Positions 1-64,000 of a stretch of DNA of 64,000 bases are shown one piece after another. Source of the DNA: Apostichopus japonicus (lineage: Eukaryota; Echinodermata; Holothuroidea; Aspidochirotida; Stichopodidae); assembly GCF_037975245.1 (NCBI RefSeq), contig NC_092578.1:19922821-19986820 (forward strand), written 5' to 3'. The notes under the pieces are model-generated. The model was given only the letters and a program-made list of their open reading frames with translations, was not told where the DNA came from and made no database searches. The translations under genes were made by a program, and so were the position numbers. Every line of letters starts with the position of its first letter. Positions within the stretch are counted from its first letter, which is position 1.

Positions 1-205
1 AACGAACAAGAGATACATGTTCATCGCCTCTACACACATCCATGCAACAGTGGCGAGACAGAAATAGTGAATGAGGGCACCAAACATGATGCAAACAACT
101 TCCAGATTTGCACGGTTAATCCCGATCAAGAATGAAAGGTAGAGACCAAGGAGAGCAAAGCAGAGATTAATTAAAATCTGCTGAGGTTGCTTGGACCGGA
201 GTTTC
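1..205 (-). CDS. aGPCR exon 16: TM2 and TM3 (cut by window edge)
   Basis: After the AG at 206-207 the frame reads KLRSKQPQQILINLCFALLG through GALIHYFCLATVAWMCVEAM to NMYLLFV. I-L-I-N-L-C and W-M-x-V-E-x-x-x-x-Y-L-L are class B2 hallmarks of TM2 and TM3. The cysteine at the top of TM3 (VVCIMFG) is present. The open frame runs to base 1. Confidence 0.95.
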
Positions 206-3200
206 CTGAAAGAGAAAGAAACATGTCGTTGTATTAATCCGACATGAGTTGAAGTGCAACATTAATCTTGATATGTTGAATACAGTTCAAACTACACTGC
301 TACCAGTTCAGGTTCTATTTCCATAATATTAGCATAGTATTAGCATAATATTAGCATAGTATTAGCATGAAGCCCAATATGTAAATATAAGATATTTATT
401 GCCTCAACTAAAAGGACAACCTGAATGTTACCGAGGATGAAATTAAAAGAAAGTACTTTGGTTGAGTTATTAAATTTGTTAAGACAAATGGATAATATTT
501 AGGCCTGCATTACAGAACCAATCACGATCATCATCAATTTAGCCCTAAAGGAGCATGTCAGAGATTTATTATAAAGCTAATATCAATCTTGGAAACCAGA
601 ATAGCTGTAGGCCTAAAGAAACACTATTAGCACTCCCATCACACCCCTCCTCCTTTTTTCTTTATTATAATGACAAACCAAGATCAAAAGTCTGCCTAAA
701 TTAAGTCATCCATCAAAAGATTATTTAACCTCTTTTGCTTCAAATAGGCTAGACAGACAAAGCTTGGTCAGTTATGGCCAATTTTTATCTTCATTTTGGT
801 CACAGACTTTTGCAGCAAATTGAATTTTTTTCCCATTGAAAGATATTTTCAATACACTGAAATCATGCAAACCTTCAGCATCAACGAAGATACAGGGAGT
901 ATATGTATGAAGATACACCCTGTATGTACATATATGTACATACAGGGTGTATGTACATATATGTACATACAGGGAGTATGTTCATTATATATGTAGGCCT
1001 ACATACAGGGAGTATGTTCATATGTATATGTAGGCCTACATACAGGGAGTATGTACATATATGAGCATACTCCCTGTATGTACATATATGAACATACACC
1101 CTGTATGTACATATATGTATGCCTACATACAGGGTGTATGTACATATATGTACATACAGGGAGTATGTTCATATGTATATGTAGGCCTACATACAGGGAG
1201 TATATGTACATATATGTAGCCAGTTACAGTATGTGCTGATGGTTATGACACTTTAAACATATTAAAGACTTACTTGATGGCACAGAATGATACTATGGTG
1301 ATGACAAGGGCAACAACTGACACCACACATCCAATGATACTCAGAACATCAAGAACAACATTATTGATATCTCCCTGTATGTCCTGTCATCAATTAAAAA
1401 CAAAGAAAAACTAAATGAAATGACTATAGTCACATGCGGCAGTGAACAAACATGTGAACTAAAATCGTGATCAATTTGAACTATTGAAATAAAACGTATA
1501 TGAATCATATTGGAGCCAAATAAAAGCAATAGAAAGTTAAATTCTAAAGTATCAGTTTTGATCCTATGCTTAACTGGTGTTTGATGCTATGCTTAACTGG
1601 TGTTTGATGCTATGCCTAACTGGTGTTTGATGCTATGCTTAACTGATGTTTGATGCTTAACTGGTGTTGATGATATGCTTCACTGGTGTTTGATGCTATG
1701 CATGGTGTTTGATGCTATGCCTAACTGGTGTTTGATGGTATGCCTAACTGGTGTTTGATGCTATGCTTAACTGATGCTTGATGCTATGCTTAAGGAGTGT
1801 TTTCGGCTATGCTTAACTGGTGTTTGATGCTATGCTTAACTGGTGTTTAACTTACAGTAAGTTTCAACTTTATACTGTTTCATTTTTAAAAGCTTTAATT
1901 AACCATGTAACACACAGACCCTCATGAAGAATTGATTGTCTCAATTTGGTAGAATGTGCATACTTTTAGTAATGGAATGGCTCTCTACTTATATGTATAT
2001 ATTGTTCCTTTATCTGACTGCCGAGATGCATTGCAATTTGTCTACTAGTAGTTAGGATCTGCAACACTATCATGAGTGAGTTAAGCAAAGATAGAAACTA
2101 CTACTACTACTACTAGAACTAGAAAAATAAAGCTCTCAGAGACACAGAAGCTTTCCCTGCATAAATTCCGATCACTTACCACAAGTATGGCGAAGTTTGT
2201 GAGATGATTACATCTACACTCTACAATAGGATCATCCGACTCATCATCTGGACCAGACGCCAACTCACACCCCTCTGAGGACCAACCCCCATACCCACCT
2301 GCCAACTGAAAATCCCAGAAAACACATCGCCTTTCATCACCAACACCCTTCAACTGAGAATGTCAAAGAAAAGGAAAACATTTCATCAATTTCATAATAC
2401 CACAAATATTAAATTCTCATTACAATAAACTTCATAATACCACAACAGCTTGTATAAATTGCTCGTTATATTAAACTATATAATACTACAACAGTTTATA
2501 TAAATTGCTCGTTATAATAAACTTCACATGTTAACAGACGTTCCTTGTCTTTATTCCAAACAAGAATCTAACATAAACTGCAATTTGTTTTTCACCTAAC
2601 CTTTACTCGTATTTGGCTCAGTCTCAAAGAGTAAATCTAGATCATAAACTATTTAGAGTGACAAACTTGCCACCAGTTTATGATACAGCTGCTTACTTGG
2701 CAGGCAAAGAATCGACTCCATGCATGTAAAGGACTCCTGAATGTCAAGAGCCCTCACATTCTGTTCATAATTACAGTTTGCATGATACATCATTACACTT
2801 AGTCTTTTGACCACAGTTGAAAACCAAAACAGCAATTTTCATGATTTAATGTCAGAGTGACTTTCATGGGACCTGAGATTAAAGCATGAATGTCAATATT
2901 TATCTCAAGGCCTTCAGAGAGTTGGGGACTTGAAAAAGCTCTTGCTTCTTGGAAACATCCACAAATTACTGATAAAACTGTTTCTTATTCACTCACAGGC
3001 AATAAATGGAATCTTGTAACTACTGGACTGTTCAGGTTATCGATTTTCTTTCCTTCAATGGTTGCCCCGACGATGAGACTTTCAACCACTTCTGTTTTTA
3101 ACTGGTTATCTCTGCTGGTAAAGAGATTACTTGTACGATGAATGAGGAAGGTCACAGGAACTGAATCTGATGCATCTGCAGTGTGTTGAAGGAAAAATAA

Positions 3201-6200
3201 ACTTATAGTTATATATAGGTGTAGGCCTACTTATATATAACTATAAGATATGAACAGGCCTCAGCACAATATACTTATAGTATGAGGTTATATACTTATA
3301 GTATATAGCCTCAGCATAAAGGATAAACAGCATGTTATGTGGAAGCCCTCCCCCTCGAAAGCACATGACATCATCTCAAACACAGCCTATATTAAACAAA
3401 AACAGGCTGGATGTTTCTAAGATATTTGAAAGAATATCATTTCATGAGTTAATTTCTTAGATACACAAAGAGCACTCCATAGAGGCCTTGCGGTTATTAC
3501 ACATAGCACTGATCACCATATATGTGATCTGATATTTCTTTACCATACTGGATGTCATCTAGCAAAAATATTGGGAGTGTTATAGAGGCCTTGCGGTTAT
3601 TACACATAGCACTGATCACCATATATGTGATCTGATATTTCTTTACCACACTGGATGTCATCTAGCAGAAATATTGGGAGTGTTATAGAGGCCTTGCGGT
3701 TATTACACATAGCACTGATCAGCATATATGTGATCTGATATTTCTTTACCATACTGGATGTCATCTAGCAGAAATATTGGGAGTGTTATAGAGGCCTTGC
3801 GGTTATTACACATAGCACTGATCAGCATATATGTGATCTGATATTTCTTTACCATACTGGATGTCATCTAGCAGAAATATTGGGAGTGTTATAGAGGCCT
3901 TGCGGTTATTACACATAGCACTGATCAGCATATATATGTGATCTGATAATATCTTTACCAAACTGGATGTCATCTAGCAGAGTTATTGGGAGCGTTATAG
4001 AGGCCTTGACGTCATCAAACAGAGATGGATCAATTCCTCTGTAGGTATCTGTTAGACTTTCTTTCAAGTTGCCTCTGATGGTTCGCTCATCAGAGTTGAA
4101 AAAATTCCCAAATGTCATCTCAGATGAAAAATATTCTTTGTCAGCTGTAAACGCTATGGCACCAACAAATCCTCGCACATCTGTAAAGTTCACATCATCC
4201 CCTCCTTGATGTAAATTTGTCAGCTGGTTTTCCAAGGCTTGCAGAATTCGTGAGGGTGCTTCCACTGAAACACTCTCCTCATAGGCATTCTCCTCCAAAT
4301 CTAGAACATTATCAACAATCTCGACAGTGTTACTGGTTACCTGTAAACATGAAATGTAATCATTATTGTTACAATAACTGATTTATAAACACGCTAAGAA
4401 TTGACAACTAATCAAATTATTTTGGTCTTTAAGTTGCCATAACGATGACATTTACAATGATTGCTTAATTAATGGCAAGTTATTACCAATGTTGTGAAAA
4501 TGTTTGTGTTCAAACTAATGAAGAGAGCTTATATATATTATTGGTGACCTAGGCTGTGACCTAGGCTGTTATAGGTGGTTTACTCACTGAATCATCATTT
4601 GATGCTTCTTTACACACCTTAGTGTGACCATTTGTGTTCTTTCAAGAATTTCTTAGTTTAACTTAAAAACCTTCAAGGTAATAAATTTCATTTCAAATTA
4701 CCTCTGGCGATGAGCTGTTCACATTAGTTATTATCTTGAGGAGTTCTGCAACATGATCCAGATCTCCACCATCAAGATCAACAGTTCCAGTGACATCAGC
4801 CACGTCACGAGACACCTGTGTCACATTATCCGCTGTGACTGGATTGTTTTCCAAAGTCTATAAATGGAATCATAATGTAAGAGACACAGACACAGCCTGC
4901 TAGGAAGCAACTGATAATAAAGTTGAAGCTCAAAAGAAATTTCTGTTTTGATAGAATAAAATTGAGCCATGATAAGCTATAAAGGCATTGACCTCTCAGG
5001 CTGTATACTAATTAGTGATTTAGTCATGCAGTGATTTAGCCTTGCATACTCAGATACAGTCAAATAAACACATACATTTGTCAAGCTGTCAATGTTCACT
5101 TCCACTGACAATTAGGAACAAGCCAGCAGATGTTAATTCTTTTAAGTCTCAATACGTGTTTGCTGATGAATTTTCGAAATAAAACTTCCAAAGCAGATTC
5201 AATGTTTCTTATTCTAAATGCACTCTGAACAGGTGGGTTTCATAGAGAAAGCTGTCACAATCAAAAGAAAGAAATTAATTTTTTGTTGCCCTGATTGGCG
5301 TATGATCTGTTGGACGGGGCTTGCAAATTTTGATTGAAGTTTGTAGAATCTACAGACTCTTAAGACAGTTAATAAATCTGGTGAATTTTAGTTAGCTCAA
5401 AATGTTTAACGACAGATAACTCAATACAAATAGTGAACATTGATATGTAAGTTGCATAGAACAGTGTCATTTTCACTAAGCTTTTAGTGCAGTAAGCTGG
5501 AAAGGTTGAAGTTTAAATTTGACTTTAATTTCTACATCCTGAATTTCATGTTACATATGGCTCCTTATAACACAACTGTTGGTAACCACATACCCTTTGT
5601 TCAATAGATGACAAGAGACACATTTCATGGAGGTTGAAGTTAAACACCATCTCCATGCAAGTTAATTTAACTCATCATAATTACCCAACAATCTATAGGT
5701 AACACAATATGATTGCACACTGATGAAGTAAGATATTCTCGTTATTATCAAGAAATCGTTGGAAGAGCAAACATATGTTGCCATCATGAGAACTCATTCA
5801 GTGCTGTAATCATGCAGGAATTTAGGTCCAAAGCTTGTAGCAACTGAACTATCAAGCCCTTAGTTGTTGGGCAATCCTAACTTATCTTATCTATGATAGA
5901 GTTATGTGTAAGCAGATACAGAGAACTTTAATCTGCTAGTTTTAAATGCTAGCAATTGATAGTCAGTTACCTCTACAAGAGTCTCAAGAATATCTGTGTC
6001 TTCTTCACTCTCCTCTCCATCGAAGCAGTTGTTCAAGACAGGATCCTGCCAGACACTAGGAGACACAAAATTACCTGTGCACATCCTTGTAGCCCTCGGA
6101 GATCCCCCTTAAGAAAACAAATGGTCACATAACTCATGGTCACATGGTTCACATGAGTCACAGTAAATGGTCACATAACTCATGGTCACATGAGTCACAG

Positions 6201-9200
6201 TAAATGGTCACGTAACTCATGGTCACATGGTTCACAGCAATTGGTCACATAACTCATGGTCACATGGTTCACATGAGTCACAGTAAATAGTCGAATAACT
6301 CATGGTCACATTAGTCACAGTAAATAGTCACATAACTCATGGGCAAATAGTTTATGGTCACATGATTCACAGTAAATGGTCACATAACTCATGGTCACAT
6401 GGTTCACATGGTTCATGGTCACATCCATGGGCACATAGTTCATGGTTCGCAGTTTGTTCTATTGATTAGAAATGATACAGCTCAGTCTAAAATTACTGTT
6501 TCTGATAGATATACAATGAACACATACAATGTAATGGTCTAAAGTTATAAGGCAAAGGGTTTGTGAAACCACAAACAAGTCATTCTTAGCACAGTTACAG
6601 CATCTAGATTAATATGTTTCCTGTTATAAAGAGGGATGGCCAAAAGTATTGCAACAAAAGTTTGTTTTGGCAGTCGGTCAATTCAACCTTGACTGGTTAC
6701 AGCACCTACATTTAGCTGCATATCCATATTCTAGCTATTAACGAAAAGGGATATTATGCAACACTTTCATACAGATTATCTTTGTGACCTTAATTTGCAC
6801 ATAATTCTGATTGAGCCTAATCAAGTCACGTATGAGAGCTGCTTAGTAGTTGGTCATCTTGTGTTTAGAAAGCTACAAACACACATTTAAAAACACACAA
6901 ACCCAACAAGACAAGTTGATAGCATATATAGTTTACTTAATTGCCTAGCTAACTATGATTAAAGAACTTAAGTTACCTCAATATGATTGAATGGACCGTG
7001 GTCATCATTTAAAAGTGGACTCGCATTTTATAAAATGAGTCTTTCCAAGGAAAGCTCAACTAGATTCCAGATTTAATGAAAGGATACAAGTGTTACCTGT
7101 GGTAGTATATCCCGGGCACAGCTCCACTGACTGGGCAGTCTGGGATATCTCAGATTTTAGGAATGTTAATTGACCAGCCAAAGTGTTATTAAGACCCTGT
7201 GCTGCACAAAATGCTAAAGGAAAAAATTCAGAAATATTTATAGTCTTTATAGTATTAATTGGCACCTGGACTGAGGGCTGGATAAAATATTTTGCTGTAG
7301 TCATTCCGATACATATGATTGAGTGTGTGCATCTTTGAGCTTTAAAGCCTAGCTGGTTTATATATAGCCTTGTGAACAGACACTAGATGTACCAACACAT
7401 AAGTCTATGGTGCTAGCTAGTGTAGGTCAGTACTAATTAACTGCAGATACCACTTGTCATAAAGTTGCACCCTTCGGGAAATGAAATATTACTTGTTTTG
7501 TTTTAACACAATTTAACATAATATTAATAGAGAGAGTTGATTGCACAATATATTGGTATTTAGTGTTTCAGTGTTTAAAATTGCACATGTGTGACTTTGG
7601 AGATCAAAGAGGATATCAAGGTCAAATTAAATCCCATTTCTTGAGAACTGATTGATGTCAACACTTACAAGTACTTTGGAAGGAAACAGACTGGTCATCA
7701 ATAGTTATATTGTTCCCAATAGATCCGAGTGGATATTCAACCAAAGTATTCTTTGCCTCCTCCACTGTTGCAGCCATCGCCAGGGTTACTAGTGCTTCAA
7801 CTACAACACTGCCAGACCTTAACCTTTGAACTGTGACATCAGTTATATCTTCAATATCTGCAGACTCCAAGAGGGATGATGCAATCTAATGGCAAACATA
7901 AGAAAGCCAAAAAAAATGTAATATTAAAGATATTTAATGGAAGTTGTGATCATTTTCTGTAAACCTGCAGCATAAACAATTCAAGTTCTTGGCTGGCTTG
8001 AAAAATCAGTTTGATTAGAAATGACAGAGCAGTAATCAATTATAAAGCAAATGAATTGTTTCAAAATTAATAAAATTGACTAGAGACAAATGATCCCTCA
8101 CTTGGGGACAATAAAATATTCCATGCTGAATACAACAGCTAGTCTATCTAAATTATGTTGCCCCTGTTTTCAAGTGTTGTTTACTTGAAATTGCCAAGAA
8201 CGTATATTGATGAAAACTTGTAACCGGTACGGAGAGCCAAACGTTCCATAAATGTCGAAAAAGAAAATGAAGTGTCGAAGTTAATACATATATGTCCAAT
8301 TCGATATCAACATGTTACAATTCGATATCAACATGTTACAATTCCATATGAACATGTCGAAACAAAATACAATATGTCATTGCGTCTATCAACATGTAAA
8401 ATTCAACATCAGCATGTCGACAACTTGTAACAGCATGACACGTACTACCATGGTCATGTCAACATTGCTTGCTAGATACAATATTGATGTCGTGCTATAA
8501 TTTTGGAACATCGGCGCGTGCCAACGTTTTGTTAATGCCCAAAACTGTACGTCAAGATTTATATGAGAATGCCCAAAACTTGTGTCAGCATGTTGAGAGA
8601 AGGAAATAAAATATTCAAGCCAAAGGGATCACGTTGATGCCTAATTAGTGCAATTTTTGGGCCCTTTTTTTGATTTACTGCAAATTTATCCTCTACCATG
8701 GCCCAGACAACCTCAAGGGTCCATGGCCCACCCATGATTTAATCATGTGCAAAGACACAAGGATAATTCCTGTAGTTGCATTGGACCCTTTATACATTGG
8801 AGAAACCAAAAAATACCATCTACGACTTTTATCTGTACCGGGCCCCAGACAACAGCCATAAAGGGCCTATGGCCCACACATGATTTGATTATGTTAACAT
8901 AAAGCAGGATAACTCTTTTAGAGGTGTTGGCTCTATTGAACATTGCGGTATTCAAAAATACCAACGAATTCATTTTTTAACTGTAACAGGGCCCATGCAG
9001 CAACCTCAAAGGCCCAATTGCCCGCACAGGAATTAATCATGTAAAAATAGACAAAGGTATTTTGTTTCGACATGTTCATATGGAATTGTAACATATATTG
9101 TATTGGACATATTAGCTTAGACACTTCACTTTCTTTTTTGACATTTATGGAACGTTTGGCTCTCCGTAAACCGGGCCAGAAATAACTTGACTGCCATCAT

Positions 9201-12200
9201 TAAGGCATGATGTCACAAGGGCAAATGTTTTGAATATGTCATTTTAATAATATTGGATGAATTTTACATTACAATCTTCCCTGCCTATAGCTAATACTAC
9301 CAGAATCCCTGAGAGATTGAATATCTTACTAAGTTGGTAATGCTAGCCATACTGAATGCTCCTCTGCACAACTTCATGATTAAACATAGGCTATTGTGTT
9401 ATATTTCAGTGGTCAAGCCAACTTCACACACAGGAGTGCTGGCAATTAGAGCACTTGTGTCTACAATCATAGGGTGACTGGTCAATTTAATTAGGTGTGC
9501 TCAAGGATGAATCCTCATGGCAGTATTTGGGGTAGTTTATGCTATCAAGTAACAATTAGTGATGCTCAAGTGAAGTTGAGGACTGTTTTTCTTCTAGGCA
9601 GGCTTGACTGTCAGGGACAATTATGCAGGTAGGGCTTTACATATTATGCAATATTTTAGATGGGAGTATCCTCTTAATAGAAAAACAACTTTTAGATATA
9701 CTATTTCACTGTAATGAAGAAACATTATTTTTCCAAATGATTCACTCACTCTGCGGTTGCTATAAAGATAAATCATAGACACTATGAAGTAAAAAGATTC
9801 AAAAACTGACCAGATACAAAAAGACATTTTCAGCAAAGTTTTCAAAATAATAATTAGTTTTCTCACCAGTTGTCAACTCCTTTATTTCTTGATAATATTA
9901 TCTTCATATAGTCTAATGGAGTTATTAATATCCTTCATAGTTATTTATCTGTTGCCATGCCTTGTAATTGATACACCCTTCTGCTCTACAGATACATATA
10001 TAAAACCATCTGACTGAATTCAACTATGCATTTATTGTCTGCAGGATCATCTGGGGGAGTGAATAAAGATGATTGGCTAGCACATTCTTAATTGACAACA
10101 TTTTGTATCAAGTAGATATGAATTCTTTTAAATGACAAATATTTGATGTACATTAAAACATACCCCTTCTTGAACAACACTAATACTGGCACTGAAGAAA
10201 GGGCTGGTTGGGTCAGCTATCTCATCAGAATAAACCAGATTGTCAAACCTCATCTCCAGTAGATATGTGTCTCTGTCTTCAGGAGTAACCAAATAAAAGA
10301 ATGAATTATAACATACAAGACATGATACAACTCAAGTTGCTAGCATAAAGAAGGTATCAAATTAATTAAACTAAAACCTCATTAACATACAGAGCTGTGT
10401 AGAGATTTGAATCTTGAACTATGACCCTTTAACATTAAAATCTATTTTTAAATTACCGCATCAAAACAACGGTACTGCTTCACCAGCAATTTTAAAGATC
10501 TCTTCATGCTTGCTATCCTCATTTTTGATCTTATCAACTTATTAAAGTAACATTTCTATATGATTCCTCTAATGAACAGTGAGTACATCACACCTCAGTA
10601 CCACTCCCTGCTCCACTGAAGCCTAAACCTAGATCTGGAAACTGGTACAGAGTTACAGAGTTAAAGGGTGTGAAGACTCGCGCAAAAAGAAACGTCTAAT
10701 GCCGGTAATCTGGCCAAGTTTCGAATGAGGTGTAACAGAAGTGTTAGACACCACCATCGATCCCAGAAATTACAAACACAGATTGCTACCATCGGTAATA
10801 AGACACTAGTGTACATGCAGTCAGTACATATACAGCTGCGGTCAATACCCACAGTACTGTGTACATAGCAGCGTGGACATCTCAGGTCTAGATAAAAGAT
10901 AACAAGGTATCACGTTTCATTACTGTACTGTCTGCATTTTGTAGCGACACAAACAAAATGTCATTTGCAAGCAACGGAAAGTTAACTTTTTCAGATGGCC
11001 GCACGTGGTTTGGGCAGAGACTTCAATGCCTTTAAAGTACATGTACTCTAGATATATATGTTGGATAATTTGTTTTATATTATTCAATTTCACTTTGGCT
11101 TTTGATTAAATATAAAATACCTAACAACAAAACTAGTACTGGGTCACTGTCTGCAAAAGAATCTCCATAAGCTCCACCTCCCTGAGCTCTGCAGAAATAA
11201 AATCCCTGATCTCTTGCATCAAGGTCAGAGAAGCTTAAGACATTGCCTGTGATGGATGTAGGATTATCTCCATTTAATCCCTTCTTGTACCATATGATAC
11301 TAGCTGTATAGTCTCCCTCACAGCTAGTGTGCAAGGAACCACCAGCTGGAGATGCTAACATCTGGTCAGGGTGCACTGTGATGGCAGGCTCTGTAGAATA
11401 AACCAGGAGAAAATACTCTACGATAATGTCAATACATTAGTGAAGGTCATCGTTTTACATCTCGACAGGATTAATGCGGAGTGAGAAATAATTGAACTAC
11501 ACTGGCTACTGTATTAAGCAGGCTGTGAATTAAGCTTCCAATAAACTACCATAGATGTACTATGTGATTAAACCAAACATTCAAACAAACTGACCTGGAA
11601 ATTACTAAACAAGTTTCAAAAGAGCAAGTATAATTAAAAGAATATTGAACAACATTGAGATTCCAACCAATAACGGAATAAAGTTGCAATCCCATTTCAC
11701 AATGCTAACAATGGAATCCATGCAATAACTTTCATACTGTGTGGGAAACAAATTAGTTTCATGATATGTGATTGTTTGCCAATGCATGCACCCCTCCCCC
11801 TACTATCATTACTACACTAGCTTCTGATTGTTTGCCTATGCATACACCCCTCCCCCTACTATCAATACTACTCTAGCTTCTGATTGTTTGCCCATGCATA
11901 CACCCCTCCCCCTACTATCATTACTACTTTACCTTCTGATTGTTTGCCCATGCATACACCCCTCCCAGGCGAGGCGGAACGGAAAAATAATTGGGGGGGC
12001 TAATGTGTGGAGACTATCTAAGCGGAGCGCCACCATCGGTTGGCGCGGAGCGTACAAGAAAATTTTGGGGTTTTTGAAACCCCCAGATGTCCGGAAACGG
12101 CACTTCCCGAGTGATTTATGCTGCGAATACCTATAGCCCTAAAATATGGGTCTCAAGCCTGCAATTTCTCCGATTGCAGGTAAAAGTCTGTAAAAACATT

Positions 12201-15200
12201 GTATTTTGTATATTCGATGGTGTTTTAAGAGAGTAGCTATTACTCGTAGTGTACTCGCAAAGACGTTTTTGACTGTATAGTAAGGGCAGTGGCGGAGCTA
12301 GTGGTATTGGTCGGGGGGGGCAAGAATGATCTGTAGAGGCGCTTTCGACACTATCTAAGCGGAGCGCCACCACAGGTTGGCGCGATGCGTACAGAAAATT
12401 TTTGAGTTAAGATACTCCCTAGATTGCAGGAAATGACCCTTTCCGGGCCTTGCTAATTTGCAGATAAACGGAGAATAAATAGGTGTCGTCGCCATTTTGT
12501 CGGAAAATTACACCAACAGAATATGACATATGTCAATAGGTAGATGAGAGCGCAATAAAATAGTCAATAATCGCGAATAAGTAAAAAGTAGTGAAAAGCT
12601 GAAAAGGGCGTCAGCAGTCCATTTGAGTCCGTCAGGGGGGGGGGGCATCCGCCCACTAACTGTATGGACGCTCCGCCACTGAGTAAGGGGATGTTGGAGA
12701 ACTGGCTGAAATGAGGCAAGTCATTGGCCTAAGACTAAGTTGTGTTGCGCTTACCGGTACTCACACTCACTGCTTCCACTTTTCACGGGGCGTGAAGACG
12801 CGGTTGGGGGGACAATGTGGTCTATATAGCCAGGGGACGGACGAGGGTCCCCCAGCATGTACTAAAATTATTACACCTATATAGTGTACGTGTGCATTCG
12901 ACAGATCGACAAGTATGCATTGAAAAATGGGAAGATGCACGTTTCAGAGCCTTGGTTAATATTGGAGGGGGCTTATCATGCATTTGCCCCCTCAACATTT
13001 TCATTGGGGGGGCTAGCCCCCCCAAGCCCCCTGGTTCCGCCGCCACTGACCCCTCCCCCTACTATCATTACAACTATAGCTTCTGATTGTTTGCCCATGC
13101 ATACACCCCTCCCCCTACTATCATTACTACTATACCTTCTGATTGTTTGCCCATGCATACACCCCTCCCCCTACTATCATTACTACTCTAGCTTCTGATT
13201 GTTTGCCCATGCATACACCCTCCCCCTATCATTACTATTATACCTTCTGATTGTTTGCCCATGCATACACCCCTCCCCCTACTATCATTACTACTCTAGC
13301 TTCTAATTGTTTGCCCATGCATACACCCCTCCCCCTACTATCATTACTACTCTAGCTTCTGATTGTTTGCCCATGCATACACCCTCCCCCTATCATTACT
13401 ATTATACCTTCTGATTGTTTGCCCATGCATACACCCCTCCCCCTACTATCATTACTACTATACCTTCTGATTGTTTGCCCATGCATACACCCCTCCCCCT
13501 ACTATCAATACTACTATACCTTCTGATTGTTTGCCCATGCATACACCCCTCCCCCTACTATCATTACTACCATACCTTCTGATTGTTTGCCCATGCATAC
13601 ACCCCTCCCCCTACTATCATTACTACTATACCTTCTAATTGTTTGCCCATGCATACACCCCTCCCCCTACTATCATTACTACTCTAGCTTCTGATTGTTT
13701 GCCCATGCATACACCCCTCCCCCTACTATCATTACTACTGTACCTTCTGATTGTTTGCCCATGCATACACCCCTCCCCCTACTATCATTACTACTATAGC
13801 TTCTGATTGTTTGCCTATGCATACACCGCCCTCCCCCTACTATCATTACTACTGTACCTTCTGATTGTTTGCCCATGCATACACCCCTCCCCCTACTATC
13901 ATTACTACTATACCTTCTAATTGTTTGCCCATGCATACACCCCTCCCCCTACTATCATTACTACTCTAGCTTCTGATTGTTTGCCCATGCATACACCCCT
14001 CCCCCTACTATCATTACTACTGTACCTTCTGATTGTTTGCCCATGCATACACCCCTCCCCCTACTATCAATACTACTATACCTTCTGATTGTTTGCCCAT
14101 GCATACACCCCTCCCCCTACTATCAATACTACTCTAGCTTCTGATTGTTTGCCTATGCATACACCCCTCCCCCTACTATCATTACTACTATACCTTCTAA
14201 TTGTTTGCCCATGCATACACCCCTCCCCCTACTATCATTACTACTCTAGCTTCTGATTGTTTGCCCATGCATACACCGCTCCCCCTACTATCAATACTAC
14301 TATACCTTCTGATTGTTTGCCCATGCGTACACCCCTCCCCCTACTATCATTACTACTCTAGCTTCTGATTGTTTGCCCATATGTACACCCTCCCCCTACT
14401 ATCAATGCTACTCTAGCTTCTGATTGTTTGCCCATGCGTACACCCCTCCCCCTACTATCAATGCTACTATACCTTCTGATTGTTTGCCCATGCATACACC
14501 CCTCCCCCTACTATCAATACTACTCTAGCTTCTGATTGTTTGCCTATGCATACACCCCTCCCCCTACTATCATTACTACTATACCTTCTAATTGTTTGCC
14601 CATGCATACACCCCTCCCCCTACTATCATTACTACTCTAGCTTCTGATTGTTTGCCCATGCATACACCGCTCCCCCTACTATCAATACTACTATACCTTC
14701 TGATTGTTTGCCCATGCGTACACCCTTCCCCCTACTATCATTACTACTATACCTTCTGATTGTTTGCCCATATGTACACCCTCCCCCTACTATCAATGCT
14801 ACTCTAGCTTCTGATTGTTTGCCCATGCGTACACCCCTCCCCCTACTATCAATGCTACTATACCTTCTGATTGTTTGCCCATGCATACACCCCTCCCCCT
14901 ACTATCATTACTACTCTAGCTTCTGATTGTTTGCCTATGCATACACCGCCCTCCCCCTACTATCAATACTACTCTACCTTCTGATTGTTTGCCCATGCAT
15001 ACACCCCTCCCCCTACTATCAATACTAATATACCTTCTGATTGTTTGCCCATGCATACACCCCTCCCCCTACTATCAATACTACTCTAGCTTCTGATTGT
15101 TTGCCCATGCATACACCCCTCCCCCTACTATCAATACTACTCTAGCTTCTGATTGTTTGCCCATGCATACACCCCTCCCCCTACTATCATTACTACTATT

Positions 15201-18200
15201 ACTACTACTGCCACAATGTTGGTTCTTTCCATCAGGGATCAGACTACACATAGAAATGATATTTGAGTCCAAGGAAATTATAGGTTATCAGTATTTGCCA
15301 AAGGTTACCAACAATTGTTTTTGTTCTACAAATACAAATCATTCAAGAGAAAGGGTTAACTTTAATGTGATTAATTTTCTTCTTCTTGTTGTAGGATTTG
15401 CTGTGATTGGGTTCAGTAATACAAAAGTGAAAGCATGACCACAGCTGACCATTTTTGGACAATCTATCATATTTTAGGGCTACACAGATGACCTTTAAAT
15501 TGCATTCTTGAAGGTCACTGTTAATGCAACTTTAGTCTGCCATTTCTTTGAGACTTCAAATCTTGTTTTGAACTTGAAATGAATATTTGATTTGGATTTT
15601 ATGGGGTTACCTCCTAATGCATTGACAGGGCATTTGCTGATAGCTTCAAGGCGAACCCAAGGCGTCTTTTCTTCCAGCTCTGGAATAAAAAGTTGATTTG
15701 GACAGCTCATGTCTATGACTTTCCTGAATTCATCCAAACTGCAAGGTACATTACACTCGAGGAATCCCACCTCCATAAGAAGGTTTGGTTGGTTATTTCC
15801 ACCACTTCTATCATAACTATAGTCCGCAAAACCCAGATCTTGGCTCAGTATATTCACAGCTCTTACATCAACAGTCAGTTCAGTTCTGCCCAATATCAAT
15901 AGAGGGGGTAGTACAGTAACTATAGCATACCCCTCCGGCTGATTACAGGTAATTCTCTCATACACATTTGTGTGCAACAGGTTTCCAAATCCTCGTTTGA
16001 ATCTTTCCATCCGGTCTCGGTTAATGGATCTGATTTCAATCTCTAAATCCAAGACTGCAGACCTTTTCTGGTCTATTTCTGGTGATGCACAAGGTATTTT
16101 AATGTTGTATAGTACTGTCCCATCAGCAGCTGAGATAGTGTTACCAATGTTGGAAACTTCATTTATAGCTGACATACAAGCTTCTACAGATGCAGTATCT
16201 GACAAAGCTGTTTGACACTGAGGAGAATCTGAAATTAAAAACACAGAGGATACAATCATTTAGAATTATTGAAATGGCATTGCATGAATTGGTATGGTTA
16301 AAGCAATATTTTGTGTTGCAGTTATACAAAATATATACCGTATTATATATCTATATACCAAGATACATATTAGAAAGTTAACCTACAAACTGACAAGATG
16401 AAATTATATATCAACTTGGATTAAGCAGAAACAATAAATTCATTATTTAAAACTTGTCGTAAACTTTCTCTCTATCATAGCTAGTGAAAAGCTTGTAACT
16501 TCAAAGAGGGATCATAATATTTTTAACAAACATATTCAGAGACAGACTGCAAAGAGAGAAAGATGGGGGGGGGGGGATAAATAAATTTTCAAAAACATCT
16601 TTAGACAATTCAATAAGTAATATGTTATAGTTATAATTTGGAGTATCAAAATGTTTGTGTAACCATATACATCTCTTATTACATTGAAGGGTGTGGAAAT
16701 ATGAGATTAATATCATATCTTAGTGAAAAATTTGAAGGTTATTGAATATTTGAGTAATATACGACTGACTGCAATGTTGCAGGTTGACACAAAATCACAA
16801 CCTAATAAATACAGAAAGAAATGACAACCAGCTCTTAATAATGGCATATATTTATCTGGCCATCTCCATTATTTCCCTTTTTTAAATTGAAATTGTTTTG
16901 GCTACATGTTTGCATAAACATGAAAGTAATTTTTTGTTCGCTTTCAGATATTATAAATTAAAGAGGTGAATTCTCTCTTTTTGCTTTTGTGTTGTTACAT
17001 GGTATATGAAGGTATGTGGCAAGTATATAATAGATTTGTAGAAAAGACATGTGATCCAGTTTGTATAACCTTTGACCTTTCTCCATCTGACTGGAATCCT
17101 GAAACAGTTCATTGATACTAACCTATGAGGCTCACTTGTACTGTTTTCTCTTGAAATAAACTTCCTTGGGATGCCCTGCATGTAACCCTTCAGAAAGATG
17201 AGAATTTAAAAAAAGAGAAGGTTGTTAACTGACATAGACACTGTATTCATGGTACTGTATACAGGTATGTAAAAACCTAAAATAAAATATGACAGCAGTT
17301 ATTGTTCAGAAAATCCTTATAAAAGAGTATCTGTACAATATGCAATTGATGTAGGAAGGAGGATGAGAAGATGCAGAATGGCAGTGTGAAGGAATCTGTA
17401 ATGCTGAGGTTTCAAATATTTACACATTTACTTGAATTCAATTACAAAATATTTCATCAATATCACATATATGAGAACTATAGATCAAAGGTAATGAATA
17501 TGCAATGTTTTGTAATTTAGATATTTTCCTTCCTTTTTTTTCCGAAACCGACTTTGTATTAATATCTGCTGATGAACAAACTGACTCATTCTTCGCTTGC
17601 ATTTTACTCCCCATACACAAATCCAATCCTATCAAAACTTGCAATAAACAAGAAACATATCTTTGCATTTCAGGGATCTGGACTATTTTCTAACAAAATG
17701 ACAAGGTTTGTTAGAAACAGACCATTTGTCATAGCTACATCCTAATATTTTTAATTTGAGATTTTGAGGGATAAGATCACACTAAGTATGGTTTCTACTC
17801 ACATGTTACCTTCAGCAACATTAAACATATGTTTGCCCAATTCAAGCAAAAACATGGAGCGGGATCCCAGTATGTTCAACGTGCATGCCTGCCTTTTAGC
17901 ATATCAACCAAATCTAGACCCATAGGTGAATTATGTAACCAGAAAGACAATCATTTGCCTAGCTAAGCTGTTAGCATATCAAACTCATGAGAAACAACTG
18001 CTCCAGTATCAGATGTACGTGACACATCACAGCTTTTATCTTTCTCAAAAACTCACCGTGTAAATGTTTCTGAACTTGAAAGTTGTATCACTATGAACGA
18101 TGCTCCGACAGCGAGAAATTGCTGCGGAATTGTTTCCAAGCTGCTGTCTACCAGCCAGGTGATATTCGGTGTGGGATACCCTTCAGCCACACAAATGACT

Positions 18201-21200
18201 TCATAAGGATATCCAGGGGTCACTGATGCATTCTGGGACAGGAAGGTAATCCTAGGCGCTTCTGTATATAGTGAAAAACACCATGATAGATATGAAGGAT
18301 GGATACAGTCAATAAATAAAACTTATATAGTTCTCTTAAAGTATGCTGCTATAATTCTACACAATCACTGATGCATTCTGGGACAGGAAGGTAATCCTAG
18401 TTGCTTCTGTATAGTGAAAAACACCATGACAGATATGAAGGATGGATACAGTCAATAAATAAAACTTATATAACTATTGAAGTATGCTGCTATAATTCTA
18501 CACAATGCATATTAGTTCCTTTTAAAGTGTTTATTTATTTTATTTTATTAATGATTTTATTTCTCATTTCGGTCTTCTTTCAACTGCATGTTAATGAATT
18601 GTAGATGATTATTTGGATGATGAATAGGCAATAGATGGTCAATAATTCTCTAAGATCAGTGGCGGAGCGTCCATACAGTCAGGGGGGGCGGATGCCCCCT
18701 CCCCTTGACGGACTCAAATGGACTGCTGGCGCCCCTTTCAGCTCTTTACCACTTTTTACTTATTTGCGGTTATTGACTTTTTTATTGCACTCTCAAATTC
18801 CTATTGACATTTGTTACATTTTGTTGGTGTAATTTGGCGATGACACCTATTTATTCTTTGTTTATCTGCAAATTAGCCAGGCCTGAAAAGGGTCATTTCC
18901 GTCGATCAAGGGAGTATCTTTACTCAAAAAATTCTGTACCCTACGCCCCAACCTGTGGTGGCGCTCTGCTTAGATAGTGTCGGAAGCGCCCCTGCAGACC
19001 ATTCTCGTCCGCCTGACCAATACCCCTAGCTCCCCCACTGTCTAAGATCACTGACTTCTGCAAAATATCTCTTCAAAGTTTTGTCCTGACAATTAACTTT
19101 CAAGGCTGATTATAAACTGCAGTATTAAGAGATACATAATTTTTAAAGCTTAGCTCGTCATTATTAAGGTTTGCAATGAAGGAAGTAACATCTATGACAA
19201 TGAAAAGATGATATCACTACAACAAAGTTGCCTTTCTCATCATTCCGGGCTATACTAGAGAGTTGTTCTGCACTTTTTCTGTGAAGGAAGTTTCCAATTA
19301 CTGTCAGAAGTGCACACGGGATTTCCTGATCTGCAAAGATGTGCATGATCTACAACCCAGACCTTTTGATAATAAATGTATGTTTTGTTTACAATACAAC
19401 TTTCTTCTAAGCATGGAGGAAATACTATATAAATTGCAGATTATTTCAGGCCTGTATGTTTGAGTTCCAAACTTTGAGGCATCCGCACTTTACCATATTG
19501 TACATATTGCCAACAATTTGAGTCAAACTAGTTATGGGTTCATATGATCAGCAATCAAGTAAGGTATTGCATGAGTATAGATTCTTCAGTAGCCCATACA
19601 TAAATATAGCTATACCCTTTGGCCACTTTTGTGGGCAGCTCATAAATGTTGAATGTTAAATGTTGAATGTAAATTTTTTCAATAAATACAAAATGGTGAG
19701 CAGTGTTATCATAGGCATGTCAGGTACGTTTTTTCACTCTATATATTTATCGTTCCTCATAAACCTTAATACAAATATATATAAACTGATGAACCAGCTG
19801 AGAAAAATTATACATTATACATTTATTTATTTTTTATTCATATTCCTGCTTGCAGGAGGAAATACATACATACATACTTACATAGGCTACATTTGTACGA
19901 CAAAGTTTTGTCTGTAACCTAGCTATCTTAAAGATTTTTTATTTCATGGCTGCATTATTGAACTTTGCACTTGTCATGATCAATTTTGAGTGGGATTTCT
20001 TCAAGGAATGCCTTTGTGCCTAAATTTCAAATAAAAGTAGCCTATATAGTATTTTTATGGGATTGTGTTTGATGGCAAACACTTGCAAGGTCTCCACAAG
20101 AACATACAACAAACTTTAACAGTTGACCTTCGTGAATCCAAAGTAGTAGGAAGCCAACAAAAGCTCTTTTGAAACCACTTCCATGTGTTCGACGATCAAA
20201 AATGAACACTAGATTTTATATTGAGCCTATTCTTTTGGATATTAATATGACCAGAGAATTATAAGGCAGGCATGTCATTGTCAATTGCACCCATTTCTGC
20301 TCCTATAGGACTGCCATTTAACATCCTATTTTAGTTGTAATATGGGAAAAAGAGGGCAAAGAATGTGAATGATCTAAAGCTGATGGGAATTAAGAGGTGA
20401 AGCCCCCTAAAACCTTGCAGGTTTGATCATTACCAGAACATATCAGTTTTAAGTTAGTGGAATTTTTGGCAGTTTAATGTATTTACTATTAAAAAAAAAA
20501 ACCAATGGCATTATGCTGTCTACGTATGTTGGACAAGGCAAATTCCATTTTAAAAATTGAGCCACTTCGTGGACTTTTCGTGTCCACGTATTGTTTGAGC
20601 AATATTTCCGACCACTCATAGGTACTGATCACACATTGGAAATACTTTTCCTTGTTCCGGAGTGCGCTATCAACTTTGCGTCTAACTCCCGCCTGTTAAG
20701 CATGTGGTCTTCAACCATTAACCACATGTTGAAGTTCAATGACGTATAAGATAGTGATTTCAAATTGGGTCATTAAGATTACTTCATGTTTTTTGTGTTT
20801 CACAGAAAAGTTTGATAGGTATATTTTCATTGCAAAGCTTTTGATAGCAATTGTATTTTAGAGTAGTTGTATCATACACTAGTGAAGCAGTTGACACAAA
20901 CATTAATAAAACTTAATGCAACACAGATATGTAGTCCATACTCTTGACATGAAATTAGCATAATTTCTACTGGGGGTTATGTCCACAACCATATAAAAGA
21001 CAGGCTGTAATATATAACTTACAATGCAAATTTTAATGCAAAGTGGTCATAAACATCCCCAATTTGTGTTGTCAAGTTTCTAACTCACTTTCAAGAAGGT
21101 TAAGTTGGTTTCTCTATCATTGTATTTCACACCGCCAAGATGTTAAACCAAACTGCTGATGGTACTTCCAGAAGTTATGTTGTAGAAAAAACAAATTTTT

Positions 21201-24200
21201 TAAAACTTATATCTGGAGCTGCATATTTTAAGCATTTTCATTCCTGGTCTTGCACAAGAGGCAATATTAATTCTGTGTTATCAATTGGGATTATATAAAT
21301 TAATTTGGTAGGTTTCAGTATGGTTATTTAAAAATTAACTTTCACTGCCTTGTAATTATTTTAATATTGAACAAGCCAACTTAAAAGAAAAGTTATGTTT
21401 TGAGTTTCATAATATAAATATTTTCATTTCTGGTCTCTGGAAAGTGACAGTTCATGCTGGGTCTTAATGTCAGCTACTCTAGGCAACAGGTCATGAGTGC
21501 AAAGTTACTTGGCACTAAGGGATATATAAGGGATATATTTCCATTTTATCAGTGTTGTCTTAGACTCTGACATCACAGGGGTGAGCCAAAACAGCACTCT
21601 AGAAGGAACTCCAGCCAGAATAAGTAGACTGCTTCAAAACCTTGTATTGCATCCAATATATTCTGCATTGCCCCCAATATGATCGACTGCCAATTTTCTT
21701 AGATTTCTTGTACTGATATCCTGATGGCATAGTTCCTCAAAGAGACTTTTAATCTTCCTTATCAAGATTGAATACATACTATAATGAGATTGGAACAATC
21801 TTCTCTATGGGCATACGCATGATTTCCTTTGGGAATGTTTGAATGTGTACCTCCGCGTGTTAACGCAGCATGTCTCGTGTACGTAGTGTAAGGGGGTTCT
21901 GAGGATGGTACATTTCCCCTCAGAGCCTGGAGATTTTTCAAACATGAAAACCCCCATGGAGCCACTTGGTGCACAATTTTTACACTTTTGTGAAAAGAAA
22001 AACATGTAAAAACTTGGATACATTGCAATTTACTTGTCGGGGGGGGGGGGGGGGAGGCTGTGTGTATGTCATAAGTCAAAAACTGGAAATAGTAGAAATG
22101 ATAACAGCTACTTGTTGCCATTCCTCACCATCAGAGAGCTCTTAATTAGGCTAGTCAACTTAACTAAAAAATATATTTCTCCCTCGATTCAAGCTCACTG
22201 AGATCAAGATGTAATTCACACTCATGTTTTTGACTTAAGAAAAAGTGGAGGTATTTTGTAGGTATTTCAAACTTCAACTGCCTTGAATTTCTTATTATGA
22301 CTGTTGTTTTGTTGTTTCAACAAAATAAGAAAGGTTGTTTGCATGGTCTGTCTGCCTTCCTTGTTTTACTTTTGCATGGTATGCTTGCTTTTTTCTTAGA
22401 GGAAGCAATATAATTTTGTTTGCAATTTAGACAGGACCTACTTTAATGTTTGGTTTCTTGTGTTTTGTGTGTGTATGGTATTTATAACATAGTATCGTTT
22501 CATGAGCCCAATATTGTGCATAGCAATCCTCGGAAAAAATTTCAATGAGTCAACCTGCCACTTTGGGAAATCCTTGCCACATCGAAAAATCCACTCTCCA
22601 TTTACGACTTAGGAGAAATTGACATGCGGAATATTGCTCAATATTTCTGCAATCGATACCATCAACCAAGCTCATTGCATTCAAAGCCTATCCTTCGTCT
22701 AGATGGTCTTAGAATGATGGCAGTGAAGTTCTGTTTATGTTGAATAAAGTGTGGAATCCATTATCAACAATATGTGCAATTTCCCTGTTATCTCAGTTAG
22801 GACCAAACCATCACCATCGCAGTTACGACTGGTCACTATTCACAGACTGAAGTTTGAAACTTTAGGAATATATAAAAAGAAAATACCAAAACACATTTCC
22901 TTCCCTAAAATTAATCAAACATCATGTTATTGTGGTTGTCATTTTGATAACAAGCAACGTATGAAGGCTATTTTTCACTAATTATAAACCACTTACTAGT
23001 GAAAGAACTTTTTTGCGGAACTGAGTGCACAGGAGACACTACAAGTTTATTTTGGAAAATTTCTGCCTTAGCAGGCTAAGATGTAATTTCAGATGGTTTT
23101 ATTGGCTAACAGTCTGCTTAAAACCATTTTGTACATTATTCACAGAGGGATGAGGAGGAGTTACAAAGGTCGCTGCTCCAGACCTCACGAGTGAAATTAT
23201 TTCCCCTAACATCTTACGTCTCAGACATTCTACTATCCTTTTAAAAAATGGGTCCAACATATAGTGGCCTCATCCCTTGAAATTCGAGGAAGGACCAAGT
23301 TCACCACACCTTCCTCCAACACCATCCTGGACAAGTGTGAATTAAGTCCTTTAAAAATACAGCATAAATTTATATTAGTTACTAATTGCTATATTTATTT
23401 TCAGCTATGTCCATTTATAAATTTGCAACATTTCTGTCATTCTAACAAATTCATGTTAGATATATATAAACTATTAAATGCACTTTCAGCACATCATTTG
23501 CACATCATTTGTGGTGAGGTGATTTAATTTCGGTTGGTAGTAGTCCAACAGAAGGTATTCAATCAAAGGGTCAATGATTAACCCTTAATGTCCAGATCTT
23601 GGTTAGAATTAGTCAAATCTCTACAATAATAGCTTTTCCATTAGTTTTATGAAGATATAACTTTGTCCACTCAAAATGAGGGTTTTAAGTAGACATATAC
23701 CGTCCCTTAGAAATGACTTAATATACAAAGACCCCCTATCATACACAATTTATATAAAATACACTAAGGGGACACCAATCAAGGCCCAAAAAGTGTAATT
23801 CTCTAACGGACTATGTAGTAAAAAAGACAGATGAAGGAATGGCAAAGGGGTTCCGTAGAAGTGTGCCTTGGCATTCATTTACTCAATTACACATGTTTTT
23901 ACAGATATACATACAACTTTTGTCCACCAAATGTTAACTTTTAACAGATGTCGACCAAAGGCAGGATTTAATGGTATATATAGAAATATAAAGATAGATA
24001 TATATATCTATATCTATATACATGTGTATCAATATATATACGTATAGATATATTTATCTATCTTTATATTTGTATATACATTTATATAGAATACATGTTC
24101 TGCTCATATTACTATCATATAAATTTAGTTTCCCTCACTGTCTGGTTGTACTGGAATATGACTCTATCTTCAAGCATGTTCACAAGTAGAGCTCGAAATC

Positions 24201-26354
24201 GCAGTTTTATGGGTATTGACTTTCCAGCAGTAAGCATTATTTATTTGTCCTCATCAAGTACCATGGGAGTACTAATGCAACTTTTGGACTGTGTACAAGC
24301 TCAAAACTGAATACTAATGTACTTTTCTAAAGTATATCCCTTTGAGTTCAACATATTACACACTATAATATTACACAATAGAACTCCGTGTATAGTGTCA
24401 GGTAGAGGGAATTGTTAAATATGGATCTCGCCCGACTTGGGGTTGTTGTCTAAGTTGGCTTTGTGATTCATTTTCAATTTTTCAGACTTTGATCGAATTG
24501 AACTTCACAGAAAAGCATAGGGTTCTTGTACTCATTAAGACAGAGACCAAAAATCCATAGTAGCTAAGGAACTTCAAGGAACGTTATAGCATCAATTAAA
24601 TATAATCCATAATATTACACTACAACAGCCTACATGAACAGTATTGAACATACAATAATAATAGCAACCACTGCATACATATTTTTCAATAGGAAATTAT
24701 AGCAATTAGTAATAGTATACAAGCATTTGTTCTGAAAAAAAAATCAGCTAAAAATGACCTCCTTAATAGACCATGCAAGATAAATGCAGTCATGTACAGA
24801 AACAATAAAGCATACATTGCTTTGAGTTATTTGCATATATACCATACAAAATGTAAAGTGGTCAACAATAATTTTGTACTTATTTTATCAATATTTAATA
24901 ATATTTCTGTCACTATAAAGAACCTTCACTGAAATCAATGTAAACTGAATATGTCTGTACTTACCGGGACACTGCAATTCATCCTCCCCATCACCGCAGT
25001 TGTCATGGTAATCACATATAGCTGCCAATGGGATGCACAGACCTGTTGTGTTACATCTGACTCCTGGACCAGATAGGCCGGCTGGCTCACAGACTAACAT
25101 TAAATGAAACATAAATAAAATTGTAAATTTGACATAAATGTACGGGATTATGCCTTACAGTATATTTCTTACAGCAAAACTTTTGTACTTTTATAACTAC
25201 AAAAGGGAACAAATGGACAAATGTAACAAATGAAAAAGTAGAAAAGGGAGATCAAAAGTGGGAGAAATGAAGGAAAGGAAGGACAAACGCAGGCACATGT
25301 TATTCATGTTCATTCTGGACTTGAAACAGATCCATTAAATGAAGAAAAATGAATATAATAATAAATTGGGTTCAAATTTCCCAAATTTGTTGGCATTGAT
25401 AATCAAGATAGGATATATATGCACACTTTCACTGCAGCTTTCACTGTGAGAACCAGCCTTTAAAAAGCAAACAAACACAGTTAGGAATAAACAGTTTAAC
25501 AAAATGGACTAGAAAGTAAGAGTAGTAGGATGACTGGACAATTGCTAGACAAGTAATGACCATGTAATTGCAAATAAAGTTCCTCATTTTTTAATGCCCT
25601 ACAGAATAACAAGATTCATTAGCCACCGTGTTTTTATGCGTAAACATCATAAATTTGTAAGCAAACTTTACTCTGGGCCATTGCTCTGTAGTTAATGTGT
25701 TTGGAAATGAAATGGAAAAAATACAAAGTTTGATCAGATTCTGTTTTTAATAATTGCAATGCAATCTCTCATGAGGGAGCCAACATTTTACGCAAACAAT
25801 TAACTACTTTCCAGCAAAAGTTATAAATGGATCCTCTGTGCATTTCTCATTACCAAATTCCAGTATTGGAATGGTTCTCAACAAATTGAATAAATTTTTA
25901 ACTACAGTTTTAACAATTTATCAAGAACATGCATGGCACATTATTGTTTGTATTTTCAACAAATGCTTCTGCTAAAATGAAAAATATTGGCACTGCTTAC
26001 TTACAAAAACAAAAATAATATTTTGGTACATTTTCATTACCAAAAGGCTCTTCTAGATCAACAAAATTCTTCATGCCTTCAGGGGCTTTTTCAGCAATGG
26101 GTTAATTTAGCCTAAGGGAGGCTAATTTGAATGACTCAAGGTCAAAATTAGTGTGAAATTTTATCTCTTATCTTTTTCTTCATTTAATTGTGACTTACAA
26201 ATAATTTTAATAAACATCATGACAATATGAATAAAGAGGTGCACTTACATGCATTGACTACTGTTGGTGTCGTTACTGTTCTCTGAGAGATCTGAGTCAC
26301 TGAAGTATGGACCAGTACAGCAATCAATGTGAAGAACCGCAGTGGAAAATCCAT
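1..26354 (-). CDS. Adhesion G-protein-coupled receptor with LDLa, Ig, SEA, hormone-receptor-like, GAIN/GPS and 7TM parts (3' end outside window)
   Basis: A multi-exon gene is read from sixteen exons whose AG/GT borders and phases all join without a stop: 26354-26249, 25093-24965, 18261-18057, 17187-17123, 16228-15611, 11390-11121, 10276-10164, 7885-7669, 7213-7097, 6107-5971, 4857-4702, 4340-3959, 3175-2997, 2353-2180, 1383-1274 and 205-1. The sum is 3,183 nt. The order of parts is signal peptide, LDLa, Ig, an unrecognised 206-codon segment, Ig, SEA, Cys module resembling HormR, GAIN, GPS and TM1-TM3. In this family the GAIN domain cleaves itself at HL|T in the GPS and the new N-terminus (Stachel) acts as tethered agonist. 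SEA plus Ig before GAIN recalls the vertebrate ADGRF5 (GPR116) layout, while LDLa and the Cys module differ. The ligand is unknown. TM4-TM7 and the cytoplasmic tail lie beyond base 1. Introns are very repeat-rich. Confidence 0.9.
206..884. other. Intron stretch, nothing recognised
   Basis: AT-rich intron between the TM1 and TM2/3 exons. A short repetition of attagcatag/attagcat occurs near 326-368. No coding or RNA signal was seen. Confidence 0.6.
885..1222. repeat. Palindromic tandem array (acatacagggagtatg type)
   Basis: About 14 short units of acatacaggg(a/t)gtatgt occur in both orientations, joined by atatatg and taggcctac linkers, so the array can fold on itself. The 12-mer acatacagggag is also the start of the TM1 exon (minus strand, near 1372-1383) about 150 nt away. 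That may be chance. Confidence 0.85.
1274..1383 (-). CDS. aGPCR exon 15: stalk and transmembrane helix 1
   Basis: The exon reads DIQGDINNVVLDVLSIIGCV and then VSVVALVITIVSFCAIK. The hydrophobic run is TM1 of the class B2 receptors. The donor is GTAAGT at 1268-1273, followed about 50 nt downstream by a palindromic AT-rich array. Confidence 0.92.
1556..1850. repeat. Minisatellite, about 23-bp unit
   Basis: About 12 units of tatgcttaactggtgtttga(tgc) with point changes and small deletions, within an aGPCR intron. Confidence 0.88.
2180..2353 (-). CDS. aGPCR exon 14: GPS motif and cleavage site
   Basis: A complete GPCR proteolysis site is present. CVFWDF is followed by GGWSSEGCEL, an acidic loop (GPDDESDDP) and CRCNHLTNFAILV. 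Four cysteines, two tryptophans and the H-L|T cleavage triad are intact. The triad codons lie at 2198-2206 on the minus strand, so self-cleavage is expected. The Stachel would begin TNFAILVDIQGD. Confidence 0.97.
2354..2996. other. Intron between GAIN and GPS exons
   Basis: Contains a twice-repeated segment around 2400-2525 (aaattgctcgttata...aaact). No coding segment was recognised. Confidence 0.5.
2997..3175 (-). CDS. aGPCR exon 13: GAIN subdomain B
   Basis: The exon begins (D)ASDSVPVTFLIHRTSNLF and ends NLNSPVVTRFHLLP. The alternation SLIVGATIEGK ... L-N-S-P-V-V is the typical GAIN pattern (strand, then L-x-x-P-V). Its donor is GTGAGT and its phase joins both neighbours. Confidence 0.88.
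3478..3958. repeat. 103-bp tandem repeat copying the exon 12 end with its splice donor
   Basis: About 4.6 units (for example, agaggccttgcggttat recurs at 3481, 3584 and 3687). On the minus strand each unit carries a diverged copy of the last about 50 nt of exon 12 (reads ASITLPIFLLDDIQYG) followed by gtaaag, the same 5' splice site. The unit nearest the exon runs directly out of the real donor (3953-3958). The array therefore adds four further donor-like junctions downstream of the real one. Confidence 0.9.
3959..4340 (-). CDS. aGPCR exon 12: GAIN domain core
   Basis: A 382-nt exon reads from VTSNTVEIVDNVLDLEENAY to ITLPITLLDDIQF. It is rich in the helix-to-beta transition residues of GAIN and includes V-x-L-P-style strands (ASITLPITLL). 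It ends at TTTG|GTAAAG. The last part of this exon and its donor are copied several times in the following intron (see 3478-3958). Confidence 0.85.
4341..4701. other. Short intron between GAIN exons
   Basis: AT-rich with a small direct repeat (tgacctaggctg) near 4547-4570. Nothing else seen. Confidence 0.5.
4702..4857 (-). CDS. aGPCR exon 11: GAIN domain, helical subdomain A
   Basis: The exon reads TLENNPVTADNVTQVSRDVA to DHVAELLKIITNVNSSSPE, in phase 0 on both sides. It is helix-rich with V-T-x-D-N-V and L-x-x-L/I patterns, as in GAIN subdomain A. One or more N-glycosylation sequons (NVT, NSS) are present. Confidence 0.82.
4858..5970. other. Intron upstream of GAIN exon 11, nothing recognised
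   Basis: About 1.1 kb of AT-rich sequence without recognisable coding, RNA or repeat structure. Confidence 0.5.
5971..6107 (-). CDS. aGPCR exon 10: hormone-receptor-like Cys module, second part
   Basis: The exon reads GSPRATRMCTGNFVSPSVWQ and then DPVLNNCF, followed by an acidic linker. The R-x-C ... W-x-x-P-x-x-x-x-C spacing matches the HormR (HRM) domain found before GAIN in many adhesion GPCRs. It is joined to exon 9 in phase 1. A degenerate tandem array starts about 10 nt upstream of its acceptor. Confidence 0.72.
6117..6440. repeat. Degenerate minisatellite (atggtcacataactc type)
   Basis: Irregular copies of atggtcacat(aactc) with ggttcacatgagtcacagtaa insertions. It begins about ten bases upstream of the acceptor of aGPCR exon 10. 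Confidence 0.85.
6441..7096. other. Intron, nothing recognised
   Basis: AT-rich, without visible coding or repeat structure. Confidence 0.45.
7097..7213 (-). CDS. aGPCR exon 9: start of hormone-receptor-like Cys module
   Basis: The exon reads FCAAQGLNNTLAGQLTFLKS to VELCPGYTTT and ends at ACAG|GTAACA. An alternative acceptor 12 nt downstream (after 7202) keeps the same phase. The longer form was chosen because it supplies a cysteine. The C-P-G-Y element leads into exon 10. Confidence 0.7.
7669..7885 (-). CDS. aGPCR exon 8: second part of SEA domain and linker
   Basis: The exon starts IASSLLESADIEDITDVTVQ and continues with RLRSGSVVVEALVTL. G-S-V-V-V is the signature of self-cleaving SEA domains (cleavage between G and S), here at about residues 26-30 of the exon. 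Known SEA-containing aGPCRs such as ADGRF5 are processed there; that this one is processed is an inference. The exon ends in phase 1 at GTAAGT. Confidence 0.82.
8228..9168. mobile_element. 941-bp terminal-inverted-repeat element with 6-bp target duplication
   Basis: The left end tacggagagccaaacgttcc and the right end (reverse complement) match over about 50 bp with few changes. Both inner parts continue as ...cataaatgtc and an A-rich stretch ending gaagtgtc. The element is flanked by aaccgg on both sides (8222-8227 and 9169-9174). Inside are cgatatcaacatgttacaatt repeats and three diverged copies of a ggcccatg...catgatttaatcatgt segment. No transposase frame is seen, so it is a non-autonomous (MITE-like) DNA element. 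Confidence 0.85.
9169..10163. other. Intron, nothing recognised
   Basis: About 1 kb between the TIR element and SEA exon 7. No coding or repeat signal was recognised. Confidence 0.45.
10164..10276 (-). CDS. aGPCR exon 7: first part of SEA domain
   Basis: The exon reads RDTYLLEMRFDNLVYSDEIA and then PTNPFFSASISVVQEG, with a GTATGT donor. The strand-turn-helix start resembles SEA domains (x-L-x-M-R-F-D-N-L-x-Y). The second part is in exon 8. No obvious GSVVV cleavage site is in this exon. Confidence 0.75.
10657..11040. repeat. Dispersed repeat, copy 1 (pairs with 49215-49540)
   Basis: About 370 bp shares long blocks with 49215-49540, for example gaatgaggtgtaacag, gttagacaccaccatcg and gataacaaggtatcacg. 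The ends look weakly inverted (ttaaagggtgtgaagact and, reversed, tttaaaggcattgaagtc), suggesting an old DNA element. It has no coding capacity. Confidence 0.75.
11121..11390 (-). CDS. aGPCR exon 6: Ig domain 2
   Basis: A complete Ig-like domain lies in one symmetrical exon. It has a first Cys (LHTSCEGDYT), the core Trp (IIWYKKG) and the D-x-G-x-Y-x-C motif (DARDQGFYFCRA). It ends DPVLVLLL before a GTATTT donor. The leftover G makes Asp with the next exon. Confidence 0.9.
11966..13048. mobile_element. hAT-like non-autonomous transposon inserted in the satellite
   Basis: The left end caggcgaggcggaac and the right end (reverse complement cagtggcggcggaac) form an imperfect terminal inverted repeat. 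The flanks are acccctcc on both sides, an 8-bp duplication as made by hAT transposases, although the satellite itself supplies that word. The inner part has the cggagcgccaccatcggttg block shared with the element near 35278. It hosts a second element at 12287-12681. No transposase is seen. Confidence 0.8.
12287..12681. mobile_element. hAT-like MITE nested in another element, 8-bp TSD
   Basis: 395 bp starting cagtggcggagctagtgg and ending ctccgccactg. It is flanked by agtaaggg on both sides (12279-12286 and 12682-12689). It is the same family as 18657-19040 and 37226-37599 but in opposite orientation to them. It carries a poly-G run near each end. Confidence 0.92.
15611..16228 (-). CDS. aGPCR exon 5: unrecognised 206-codon extracellular segment
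   Basis: A single 618-nt exon is open throughout, from SPQCQTALSDTASVEACM to SKCPVNALGG. It has eight cysteines, two close together (LECNVPC), and alternating hydrophobic stretches suggesting beta strands. I do not recognise a named domain. Its phase is 1 at both ends, like the neighbouring Ig and LDLa units, so it behaves as one module. It sits between the two Ig domains. Confidence 0.85.
16320..17122. other. Intron, nothing recognised
   Basis: AT-rich, with a poly-G run near 16566-16575. No other feature was seen. Confidence 0.45.
17123..17187 (-). CDS. aGPCR exon 4: 65-nt exon completing Ig domain 1
   Basis: This small exon was found because exon 3 ends in phase 2 and exon 5 starts in phase 1. 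Between CTGAAG and GTTAGT it reads (R)VTCRASQGSLFQEKTVQVSL. That gives the missing Ig cysteine and the last strand, and restores the frame on both sides. The phase fit (1+63+1 nt) and the Ig fit together make it convincing. Confidence 0.8.
17188..18056. other. Intron splitting Ig domain 1, nothing recognised
   Basis: AT-rich sequence without a coding segment. It separates the two halves of the first Ig domain. Confidence 0.45.
18057..18261 (-). CDS. aGPCR exon 3: first part of Ig domain 1
   Basis: The exon begins APRITFLSQNASVTPG and contains the first Ig cysteine (EVICVAEG) and the core tryptophan (NITWLVD). It lacks the second cysteine, which is supplied by the small next exon. It ends CG|GTGAGT in phase 2. 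The start of the exon and its acceptor are tandemly duplicated just upstream in the intron (see the repeat at 18221-18506). Confidence 0.85.
18221..18506. repeat. About 142-bp tandem duplication including the exon 3 acceptor
   Basis: Two copies (about 18221-18364 and 18365-18506) share cactgatgcattctgggaca, ggaaggtaatcctag and the sequence to ctataattctacacaat. On the minus strand copy 1 is the real start of Ig exon 3 with its acceptor. Copy 2, further upstream, repeats the first about 40 nt of the exon and an acceptor-like tatacag without the rest of the exon. Confidence 0.88.
18657..19040. mobile_element. hAT-like MITE, 8-bp TSD
   Basis: 384 bp starting cagtggcggagcgtcc and ending agctcccccactg. 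The flanks are tctaagat on both sides (18649-18656 and 19041-19048). The body shares the gactcaaatggactgctgg and gtgtaatttggcgatgacac blocks with 37226-37599. Confidence 0.92.
19049..24964. other. Large aGPCR intron, no gene recognised
   Basis: About 5.9 kb between Ig exon 3 and the LDLa exon. I see no coding exon. Noted items are cctgcttgcaggagga followed by (atac)n at 19849-19883, which matches the tail of the SINE near 55490, a 16-base poly-G run near 22039-22054, and the AT palindrome at 23985-24080. Confidence 0.55.
23985..24080. repeat. AT-rich near-palindrome
   Basis: Left arm aatataaagatagatatata and right arm (reverse complement of atatttatctatctttatat) enclose tatctatatacatgtgtatc. 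It could form a cruciform or is a TA-repeat relic. Confidence 0.7.
24965..25093 (-). CDS. aGPCR exon 2: LDL-receptor class A module
   Basis: About 42 residues hold six cysteines in LDLa order, ending ICDYHDNCGDGEDELQCP. The calcium-binding acidic residues (D, D, D, DE) are all present. The exon is flanked by an AG acceptor and a GTAAGT donor, and its phase is 1 on both sides. That makes it a symmetrical, shuffling-competent exon. Confidence 0.92.
25094..26248. other. First aGPCR intron, nothing recognised
   Basis: AT-rich. No coding or repeat feature was identified between the signal-peptide and LDLa exons. Confidence 0.45.
26249..26354 (-). CDS. aGPCR exon 1: start codon and signal peptide
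   Basis: ATG is read from 26354. The first 35 residues begin MDFPLRFFTLIAVLV and continue with a Thr/Ser-rich stretch, which is a typical secretory signal: a short basic start, a hydrophobic core, and a probable cut near VTQIS. The exon ends at a GTAAGT donor (26243-26248) with one base left over, matching the next exon. This is the first ATG of the frame with a signal sequence. Any 5' UTR exon upstream is not resolved. Confidence 0.85.
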
Positions 26355-27479
26355 ACCGACACTTAGGACTGAATGAACCTGAGATGATGTCTACTATACC
26401 ATATATGTTAAATTACCTTGTAATCACTCTCTGTAATATAGAAGAAGGTTTCCACAAATAACACTGAATTGTAAATCAGCTATCCTGAATTGAAACAAAC
26501 AATCTAGTCCCTACATGGTTTAGGAATCTATATAGTAAAACCAAACAAGATATTTGTCAGTGCATAATGATTATACATGGCAATTTTCTTTTAATAATTC
26601 TTGGAACAATTAAGGGAAGCCTCACATTAGGGAAACAGTCCCCTTACACCGAAGGTGCAAAATTTCCACTTGAATTGTTGCATAGTGGCTGCTTATCTGG
26701 CTATACCACACATGGTTGAGCAGGTTTTGCAAGATCAGAATGACCACAAGATCGCTTATGCGAACTAATTTAATTAAACCAAAGTTTCACAGGACATAAG
26801 GATTATATGCACTTCAATGAGCAATCAAGACAGTATAGAGTGTATAGCTGAAATGGTATTGAGTCTATTGACTTCTTAATATGTACTGTGTTGAGTGGAA
26901 GACTTGTATTTAAAACTCACCTTTGTACATGTCAAGACCTCAACTATCTTAAGAAGTTGTAACTATGTTACTATAACACAGATTTAGGATGAGAGAAAAG
27001 TTGCTACATTGCTTATATAAAGGCAGTTAAACACAAGGTTGATGTGTCAGCTTTATGCCTGGCAAATACATAGCTGAAGGGCAAAATTATATTCTCTATG
27101 TTATTGCGAGTCCATGATGCATGTGAACTGGATGGAAAACTATTTGAGATTAACTGAAAGTCTTCTACTGTGTTTCAATTTCATGTCGTAGGCACACCAA
27201 TCCTTTCACCAAAGAGTGATTACAATGATAACTTTTGCATTATGAATCTTATTTGCTGTTTTTTACAATATATATTTTTTTATATTGCTTCCTGACTTTG
27301 TTCAGCTATTACATTATATCAGCTCTTGGGTATTGAAAGTTTCAACGCGCATGTTGAAATAACTAGCATAGTGTTGGTTTCCAAAACTTTCCAGTTATTA
27401 TTTGCAAGCCCAATTTTTGATAATTCTTTTATTTCCATTTTTTTTTGTAGTTGTCTCCACTTTACAGCTTTAATTGTTT

Positions 27480-27640
27480 TGTATCTGTACATTTAATTGT
27501 TTTTGTATTGCTATGTTTTAATTTTTATGTATAACGTTGAATGTAAAAAGCAGGGCCTTATTGGAAACCAACTTTTGCTGAATAAGCAACCCTGGATAAA
27601 AATGCGAATAAATAAAAAATAAAAAATGTCGGGCATTCGG
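27480..27640 (+). repeat. Possible retroelement 3' tail inside the left palindrome arm
   Basis: The text ...ggccttattggaaaccaact, tttgctgaataagcaaccct and then aaataaataaaaaataaaaa looks like the 3' end of a non-LTR retrotransposon (a conserved stem-like segment before an A-rich repeat). The mirror copy is at about 32190-32350 in the right arm. This rests on overall look only. Confidence 0.35.
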
Positions 27641-29919
27641 GCCCTCCATACACTCGCTCAGCGCCCGCAACACAATTTCATAATCTAAGGTACCTCCCAC
27701 CGACCATCCTATTGATATTATGTGCTATTCGCCTCATAAGAATAGGAGGATGCTGTTAGCATTGAATGTTATTTTAAGGGCATCCGTAGATACAAATTGG
27801 CACCCGTGATCAAATCTCCGTATATTTATTTAACTCGGTTAGCGTAAAGCTAACTTCTCCCGAGGACCTGAAGTATATCATAACCAATAGTGAAATGAAA
27901 AATATAATAATATACAATAATAATAAGAACATTAATATAAGAAAATCAATAATGACTGGGAGTCATTTTTCCAAGAACAGGAGCCATTTCTGAAATCACG
28001 TAAAGGTTGCCACATATTCCAAACTATACTATAGTATAAGCGCATGAAAAGAAGAACGATAGCCGCCCGTTTTTTCCCTTCAGATCTCAGTACGAGAAAC
28101 ATGTATTTTATTTGTATAATAGAACAACTTTCGTTAATATTTTCCTACCCTAGCTATATGTCGATTTTATAAAACCTTCATGAAAACAGACTTTTTAAAA
28201 ATGGATTTTGAAGCTCAGTCAACAATTTAAGAAATGCTTAGGCCTACCGTTAAATACTGGCGTCAAAAAATCCACAACGGATAACAATGCTAAGTAGAGC
28301 TTACTTAAAGAGAAATAGAAACTGCATGGACATCATGGTCATTTTAAGTATCCAAGTACTATACAAAGAGATCGAGTTCACCGAAACATCCCTTTTCCTT
28401 ATCACCTGAGGAAATCCGTCTTTTATAAATTATAGTAGGCCTACCATACAGTACTTTACATTTGATACAAAAGTTTCTTCTATACAACAATTTACCAAAA
28501 TTTGTATGTGTCGCAATAGTTTAAGTTTTAACCAAGGGCAGTACCATTCATAATTTGCATATTACACCAAAATTTACAATCGGCGTCCAGATGGCGGGAA
28601 AATGTAACATAATGTTCAATCTGTTGGGTCGTTCCCATGGTGCGATGAACTTGGGCAAGTTGCCAAGTTCGAACGTCGATGACCTACTTATGTTCCGTGA
28701 CCAATGTCAATGGGAATTATGTGTGTAAAAACTCGTGTTTTTCCACGTGTAATATATATAGAAGTTTCACGTAAGGGGAACGAATTTCGGGGCGGCTCGT
28801 TGATTGTGAGGAAGCACTTATCTAATCATCAATTTTTGTGAAAAATATCGTACGTTTTTTTTTTCCAGAAAATGTTTTTGACTAGTAATTGGAAACTCAA
28901 TGTATCAAGAAGTACTGGGTCTAGACCTTATCATTGCATTTTGGGGGAAGACAGATCTTCAAGTGCAAAATATTGTTTTTTCATTCAAGGTTATCGTGGT
29001 TTTCTTGCGAGGTGTATACGGCGTAACTTTCGATGTATAGGCTTAGAATTAGGATCGGCCGATGGTTTAGTTTGCATGAATTTTTACCTAAATTCAATTT
29101 AATTTAACGGGAATCACTAAGCATGTCGGAGAGACAGGACATGACTTACTACTAATACTTTAAGTTTAAAAGTTCACAATGAAAAGTTTTTAACTATCAA
29201 CAAGTCCCCACCTGTTTGGAACTTCAGACAATAATAATGTAAGATAGGGGCTACATAAATACGGGATTATAAACTACATACATAAGAATAGTACAGATTT
29301 ATTCATATCGTTTATCGGCTGTTGTTTACTCCAGAAAATATACTTTCAATACGTACAATATCAATCTTCGTACAAAAGTTCTTAAAAATAAAAAAGTAGC
29401 GAAAGATAACTAGAAATGACATCGTGGAACCCCCCGCATTAATAAACGAATCCATTTCATTACAGCATCAACTCTCAAGTACCGCACAGCAGTGTGTAAC
29501 AGTACCGTAGCTATAGGCTATAGTAATATACAGTCCCTTGCGAAGATGGATTTAATTTGATATGCTCCCTTCGGTTTTGGATCAAAAATTATTAAATCGT
29601 TATAATTATTAAAACAAAATGTGGTGAAATGCATAATGGTGAGATTTTGTACATGGGAACCTTCACAATCATCATTTGCAGGAAGAATAAATAACGAAAA
29701 TTTCTGAATAACTTTGAGGTCTCGTAACATGCTGAGCATAACTAACGTTCGATATTTGGTGTAGCCTAGGTCCAAATTACTACGTGAAAAGTTGATTTGT
29801 TAATATGTCTAGGCCAGTGCGTAAATTGATAAGATATTATTCAAACTAAGAACACAGGAACCAGAAATAAATGTGTTTTCTTTTCTCTAATTCAAATAGT
29901 AACACGTAGATATTTTTTA

Positions 29920-30095
29920 TTATGTCCGGGGACAGTCCGGGATTCCCGGGAATGATACCAAAACGAATGTAATAACCGGTTGTTTTCCCAATACCGGTAG
30001 TAGTTACACATTGCACTGTGATCGGGATTAGTCAAAGCCGGGATCGGGATACCGGTATTCACTTGACTACCGGGATCCCGCACAACCCTAGTAAT
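29920..30095 (-). mobile_element. Possible hAT-like end in the palindrome loop
   Basis: Read on the minus strand it starts ctagggttgtgcgggatccc and contains alternating accggtattc/cccgggaatcccgg blocks. This is the style of some hAT termini (cagggttgtgc...). Only one end is visible, and no target duplication or frame was found. Confidence 0.35.
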
Positions 30096-33000
30096 GAAAT
30101 AGCCTATCTTCCTCCAAAATTGGTACATTGTACTTAATGCAACTCTTCTCGTGCATGTAACAAAGGCTTGTATGTATCCTATGTATGTTAATGGCCCGAA
30201 AAGCGCCAAGAATAGTTACCCAAACTTTTCCATCTCAAAAATTATCTCAAACAAATCATCCATCTTCAATCTTTACCAAAATGTTAATTTTAATACCTAA
30301 TTCTTACACTCCGACGTTATTTTGAGCTTATGTTCAATATAATTCCGTTTATGAACAAATAAAAAATATGCCGAACTTAGTGTTTAACTTCCTTGTTCGT
30401 TACTATTATTAACTCCATTCAAGCTCAATTAGAAAATTTAAGCTTAGGCCAATCAAACTAAGTAAATGGTGACAACGTAACTAGTGTAGGATTACTGTTT
30501 AACGTTTCAGATTGATATAAAGGAATAATAAGAACTAAAAACAACTCCAATGATGTTTCTTATAATAACAAATTGCATTTACTTGTGCAGCATTAATTTG
30601 AACAAAAATATAGAAAACCGTATTCATAGGCCCGTTCTCAATGTTGGATTCGAGGCACATGAAAATCTCAGGTTTGGATGTAGTAACGTTTGGGAAATTT
30701 CCAAGCGTCGTTTATGAAAATTAGCGGTCGTCTGGTGTTATGTATTAAAGGCGAGCCAGGCGCGGAAAAATCAGGAACCAGTGAATAAAAATCACGAAAA
30801 TCCGAACCGGCAGCTAAAGGGAACTAAGACACGGAATACACACATATGTCGCGAGTACTGTATGTACGCCTGTAGCTATAGCTGTGCATGCCTGTGAACA
30901 ACATTTATTTGTTCATCATTTGCATATATAGCTGACACAATAGCTAATGTCGCGAGCAAACCGCATGTTCGTTGGTCCGTGTGATAGGGTTAAGATAGGT
31001 GTAAGCAGAGCTGAACACCCCGAAATTCGCTCCCCTTACGTAAAACTTCTATATATATTACACGTGGAAAAACACGAGTTTTTACACACATAATTCCCAT
31101 TGACATTGGTCACGGAACATAAGTAGGTCATCGACATTCGAACTTGGCAACTTGCCCAAGTTCATCGCACCATGGGAACGACCCAACAGATTGAACATTA
31201 TGTTACATTTTCCCGCCATCTGGACGCCGATTGTAAATTTTGGTGTAATATGCAAATTATGAATGGTACTGCCCTTGGTTAAAACTTAAACTATTGCGAC
31301 ACATACAAATTTTGGGAAACTGTTGTATAGAAGAAACTTTTGTATCAAATGTAAAGTACTGTATGGTAGGCCTACTATAATTTATAAAAGACGGTTTTCC
31401 TCAGGTGATAAGGAAAAGGGATGTTTCGGTGAACTCGATCTCTTTGTATAGTACTTGGATACTTAAAATGACCATGATGTACATGCAGTTTCTATTTCTC
31501 TTTAAGTAAGCTCTACTTAGCATTGTTATCCGTTGTGGATCCGTTGTGGATTTTTTGACGCCAGTATTTAACGGTAGGCCTAAGCATTTCTTAAATTGTT
31601 GACTGAGCTTCAAAATCCATTTTCAAAAAGTCTGTTTTCATGAAGGTTTTATAAAATCGACATATAGCTAGGGTAGGAAAATATTAACGAAAGTTGTTCT
31701 ATTATACAAACAAAATACATGTTTCTCGCACTGAGATCTGAAGGGAAAAAACGGGCGGCAATCGTTCTTCTTTTCATGCGCTTATACTATAGTATAGTTT
31801 GGAATATGTGGCAACCTTTACGTGATTTCAGAAATGGCTCCTGTTCTTGGAAAAATGACTCCCAGTCATTATTCATTTTCTTATATTAATGTTCTTATTA
31901 TGATTGTATATTATTATATTTTTCATTTCACTATTGGTTATGATACTTCAGGTCCTCGGGAGAAGTTAGCTTTACGCTAACCGAGTTAAATAAATATACG
32001 GAGATTTGATCACGGGTGCCAATTTGTATCTACGGATGCCCTTAAAATAACATTCAATGCTAACAGCATCCTCCTATTCTTATGAGGCGAATAGCACATA
32101 ATATCAATAGGATGGTCGGTGGGAGGTACCTTAGATTATGAAATTGTGTTGCGGGCGCTGAGCGAGTGTATGGAGGGCCCGAATGCCCGACATTTTTTAT
32201 TTTTTATTTATTCGCATTTTTATCCAGGGTTGCTTATTCAGCAAAAGCTGGTTTCCAATAAGGCCCTGCTTTTTACATTCAACGTTATACATAAAAAGTA
32301 AAACATAGCAATACAAAAACAATTAAATGTACAGATACAAAACAATTAAAGCTGTAATGTGGAGACAACTACAAAAACAAATGGAAATAAAAGAATTATC
32401 AAAAATTGGGCTTGCAAATAATAACTGGAAAGTTTTGGAAACCAACACTATGCTAGTTATTTCAACATGCGCGTTGAAACTTTCAATACCCAAGAGCTGA
32501 TATAATGTAATAGCTGAACAAAGTCAGGAAGCAATATAAAAAAAATATATATTGTAAAAAACAGCAAAGAAGATTCATAATGCAAAAGTTATCATTGTAA
32601 TCACTCTTTGGTGAAAGGATTGGTGTGCCTACGACATGAAATTGAAACACAGTAGAAGACTTTCAGTTAATCTCAAATAGTTTTCCATCCAGTTCACATG
32701 CATCATGGACTCGCAATAACATAGAGAATATAATTTTGCCCTTCAGCTATATGTATTTGCCAGGCATAAAGCTTACACATCAACCTTGTGTTTAACTGCC
32801 TTTATATAAGCAATGTAGCAACTTTTCTCTCATCCTAAATCTGTGTTATAGAAACATAGTTACAACTTCTTAAGATAGTTGAGGTCTTGACATGTACAAA
32901 GGTGAGTTTTAAATACAAGTCTTCCACTCAACACAGTACATATTAAGAAGTCAATAGTCAGATGATGAAATCATTGCTTGTTATGTCTACAATGAAACAA

Positions 33001-33372
33001 GCTTAGTTTTGTGCTCAATGCGACCCATCTTTGACGATAAATCTGACACACACAAATGGGCGTCGGAAGGGGTGGTAGGGGAGAGGGCTGTTGCCGCATT
33101 GAAAATCAAGGAATAAAATAAAAACCACATAGTGATAAAAAATATGGATGTTTAGATAGGCTCACTGTACTAAGAGTGGTGTGTGCAGTAAACCAAAGTA
33201 TAATCTCCTGATCAGTGACGTGCTCCATATAGCAATCTCTGAATAATCAAATTAATATAAGTTTGTACTATACAGATATACGAAGACCGCGAACTAATTG
33301 CATTATTATTTATTAATTGTATACTTACTCATGAAGAGTAACAATGGGTGTAAATTACAGATTTTCACTTAC

Positions 33373-33503
33373 TTTCCATACTTAGTGTAGTACGCCAGTT
33401 GAATTGCCAACTGGAAGAAAATATCAGGATGTATCCTCTGCTCCTTGGGAAAGTTTCGACCAAACAAAGTGAAGAATCCAGGACACGGATCAATTCTCGC
33501 TGC
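33373..33503 (-). CDS. Copy A exon 11 (last one found)
   Basis: 131 nt, reading AARIDPCPGFFTLFGRNFPK to FQLAIQLAYYTKYGK. F-G-x-x-F-x-K and P-D-x-F-x-Q-x-A-x-Q-L-A-Y-Y are family motifs. It has a good GTAAGT donor, but no downstream partner exon was found. Confidence 0.88.
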
Positions 33504-34012
33504 CTGTCAAAAAGAGCAATTAAAAACAAAACCAATTGGTAGTAAGTTCATTATCTGAATATGCCTCTGAATCAGACCCATCTAGAACGGAAACCCCATC
33601 ATCTGCCCCCCCCCCTCACATTTTTAGTTGACAGCCATTTTGTTTAACATAGAAAGCGGTTTGTTGACAGTTTATCATCTTTATTATAAGAACTTGTGTA
33701 AGTGAAATTGCCTAAGGAGGATCTTTCATAAGTGCAGATTGGTGAATGCTTTCTATGTTTTGACTGGGGGTGGAGTGAGGTGAGGTGAGGTGGGGTGGTA
33801 AACGGTTCGGAGGAACTTTACAAAGTAATCGATAAAAGCAATCAAAGCGTGAAGTGACAGGAAAATGAAATATATTAATATTGCATTAGTATGTAGTAAA
33901 ATGGCGTCACAAGAAAACTAATGAAAGAAATGTGTTTTGGGCTAGGATCATCCGGTTTAGCTAGCATATAACGGGACTGCGGGGACAAAACGCACAAGGA
34001 CAAATTTCCTAC

Positions 34013-34123
34013 ATTTTTCTTGTAAGTTTCAGCTGCATGAACTTTGGCCTCCTCTATCTTGTCATCCAGAGTGAAGATTATTTCTTCCGGTTTGATTTCG
34101 TCTGATTGCACATTTGGCGTTCC
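34013..34123 (-). CDS. Copy A exon 10
   Basis: 111 nt, reading GTPNVQSDEIKPEEIIFTLD and then DKIEEAKVHAAETYKKN. It corresponds to the R-F-x-I-x-x-E-I-K-x-x-I-x-x-A region of carnitine acetyltransferase. The donor is a weak-looking GTAGGA. Confidence 0.85.
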
Positions 34124-34466
34124 CTGAATGAGTACAAAACCAAATGAAGTTAGCTAGTTTACATGCATGATTTATCAATTCAATTCATGGTTAGGTACAA
34201 GAAATACTGAACAATGTCAATTGTTTAATACTACATTACAATATATTAAAACTTTCAATTAGATTTTAACCCGTAGTTTTTAGTTGGTGAAAAAAAAACA
34301 TGATGTTTTTCCTTGACCAACAGCTTGGTAGAACTAGGATTCTTTTTACTATAGCTAAAAGTTTCAAATGTATTGTTTTTCAAATAAATGAAGCATAACA
34401 TTAATTGTTTGTAGTTGTTTACTCGTTATTGTACCTCTCTTGTGAAGTACCGTAGTGTTTACCTAC

Positions 34467-34550
34467 CAGCCAATCTGTCTTTGATGTGATGATAACATTA
34501 TCGACCCATCGTTCCATTATGGCTGCAACAAACCCGTCATAAGGACAATG
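34467..34550 (-). CDS. Copy A exon 9 (catalytic histidine)
   Basis: 84 nt, reading HCPYDGFVAAIMERWVDNVI and then ITSKTDWL. The first codon is the catalytic His of the family (EH-[AS]-x-x-[DE]-G in relatives). The exon has the same length and phase as in copy B. Confidence 0.88.
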
Positions 34551-34894
34551 CTGCAAAACATGAAGAAAAAAAGACAGCTAAAGTAGGAAAATGAAGGAAA
34601 TATCCGATCACAGGCCGAGCTTCTTAGAGACATAGAGAGATTTCATTCACATTACTCACAACGATGACATTATTTATTGTAAAAGAAACGGAATATTAAT
34701 ATTTGTTCCCAGCTTAACTGTCTCCGCACAATTATAACACGTGTATTATGTATGGACAATCATAGATCAGCCTATGCGTTCACATGATCGTATTCAAACG
34801 TTCCTGCGTATTAATCCACATATAATCAAGATTAACCCGTAATCTTGCTGCTCACCCGGCGAAACCAGTGGATGACTAGGAAACATAAGCTCAA

Positions 34895-35075
34895 GGGCGG
34901 CGGAAGCACTTTTAATCTGGGGGGGGGGGGGCACCGACATCAAAGGGCACTTTGCAGAAATTCGCTTGGACTGATGCAGCCTTATATTTAGTAGCCTTTA
35001 TAACTCTTATTGTATTATCTTATTTGCGTATACACATCACTCCATCAACGCCCTCACCCCCCCCCCCCCCCCTTA
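34895..35075. mobile_element. Possible hAT-like fragment
   Basis: Starts caagggcggcggaagcactt, followed by poly-G, and ends in a poly-C tract. This resembles the ends of the hAT-like elements here, but there is no target duplication. Confidence 0.35.
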
Positions 35076-35277
35076 AAGGAAAATACTAGCACTGCAATAT
35101 CCAATGTGCAAATTGGGAAACAAGGAAAAAGTTTTCTTTTGAGACAAAATGAGGTGAAATCATGCTAGTTGCTAATGTAGGAATCTTCCGAATTAAAGTT
35201 TATTTCTTGTCAATATCTGAACAATTTTTTTCCATTCGAAATAGCATTGAGTTTGACCCACAGAAATTCATTAAAAG

Positions 35278-35557
35278 TCAGGGGCGAAGCCAGGATTTGC
35301 AAAGTTGTATGCACGACTATCTGAGCGGAGCGCCACCATCGGTTGGCGCGGAGCGTACAAGAAAATTTTGGGTTTTACAGACCCCTCAGATGGCTGGAAA
35401 CGGCCCTTCCCGAGTGTTCATTCTGGTTCCCTGGCCTCTTGCTAACTTGAGACACCTCAATTTTTATGTAGAAAAAGGGCACATTTTTAACCTGAGGAAA
35501 AGTGGGGGGGGCACGTGCCCCCTGTGCCCCCCCCCCCCGGTTCCGCCGCTCTTGCAT
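35278..35557. mobile_element. hAT-like fragment related to 11966-13048
   Basis: Starts caggggcgaagccagg and contains cggagcgccaccatcggttg followed by gcgcggagcgtacaagaaaa, shared with the element at 11966. It ends ccggttccgccgctcttg after a poly-C run. No convincing 8-bp duplication remains. Confidence 0.6.
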
Positions 35558-35687
35558 AAGCTACCAGCTAACTGGCGGCGCTGTGGGCGTGAAGCAAGTG
35601 GCGCATTTTGCGCCTTGGACGAAACTAGAAACTGTTGCAAACAAGAAAAAAACAGACACCTCCTGGCACCAGAACACGCAGCGCCAT

Positions 35688-35850
<163 letters not shown>

Positions 35851-35854
35851 TTAC

Positions 35855-35959
35855 GTCTCCTATGCACCCGATACCGCCATTTTCGAAGTAAGCTACTGCT
35901 GTTGCCTTATCGAACCACCGGTCATGCGCATTTTTTCCACTCATCGAAACTCGGTATCC
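35855..35959 (-). CDS. Copy A exon 8 (RWFDK motif)
   Basis: 105 nt, the same as copy B exon 8. It reads [20 protein letters not shown] to [12 protein letters not shown]-x-D-K is the family motif just before the catalytic histidine. Its donor GTAAGT is followed at once by about 110 bp of (AT)n. Confidence 0.88.
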
Positions 35960-36226
35960 CTGAAAAGAAATACATAATGCTTATAAATTATAATGATATC
36001 AACACTATCAAGTATGATATGATAATTCAGAACTGTGGCCTCGTGGTTATGTCAACACGTTTCACTATGATATGAGCATATAGTATCAGCTCCATAATGA
36101 CACAATATTAGCATGGAGTGGTGGTAGCTACATTACGCTGTAAATATCTTACCATGATGTGAGCACGTACGGGTACATATTTATAAACTGGGCATGGATC
36201 AGTGATTGTGTAGGCTGCATAACAGG

Positions 36227-36870
36227 TGCGTATCCAGGGGGGGCGTTGGGGGCGCGCGCCCCCCGGGTAAGAAAAAGAGAAGAGAAAAAAAGAGAAGAAA
36301 AAAGGAAAAAAGAAAAAAAGAGGGGAAAAAAGAGAAGGAGGAGAGGAAGGAAGGGAAAAGAAAAAGAAGAAAGAGAGAAAAAGGAGAAAAAGAGGGAGTA
36401 AAAGCAAAACGCGAAGACACCGGGAAGAGAAAGAAGAACAGTGACATCATTACAGCGCTGAAGGGTAGCCAGTGACGGATCAATGATTTCGTAAAAGTGT
36501 GACACACCCTACCCCTTACACCGACAACTCCATTTTTTGACGTTTTCATTTTCCTCTCTCACAAATGATCTATATATATATATACTATATATGGTCTATC
36601 ATAACGCGTGTGTAGAATTGTGCTATGAAACCAACTGTGGCTGGTCTCGAACTCGACCGTGTCGTCGGGGAACATGACGCATTTTGGGATGGGGGCGACC
36701 GCCCGCTCCCCCCCCCCCATTCAGCATTTTTTTAAATGATATCGCTAAGTAATTTCAAAATAGAAAGTGCTTAGAGGCAACTTACAAGGCCTGGGAAGTG
36801 TCATTTCCAGCGATCTGGGAGACATTTTCGGCTTCGCCCCTCCCTTGGCAAATTCCTCGCTACGCACCTG
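36227..36870. mobile_element. hAT-like fragment with purine-rich insert
   Basis: The left end caggtgcgtatccagg and the right end (…ctacgcacctg) form an inverted terminal repeat. The next bases ggggggcgttgggggcgcgc are also typical of this group. The inner part is a 150-bp agaaaagaaga-type purine tract at 36268-36420. The 8-bp flanks do not match. Confidence 0.5.
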
Positions 36871-37225
36871 TTCGAATTTGTAACGCAAACAGCAGATATA
36901 ACATCATATCAGTGAGCATGAAAATGGCGTTCCAGGATGAAAAGCCTCAAAACTGTCCGACTTGCCTGAAAAAATAACCAAAAATTTTCGCGCGCAAGGC
37001 GCGCGTTCAACGTGTTCATGTCAATATCATATAAGCAAGCATCGGTTATTACATCGCATGCCATCATGTACAGTACGGTCCGTTCAAATTGCGCAGTATA
37101 CCGCGGGATGCTAATGTAAACAACGACATGTCTCATGTAGATGTATAAAAAGCATGGAGGTCCAATTATGTCAAAACTCTCTTTTACATTAGTAATGGCG
37201 AATTAGGGCCTGCACCCCCGCCGCG

Positions 37226-37599
37226 CAGTGGCGGAGCGCCCATATGGTCAGGGGGCGGATGCCCCCCTGACGGACTCGAATGGACTGCTGGTGCCTTTTC
37301 AGCTATTTACCACTTTTTACTTATTCTAGATTATTGACTTTTTATTGCGCTCTCATCTACTTATTGACATTTCTCACATTTTCTTGGTGTAATTTGGCGA
37401 TGACACCTTATTCTTCGTTTATCTGCAAATTAGCCAGGCCCGGAAAGGGTTATTTCCGGCGATCTAGGGAGTATCTTTACTCAAAAATTTTCTGTACGCT
37501 ACGCGCCAACCAGTGGTGGCGCTCCGCTTAGATAGTGTCGAAAGCGCCCCTTCAGACCATTCTCGCCACTCCTGACCAATACCCCTAGCTCCGCCACTG
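37226..37599. mobile_element. hAT-like MITE, 8-bp TSD
   Basis: 374 bp starting cagtggcggagcgccc and ending agctccgccactg. It is flanked by ccgccgcg on both sides (37218-37225 and 37600-37607). It is the same family and orientation as 18657-19040. Confidence 0.92.
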
Positions 37600-37929
37600 C
37601 CGCCGCGCCTCCTACGCCTATGTGTGTAGTGTTCGGTTTCGGAAATATCTGCTATTTTTTTCATTTCCTTCAACCAAGTTTTATAATAGCCGTTATAACA
37701 GGTTTTAATATTTGTACACCAATAAATTAACTGTGTCTGAATTTTCGACAATTTCTGACCAACATTCTGCATCACACTTCCCTCTACTCGTGCAATTTTG
37801 ACCGGTCTGTTTAGGGGTTGAAGGAAGTTTTTTCTATATTGGTTGTCCATAGATGAAATTTTGTACAACATTATGGGTATGTTTTGAAGTGAGTTTATTC
37901 ACGAGAAATGTGAATTTTCAAATTCTGAA

Positions 37930-38250
37930 CAAATATGGGGCTTAAAACCTTGAAAAGTGGGGCTGACGGGTATTGTGGGCCGGGACGTAGAATCACCTAC
38001 AAAAGCAAAGACCCACAGGAGATGCGATCAGGTCGAACATGATGTGTGCCGGGTTGACAATCTTCAAAAAAGGTTATGGATGGAAAAAAAACTATTAGGA
38101 AATACTTGGTTCGCAGGCAAAAAGTGTACATCTGGTTGGTCATTTCAAGCCCGAGAAGTGCCGTTTCCGGTGATCTGGGGGGTTTCAAAACAAGAAATTT
38201 TCTTGTACGCTGCGCGCCAACTGGTGCTGCGTGAAGCCATCCAACAGCTT
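37930..38250. mobile_element. hAT-like internal fragment
   Basis: Shares gagaagtgccgtttccggtg and ttttcttgtacgctgcgcgc-like blocks with the inner part of the elements at 11966 and 35278 (in reverse orientation). The ends are lost. Confidence 0.4.
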
Positions 38251-38528
38251 TCTGAGCTGATTTTTAGAAAGTGTTTAGTATTCTAAACTTGATACCAAAA
38301 GAATATATTTGATTCTAGTTCCACTATAGTCAAAGCAATGCTCGGGGTTAGTCCTAACAATTTCTCATCAGTAACATTCATTTCTTATAAACATTTTCTT
38401 CTGGTAACAATGTCTGGATAAAGTGTTCAATTTGAACAAATGCAATCTTATTTTGAGTTTAAGGCTCGGTGAAATTGTCGACTTAGCACAAACAATATAT
38501 TTCAATGTTTACTGTCCTGCTCGCTTAC

Positions 38529-38656
38529 CTGTCTTGAAGTATGACACGATAGTGTCCTTCGGATCCCCTGGAATGCGCGATGTGCAAAATATACGCTTGT
38601 TTTGATTCATTGAGGTAACGGTGCCTTTACGATCACGAAGAATCGGTATTTTCTCA
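38529..38656 (-). CDS. Copy A exon 4
   Basis: 128 nt, reading EKIPILRDRKGTVTSMNQNK and then RIFCTSRIPGDPKDTIVSYF. S-x-R-x-P-G-x-x-x-D is the family motif. It is one codon shorter than copy B exon 4 and ends in phase 1 at GTAAGC. Confidence 0.88.
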
Positions 38657-38848
38657 CTATGTAAAAATTGGTATGAAAAAAAAGGAAAGATCATATTTTG
38701 AAGGTGAATGAAGAAAACAAATATATATTCAACGAAAAAACTACTTCATAGTGCTGCATGTGAAAGTCATACTGATACATACTGATGTATACTGATATAA
38801 ACTGATACATACTGGTATACATATTGATATATACTAGATGGGACGTAC

Positions 38849-39030
38849 CTTCTGTGAGCAAGAAAGTATTTTGAATATCCATATATACTTTGTGCTGCTC
38901 GTTTCAGTTGCGTTCCTTCACCCACTGGCCAGAAGCTATAATTTATTTGTCCATGTGCAATCATGTTACCCATAACGCCCATAGGGCTTCTGTTCTGCAA
39001 GTAGGCGGCATTTTCCCACCAAGTTTCCAG
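38849..39030 (-). CDS. Copy A exon 3
   Basis: 182 nt, reading LETWWENAAYLQNRSPMGVM to GYSKYFLAHRR. W-W-x-x-x-A-Y-L-x-x-R is the family motif. The exon has the same length as copy B exon 3. Confidence 0.88.
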
Positions 39031-40123
39031 CTAAAAAGAAGAATGAATTCAGCAATGTTTGAAAAAGACGAAGGAGGAAAAGAAGTGAATATGTCATTAT
39101 TCTATTCTGTTACTCCCTCCCGAAATCCCCCCCCCCCCACTCAAACTAAGCTGAAGAAAGTGTACCTCAGTTTGGTTTTCTTTGAACATAAAGTAAATAC
39201 ATTTAGGCATTGGAGAAGAGCGAGTACCTTCTTTTTAATGTAGGTCTACAACGCATGTTGTTTCTGAAACTCTTATGTTCGTATTGTATGTATATGTAGC
39301 TATAGATTGGCAAACCACTTCGATTGGTGAGTCTCTGAGGTTTCATTCCTCAACAGGTACAATAGATACATAAATGTATAATCAGCACGGAAAAGTTGTT
39401 ATTAGCTGCCTGTCATTACCAAACTGTTTGTTGACAGTTATACCTTGTACAGGGGGGGGGGGTAGGAATCGGAGGGATTGAGTGCGTATTATGACGTACA
39501 TGAAACAGAAAACAATGATATTTGGATTGCTTGACACTCCTTCTGGTTATACACATTTCTAGCGCTGGAATGGTGTGAATCTCTACTCGTAAAAGTGAGT
39601 GGGAGTAGCCTCGCTTCCCCTCCCCTTCCTGCCCCTACGCTAATGATAACTATACTGTATGAATACAATTGCCTTCAAGCAAATACTTAAAGCCTTGTCA
39701 TTCCCATTGGGTTATGGTTACTTAAACAACAGTATCTTTCAGTCTTACTTAAAGTTTATTTGTTACGAATTATTAACGTCACTACAGACAGTATTTGCCC
39801 ACCAAGGTTAATTAGTGATGAAGTTTGTTTTATATGCAAACCCGTTTGCTCATGTTTATAACATCGATCAACAGCGTCTGGGTAACTAACAGGTATCAAG
39901 ATTTCAGGCATCAGGTCTGTAGTGTATATAAGTATTTATAAGTAAGCAATTCAGGAATTATACTATCGATGATTAAAACAAATTGTGTCACTTCCATGCA
40001 TTCTTCTCTCACAGTTGAGAGCAAAGCTTACTAATGTTACATTGGTTGTTCTACCGCTAATGCATTTATTAAATTTCTTCTTCTTTTATCTCATGGCTAT
40101 ATTTATAGCATTAGACAACTTAC

Positions 40124-40248
40124 CCAGTTTCTGCTACCTTTGGCTTTTTCAACCAACTTTTCTTGGAGTTGCTTCCCAACGCCATTTTGAAATTCTTCGA
40201 TGATTTTCTTGGTCTTCTCGATCTCTTCATGTGTGGCAAAGACTTTCA
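40124..40248 (-). CDS. Copy A exon 2
   Basis: 125 nt, the same length and phase as copy B exon 2. It reads KVFATHEEIEKTKKIIEEFQ and ends KAKGSRNW, a family helix (…F-x-x-G-V-G-x-x-L-Q…N-W). A 40- to 60-bp minisatellite starts a few bases upstream of its acceptor. Confidence 0.88.
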
Positions 40249-40254
40249 CTGTAG

Positions 40255-40465
40255 ACAATTGATTGATTAATTGATTGAATTGTTGGCTGAGAGGTGTGTT
40301 CATAGTTTGATTAATTGAATTGTTGGCTGAGAGGTGTGTTCATCGTTTGATTAATTGATTGATTGATTGAATTGTTGGCTGAGAGGTGTGTTCATCGTTT
40401 GATTGATCGATTGATTGATTGAATTGTTGGCTGAGAGGTGTGTTCATCGTTTGATTGATTGGAAA
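40255..40465. repeat. Minisatellite next to copy A exon 2
   Basis: About four units of gaattgttggctgagaggtg followed by tgttcatcgtttgattgatt, with variable (attg)n. It abuts the acceptor side of exon 2. Confidence 0.88.
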
Positions 40466-40559
40466 ATAATTCATTGTCAGTAGTCTGAATATATTGATTG
40501 GTCATAAAACTATGTATCAGTTATAGATGGTTGGGTCTGTAAATGGCAAGACATATGAA

Positions 40560-41475
40560 GCAGTCTTCCTATTACTACTACCACTGCCACTACTACTATT
40601 ACTACTAGTAGTACTAATACTACAACGACTACTATTACTATTACTACTACTATTACTACTACTACTATTACTACTACTATTACTTATACTACTACTACTA
40701 CTACTACTGCTTCTACTAATACCATTACTACCACTACTACTACTAGTACCACCACCACCACTATTACTACTAGTAGTACTAATACTACAACGACTACTAC
40801 TACTATTACTACTACTATTACTACTACTATTACTACTACTATTACTACTACTACTATTACTACTACTATTACTTATACTACTACTACTACTACTACTGCT
40901 TCTACTAATACCATTACTACCACTACTACTACTAGTACCACCACCACCACTATTACTACTAGTAGTACTAATACTACAACGACTACTACTACTATTACTA
41001 CTACTATTACTACTACTATTACTACTACTATTACTACTACTATTACTACTACTACTATTACTACTACTATTACTTATACTACTACTACTACTACTACTGC
41101 TTCTACTAATACCATTACTACCACTACTACTACTAGTACCACCACCACCACTATTACTACTAGTAGTACTAATACTACAACGACTACTACTACTATTACT
41201 ACGACTACTACTACTATTACTACTACTTATACTACTACTACTACTACTACTGCTTCTACTAATACCATTACTACCACTACTACTACGACTACTACTACTA
41301 CTACTAGTACCACCACCACCACTATTACTACTAGTACCACCACCACTACTACAACTACTAATACTACTACTATTACTACAACTACTACTAGTACCACCAC
41401 CACCACCACTACTACTACTATGCTAGTACTACCACTACTACTAGTACCATCACCACCACTACTACCACTGGTAAA
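40560..41475. repeat. Triplet (TAC/TAT) array with higher-order units
   Basis: Nearly all tac/tat/acc triplets over 0.9 kb. The landmark gcttctactaataccatt recurs at about 40709, 40898, 41099 and 41252, so blocks of 150-200 bp were themselves duplicated. The long Leu-rich reading frame across it is a by-product of the triplet period. Confidence 0.93.
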
Positions 41476-43199
41476 GTTACAATATTCTATATCAGCGTTT
41501 ACAGAAAATAAACATTTTAATACAAGAAGAGGAAACATAAAATATTGAAGAGCATGTGGCGTGATAATGTTATATTTATACTATATCAAATCTTCAGCCT
41601 TGTTTGTGAAGTACCATTATTTCTTGGTTCATTTGTGTAGACTGCATTGTGGCGATGTCTTATATAAGATGGTAGTTGGTTGGTCTTTCCCATTGATTTT
41701 CAATGTTATTTCATGATTTAAAGATAAGATCCTAACAAAGATTATTGTTGTTTTTCTTCTGCAGGGGTTCGAAGCTACGGCATTTTAAGATATTTCTTGT
41801 TCTATTGTAGCCAGTGTCATTCAGCCTGAAGGTTGAGACAATGACATACCAATATGATTTATTAAATATTTTAGTTTACTTTAAAGTTGGATGATTTCAT
41901 GTGTAAAGTCTAAACTCTAAAGGTTATCATTCATAACGAATAACAATCAGTATCTCCATATGCCAAATCTGTCTGCATACGTGGCATTTTGTTTGTATTA
42001 TGTTATAAATTAGCTTATAATAGTACTTCAAAACGTTTGACAGATTTAGTAGGTGGTATACATGTTACCCTAGCCCTGAATTTGCCCGTAATGTGTACAT
42101 TATACAGGTTTGTTTTAGCACTTCCAAAATATGGTGCCGCTACTGTCTGGCACAGATGAACATCCCCCACCCACCCACCCCATACCCACCTCATACCTAC
42201 CTCACCCCCACCTCATCCCACCCACCTCATACCCACCTCACCCCATCTCAAACCGCCCCACCTCATCCCACCCACCTCATACCTACCTCACCCCATCTCA
42301 AACCGCCCCACCTCATCCCATATATGTTATAATGATATTCCAAAATGATGACGTGTTCAACATTATACGGGAAGTGTTTTCTGCGGTGAAAAGCTTACTT
42401 TCAACAAGAAACCATTAAAAATAAAACAAAGGGAATCGAAAATATTTCATCTCCTATTGGCGTTATAGCATTATTCATTTACAAATTGGCAGCCATGTGA
42501 CATAAAATTTAAAACAATGAAATGTATGAAATTTAGACATGAAATTTTAACGATGATAACTCCCAAGAATGGGCATTTGTTAATGAGAATAATTCTATCA
42601 TCTGAAACTGAGATATGGTTAAGTTAAGTTAAATATTTAAGAAAAAGACCTATATTTGATTGGAATGATAAGGCGACACGTTGTCGTGATTAACGGTAAC
42701 CCACAATTCTGGTTGCGGATTATGGAATACTATAGAGCTGAATAGCAGCTGCTGAAATATTACGTTTGGCTTCTGCTTAATTCTACCTGTCGTTTCAGGA
42801 CATGTAGGTATACAAGGGAGGTTGATGAGGTTGAATCCCGATATAGCAATACATTTATCATTGCTACGCCAACAAGTGATTACCACTTCCAACTATATTT
42901 TCTATTTTTGTCTAACTTTGGTGATATTGAAACAACCTTGATCACTTATGCATTAATTCTCGTGGAAAAATAAACTGCACACTTTAGCAAGGCATTCGAA
43001 ATGTAATTTTGAAAATAAACGAAATATGAAGCCATACGTGAGTTTGACACTTGCGGTCATTATTAATACGTAATTCAATGTTAGTATGTCATTATCGCAT
43101 TTACGTTCATTGTTAGTATGTCATGTACGTTCACTGTGTCATACATGATCCAACCCTACGAGTCACGCTGGGGAATTTACATTAATATATTTTACTCAC
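41476..43199. other. First intron of copy A, mostly unremarkable
   Basis: AT-rich. Its only clear feature is the cacctcatcccaccc array at 42158-42320. No exon was recognised. Confidence 0.5.
42158..42320. repeat. CA/CC-rich minisatellite
   Basis: Copies of cacctcatcccacccacctc and cataccyacctcaccccatc with an aaaccgccc insertion. Confidence 0.85.
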
Positions 43200-43305
43200 C
43201 AGAGTCTAAATACTTTTGCAGAGTCTTGTCTAATTCAGGAACCGGAAGTGACGGCAGGGTATCTTCAAGCCCAAATGTTCTTTCTGTTGCCAAATTATTA
43301 TTCAT
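43200..43305 (-). CDS. Copy A exon 1 (start, LPSLPVPELDKTL)
   Basis: ATG at 43305 opens MNNNLATERTFGLEDTLPSL and then PVPELDKTLQKYLDS. L-P-x-L-P-V-P-x-L-x-x-T-L is the standard N-terminal signature of carnitine and choline acetyltransferases. The donor is GTGAGT and the leftover G makes Val with exon 2. The exon itself begins at 43311. Confidence 0.88.
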
Positions 43306-43561
43306 GTTGACCTACGAAAAGTTCAAAGAAATGAATCATGTGATGAGCACTTGTATGAATTATTGGAAATACATGGAATGCTTATTCTCGAGTTTACAAT
43401 AATTTGATATAAAACTTTGCAAAATCAACTTAAGATACCGAAGAGGATATAATATGACAGAGCACATCTTTGTTAAATTTCAGTAAGCTACGTGTTTAAT
43501 GTAGGCCTACATCTAAAGATTCAATAAATACATGGATATCTTATTGATATAAAATACTTAC

Positions 43562-43675
43562 TATACGAGCACAACAATTGCTGCTGCCTTGACTACGTTC
43601 CCTTCTGAGTTGTGCCCTTCCTGTGTTTAAATATCTAGTAACAGTCTTATCTTTTAATACGTAACATTTGTTTTC
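43562..43675 (-). CDS. Possible upstream exon of copy A (basic leader)
   Basis: Exactly 114 nt lie between an AG acceptor and a GTAAGT donor. The stretch is open in the frame that continues into exon 1 (…CARI|VNMNNN). It reads ENKCYVLKDKTVTRYLNTGR and then AQLRRERSQGSSNCC, which is basic and poor in acid residues, as in mitochondrial presequences. No start codon lies inside it, so it would need a further upstream exon. It may equally be 5' UTR or chance. Confidence 0.35.
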
Positions 43676-45787
43676 CTATAAGAATGAACGAGTGAATGAA
43701 TGTTTAAATTGACGGCAATGTAAACACGTATATGTAACGTTTGAAATATGTTGTGTACTTTGGAATATACAATATTGTAAGTTTCGTAAAGGTATAATTC
43801 TGTTACTTTAGGCTACAGATGTCTTATTTACGACCCGCGCGGAAAATTCCTACGGATCCCGTGAAGAATTTCAAAATCCTATTAATGCGGCTCGCGGAAC
43901 CTATTATATCGGAGCCATGTTTCATTAACCTTAAATCGGTTGAATTAACGCATTACACTAACCCCCCTCCCCCATCCCACCAATATCTTCTCAACCACAA
44001 GTTGGTGTCCCTATACTCTCTTCATAATCTTCTTCTTCATCTAAACGAACACATAGGAGCACATTGCAATACATGAAGACTTATCATCTCAAGGAATCAA
44101 TATGTGTAAAACTTCGAGTAGGATTCTAGCTTAAGTCAGGGCCAGTATAACCGTCCACCCTTACGGCAGGTTTTATGGTGTTGTGTTAAATTAACAGTAT
44201 GTAATATACAATTAATCTTTTGTATGGCAGTACTGATGTTCATGAATAAAACATACATAACTATGGACTAGTTTTATGATATAGTTATAATTAGTTTACA
44301 GTCACTTGCTTGGTACAGGGCTTTGTTCCAAAGAGGTTATCACCAGATCATGAAGGCTATTGTGCCAAGCTTTTACCTTTAGAATATAGACTACAGCTTA
44401 ATTAATTGTCATTAATAAGTGAAAGGAGGGTAAAGTAATTAAGATCGAGTTTGTGAACATTTCTCTTAATCCACTGAAAGTGCCATCAGAAAAGGGAACT
44501 AAGTTTGTAAGGCGCTGCAGCTCCTTGTAAGAACCATCCAATGAGAGGATGTTTACAACAATTCAACAAATTAATGACAAACAACTCAATTAAGTTTGTA
44601 TATTTCTTTCTTCTAGATTTAATTTAAGTTTTACACTCATATGAAGAGGACTATTAAGTTTGAACAAAGTATTACAATTGAAAAAAATACAAATGAACAG
44701 AAGAAAGAATAGAAATAATCTTTCTCAATTTATGATCTATGGACAGAGTGATATCATTTGGAGCAATTGATAGAAAGTAAGAAAATGGGTACTAATGTTC
44801 AGTAAGTACTTTTCCAAACATTCATAAAACATTTTGCTCGTTACATAGAAAATTCTTCTCTCAAATAAGTTTAACACCCTTCACAATCTACGAAGGATTT
44901 GTTGGGTAAAAAACTCCAGCAGACTGAATAATTTTGAGACATTTTAGCAATTTTTTAAAACATAAGAAAAAAAAAAGTTGCCAATGTGACACAAAAAGAA
45001 GTTAAGCTACTATCAATTTGGAAAGTCATTTTCTTCTTTGATCATTGTTCAACGTACTTCAATTATACATGTAATACAAGAGATAAATAACATGATTGTT
45101 TAATTTAATATCAATGGAATGAAACCCAGAGAAGAGAAAGAATGACTTCATAGAAAATCATGATTCAAGCACATGTGCAGTTGTGCTTCTTCTGCTTCTG
45201 CTTCTGCTACTTTCATACAGACTTGTACTAACTCCTTAAAGTTAAGCCCTTTTTCTTAAAATCCCTATAGTACTCCACCCTGTTACACTCTCAGTAGGCT
45301 AGTGCCCTCCACCTCTATCTTAGGACCCCTAGTACTCCACCCTGTTACACTCTCAGTAGGCTAGTGCCCTCCCCCTCTCTCTTAGGACCCCTAGTACTCC
45401 ACCCTGTTACACTCTCAGAAGGCTAGTGCCCTCCCCCTCTCTCTTAGGACCCCTAGTACTCCACCATGTTACACTCTCAGAAGGCTAGTGCTCCCCTCTT
45501 TCTTAGGACCCCTAGTACTCCCCCCTGTTACACTCTCAGTAGGTTAGCGCTCTGTGAACTGATACACTTATACAACTGTATTTCTAAAGGTAAGTAAATA
45601 AGTGAAGCCACACAGGTTTTGATTGCCTTCTGAGTCTATTTTCTTTTGGCTTTATGAGATACTGATGGACAATTCACCTTCAACAGGTCATTATAAATGT
45701 GTAAAGAATCAAGTTATACCAAATATACAAAGAACTGCTCATGCATAAGAAAAATGCCTTTTACTGAAAAGAAAACCTAAATGAACT
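43676..45787. other. Intergenic region between copies B and A
   Basis: About 2.1 kb separates the stop codon of copy B from the first tentative exon of copy A, so its right part probably includes the copy B 3' UTR and its left part the copy A promoter. A 62-bp minisatellite (45245-45545) is the only structure seen. No clear promoter motif can be assigned. Confidence 0.5.
45245..45545. repeat. 62-bp minisatellite downstream of copy B
   Basis: About five units of ctagtactccaccctgttac, actctcagtaggctagtg, ccctccccctctctcttagg. It lies 240 nt past the stop codon and may fall in the 3' UTR. Confidence 0.9.
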
Positions 45788-45908
45788 TCAAAGTTTACAT
45801 TCTGTGACAACATTCTGCATTCGTACAAGAGATTTGAACATCTCCTCAAAGAAAGTGTTAGAGTTTGTCTCTGGACAAGTCTTGTAGCTGAAGATACTCA
45901 AAGCAAAA
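45788..45908 (-). CDS. CRAT: Copy B exon 15 (C-terminus, stop, PTS1-like CKL)
   Basis: 121 nt after a long pyrimidine tract, reading FALSIFSYKTCPETNSNTFF and then EEMFKSLVRMQNVVTECKL, stop. S-x-x-T-C-x-E-T is the conserved end motif. The final C-K-L fits the peroxisomal [SAC]-[KRH]-[LM] signal. The intron before it is 4.1 kb. Confidence 0.92.
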
Positions 45909-48900
45909 CTGTAGAGAAAAGAGAAAAAAAAGAAGAAAAAACAAAGATTAAACAGAATAAACATAATCTGTGGTTTTCATTGAATGAAACTTTCTCAATC
46001 TCATGCACTCTTGAAACCTTCTCTGGTGGTGATGGTTGTAGTGATGGTGGCAGTGGTAAATGTATACAGTAGTGGTGTTAGTACTACTAGTGGTGGCAGT
46101 CATGGTGGCCGGTATTTGTCATGGTGGTGTTGTGGTGGTGGTGATGGTTGTAGTGATGGTGGCAGTGGTAAATGTATACAGTAGTGGTATTAGTACTACT
46201 AGTGGTGGCAGTCATGGTGGCCGGTATTTGTCATGGTGGTGTTGTGGTGGTGGTGATGGTTGTAGTGATGGTGGCAGTGGTAAATGTATACAGTAGTGGT
46301 GTTAGTACTACTAGTGGTGGCAGTCATGGTGGCCGGTATTTGTCATGGTGGTGTTGTGGTGGTGGTGATGGTTGTAGTGATGGTGGCAGTGGTAAATGTA
46401 TACAGTAGTAGTGGTGGTGTTGGTGATGGTAGTAGTGATGGTGTTTAAAGTGGTAGTTATGGTGATATTGATGTTTGTGGTGTTGGTGGTGGTGATGGTA
46501 GTAGTGGTGGTAGTCATGGTGATATTGATGTTTGTGGTGGTAGTGTGTGTTGTGGTATTGATGTTTGTGATGTTGGTGGAAGTGTTAGTGGTGGTGGTGG
46601 TAGTCATGGTGGTATTGATGTTTGTGGTGTTGGTGGTGGTGATGGTAGTAGTGGTGGTAGTCATGGTGATATTGATGTTTGTGGTGGTAGTGTTTGATGT
46701 TTGTGATGTTGGTGGTAGTATTAGTGGTGGTGTTAGTGGTGGTAGTCATGGTGGTATTGATGTTTGTGATGTTGGTGGTAGTATTAGTGGTTGTGTTTTT
46801 AGTGGTAGTTATGGTGGTATTGATGTTTGTGATGTTGGTGGTAGTATTAGTGGTGGGGTTAGTGGTGGTAGTCATGGCATGGTAATGATGTTTGTGGTGA
46901 TGGTATAACACTTGAAATGTCACAAATCTGTGAGAGCTAGCAATGTATTGTAATGCACTTAACAGAGAGGCATACTGATTCAACTTTTGTTCCTAAAGTA
47001 TATCATAAGAGCCGTTTGAGATCCAAAGCTCTGAATAACTCTTGTCTGAAATCAAAATGACTTTCAACTTCAAATTACACAAGATCAGCTGGCCTATAAT
47101 CTTAAAATCATCTGAGTAACTCAAACCAATGTATAGACAAAGCTTTCTAGAGTTATAAAATAGAAAATATTGACAAATCCATAACATATAGTTTACATAA
47201 TGATAGACATCAGGAATGACATTCTTGTAAATGGCAGCCTTTTATCTATGCTGGCGTAAAAACAAAATATATAACCTTACTTGTTATCTGTAATCATGTA
47301 GAGACACAATACAAATTCATAGAATGAATGAAAACTAAGATGTTAACACTGAATGTTTGTTTGTTTGCTTTAACATAAACAACTTGTTGCAACAATTATT
47401 ATCAGATTGATGCCAGTTTGTGGTGGCTTATTTTATGCTCAAGCAGGAACAGTCTTTGTTACATCTCATTGTTATACTATGGATTCCAAGTTTTTGCTCA
47501 ATTTATTGAAAAACTTTCCATACTTGCTGTCCCACCTCCCCTTTTCTATTTGTTTTCTATATTATTTTTTGGGAATGAGAGGGGGAAAACTCCATTATAT
47601 AGGGTGACATCCTTACTGGCCCAGTGCAAACAATGAGAGGGTCAAAACTCCATTATATAGGGTGACATCCTTACTGGCCCAGTGCAAACAATGAGAGGGT
47701 CAAAACTCAGCTATATAGGGTGACATCCTTACTGGCCCAGTGCAAACAATGAGAGGGTCAAAACTCACCTATGACATCCTTACTGGGTTAGTGCAAACAA
47801 TGAGAGGGGGAAAACTCAATTATATAAGGTGACATCCTTACTGGCCCAGTGCAAACAAAGAGAGGGTCAAAACTCAGTTATATAGGGTGACATCCTTACT
47901 GGCCCAGTGCAAAAAATGAGAGGGTCAAAACTCAGCTATGACATCCTTACTGGGTTAGTGCAAACAATGAGAGGGGGAAAACTCAATTATATAAGGTGAC
48001 ATCCTTACTGGCCCAGTGCAAACAAAGAGAGGGTCAAAACTCAGTTATATAGGGTGACATCCTTACTGGCCCAGTGCAAACAATGAGAGGGTCAAAACTC
48101 AATTATATAAGGTGACATCCTTACTGACTCAATGCAAACAATGATAGAGGGGAAACAAGGCTATTAGATGTACTGTTCACGAATGACATGATAAAAAACT
48201 ATTGTGCAACATATACTTACATCCAAATGATAACACTATCCAAATAATAAATTGCATTTTATGGACTGCAAGTTATTAGTTATGCTTAAGATAAACATAT
48301 AAAATGATCTTTCATCTTTACTCAACCGGCAAAATATAATCCTAATTGCTGTACATGATCCCACATTAAACTCTACTTATTCCTGTACTGGGTTATATGA
48401 TATGAAATAGATAAGCAGAAACAAAAATAGATCACTGAGTTAATTAATCAGGCAAATAAACAAACTATAATTAGGCCTTGTCATCAAGACTCTTGACTTA
48501 TAGTTATTATTAAGGGCTAAGATTAGAGACACTATGATAACATAATCAGCACACAGTACCAGCAGGTTTAGCCCTCTATAAATGTACAAGTTCAAGGCTG
48601 TTGCATGATTGTAATATGCCACACATGTCAGTTCTGTATAATTGAGAGCAAACCGCTTCCTTTGCAACAAAGAATGTAGTTCCAAAGGAAATGCACATTC
48701 TTGTGATTTGCTCTTTATCTTCTTCTTAATATGGGGGTTCAGATGATTTCATTTTGGCCTTGTGTTCGTAGTTTTGATGTGCTTGTCACTCCTTTCACCT
48801 GTTTTAATGTGTTGAACCTAAACTTGGATCAATATTTCACTGACATAACACTTACAAGGATCTGATACGTGCGGCTTTGAGGTAACAAGCTTGACACACC

Positions 48901-51900
48901 ATGTCATTGTCTTCTTAAAGTAAATTGACACCAGTCAAAGTCATTCAGCCACTTTCATTGAAACAACTTTTCAAATTTTTTCTTTTAATTTTCCATAGCA
49001 TTGATCCTCTTTAGCTTGGTGCCCAATCCTTGCAAATTTCGAGGAAGATGGTTCTTTTGTAGATCTGTAGATGCAACTTGTTCCTCAACAGTACAACTGT
49101 ATGAACAAACAGTGCATGTAGAAAACTGCACTTTTACCTGATAATTAAGTCGATGGTTGATGTATTGAATCATTAACTTCCTGTGTCTCAGAAGGCTTTT
49201 CTTTCCCCTGTTACTACCTTAAAGTGAGTGAAGAATCGCGCACAAAGAAATAACTGACCTAGTTTTGAATGAGGTGTAACAGCAGTGTTAGACACCACCA
49301 TCGATCCCAGCAAATGCACACACAGCTTGCTACCGTCGGTAATTGAACACTAGGGTACAGTCAATACATGCAGCCTCGGTCAATACCAACAACATTGGAC
49401 ATCTCAGGTCCAGATAAAAGATAACAAGGTATCACGTTTCATTACTGTCTACATTTTGTAGCGACAAGAAAAAAACTTCACTTGCAAGAAACGGAAAGTT
49501 AACTTTGTTCAGAGAGCGGCACACCCTTTGTGGCGAGTCTGCCTGTAAGGTCTGAAACAAACTTCAACAAACTCATCCTCCTTGATTCTTGACTCAGTCT
49601 TCATTTTTGTTTATTTCTTTTGTTGTGTTTATATAGTGTAATCTAAAATGTGATTGTTTTCTCATGAGAACAACTGGGATCAAGAAATTGACAACCTCTT
49701 GACCCTTTCTCATTCTGCTACGTACACTCAAGTTCCAAGTGCATGACAATTATACCCAAATTCATTCTGAGGAAATGTCTTTGATGGCAAATATTACACA
49801 GGAGAGAAAATCTAGAAAATCCTGTTGCCTCAGCAAGTTACATGTGAAATCTTTGGATACATGCTTCAGACTTATAAGCTGATATCGTAAAACCAAAGTT
49901 ACTTTAGTAACCTTAATATAGAGCAAACATGTAGTAGTTGCATGCAGAGACCTCTCTTTAGAGTATATAATAAAGTCAAATAGGCCATGAAAAGAATTTA
50001 AAATACAAATCATAGAAAAATTGATAATTAACTGACATATTTTGGATGAAGACTTACTCTTCTTTGCATAAGTTATAGAATATTGCATATCCGTCTTCCT
50101 TCATAGGAGCTACTCCGCCATTGCCTGCCCAGTATCCTAAAAGACTGGTAGACAGGACAAAGTTACCACCACCACCACTGTCATCCAAACAAAGAAAAAA
50201 GAAAGAATGATTGAAGGAAAACAATCACATTCACAATCATTACATGTTCTTCCAAAATCAGCTCTATGTTAGCTGTCATTATTTTCCATTTTCTTCTTCT
50301 TCTGACTAACCTTTTAGTAAAGGAGGGATCAGTGAATATTTCTGGGAGGTCATACCCCTCTTCTTCTGATACTGCGTAAAGTCCAAGTAGATGCCGGTCA
50401 CAGCCCTGTCCTTCCATTGCTTGTGAACCTAGCACCATGTGAGTGGTCACTGCTGCCCTCATCAAGTCCAACTTGTCTCCATTCTGCAAAGGAGAACCAT
50501 GGACCATGGATAATGAATCCAACTTCACAGCAAAATGTGAAGAGTCTTACCCACAACAATATCTCCTACAGCAAATTTAGACAATTTCTTCGACCATCAT
50601 TTTTTAATTTATATGTATCCCATCATGCAATATACATCCCATCATGCAATATACATCAGCAGATTAATAAAGTGTTAATCCACAGGTTACATGTCTAGCG
50701 CCATAACTGACAGATCTCGGCAAGTCTAATAGTAAATACTTCCATAGCACATCCAAGCTTACACCTATTTACCTTCATGTATGCAACCCTGGGCAGACAT
50801 TTATGATCAATTAAAGGGACGGCTGGTAATATCCTTTATTCCCCCCCCCCCGCCACCCCCCTTCATCTCCTTGGATTTATGGATTTATTACATTGTACTA
50901 TTATATTGTGAAATACACTCATTTGTAATTTGGCTTTATGAACTTCTACAGTGATGACACTTCGAACAGCATAAATAACACAAGCCAGGGAACAATGAAA
51001 TGGAGCAATAAGTTTTAGATTATAGATTAAATGTCAAAAATAATGTAAATATGATTCTGCAAATAAATCATCCAGATTACTTTTAAGTAGAGTATATTAA
51101 AGCAACTTGCAACCCTCAGTGATTGTGCTTGCTGTACATATTAATTGATAAAAACATAATTAAAGGAAAATTACAAGAAAAGCAAATTATTCAAATTTTT
51201 ATGTATTTGAAGGATTACTCACTGTTGCTGCTGGGTCATTCATTGCCTTGCACCAATCTGCAACCTCAGAGGAACATGTTCTGATGGTTGCTGTACGCCC
51301 ATGGTAAAACTGTCTAGTGGTGGCAGTCTCATAACATGGACCAAGTCTGGTTTCAAACAAAACAAACTTGTCAAGTTTTTGTTTTGCTTTATTTTATTTT
51401 TTAAAAGGTTTTTTTGTGTTTTAATTTCATTAGAAATTTACATTTTACTCCATCAATGTACTTTTTATGCACATTGAAACAAACAGTTTAAATGGTTTAA
51501 ATTAGGTTTAAATTAAATTCCTTCAAATACTTACTGTATATTACATAGCCAGGTGCATATGAGAGGACAGACTGCTTTTAAGTATTATAGGTCAATGCTA
51601 TTATACCCAATAAACAATTAAGGCAGAAGGTATGAGTAGACTTACTTTGAATGTTTTGTGAAGTATGTTAGTTGTATGGCCAGTTGCATCCACCCATCTG
51701 GATGGAACCCACTGTTCTTGACCCAAACTCTCCCATATAATGGGAAGCAACTGCAATAAACATCACATTTAGCTGCCTGCAACAAATGTTGTACACAATA
51801 TTTATCAAGAAGAAGAAGAATATGGAATTAACTAGATAACAGAAACAAATTAATTTTCTAGTTTAATAACCCAATTTTCTGTCATCTCCATGTATGCCTG

Positions 51901-54900
51901 ACTTATACAAAAAAAGAAGCAAAGTAGCAAGTCAAAAATGAAATCAATATAAACATATTTCTTTTATCTCTTTATATTTTATTCGTTGTCTTGCCTAAGT
52001 ATAATTGAGCATTCAAACATATTTGAAATTTTTTTTTATATTTTTTTTATATGTGAAAGACAGCTTAATAGTTATTAAGTTCATTGTGACTTTGCATTCC
52101 CAAAGAAGTTGACAGCAAGCTAGAAGAGAATATGTTTGTGTAAATGAGGTAATGATGTTGTATATGTAGAACTCTGTAGTTACAGTAGCTCCCTGTCTAA
52201 ACCAGGCAGATATAGAAACAGCTAGATAATATATGTAGAACACTATAGCTAGCTCCCTGTCTAAACCAGGCAGCTACAGAAACAGCTAGATAATATATGT
52301 AGAACACTATAGCTAGCTCCTTGTCTAAACCAGGCAGAACACTATAGCTAGCTCCTTGTCTAAACCAGGCAGCTACAGAAACAGCTACATATTATATGTA
52401 GAACACTATAGCTAGCTCCCTGTCTAAACCAGGCAGCTACAGAAACAGCTACATATTATATGTAGAACACTATAGCTAGCTCCCTGTCTAAACCAGGCAG
52501 CTATAGAAACAGCTAGATAATATATGTAGAACACTATAGCTAGCTCCCTGTCTAAACCAGGCAGAACACTATAGCTAGCTCCCTGTCTAAACCAGGCAGC
52601 TATAGAAACAGCTAGATAATATATGTAGAACACTATAGCTAGCTCCCTGTCTAAACCAGGCAGCTATAGAAACAGCTAGATAATATATGTAGAACACTAT
52701 AGCTAGCTCCCTGTCTAAACCAGGCAGAACACTATAGCTAGCTCCCTGTCTAAACCAGGCAGCTACAGAAACAGCTAGATAATATATGTAGAACACTATA
52801 GCTAGCTCCTTGTCTAAACCAGGCAGAACACTATAGCTAGCTCCCTGTCTAAACCAGGCAGCTACAGAAACAGCTAGATAATATATGTAGAACACTATAG
52901 CTAGCTCCCTGTCTAAACCAGGCAGAACACTATAGCTAGCTCCCTGTCTAAACCAGGCAGCTATAGAAACAGCTAGATAATATATGTAGAACACTATAGC
53001 TAGCTCCCTGTCTAAACCAGGCAGAACACTATAGCTAGCTCCCTGTCTAAACCAGGCAGCTATAGAAACAGCTAGATAATATATGTAGAACACTATAGCT
53101 AGCTCCCTGTCTAAACCAGGCAGAACACTATAGCTAGCTCCCTGTCTTAACCAGGCAGATATAGAATGGCTAGATAATATATGTAGAACACTATAGCTAG
53201 CTCCCTGTCTAAACCAGGCAGCTATAGAAACAGCTAGATAATATATGTAGAACACTATAGCTAGCTCCCTGTCTAAACCAGGCAGAACACTATAGCTAGC
53301 TCCCTGTCTTAACCAGGCAGATATAGAATGGCTAGATAATATATGTAGAACACTATAGCTAGCTCCTTGTCTAAACCAGGCAGAACACTATAGCTAGCTC
53401 CCTGTCTAAACCAGGCAGATATAGAATGGCTAGATTCCTTTGATAAACATTCAGCACAATGACAGTTAGAACTTCTATGTAATGAGATCTGACCAAACAT
53501 GATTTATAGATTCTGGCACTAGCATTGTACCAATGTTATCCTGTTTAATATATTCAAACAACAGCTGATAATACACCCAGTAATTGTGTAAAACTGGCTT
53601 AATTTTGAAATATTTTGTACTTGTTGATTTATTTTTCTGTTTTCTTCCAGATAGCAAATAGAGATAAGATGGACATATGGAAACATATTCAATAACAGGA
53701 TATACGATTGTTAGCTAGAAATATTACCAGTAAATATCACAAACTGTAATTAAGCTCATCATTGTGCATACCAAAGCCAAACGATAATTTATCATAACTA
53801 AACCAATACTTAAATCTTATGAATAATTTTGCAAGAAAAGTTTGTTTAACACAATTAAAAATAATTTAATTATTGTTTTACACCATGCATTTGTGTATAG
53901 TGTGAACCTACCAACTTGACATAGGTATCTTTGGCATGTATCTGTGCCTGCTTGACTTTCTCATCTATTACAAAGATCAGTTCTTGTGGTACTGCTCCAT
54001 CAGTCCTAACATCTGGTTTACCCTGTTAGTTCACATCAAAGAATAATAATAAACAGCGATGAACAATCCAAACGTATGCATGTTCTATTTCATTCATTGT
54101 TTGTAATTCCTAATTCTCAGTAGAAACTGTTCGTATATAAGTATACACATGTAACGTTACATAACGGTTACTCACTTGACTCTAACTGATAAAGCCACAA
54201 GGATTGGGTGGTTTTAGAACAAAATGGTCATGATCTACACAATAGCAAAATGGTAAATCACTAGCTAAACAATAGCATAATGGTCATCAGCTAAAACAAT
54301 AGCAAAATGTTCATCAGCTAAACAATAGCAAAATGTTTATCAGCCAAACAATAGCAAAATGGTAATCAGCTAAACAATAGCAAAATGGTCATAACTAAAC
54401 AATAACAAAATGGTAATCAGCTAAACAATAGTAAAATGGTCATCAGATAAACAATTAGGTCAATTGTCATCAGATCATTTAAACAAGAGCAGAGACCACA
54501 GAAAGTTGGCATGAAATATTTAAATTGGTTTTCTCTGTATACAGCTCACCATCCAATCAGTGGTTGTTCTTGCTATGATTTCATCAGCCCATGTATTAAA
54601 TATCGTACCAATTATTCCTTCATATGGACAGTGCTGTTGATAACAAAAAAAGAATTATTTTAATAGGACTAACAAATTCCTTTCTCCGTTCTCTCTGATA
54701 GCCATAAAATAAATACGACTGAATATGACTGGTAAAGTGAAAAAAACAAACTTATTCACAACAAACCAGAAACAAAACAGAAGATGGACCATCTTGCAAG
54801 CAATACCTAATGCAAAATCTCACTTATTGCTTTGCTTTACTATACTCCCAAAACATAATTAATGTGCCCACACATTTTTCTTGCTGTTTGCCTGGTGTGA

Positions 54901-57900
54901 AATGTTGGTATCATCCAATATAGTCACCAACAGTGCTACAATTTATAATACGATTGATGCAAATAAACTCCGTAGTTGAATTCAAAGTCACACCATGAAC
55001 AACAGATGTACACATATAGTGCAGGCTTGAAACTTTGTGAACAAAGAAATGATCCAAATTTCACCTTGATAGTATGTGATGTTTTCTGGATTGTATTTAA
55101 CCCTAGACAACCTGTTAATTGTGTGTAGTGCAATGATGTTAACCACAAACATCTCTTACTCAGATTCAGGTGTCTTAACATCATCTGGTTTCAAGAGAGA
55201 TTGATGGGATTAAGTAGAAATTAACATAGAAACTCATCCAAAGGTCTCCCTTTGTGTGCTTTAAACTTCATGTAAAAATAATACGGAGTGTTAGCTCAGT
55301 GGTTAACACCGGTGCCTTTCAATCATAAGGTCCCCGGTTCGAGTCACTCCCAGATTAATGTATGTCGTCCAGTTACAGAGTTGTTGACAATTAACAATTC
55401 ATAATCATGGACGTTAAATATGAATGTGAGAGACTGACTTCGGTCAGCTTGCGGCTTTGATAAGCCAATTAGGCTTCTTCGCGAGTTCCTGCTTGCAGGA
55501 GGATCTAATATACATAAGCTTGTACCGCAACTGTATCCTTTGCTTTGATATCTTCCTATTTAGCTCATTTCTTTGAAATACTTACATCCACAAAAAATGG
55601 GGGAAAGGGGGGGGGCAGTAGCACAACTTTTAAATCAAATGAAGTTTTTTTTTATTGACTTTTCTTTAATTTAATCATTTAAACAAATATTTATACAATA
55701 CTTACATCCCCAACAAAGCCAATGGCACCACTTTCAAAGTAAATAGTGTTGAATGATTTGTCAAACCAACGGTCCTGGCAGTTAATGCCTGACAGGTCAG
55801 CTAGAAATAGCTATAGGGCAATTAAAGAAACAAATTAATTAATGTAATTAAAAACAGCCTTGTTACAATTACCCAATATGAATTGGGTGATAATAATCAT
55901 ATCTGGTTTGATATATGACAAGAAATAATCTTTGTTTGACATTCTCAGATAAATAGTTTAATTCATATATCTGGTTTAACTTTAAATCAAGCTCACATGT
56001 TGAAGTTAAGCCATAAAAAACTGGCCATTCAAATAAAACTTTTAGTTTAGTTTATCTTTGGATGAAAGGTACAATCTAAAGTGTGAATTTTGCACAGCAA
56101 TTGTCACCTTTAAGAATTTGGTTATTCACAAAACTGTGACGGTACCAAAGTTTGTTTACAAAAACTGCTATCTATCATTCCATCTTCATAATTGTGTTGT
56201 AATTTGACCATTTCTATAGCATTTTGGTTCACAATAAGTGATATATTATTCCCAGGCTTAATCTGACCAAAGATTTGCTTGAAACAGATCAAGCCATGAA
56301 GTATAAAACTTGTAAAGTTTGGGACAAAAGTGATACCAAATACTGATAAGAGAAAGCAGAAAAGTGTCTCATACATTTTAAAGATCATTCTAGATGTGTG
56401 GAATATATCACCCACTCTTGACCCAACACACACACACACCCAATGTTATGTTGCTTGCCCCTCACCCACCCCCAACCCAGCTCACACACACCCAATGTTA
56501 TGTTGCTTGCCCCTCACCCACCCCCAACCCAGCTCACACACACCCAATGTTATGTTGTCTTGCCCCTCACCCACCCCTAACCCAGCTCACACACACCCAA
56601 TGTTATGTTGCTTGCCCCTCACCCACCCCCAACCCAGCTCACACACACCCAATGTTATGTTGCTTGCCCCTCACCCACCCCCAACCCAGCTCACACACAC
56701 CCAATGTTATGTTGCTTGCCCCTCACCCACCCCCAACCCAGCTCACACACACCCAATGTTATGTTGTCTTGCCCCTCACCCACCCCTAACCCAGCTCACA
56801 CACACCCAATGTTATGTTGCTTGCCCCTCACCCACCCCCAACCCAGCTCACACACACCCAATGTTATGTTGTCTTGCCCCTCACCCACCCCTAACCCAGC
56901 CCACACACACCCAATGTTATGTTGCTTGCCCCTCACCCACCCCCAACCCAGCTCACACACACCCAATGTTATGTTGTCTTGCCCCTCACCCACCCCCAAC
57001 CCAGCACAAACACACACACACCATGTTGTCTTGCCCCTCACCCACCCCCAACCCAGCACAAACACACACACACCATGTTGTCTTGCCCCTCACCCACCCC
57101 CAACCCAGCACAAACACACACACACCATGTTGTCTTTGCTGTTGGATATAGTAAAAACCGATAGCAAGTAAATCTTTACTTCAAACTATCAGTTTTATGC
57201 TTTGCTATGAACTCATCTTGCACAATAACACTGGAAACAGTCATTTGAAATGAACAGCCTAACTAAAATAAAACAATGTTCATGTTGATTTTTACCTCTG
57301 AAAGGTTTTTTGGATTTTCATTATCAAGTGAGACAGCAATAATCGCTGACTGGATGGTCTCCAAGTGATTCTGGTTAATTGGATCCAAACAAAGTAAGTG
57401 TTCATAAGTCTGTAATTGAGATGCAAAAATAGTATTAATAAAAATAATTAAAATAAAATATTGACATGAATATTTTGCTATAAAACCTAATGACACTAAT
57501 AAACTTCTGGAAAATAGGAGAATGTTCTCATGTTTGAAGAGAATGTGCTCACATTATAGGAAAATGTTCTCATGTTATAGGAGAATTTTCTCATGTTGAA
57601 GAAGAATGTTCTCATGTTATAGGAGAATGTTTTCATGTTATTGGAGAATGTTCTCATGTTATAGGATAATCCTATTCTCACATTATAGGAGAATGTTTTC
57701 ACAATCTGTTAACCAGCAGCTTTGCTTCCTTGGTATGTGAGCTAATTACAGTTGTGCTGTTATTTTAACTGAAGCCCTTAGTTGAAGGTTATGAGTCTTA
57801 CATGAAGTGCAATGTAAAAATCAAAAGAATTATTTGAACTCATTACCATAAAAGTGTCCTTTATTTGATACATCAAAACATTACTAACTGATATAATCTT

Positions 57901-60900
57901 TGCTGATTATTTTATAACCAAAACATAAGGACACACCAATAATAACATCAGAACAGCTCTAATAGCAAACTATTATCTACTGCCTCTATAAGTATTACTA
58001 ATTCTGCTGAACCTGCGTAATTAAACGTAAACTTTTAATATTAATGGATTATAAATATGAATAATTAACCTGAGCCCATGATGTCCTATCATCAGCAGTT
58101 AATACTCCTATACCTTGACCACTCTTGGCACTGTTCTCTTTGATGTAGGTTAGCTGACTGTAAAATATGAGAAGAGTAGCTTTAGAGATACCTATATGAC
58201 TTATATATGATATATGCTGATATGTTACCACTTATGATTATGGTCATAGGGAGGTACATCACTCTGAAACATGTGTAGTTAGGCAGTAGTGACTACACGC
58301 GTCCATACCCTTCCCTAGTAGTCTGGCCACCCATACCTCCCCTGTATTCTGGCCACCCTCCCCTTCCCTGCATTCTGGCCACCCTTCCCTCCCCTGTATT
58401 CTGGCCACCCTTCCCTTCCCTGTATTCTGGCCACCCTCCCCCCTGTATTCTGGCCACCCTCCCCTCCCCTGTATTCTGGCCACCCTTCCCTCCCCTGTAT
58501 TCTGGCCACCATTCCCTCCCCTGTATTCTGGCCACCCTTCCCTCCCCTGTATTCTGGCCACCATTCCCTCTTCTGTATTCTGGCCACCCTTCCCTCCCCT
58601 GTATTCTGGCCACCCTTCCCTCCCCTGTATTCTGGCCACCATTCCCTCCCCTGTATTCTGGCTACCCTTCCCTTCCCTGTATTCTGGCCACCCTTCCCTC
58701 CCCTGTATTCTGGCCACCCTCCCCTCCCCTGTATTCTGGCCACCCTCCCCTCCCCTGTATTCTGGCCACCCTTCCCTCCCCTGTATTCTGGCCACCATTC
58801 CCTCCCCTGTATTCTGGCTACCCTTCCCTTCCCTGTATTCTGGCCACCCTTCCCTCCCCTGTATTCTGGCCACCCTCCCCTCCCCTGTATTCTGGCCACC
58901 CTTCCCTCCCCTGTATTCTGGCCACCATTCCCTCCCCTGTATTCTGGCCACCATTCCCTCACCTGTATTCTGGCTACCCTTCCTTACCCTGTATTCTGGC
59001 CACCCTTCCCTCCCCTGTATTCTGGCCACCCTTCCCTCCCCTGTATTCTGGCCACCCTTCCCTCCCCTGTATTCTGGCCACCGTTCCCTCCCCTGTATTC
59101 TGGCCACTGTTTGGCCCTTTTCCATAGCTATAAGACTGTAAGATATGCTTTACATAATTAAAAAATCCTTGGACCGTGATATACCTTACAGGCATTCCAT
59201 AACAATGCTATATAGCCACTCTAAAAAACTTGGCACCTAATGCCTTCCCATTAACCTCCTATCCCCTTCTATCATTTTGAATACCACTGCATATATACCC
59301 CCTTGCCCTAGCTGATGTTTGAATCAGAGTATCATTCAATACATCACAACAAATTGAGTAACAAAGGGAGCTATAACAGCTAGTTCTACTGGTTTTCCTT
59401 ATCCTTTACCCAGTCCTCCCATTTCCCTCCCGCCCTCCTCCTGCCCCCCCCCTCCCTGCCCTCCTCACTCACACACACACACATAGTTTCACTATTCCTG
59501 CAAGTATAGTTATCATTCTGCCAATAAATTGCCACAATTGTTTAACACACTTATTAGTAACCGATATGTAAAATGACATTGAACAAGAAATGTTTCCATG
59601 ACAATAACAGTGACTCCAATTCTCCATAGCAACAGATTGTTACCATATCACATGATGTGGTACTAGAGTACATATTAAGCAGCATTTGACTCACCGTAAG
59701 ATTTCATATGATCCAAACTGCTCTTCATTTTCATCAAACATTTCCATCTTAAATATGTGACCATTGCAAAAAACAACCATATGGTTTGGACAAGGCCCTT
59801 CACTCACTGTAAGGTGGAAGGTACAGAAACAAACACATGTATTTAAAATAATTACAGGTGACATAATGATGTCATTTGTAACTCACAAGCCATTATGGTC
59901 TATATATCAGTGGTCCCTCAATAAACAACGTTTCGTTGAAGCTTCCATAAAATGTTTTGCTATTCAAGTCTTCATAAGACTTACTTTGTAAACTAAATTG
60001 CAGCCTCTTAACTATATGAGTTGCAGGTTGAGACAAACGATGAACATTGATTTGGTTCAAGCACTTAGATTTTGATATGTGCAAAAGATGGGCTTGCACT
60101 ACTGTGGAGATGACTAAGGTGATGTTAAAACATTCAGACCTTGAGATTGTAGAAGAGAGACAAAACTGAGTCAAATTAAATTACTTGCCTTCCCCCCCCC
60201 CACCCCCAGGCAAAAGAACACGAACAAATACAATACTATTTTATGCACCTGTTTTAAAGTATCTGGCCACTCCATCCTTTGGTTCACCTGGAACCCTGGA
60301 GGTACTAAAGAAAAACCGATATTGGTGCATTGAAAATACTTTGTCACCTTTGCCACTTCTCATAACTGGAAGTTTTTCCCTGCAACACAAACAGACAGTA
60401 ATATAAAAGGTACATTAATATTAAAGGTACATTCCATAATTTGCCAAACATGACAGTAAGCTGGACTATTAGCAAATACTTTGTTTGTGTGTAGTGCAAT
60501 AATAATCTATCAGGGATTGGGGTTGGAAGGGGGTTATGAGTTTGTGAGTGGCAAACTATTAATGCTGTTCACAACACTAAAGGATGATTTAAGGCAGAAT
60601 CTTAGTTTCAATATGTCATAATTCAAGAAAGGAAACATGGGTGCTATGGTAATTGCTTCTATGCTATTCTGGTTTTCATATAGAGGTTAGCTTCAAAATT
60701 TGCTCCAGCTGGAATGCTGGATAACATCAGTTCCTCAGTGTAGGCCTAAATGTGATTGTTCATCCATCGTTTTAGTAATTCTAATAACTTAGCTAAAACA
60801 TATTCTGTTAACTTGATTCATTGAAACGTTTTATTTGAAGCCATGAAAGTTTTATATTTTCCCACAGAGTTTTGTGTTGTATATTAGAAACTGACCTAAT

Positions 60901-61352
60901 TCTCTGTGTTAAACTAGGCAGTCCAGCCACTATAATTGATGACTCTTAGGTGTTGAAAGGGTTGTTCCTCAAAAACTAAATTTGGTAGTAGCCATCTTGA
61001 ATAATCTACAACATATCAACATTAATTTGTGAATAAAGTCTTTTAATTCATAACAACTAAGATGTTTTTACACAATTTATGACAATGACTGGAAATTAGG
61101 AAACCACATCATTTGTACATGAGCAAAATTAAAGACACATTTCAACGTGCAACATGTTTACTTACTTTCTAATTATGTCAAAGTATTTTGTCACAGTCCA
61201 GGTACTTTTTGCAGTCCTCAACAGTTGAGTACCTTCCCTTGGTGCCCAGAGGTGTGTGGTAGATGGGGCCGATCCTACCATGCTACCAAGGACAGCTATG
61301 GGGGCTCTGTTTCGAAGATATGCCAAGTCTTCCCACCACTCCTCCAGCTACA

Positions 61353-61405
<53 letters not shown>

Positions 61406-62030
61406 ATATATAATATAATCAATCATAAAAAATTAATTATATTGTAACATGAATAGCAGCATCAGATTTTGTTACATATAAAAAGAACATAGAACCAATC
61501 AGGTAGTTGGGAGTTGGACTGTAATATAGTGTTACCAGCAATTCTAGCTTGTTGATTGGGTAGGAGGAGAGTCTGTTTGTGTAAAATTCCTTAATTTTGT
61601 AAATCTTGAGGGTGTAGGATCTGTGTGTCCGGCATGTAAATGCTTTTCCATTTATTTCCTGTTCTGTGTAATCTATGATCAATTAAACTGAACATACTAA
61701 AATTTGACCAACTGTATCTGATCTGAACTTTTCTCATTTCTGTCTTTTCCCCAAAAAACTTGAGACACAAAAGGCAACATCTACATCTCCCTGTTGGTCC
61801 AGGTAGTCACATGAACCTTTAAGGTAAAGGCAATCAGTTTGTTTTGTGAATGTCCCACATTTCAGGGTTCACTTATAATAACCAGTTAACAAATGAATTA
61901 CTTACCCAGTTCTTTGAAGATTTGGCTTTTGCTTCTAGTTTTTGCTGCAACTCTTTTCCAACATCTTTGCTGAACTCATCAACAATCTTCTCTGTCTCTT
62001 GATACTCTTCGACAGTAATGAATGGTTTCA
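45788..62030 (-). CDS. CRAT: Carnitine O-acetyltransferase-like enzyme, copy B (exons 2-15; exon 1 not in window)
   Basis: Fourteen exons in consistent phase give about 572 residues to the stop: 62030-61906, 61347-61166, 60379-60249, 59806-59695, 58157-58070, 57409-57296, 55810-55706, 54633-54550, 54022-53912, 51776-51646, 51346-51223, 50483-50311, 50177-50058 and 45908-45788. With the missing first exon (about 36 residues, judged from copy A) the length fits the family (about 600-640). The family moves short acyl groups between CoA and carnitine, buffering acetyl-CoA in mitochondria and peroxisomes. Present are NRWFDK-type CQDRWFDKSF, the catalytic His (GD|HCPYEG), GRTATIR, DRHLLGL, STS and the C-terminal S-x-x-T-C-x-E-T. 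The Thr in GRT and Arg in DRHLL are the carnitine-type residues; choline acetyltransferase has Val and Asn there. The C-terminus …ECKL fits a peroxisomal PTS1. Acyl chain preference cannot be read. Confidence 0.9.
46020..46905. repeat. GGT-rich minisatellite; 112-bp units then degenerate part
   Basis: Three and a third 112-bp units (gtaaatgtatacagtagtgg recurs at 46055, 46167, 46279 and 46391) are followed by about 500 bp of ggtggtagt/gatgtttgtg variants. The valine- and threonine-rich reading frames on both strands are by-products. It lies in the last intron of copy B. Confidence 0.93.
47565..48150. repeat. 58-bp minisatellite
   Basis: About ten units of gagagggtcaaaactcagtt, atatagggtgacatccttac, tggcccagtgcaaacaat. 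Shortened units lacking atatagggtg occur twice at a fixed spacing, showing block duplication. Confidence 0.92.
48151..49214. other. Part of the last intron of copy B, nothing recognised
   Basis: AT-rich sequence without visible coding or repeat structure. Confidence 0.45.
49215..49540. repeat. Dispersed repeat, copy 2 (pairs with 10657-11040)
   Basis: The same order of shared blocks as copy 1 (gtgaagaatcgcgca, gaatgaggtgtaacag, gttagacaccaccatcg, gataacaaggtatcacg, cattttgtagcgaca), with different short indels. It begins ttaaagtgagtgaag. Confidence 0.75.
50058..50177 (-). CDS. CRAT: Copy B exon 14 (STS motif)
   Basis: 120 nt, reading GGGGNFVLSTSLLGYWAGNG and then GVAPMKEDGYAIFYNLCKE. S-T-S and D-G-Y-x-x-x-Y are family motifs. 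The Gly run after the splice site is unusual. Confidence 0.9.
50311..50483 (-). CDS. CRAT: Copy B exon 13 (DRHLLGL motif)
   Basis: 173 nt, reading NGDKLDLMRAAVTTHMVLGS, then QAMEGQGCDRHLLGLYAVSE, then DLPEIFTDPSF after a short acidic stretch. Arg in DRHLLGL binds the carnitine carboxylate in known carnitine acyltransferases. Confidence 0.94.
50484..51222. other. Intron, nothing recognised
   Basis: AT-rich, with a poly-C run near 50840 and a short direct repeat (cccatcatgcaatatacat) at 50618-50655. Confidence 0.5.
51223..51346 (-). CDS. CRAT: Copy B exon 12 (GRT motif)
   Basis: 124 nt, reading LGPCYETATTRQFYHGRTAT and then IRTCSSEVADWCKAMNDPAA. Y-E-[TS]-A-x-x-R-x-F-x-x-G-R-T-x-x-I-R is the family core. 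Thr in GRT is the carnitine-type residue. Confidence 0.94.
51646..51776 (-). CDS. CRAT: Copy B exon 11
   Basis: 131 nt, reading AAKCDVYCSCFPLYGRVWVK to WMQLAIQLTYFTKHSK. P-D-x-[FW]-x-Q-x-A-x-Q-L is the family motif. Confidence 0.9.
52165..53430. repeat. 64/37-bp composite minisatellite
   Basis: Long units (agctacagaaacagctagat, aatatatgtagaacactata, gctagctccctgtctaaacc, aggc) alternate with short ones (agaacactatagctagctcc, ctgtctaaaccaggc). The long-short pattern repeats regularly, so the array grew in larger blocks. It lies in the intron between exons 10 and 11 of copy B. Confidence 0.93.
53912..54022 (-). CDS. CRAT: Copy B exon 10
   Basis: 111 nt, reading GKPDVRTDGAVPQELIFVID and then EKVKQAQIHAKDTYVKL. 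Donor GTAGGT, also weak in copy A, so the unusual donor is shared by both paralogues. Confidence 0.88.
54225..54470. repeat. About 25-bp minisatellite
   Basis: About nine units of aacaatagcaaaatggtcat(cagcta). Confidence 0.88.
54550..54633 (-). CDS. CRAT: Copy B exon 9 (catalytic histidine)
   Basis: 84 nt, reading HCPYEGIIGTIFNTWADEII and then ARTTTDWM. The exon border falls exactly before the catalytic His. H-x-P-[FY]-[DE]-G is nearer to choline acetyltransferase style than to vertebrate CRAT at this spot. Confidence 0.92.
54634..55280. other. Intron, nothing recognised
   Basis: AT-rich sequence upstream of the SINE. No coding or RNA signal was seen. Confidence 0.4.
55283..55505 (+). mobile_element. 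tRNA-derived SINE
   Basis: The head ggagtgttagctcagtggtt (A box) and ggttcgagtc (B box) is spaced like a tRNA promoter, with ggagtg/cactcc able to pair as an acceptor stem. The T stem does not pair, so it is not a working tRNA. The body ends gcggctttgataagcc and gcgagttcctgcttgcagga. The same cctgcttgcaggagga tail appears at 19849 before (atac)n. Confidence 0.78.
55706..55810 (-). CDS. CRAT: Copy B exon 8 (RWFDK motif)
   Basis: 105 nt, reading LFLADLSGINCQDRWFDKSF and then NTIYFESGAIGFVGD. Phase 0 at both ends. Donor GTAAGT. Confidence 0.93.
56425..57130. repeat. 52-bp minisatellite
   Basis: About 13 units of cacacccaatgttatgttgc, ttgcccctcacccaccccca, acccagctca. The last three units have acaaacacacacacaccatg in place of the standard join. 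The His/Pro-rich frames across it are by-products. Confidence 0.93.
57296..57409 (-). CDS. CRAT: Copy B exon 7 (no counterpart in copy A)
   Basis: 114 nt, reading TYEHLLCLDPINQNHLETIQ and then SAIIAVSLDNENPKNLSE. It matches the N-x-x-x-L-x-x-I-x-x-x-I-x-x-V-x-L-D segment of relatives. Confidence 0.9.
57515..57705. repeat. About 21-bp minisatellite
   Basis: About nine units of aggagaatgttctcatgtta(t). The inverted part gagaatgttctc makes each unit self-complementary. Confidence 0.9.
58070..58157 (-). CDS. CRAT: Copy B exon 6 (no counterpart in copy A)
   Basis: 88 nt, reading QLTYIKENSAKSGQGIGVLT and then ADDRTSWAQ. G-x-L-T-x-x-x-R-x-x-W-A is highly conserved in the family. Confidence 0.93.
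58300..59115. repeat. 26-bp minisatellite, about 31 units
   Basis: Unit tggccacccttccctcccct(gtattc), with a/t and c/t changes shared in blocks. Strongly strand-asymmetric (pyrimidine-rich on +). It lies in the copy B intron between exons 5 and 6. Confidence 0.94.
59695..59806 (-). CDS. CRAT: Copy B exon 5 (no counterpart in copy A)
   Basis: 112 nt, reading SEGPCPNHMVVFCNGHIFKM and then EMFDENEEQFGSYEIL. It matches the H-I-x-V-x-x-x-x-x-F-x-x-x-V strand region of the family. Donor GTGAGT. Confidence 0.88.
60249..60379 (-). CDS. CRAT: Copy B exon 4
   Basis: 131 nt, reading EKLPVMRSGKGDKVFSMHQY and then FFFSTSRVPGEPKDGVARYF after an R. S-x-R-x-P-G-x-P-x-D is the family motif. The donor reads GTGCAT, weaker than the others. 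Confidence 0.88.
60400..61165. other. Intron, nothing recognised
   Basis: AT-rich. No repeat or coding signal was seen. Confidence 0.4.
61166..61347 (-). CDS. CRAT: Copy B exon 3
   Basis: 182 nt, reading LEEWWEDLAYLRNRAPIAVL to TVTKYFDIIRK. W-W-x-x-x-A-Y-L-x-x-R is conserved. An (AT)n tract (61354-61405) lies just upstream of the acceptor. Confidence 0.92.
61354..61405. repeat. (AT)n microsatellite beside copy B exon 3
   Basis: About 50 bp of (at)n directly before the exon 3 acceptor. Copy A has its long (AT)n beside exon 8 instead. Confidence 0.93.
61906..62030 (-). CDS. CRAT: Copy B exon 2
   Basis: 125 nt, reading KPFITVEEYQETEKIVDEFS to LEAKAKSSKNW, with a GTAAGT donor. The first about 20 nt and the acceptor of this exon are the seed of the 75-bp array immediately upstream. 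It starts in phase 1, so an upstream exon is required. Confidence 0.9.
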
Positions 62031-63652
62031 CTGGAGGAAGCAATGCAACAATATACATTCATTATAACAACAAATGGTACTCTTATACAGTAATGAATGG
62101 TTTCACTGAAGGAAGCAAAGCAACAATATACATTCATTATAACAACAAATGGTACTCTTCTACAGTAATGAATGGTTTCACTGGAGGAAGCAATGCAACA
62201 ATATACATTCATTATAACAACAAATGGTACTCTTATACAGTAATGAATGGTTTCACTGAAGGAAGCAAAGCAACAATATACATTCATTATAACAACAAAT
62301 GGTACTCTTCTACAGTAATGAATGGTTTCACTGAAGGAAGCAAAGCAACAATATACATTCATTATAACAACAAATGGTACTCTTATACAGTAATGAATGG
62401 TTTCACTGAAGGAAGCAAAGCAACAATATACATTCATTATAACAACAAATGGTACTCTTATACAGTAATGAATGGTTTCACTGGAGGAAGCAAAGCAACA
62501 ATATACATTCATTATAACAACAAATGGTACTCTTATACAGTAATGAATGGTTTCACTGGAGGAAGCAAAGCAACAATATACATTCATTATAACAACAAAT
62601 GGTACTCTTATACAGTAATGAATGGTTTCACTGGAGGAAGCAATGCAACAATATACATTCATTATAACAACAAATGGTACTCTTATACAGTAATGAATGG
62701 TTTCACTGGAGGAAGCAATGCAACAATATACATTCATTATAACAACAAATGGTACTCTTATACAGTAATGAATGGTTTCACTGGAGGAAGCAAAGCAACA
62801 ATATACATTCATTATAACAACAAATGGTACACTTATACAGTAATGAATGGTTTCACTGAAGGAAGCAAAGCAACAATATACATTCATTATAACAACAAAT
62901 GGTACTCTTATACAGTAATGAATGGTTTCACTGGAGGAAGCAAAGCAACAATATACATTCATTATAACAACAAATGGTACTCTTTTACAGTAATGAATGG
63001 TTTCACTGAAGGAAGCAATGCAACAATATACATTCATTATAACAACAAATGGTACTCTTATACAGTAATGAATGGTTTCACTGAAGGAAGCAAAGCAACA
63101 ATATACATTCATTATAACAACAAATGGTACTCTTTTACAGTAATGAATGGTTTCACTGAAGGAAGCAATGCAACAATATACATTCATTATAACAACAAAT
63201 GGTACTCTTATACAGTAATGAATGGTTTCACTGAAGGAAGCAAAGCAACAATATACATTCATTATAACAACAAATGGTACTCTTATACAGTAATGAATGG
63301 TTTCACTGAAGGAAGCAATGCAACAATATACATTCATTATAACAACAAATGGTACTCTTCTACAGTAATGAATGGTTTCACTGGAGGAAGCAATGCAACA
63401 ATATACATTCATTATAACAACAAATGGTACTCTTATACAGTAATGAATGGTTTCACTGAAGGAAGCAATGCAACAATATACATTCATTATAACAACAAAT
63501 GGTACTCTTCTACAGTAATGAATGGTTTCACTGGAGGAAGCAAAGCAACAATATACATTCATTATAACAACAAATGGTACTCTTATACAGTAATGAATGG
63601 TTTCACTGAAGGAAGCAAAGCAACAATATACATTCATTATAACAACAAATGG
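62012..63652. repeat. 75-bp tandem array, about 21-22 units, carrying the exon 2 splice acceptor
   Basis: The unit is cagtaatgaatggtttcact, g(a/g)aggaagcaa(a/t)gcaac, aatatacattcattataaca, acaaatggtactctta. On the minus strand each unit contains ttgcttcc(t/c)(t/c)cag followed by TGAAACCATTCATTACTGT, the real acceptor and first 19 nt of copy B exon 2. Units differ at only a few sites, so expansion is recent. As 75 is divisible by three, frames stay open on both strands over 1.6 kb. Confidence 0.96.
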
Positions 63653-64000
63653 TCTTTAAATTTGCCTGTTAACATTTTACACTCCACTTTTTTTAGTTTT
63701 CTTAACTAACTAATGACAAACTGCAACTTTAATGACTATTCCTTTTTTTCTTATAAATTCCTGATCTCTTTATCTACATGATTTTCAATTCAAAGAGTTA
63801 CAAGTTGACTAGGGCACCGCATCATTTTATCGATCCCATGATGGTTTTATCTTTGATGTCAATGCATGAACTTGGCCTCTGGTGACGCCCCTTTTCTTAT
63901 CTCTCCCTGAGTATCTGATTTGCTCTAATTATCACCCTTGATATGTAAACAAATCAACTTCCATCATTTAATTAGAAGAAGACCTCTAATCAGCTAAAGC
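63653..64000. other. Right window end, nothing recognised
   Basis: The sequence past the 75-bp array shows no LPxLPVP-type exon. Exon 1 of copy B is therefore probably further right. Confidence 0.5.

Follow-up and report, generated by a model that had tools for sequence, protein, structure and literature searches.

A mirage-like minisatellite across the intron 1/exon 2 boundary of a carnitine octanoyltransferase-like gene in a sea cucumber

Minisatellites that lie across exon-intron boundaries have been described in lancelets as "mirages", in Adh3, the globin genes BflGb6 and BflGb9, troponin C and, in imperfect form, PGBD5 (sections of PMC3087553 and PMC3902484). On the donor side, in BflGb9, the units cover the 3′ boundary of an exon; splice signals are repeated in donor-side and acceptor-side arrays alike, and RNA data, length polymorphism and somatic instability have been reported for lancelet mirages (PMC3087553). 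The data on Adh3 and the RT-PCR of globins given there suggested that splicing across the arrays is regular. Here we describe an array of 75-bp units that is built like the acceptor-side array of BflGb6, with tandem units of intron end plus exon start (PMC3087553), but is hosted by an echinoderm, almost certainly the sea cucumber Apostichopus japonicus. A lancelet origin was rejected on mitochondrial code and gene order. Among the matches listed in sea cucumber, echinoderm and sea urchin literature, a search with most subscription papers outside its scope, no mirage was reported outside lancelets.

Anatomy of the array and its host gene

The array occupies positions 62003..63653 (minus strand) of the window, by which we mean the whole 64-kb stretch of DNA analysed, and crosses the boundary between intron 1 and exon 2 of a gene that we call CROT-B. 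TRF assigned it a period of 75, 22.0 copies, 97% matches, 0% indels and a score of 3106, which is far beyond chance. Read on the minus strand, each unit consists of approximately 44 nt of intron end followed by approximately 31 nt of exon 2 start; TGAAACCATTCATTACTG opens 22 array copies at a spacing of exactly 75 nt between neighbours and is preceded by CAG in every one of them, the acceptor thus being kept throughout. Real exon continuation is found only from the copy starting at 62030, which leaves a tally of 21 decoy acceptors and one true one. The true AG (TTGCATTGCTTCCTCCAG/TG) lies at 62031..62032 on the minus strand, where the KYLES-VKPF junction is gapless against solved CROT chains, and the decoys fill 62033..63653 on the same strand, each followed by its exon-derived stretch of about 31 nt. 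The first-pass annotation had described a ladder of near-identical acceptors, multiplied about 21-fold and seeded by exon 2, with only the last unit entering the real exon and its AG at 62031-62032, and the unit list bears out this description. The limits found by TRF are slightly wider than those it gave, and the exon-derived part of each unit is about 31 nt long and not 19.

Units match exon 2 with a mean identity of 0.91 over 31 nt, a value that drops to 0.83 once 34 nt are compared. All 21 decoys differ from the exon in the same two places, +20 (C/A) and +29 (T/C), and over the 31 exonic nt the decoys are 0.982 identical to one another on average, as against 0.87-0.94 between decoy and exon. 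These shared differences, together with the high decoy-decoy identity, point to the amplification of one founder unit from which the edge copy was left out. An RNA-family scan of the 64-kb window gave no matches.

Judged by homology, the host is a peroxisomal carnitine octanoyltransferase-like gene, and would thus belong to fat metabolism. Pfam detected the choline/carnitine acyltransferase domain PF00755 in CROT-B, with E 2.7e-10 at exon 2 (61906..62030, minus strand; 125 nt, phase 1 to phase 0, donor TGG/GTAAGT), an exon whose alignment with a solved CROT chain covers KYLESVKPF...NW. When 12 of the 14 located exons, the other two having been identified by eye, were joined and compared with PDB, CROT was matched at E 1.8e-109 and carnitine acetyltransferase at 4.8e-56, with ChAT and CPT2 weaker; since the best match is CROT over CRAT, CPT2 and ChAT, the gene groups with CROT. 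All 14 exons are open; the last CROT-B exon gave no match.

A paralogue, CROT-A, has an exon 2 of the same 125 nt at 40124..40248 (minus strand; tblastn), which is 57% identical to CROT-B exon 2 over 42 residues. An unrelated minisatellite (40258..40461, minus strand; TRF and sequence) ends about 10 nt before it, and was rejected as a splice-site array as it touches the acceptor region without spanning the boundary. Downstream of the window there is also a near-identical CROT fragment which, in the portion examined, holds exon 10 and its flanks alone and is therefore of no use as an array-free comparison.

Reading frame and splice signals of the decoys

The frame in which the array would be read is set by CROT-B exon 1, found just beyond the edge of the window (L007 1419-1529, minus strand). 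In this frame all 21 decoy acceptors lead to an early stop, 6 or 13 codons past the junction codon, with KPFITV* or KPFITVEEYHLLL*/KPFITVKEYHLLL* as the decoy readings; used-frame stops are present in every array unit, and decoy use would lengthen exon 2 by 75-1575 nt. The earlier suggestion that splicing to a wrong unit could either add repeated peptide or end translation is consequently narrowed to its second half, because a stop so soon after each upstream acceptor means that repeated peptide cannot be added.

Acceptors were scored with a small weight matrix built on 16 acceptors. The true site scored 3.7, whereas 13 of the 21 decoys scored 5.4-5.5 and the other eight 3.7-3.8, and sequence strength alone would favour the decoys. 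We also considered whether a decoy acceptor and a donor inside the unit might together delimit a micro-exon. With a score of 2.3, the best GT within the array is weaker than every one of the 15 donors in the donor matrix (leave-one-out, lowest 3.4), and the idea was therefore set aside.

Other splice-site arrays in the same genome

Three further mirages were identified, one at a donor in an adhesion-GPCR-like gene within the window and two at successive donors in CCT8. The first has a 103-bp unit repeated 5.1 times (3479..4008, minus strand; TRF), with the true donor after 3959 and four more GGTAAAGA donors; the true donor scores 3.4 and the four copies 4.0-4.2, so that here too sequence strength would favour the decoys. 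Since it precedes a GPS motif on the same strand (2081-2362, E 3.1e-15), the exon that carries this donor (3959..4340, minus strand) was placed in the GAIN region; by itself it matched no Pfam family and nothing convincing in PDB. In CCT8 the arrays lie on two successive introns, one holding seven copies of the donor with a spacing of 121 bp and the other 11 with a spacing of about 46 bp, and a gapless alignment of the joined exons to CCT8 (E 3e-73) identifies the outermost copies as the true donors. Within the 46-bp array the sequence GTATGTTGTTTCAG, in which a donor and an acceptor-like AG are adjacent, occurs nine times. In each of the three donor arrays, read-through reaches a stop codon no later than the first decoy unit, and all four arrays have their true site in the outermost copy, the one that gives the shortest exon.

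Two other candidates were rejected for failing to span a boundary: an array near another chaperonin exon (L035 5645-5703), which stops about 44 nt short of the acceptor, and an array at L040 444-1192, which starts about 25 nt past a donor. Globins carry mirages in lancelets; here, none of four matches to globin exons had a TRF array closer than 300 nt. Many tandem arrays with units of tens of bp occur elsewhere in the window (TRF). In a survey that covers few genes, arrays were present at four of 120 splice sites checked, compared with 13-17% of random positions; an attraction of arrays to splice sites was thus rejected, the sites being depleted if anything.

Explanations and comparison with known systems

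The reading that we favour, and consider likely to be correct, is that the CROT-B array is a passive slippage minisatellite, tolerated rather than used. It would have originated in a single tandem duplication of a 75-bp piece astride the intron 1/exon 2 boundary, and slippage or unequal exchange could then have expanded it to 22 units. The copy joined to the exon would have been held by selection on the protein, while those on the intron side were presumably able to drift freely and to homogenise among themselves. Through exon definition, the spliceosome would take the outermost acceptor, which is nearest the exon 2 donor. The reading frames of the CROT-B and CCT8 exons, being open, lend indirect support to regular splicing despite the arrays. 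Any transcript spliced at a decoy would meet its early in-frame stop and, if nonsense-mediated decay operates in this animal as we assume, should be lost, so that the array may persist without being put to use. The occurrence of the same structure on unrelated genes and the lancelet splicing data speak against a special tuning role.

Such a role would make the array a splicing rheostat, in which the number of units sets decoy use and a longer or shorter array adjusts the amount of productive CROT-B mRNA by way of poison extensions of exon 2. Minisatellites commonly vary in length, all 21 decoys retain the AG and pyrimidine tract, 13 of them score well above the true site, and a stop in every decoy product is what a poison-exon design would need; length variation has also been reported for lancelet mirages (PMC3087553, in the sections available). 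However, with 97% unit matches the intact decoy signals are accounted for by high unit identity without selection, the same structure in the chaperonin and receptor-like genes suggests a general by-product, and the lancelet cases were seemingly spliced regularly (same sections of PMC3087553). We therefore regard the rheostat as unlikely. Were it true, more units would bring more decoy splicing and less functional CROT-B mRNA, and copy-number variation between animals would become expression variation. The broader proposition, that splice-site minisatellites recur in echinoderms and lancelets with the long ladders acting as length-dependent poison-exon rheostats, we hold to be quite unlikely.

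It is very doubtful that new introns or exons arise from the array, with a unit turning into a real exon once an internal donor is used. A model of this kind has been published for lancelet globins (PMC3087553, in part), and the ninefold donor/AG pair of the CCT8 46-bp array would suit it, but in CROT-B the weakness of the best internal GT (2.3 against a lowest matrix donor of 3.4) and the used-frame stops of each unit count against it, and there is no sign here of such exon or intron birth. Translation of the array as a coding repeat is most improbable: a 558-aa minus frame and a 568-aa plus frame are both open across it, as a unit length divisible by three makes easier, but both stop close to the array edges, the unit is an intron end plus an exon start, and exon 1 enters a frame different from the 558-aa one, which contradicts this reading wherever exon 1 is spliced to the array. 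Assembly is known to have trouble with tandem arrays. HiFi reads, however, are usually longer than 1.65 kb. Given patterned unit differences across the array, three more arrays of the same kind in the assembly, and the HiFi reads behind the published assembly that this one fits (PMC10344927), a copy number inflated or invented by assembly is equally improbable.

The presence of four mirages in a small sample of the sea cucumber genome, two of them on successive CCT8 introns, suggests that the phenomenon is wider. With acceptor and donor ladders in one genome, these arrays are natural experiments on how the spliceosome chooses among near-identical sites. They also call for caution from genome annotators, who might take array units for exons or for repeated peptides.

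Ordinary intronic VNTRs and minisatellites resemble the CROT-B array in having tandem units of tens of bp; unlike them, it extends over a splice acceptor into the coding sequence that begins there. In alternative tandem acceptors, of the NAGNAG and similar types, several acceptors compete for one exon. The CROT-B array differs from these in its 75-nt spacing, in the full acceptor region carried by each unit and in the truncation of every alternative product. On its sequence organisation it is best classed as a mirage: the unit straddles a splice site, with intron sequence on one side and exon sequence on the other; the reading frame and the homology over the junction show that the authentic exon is reached from the outermost unit only; and CAG is present in all 22 units, where lancelet arrays carry the splice signal in many units but not all. 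As in lancelets (PMC3087553 and PMC3902484), homogenisation has affected the units inside the cluster but not the edge copy, here with two differences in 21 of 21 decoys and a decoy identity of 0.982. The array is longer in copy number, with 22 units compared with 6 and 3 in two BflGb6 haplotypes, and its 75-bp unit compares with 150-160 bp in BflGb6 and 10-72 bp in Adh3 (PMC3087553).

The CROT-B array and its host gene

The array lies at the boundary of intron 1 and exon 2 of CROT-B, which occupies 50-62 kb of the window and is one of two peroxisomal carnitine octanoyltransferase-like paralogues there. When 12 of its exon peptides are joined, with exon 1 taken from outside the window, they match chains of peroxisomal carnitine O-octanoyltransferase with E 1.8e-109, compared with E 4.8e-56 for carnitine acetyltransferase. 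Two further middle exons, both open, were recognised by eye within 61347-61165 and 60414-60244, and the exon matching gave no match for the last exon. Exon 2 (61906-62030, 125 nt, minus strand) matches PF00755, Choline/Carnitine o-acyltransferase, at E 2.7e-10 and ends in a good donor, TGG|GTAAGT.

TRF placed the array at 62003-63653, with 22.0 copies of a 75 bp period, 97% matches and no indels. On the minus strand the 22 copies open with TGAAACCATTCATTACTG at a constant spacing of 75 nt, each directly preceded by CAG (22/22), and the copy starting at 62030 continues into exon 2, leaving 21 decoys, that is, upstream units with a copy of the acceptor. The first-pass annotation, which had described an acceptor multiplied about 21-fold in 75-bp units with the last unit alone leading into the true exon, is borne out on both points. 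Each unit combines ∼44 nt of intron end with ∼31 nt of exon start; across these 31 nt the units share a mean identity of 0.91 with exon 2, dropping further out. The array is also open in one frame per strand (62003-63709, plus, 568 aa; 61979-63655, minus, 558 aa), which is likely to prompt false gene calls.

Relative to exon 2, every one of the 21 decoys is changed at positions +20 and +29, and their mean identity to one another across the 31 exonic nt is 0.982. As far as can be read from the sequence, this pattern fits the amplification and homogenisation of a single founder unit, with the exon-joined copy excluded. The positions that commonly vary, +21 and two others near the acceptor, do so in blocks one or two units long, which slippage or unequal exchange would be expected to produce.

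The paralogue CROT-A (33-43 kb, six exon matches) has an exon 2 of equal length and carries a minisatellite at 40258-40461, unrelated to that of CROT-B, which stops ∼10 nt short of this homologous exon. Outside the window, positions 1-2479 of the fetched stretch L009 partly duplicate the region around CROT-B exon 10 (window 51857-54094), including its 64/99-bp minisatellite, with 96.5% identity over 571 bp and 94.6% in the exon 10 peptide; tblastn found no other CROT exons in L009.

Decoy acceptors and their products

Exon 1, whose end is in phase 1, lies just outside the window (L007, an adjoining fetched stretch, 1529-1419, minus strand). Spliced to the acceptor at 62030 it reads ...KYLES-VKPFITVEEYQ..., gapless against CROT at the junction, while joining it to any of the 21 decoys brings a stop 6 codons (15 decoys) or 13 codons (6 decoys) past the junction codon. 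Use of a wrong unit would therefore end translation and cannot add repeated peptide, so that of the two outcomes proposed in the first-pass annotation only termination stands; likewise, the open minus frame it had read through the units exists, but exon 1 enters another.

A weight matrix built from 16 acceptors of the window scored the true CROT-B acceptor at 3.7 and the decoys at 5.4-5.5 (13/21) or 3.7-3.8 (8/21), real acceptors ranging from 2.3 to 11.1 (leave-one-out). It gave no indication that the decoys are weaker than the true site, although the matrix is small and its boundaries were placed from homology and AG/GT by eye. Judged by these scores, position must decide if the last acceptor is the one used. 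No strong donor was found inside the units, where the best GT scored 2.3, whereas the 15 donors used for a donor matrix scored 3.4-9.2.

Further splice-site arrays and their probable tolerance

An array at 3479-4008 (TRF, 103 bp x 5.1, minus strand) spans the donor of exon 3959-4340 and holds the true donor plus four more copies of GGTAAAGA. The surrounding minus-strand exons match LDL-receptor A, Ig (one match above the cut-off, one slightly below) and GPS domains, and would be adhesion-GPCR-like if all belong to one gene; no match was obtained to a transmembrane domain, and the donor-bearing exon had no Pfam match. In a wider sample of Cpn60/TCP1 exons (57 matches listed, 49 within fetched stretches, 46 in the TRF check) there were two donor-spanning arrays, which sit on successive introns of a single gene on contig C21: L037 8064-8921 (121 bp, 7 donor copies) and L038 383-924 (46 bp, 11 donor copies), each count including the true donor. 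Three joined exons of this gene match T-complex protein 1 subunit theta at E 3e-73, by which homology it is CCT8, and the gapless junctions establish that in each array the outermost copy is the true donor. The second array contains GTATGTTGTTTCAG nine times, a sequence in which 14 nt hold both a donor and an acceptor-like AG. In all three donor arrays, a frame running on past the exon reaches a stop no later than inside the first decoy unit. None of four globin exon matches had an array within 300 nt.

In 4/4 arrays the outermost copy, which gives the shortest exon, is the true site (last acceptor in CROT-B, first donor in the others), as called from homology across junctions for CROT-B and CCT8 and from the open frame alone for the adhesion-GPCR-like gene. 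Among equal sites, exon definition would choose the outermost. We propose that the spliceosome picks the outermost copy in this way, and we assume that mis-spliced products, carrying early stops, would be destroyed by nonsense-mediated decay; such a choice and the decay of mistakes would explain how an array is tolerated without any function of its own. A rheostat role for the array is a possible alternative.

Splice sites are not favoured targets. Among 33 sites checked in the window (17 acceptors, 16 donors), an automatic local-repeat test at 80% identity flagged one; with the adhesion-GPCR-like donor, whose four copies pass at 70% and fail at 75%, this makes 2/33, against 17.4% of 4000 random window positions at 80%. 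The chaperonin loci, with 87 matrix-placed sites (43 acceptors, 44 donors), gave one automatic flag plus the other CCT8 donor, which has 6 local repeats after homology-based boundary placement (2/87), against 13.0% of 6000 random positions. Combined, 4/120 splice sites lie in arrays (2/120 automatically) against ∼17 expected from coverage, although sites border exons and are not strictly comparable with random positions, and some matrix-placed boundaries must be expected to be wrong, so that misses are possible. Arrays are common in this genome and strike splice sites occasionally; they show no attraction to such sites, and some of those that strike one are probably removed by selection.

Genomic setting and lancelet mirages

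The genome comprises 671,581,487 bases in 35 contigs: C24-C34 of 130 kb or less, C35 of 16,099 bases, and 23 others, of which the 14 checked each exceed 18 Mb (18.20-46.04 Mb). The summary figures of a published HiFi assembly of Apostichopus japonicus are 671.6 Mb in 34 scaffolds, with 23 chromosomes of 18.21-46.02 Mb (PMC10344927). C35 is mitochondrial, with the gene order cox1-nad4L-cox2-atp6-cox3-nad3-nad4-nad5-(nad6)-cob (genes named by eye) and nad1 and nad2 on the strand of cox1. Its COX1 has AAA, Asn under the echinoderm code, at 11 positions, several of which we take to be conserved Asn sites. Within the window, an inverted repeat (26865-28792 / 31018-32957) has arms of ∼1.94 kb, 98.1% identical and ∼2.2 kb apart. 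A minisatellite at 13049-15199 has 38.5 copies of a 56-bp unit, with 3.5 more at 11769-11966; the intervening 11966-13048 is 92% identical to L009 8351-9427.

Tandem repeats over exon-intron boundaries, termed mirages, are described in lancelet Adh3, the globin genes BflGb6 and BflGb9, troponin C and, imperfectly, PGBD5. Globin RT-PCR and the Adh3 data suggest that splicing there is regular, and instability, both in length and somatic, has been reported (PMC3087553; PMC3902484). None of the literature matches listed, judged from their listings, reported mirages outside lancelets. The CROT-B array belongs to this known kind as a new member, in an apparently new phylum for it: as in BflGb6, the unit joins an intron end to the start of exon 2, and the CROT-B ladder is longer than the BflGb6 cases.
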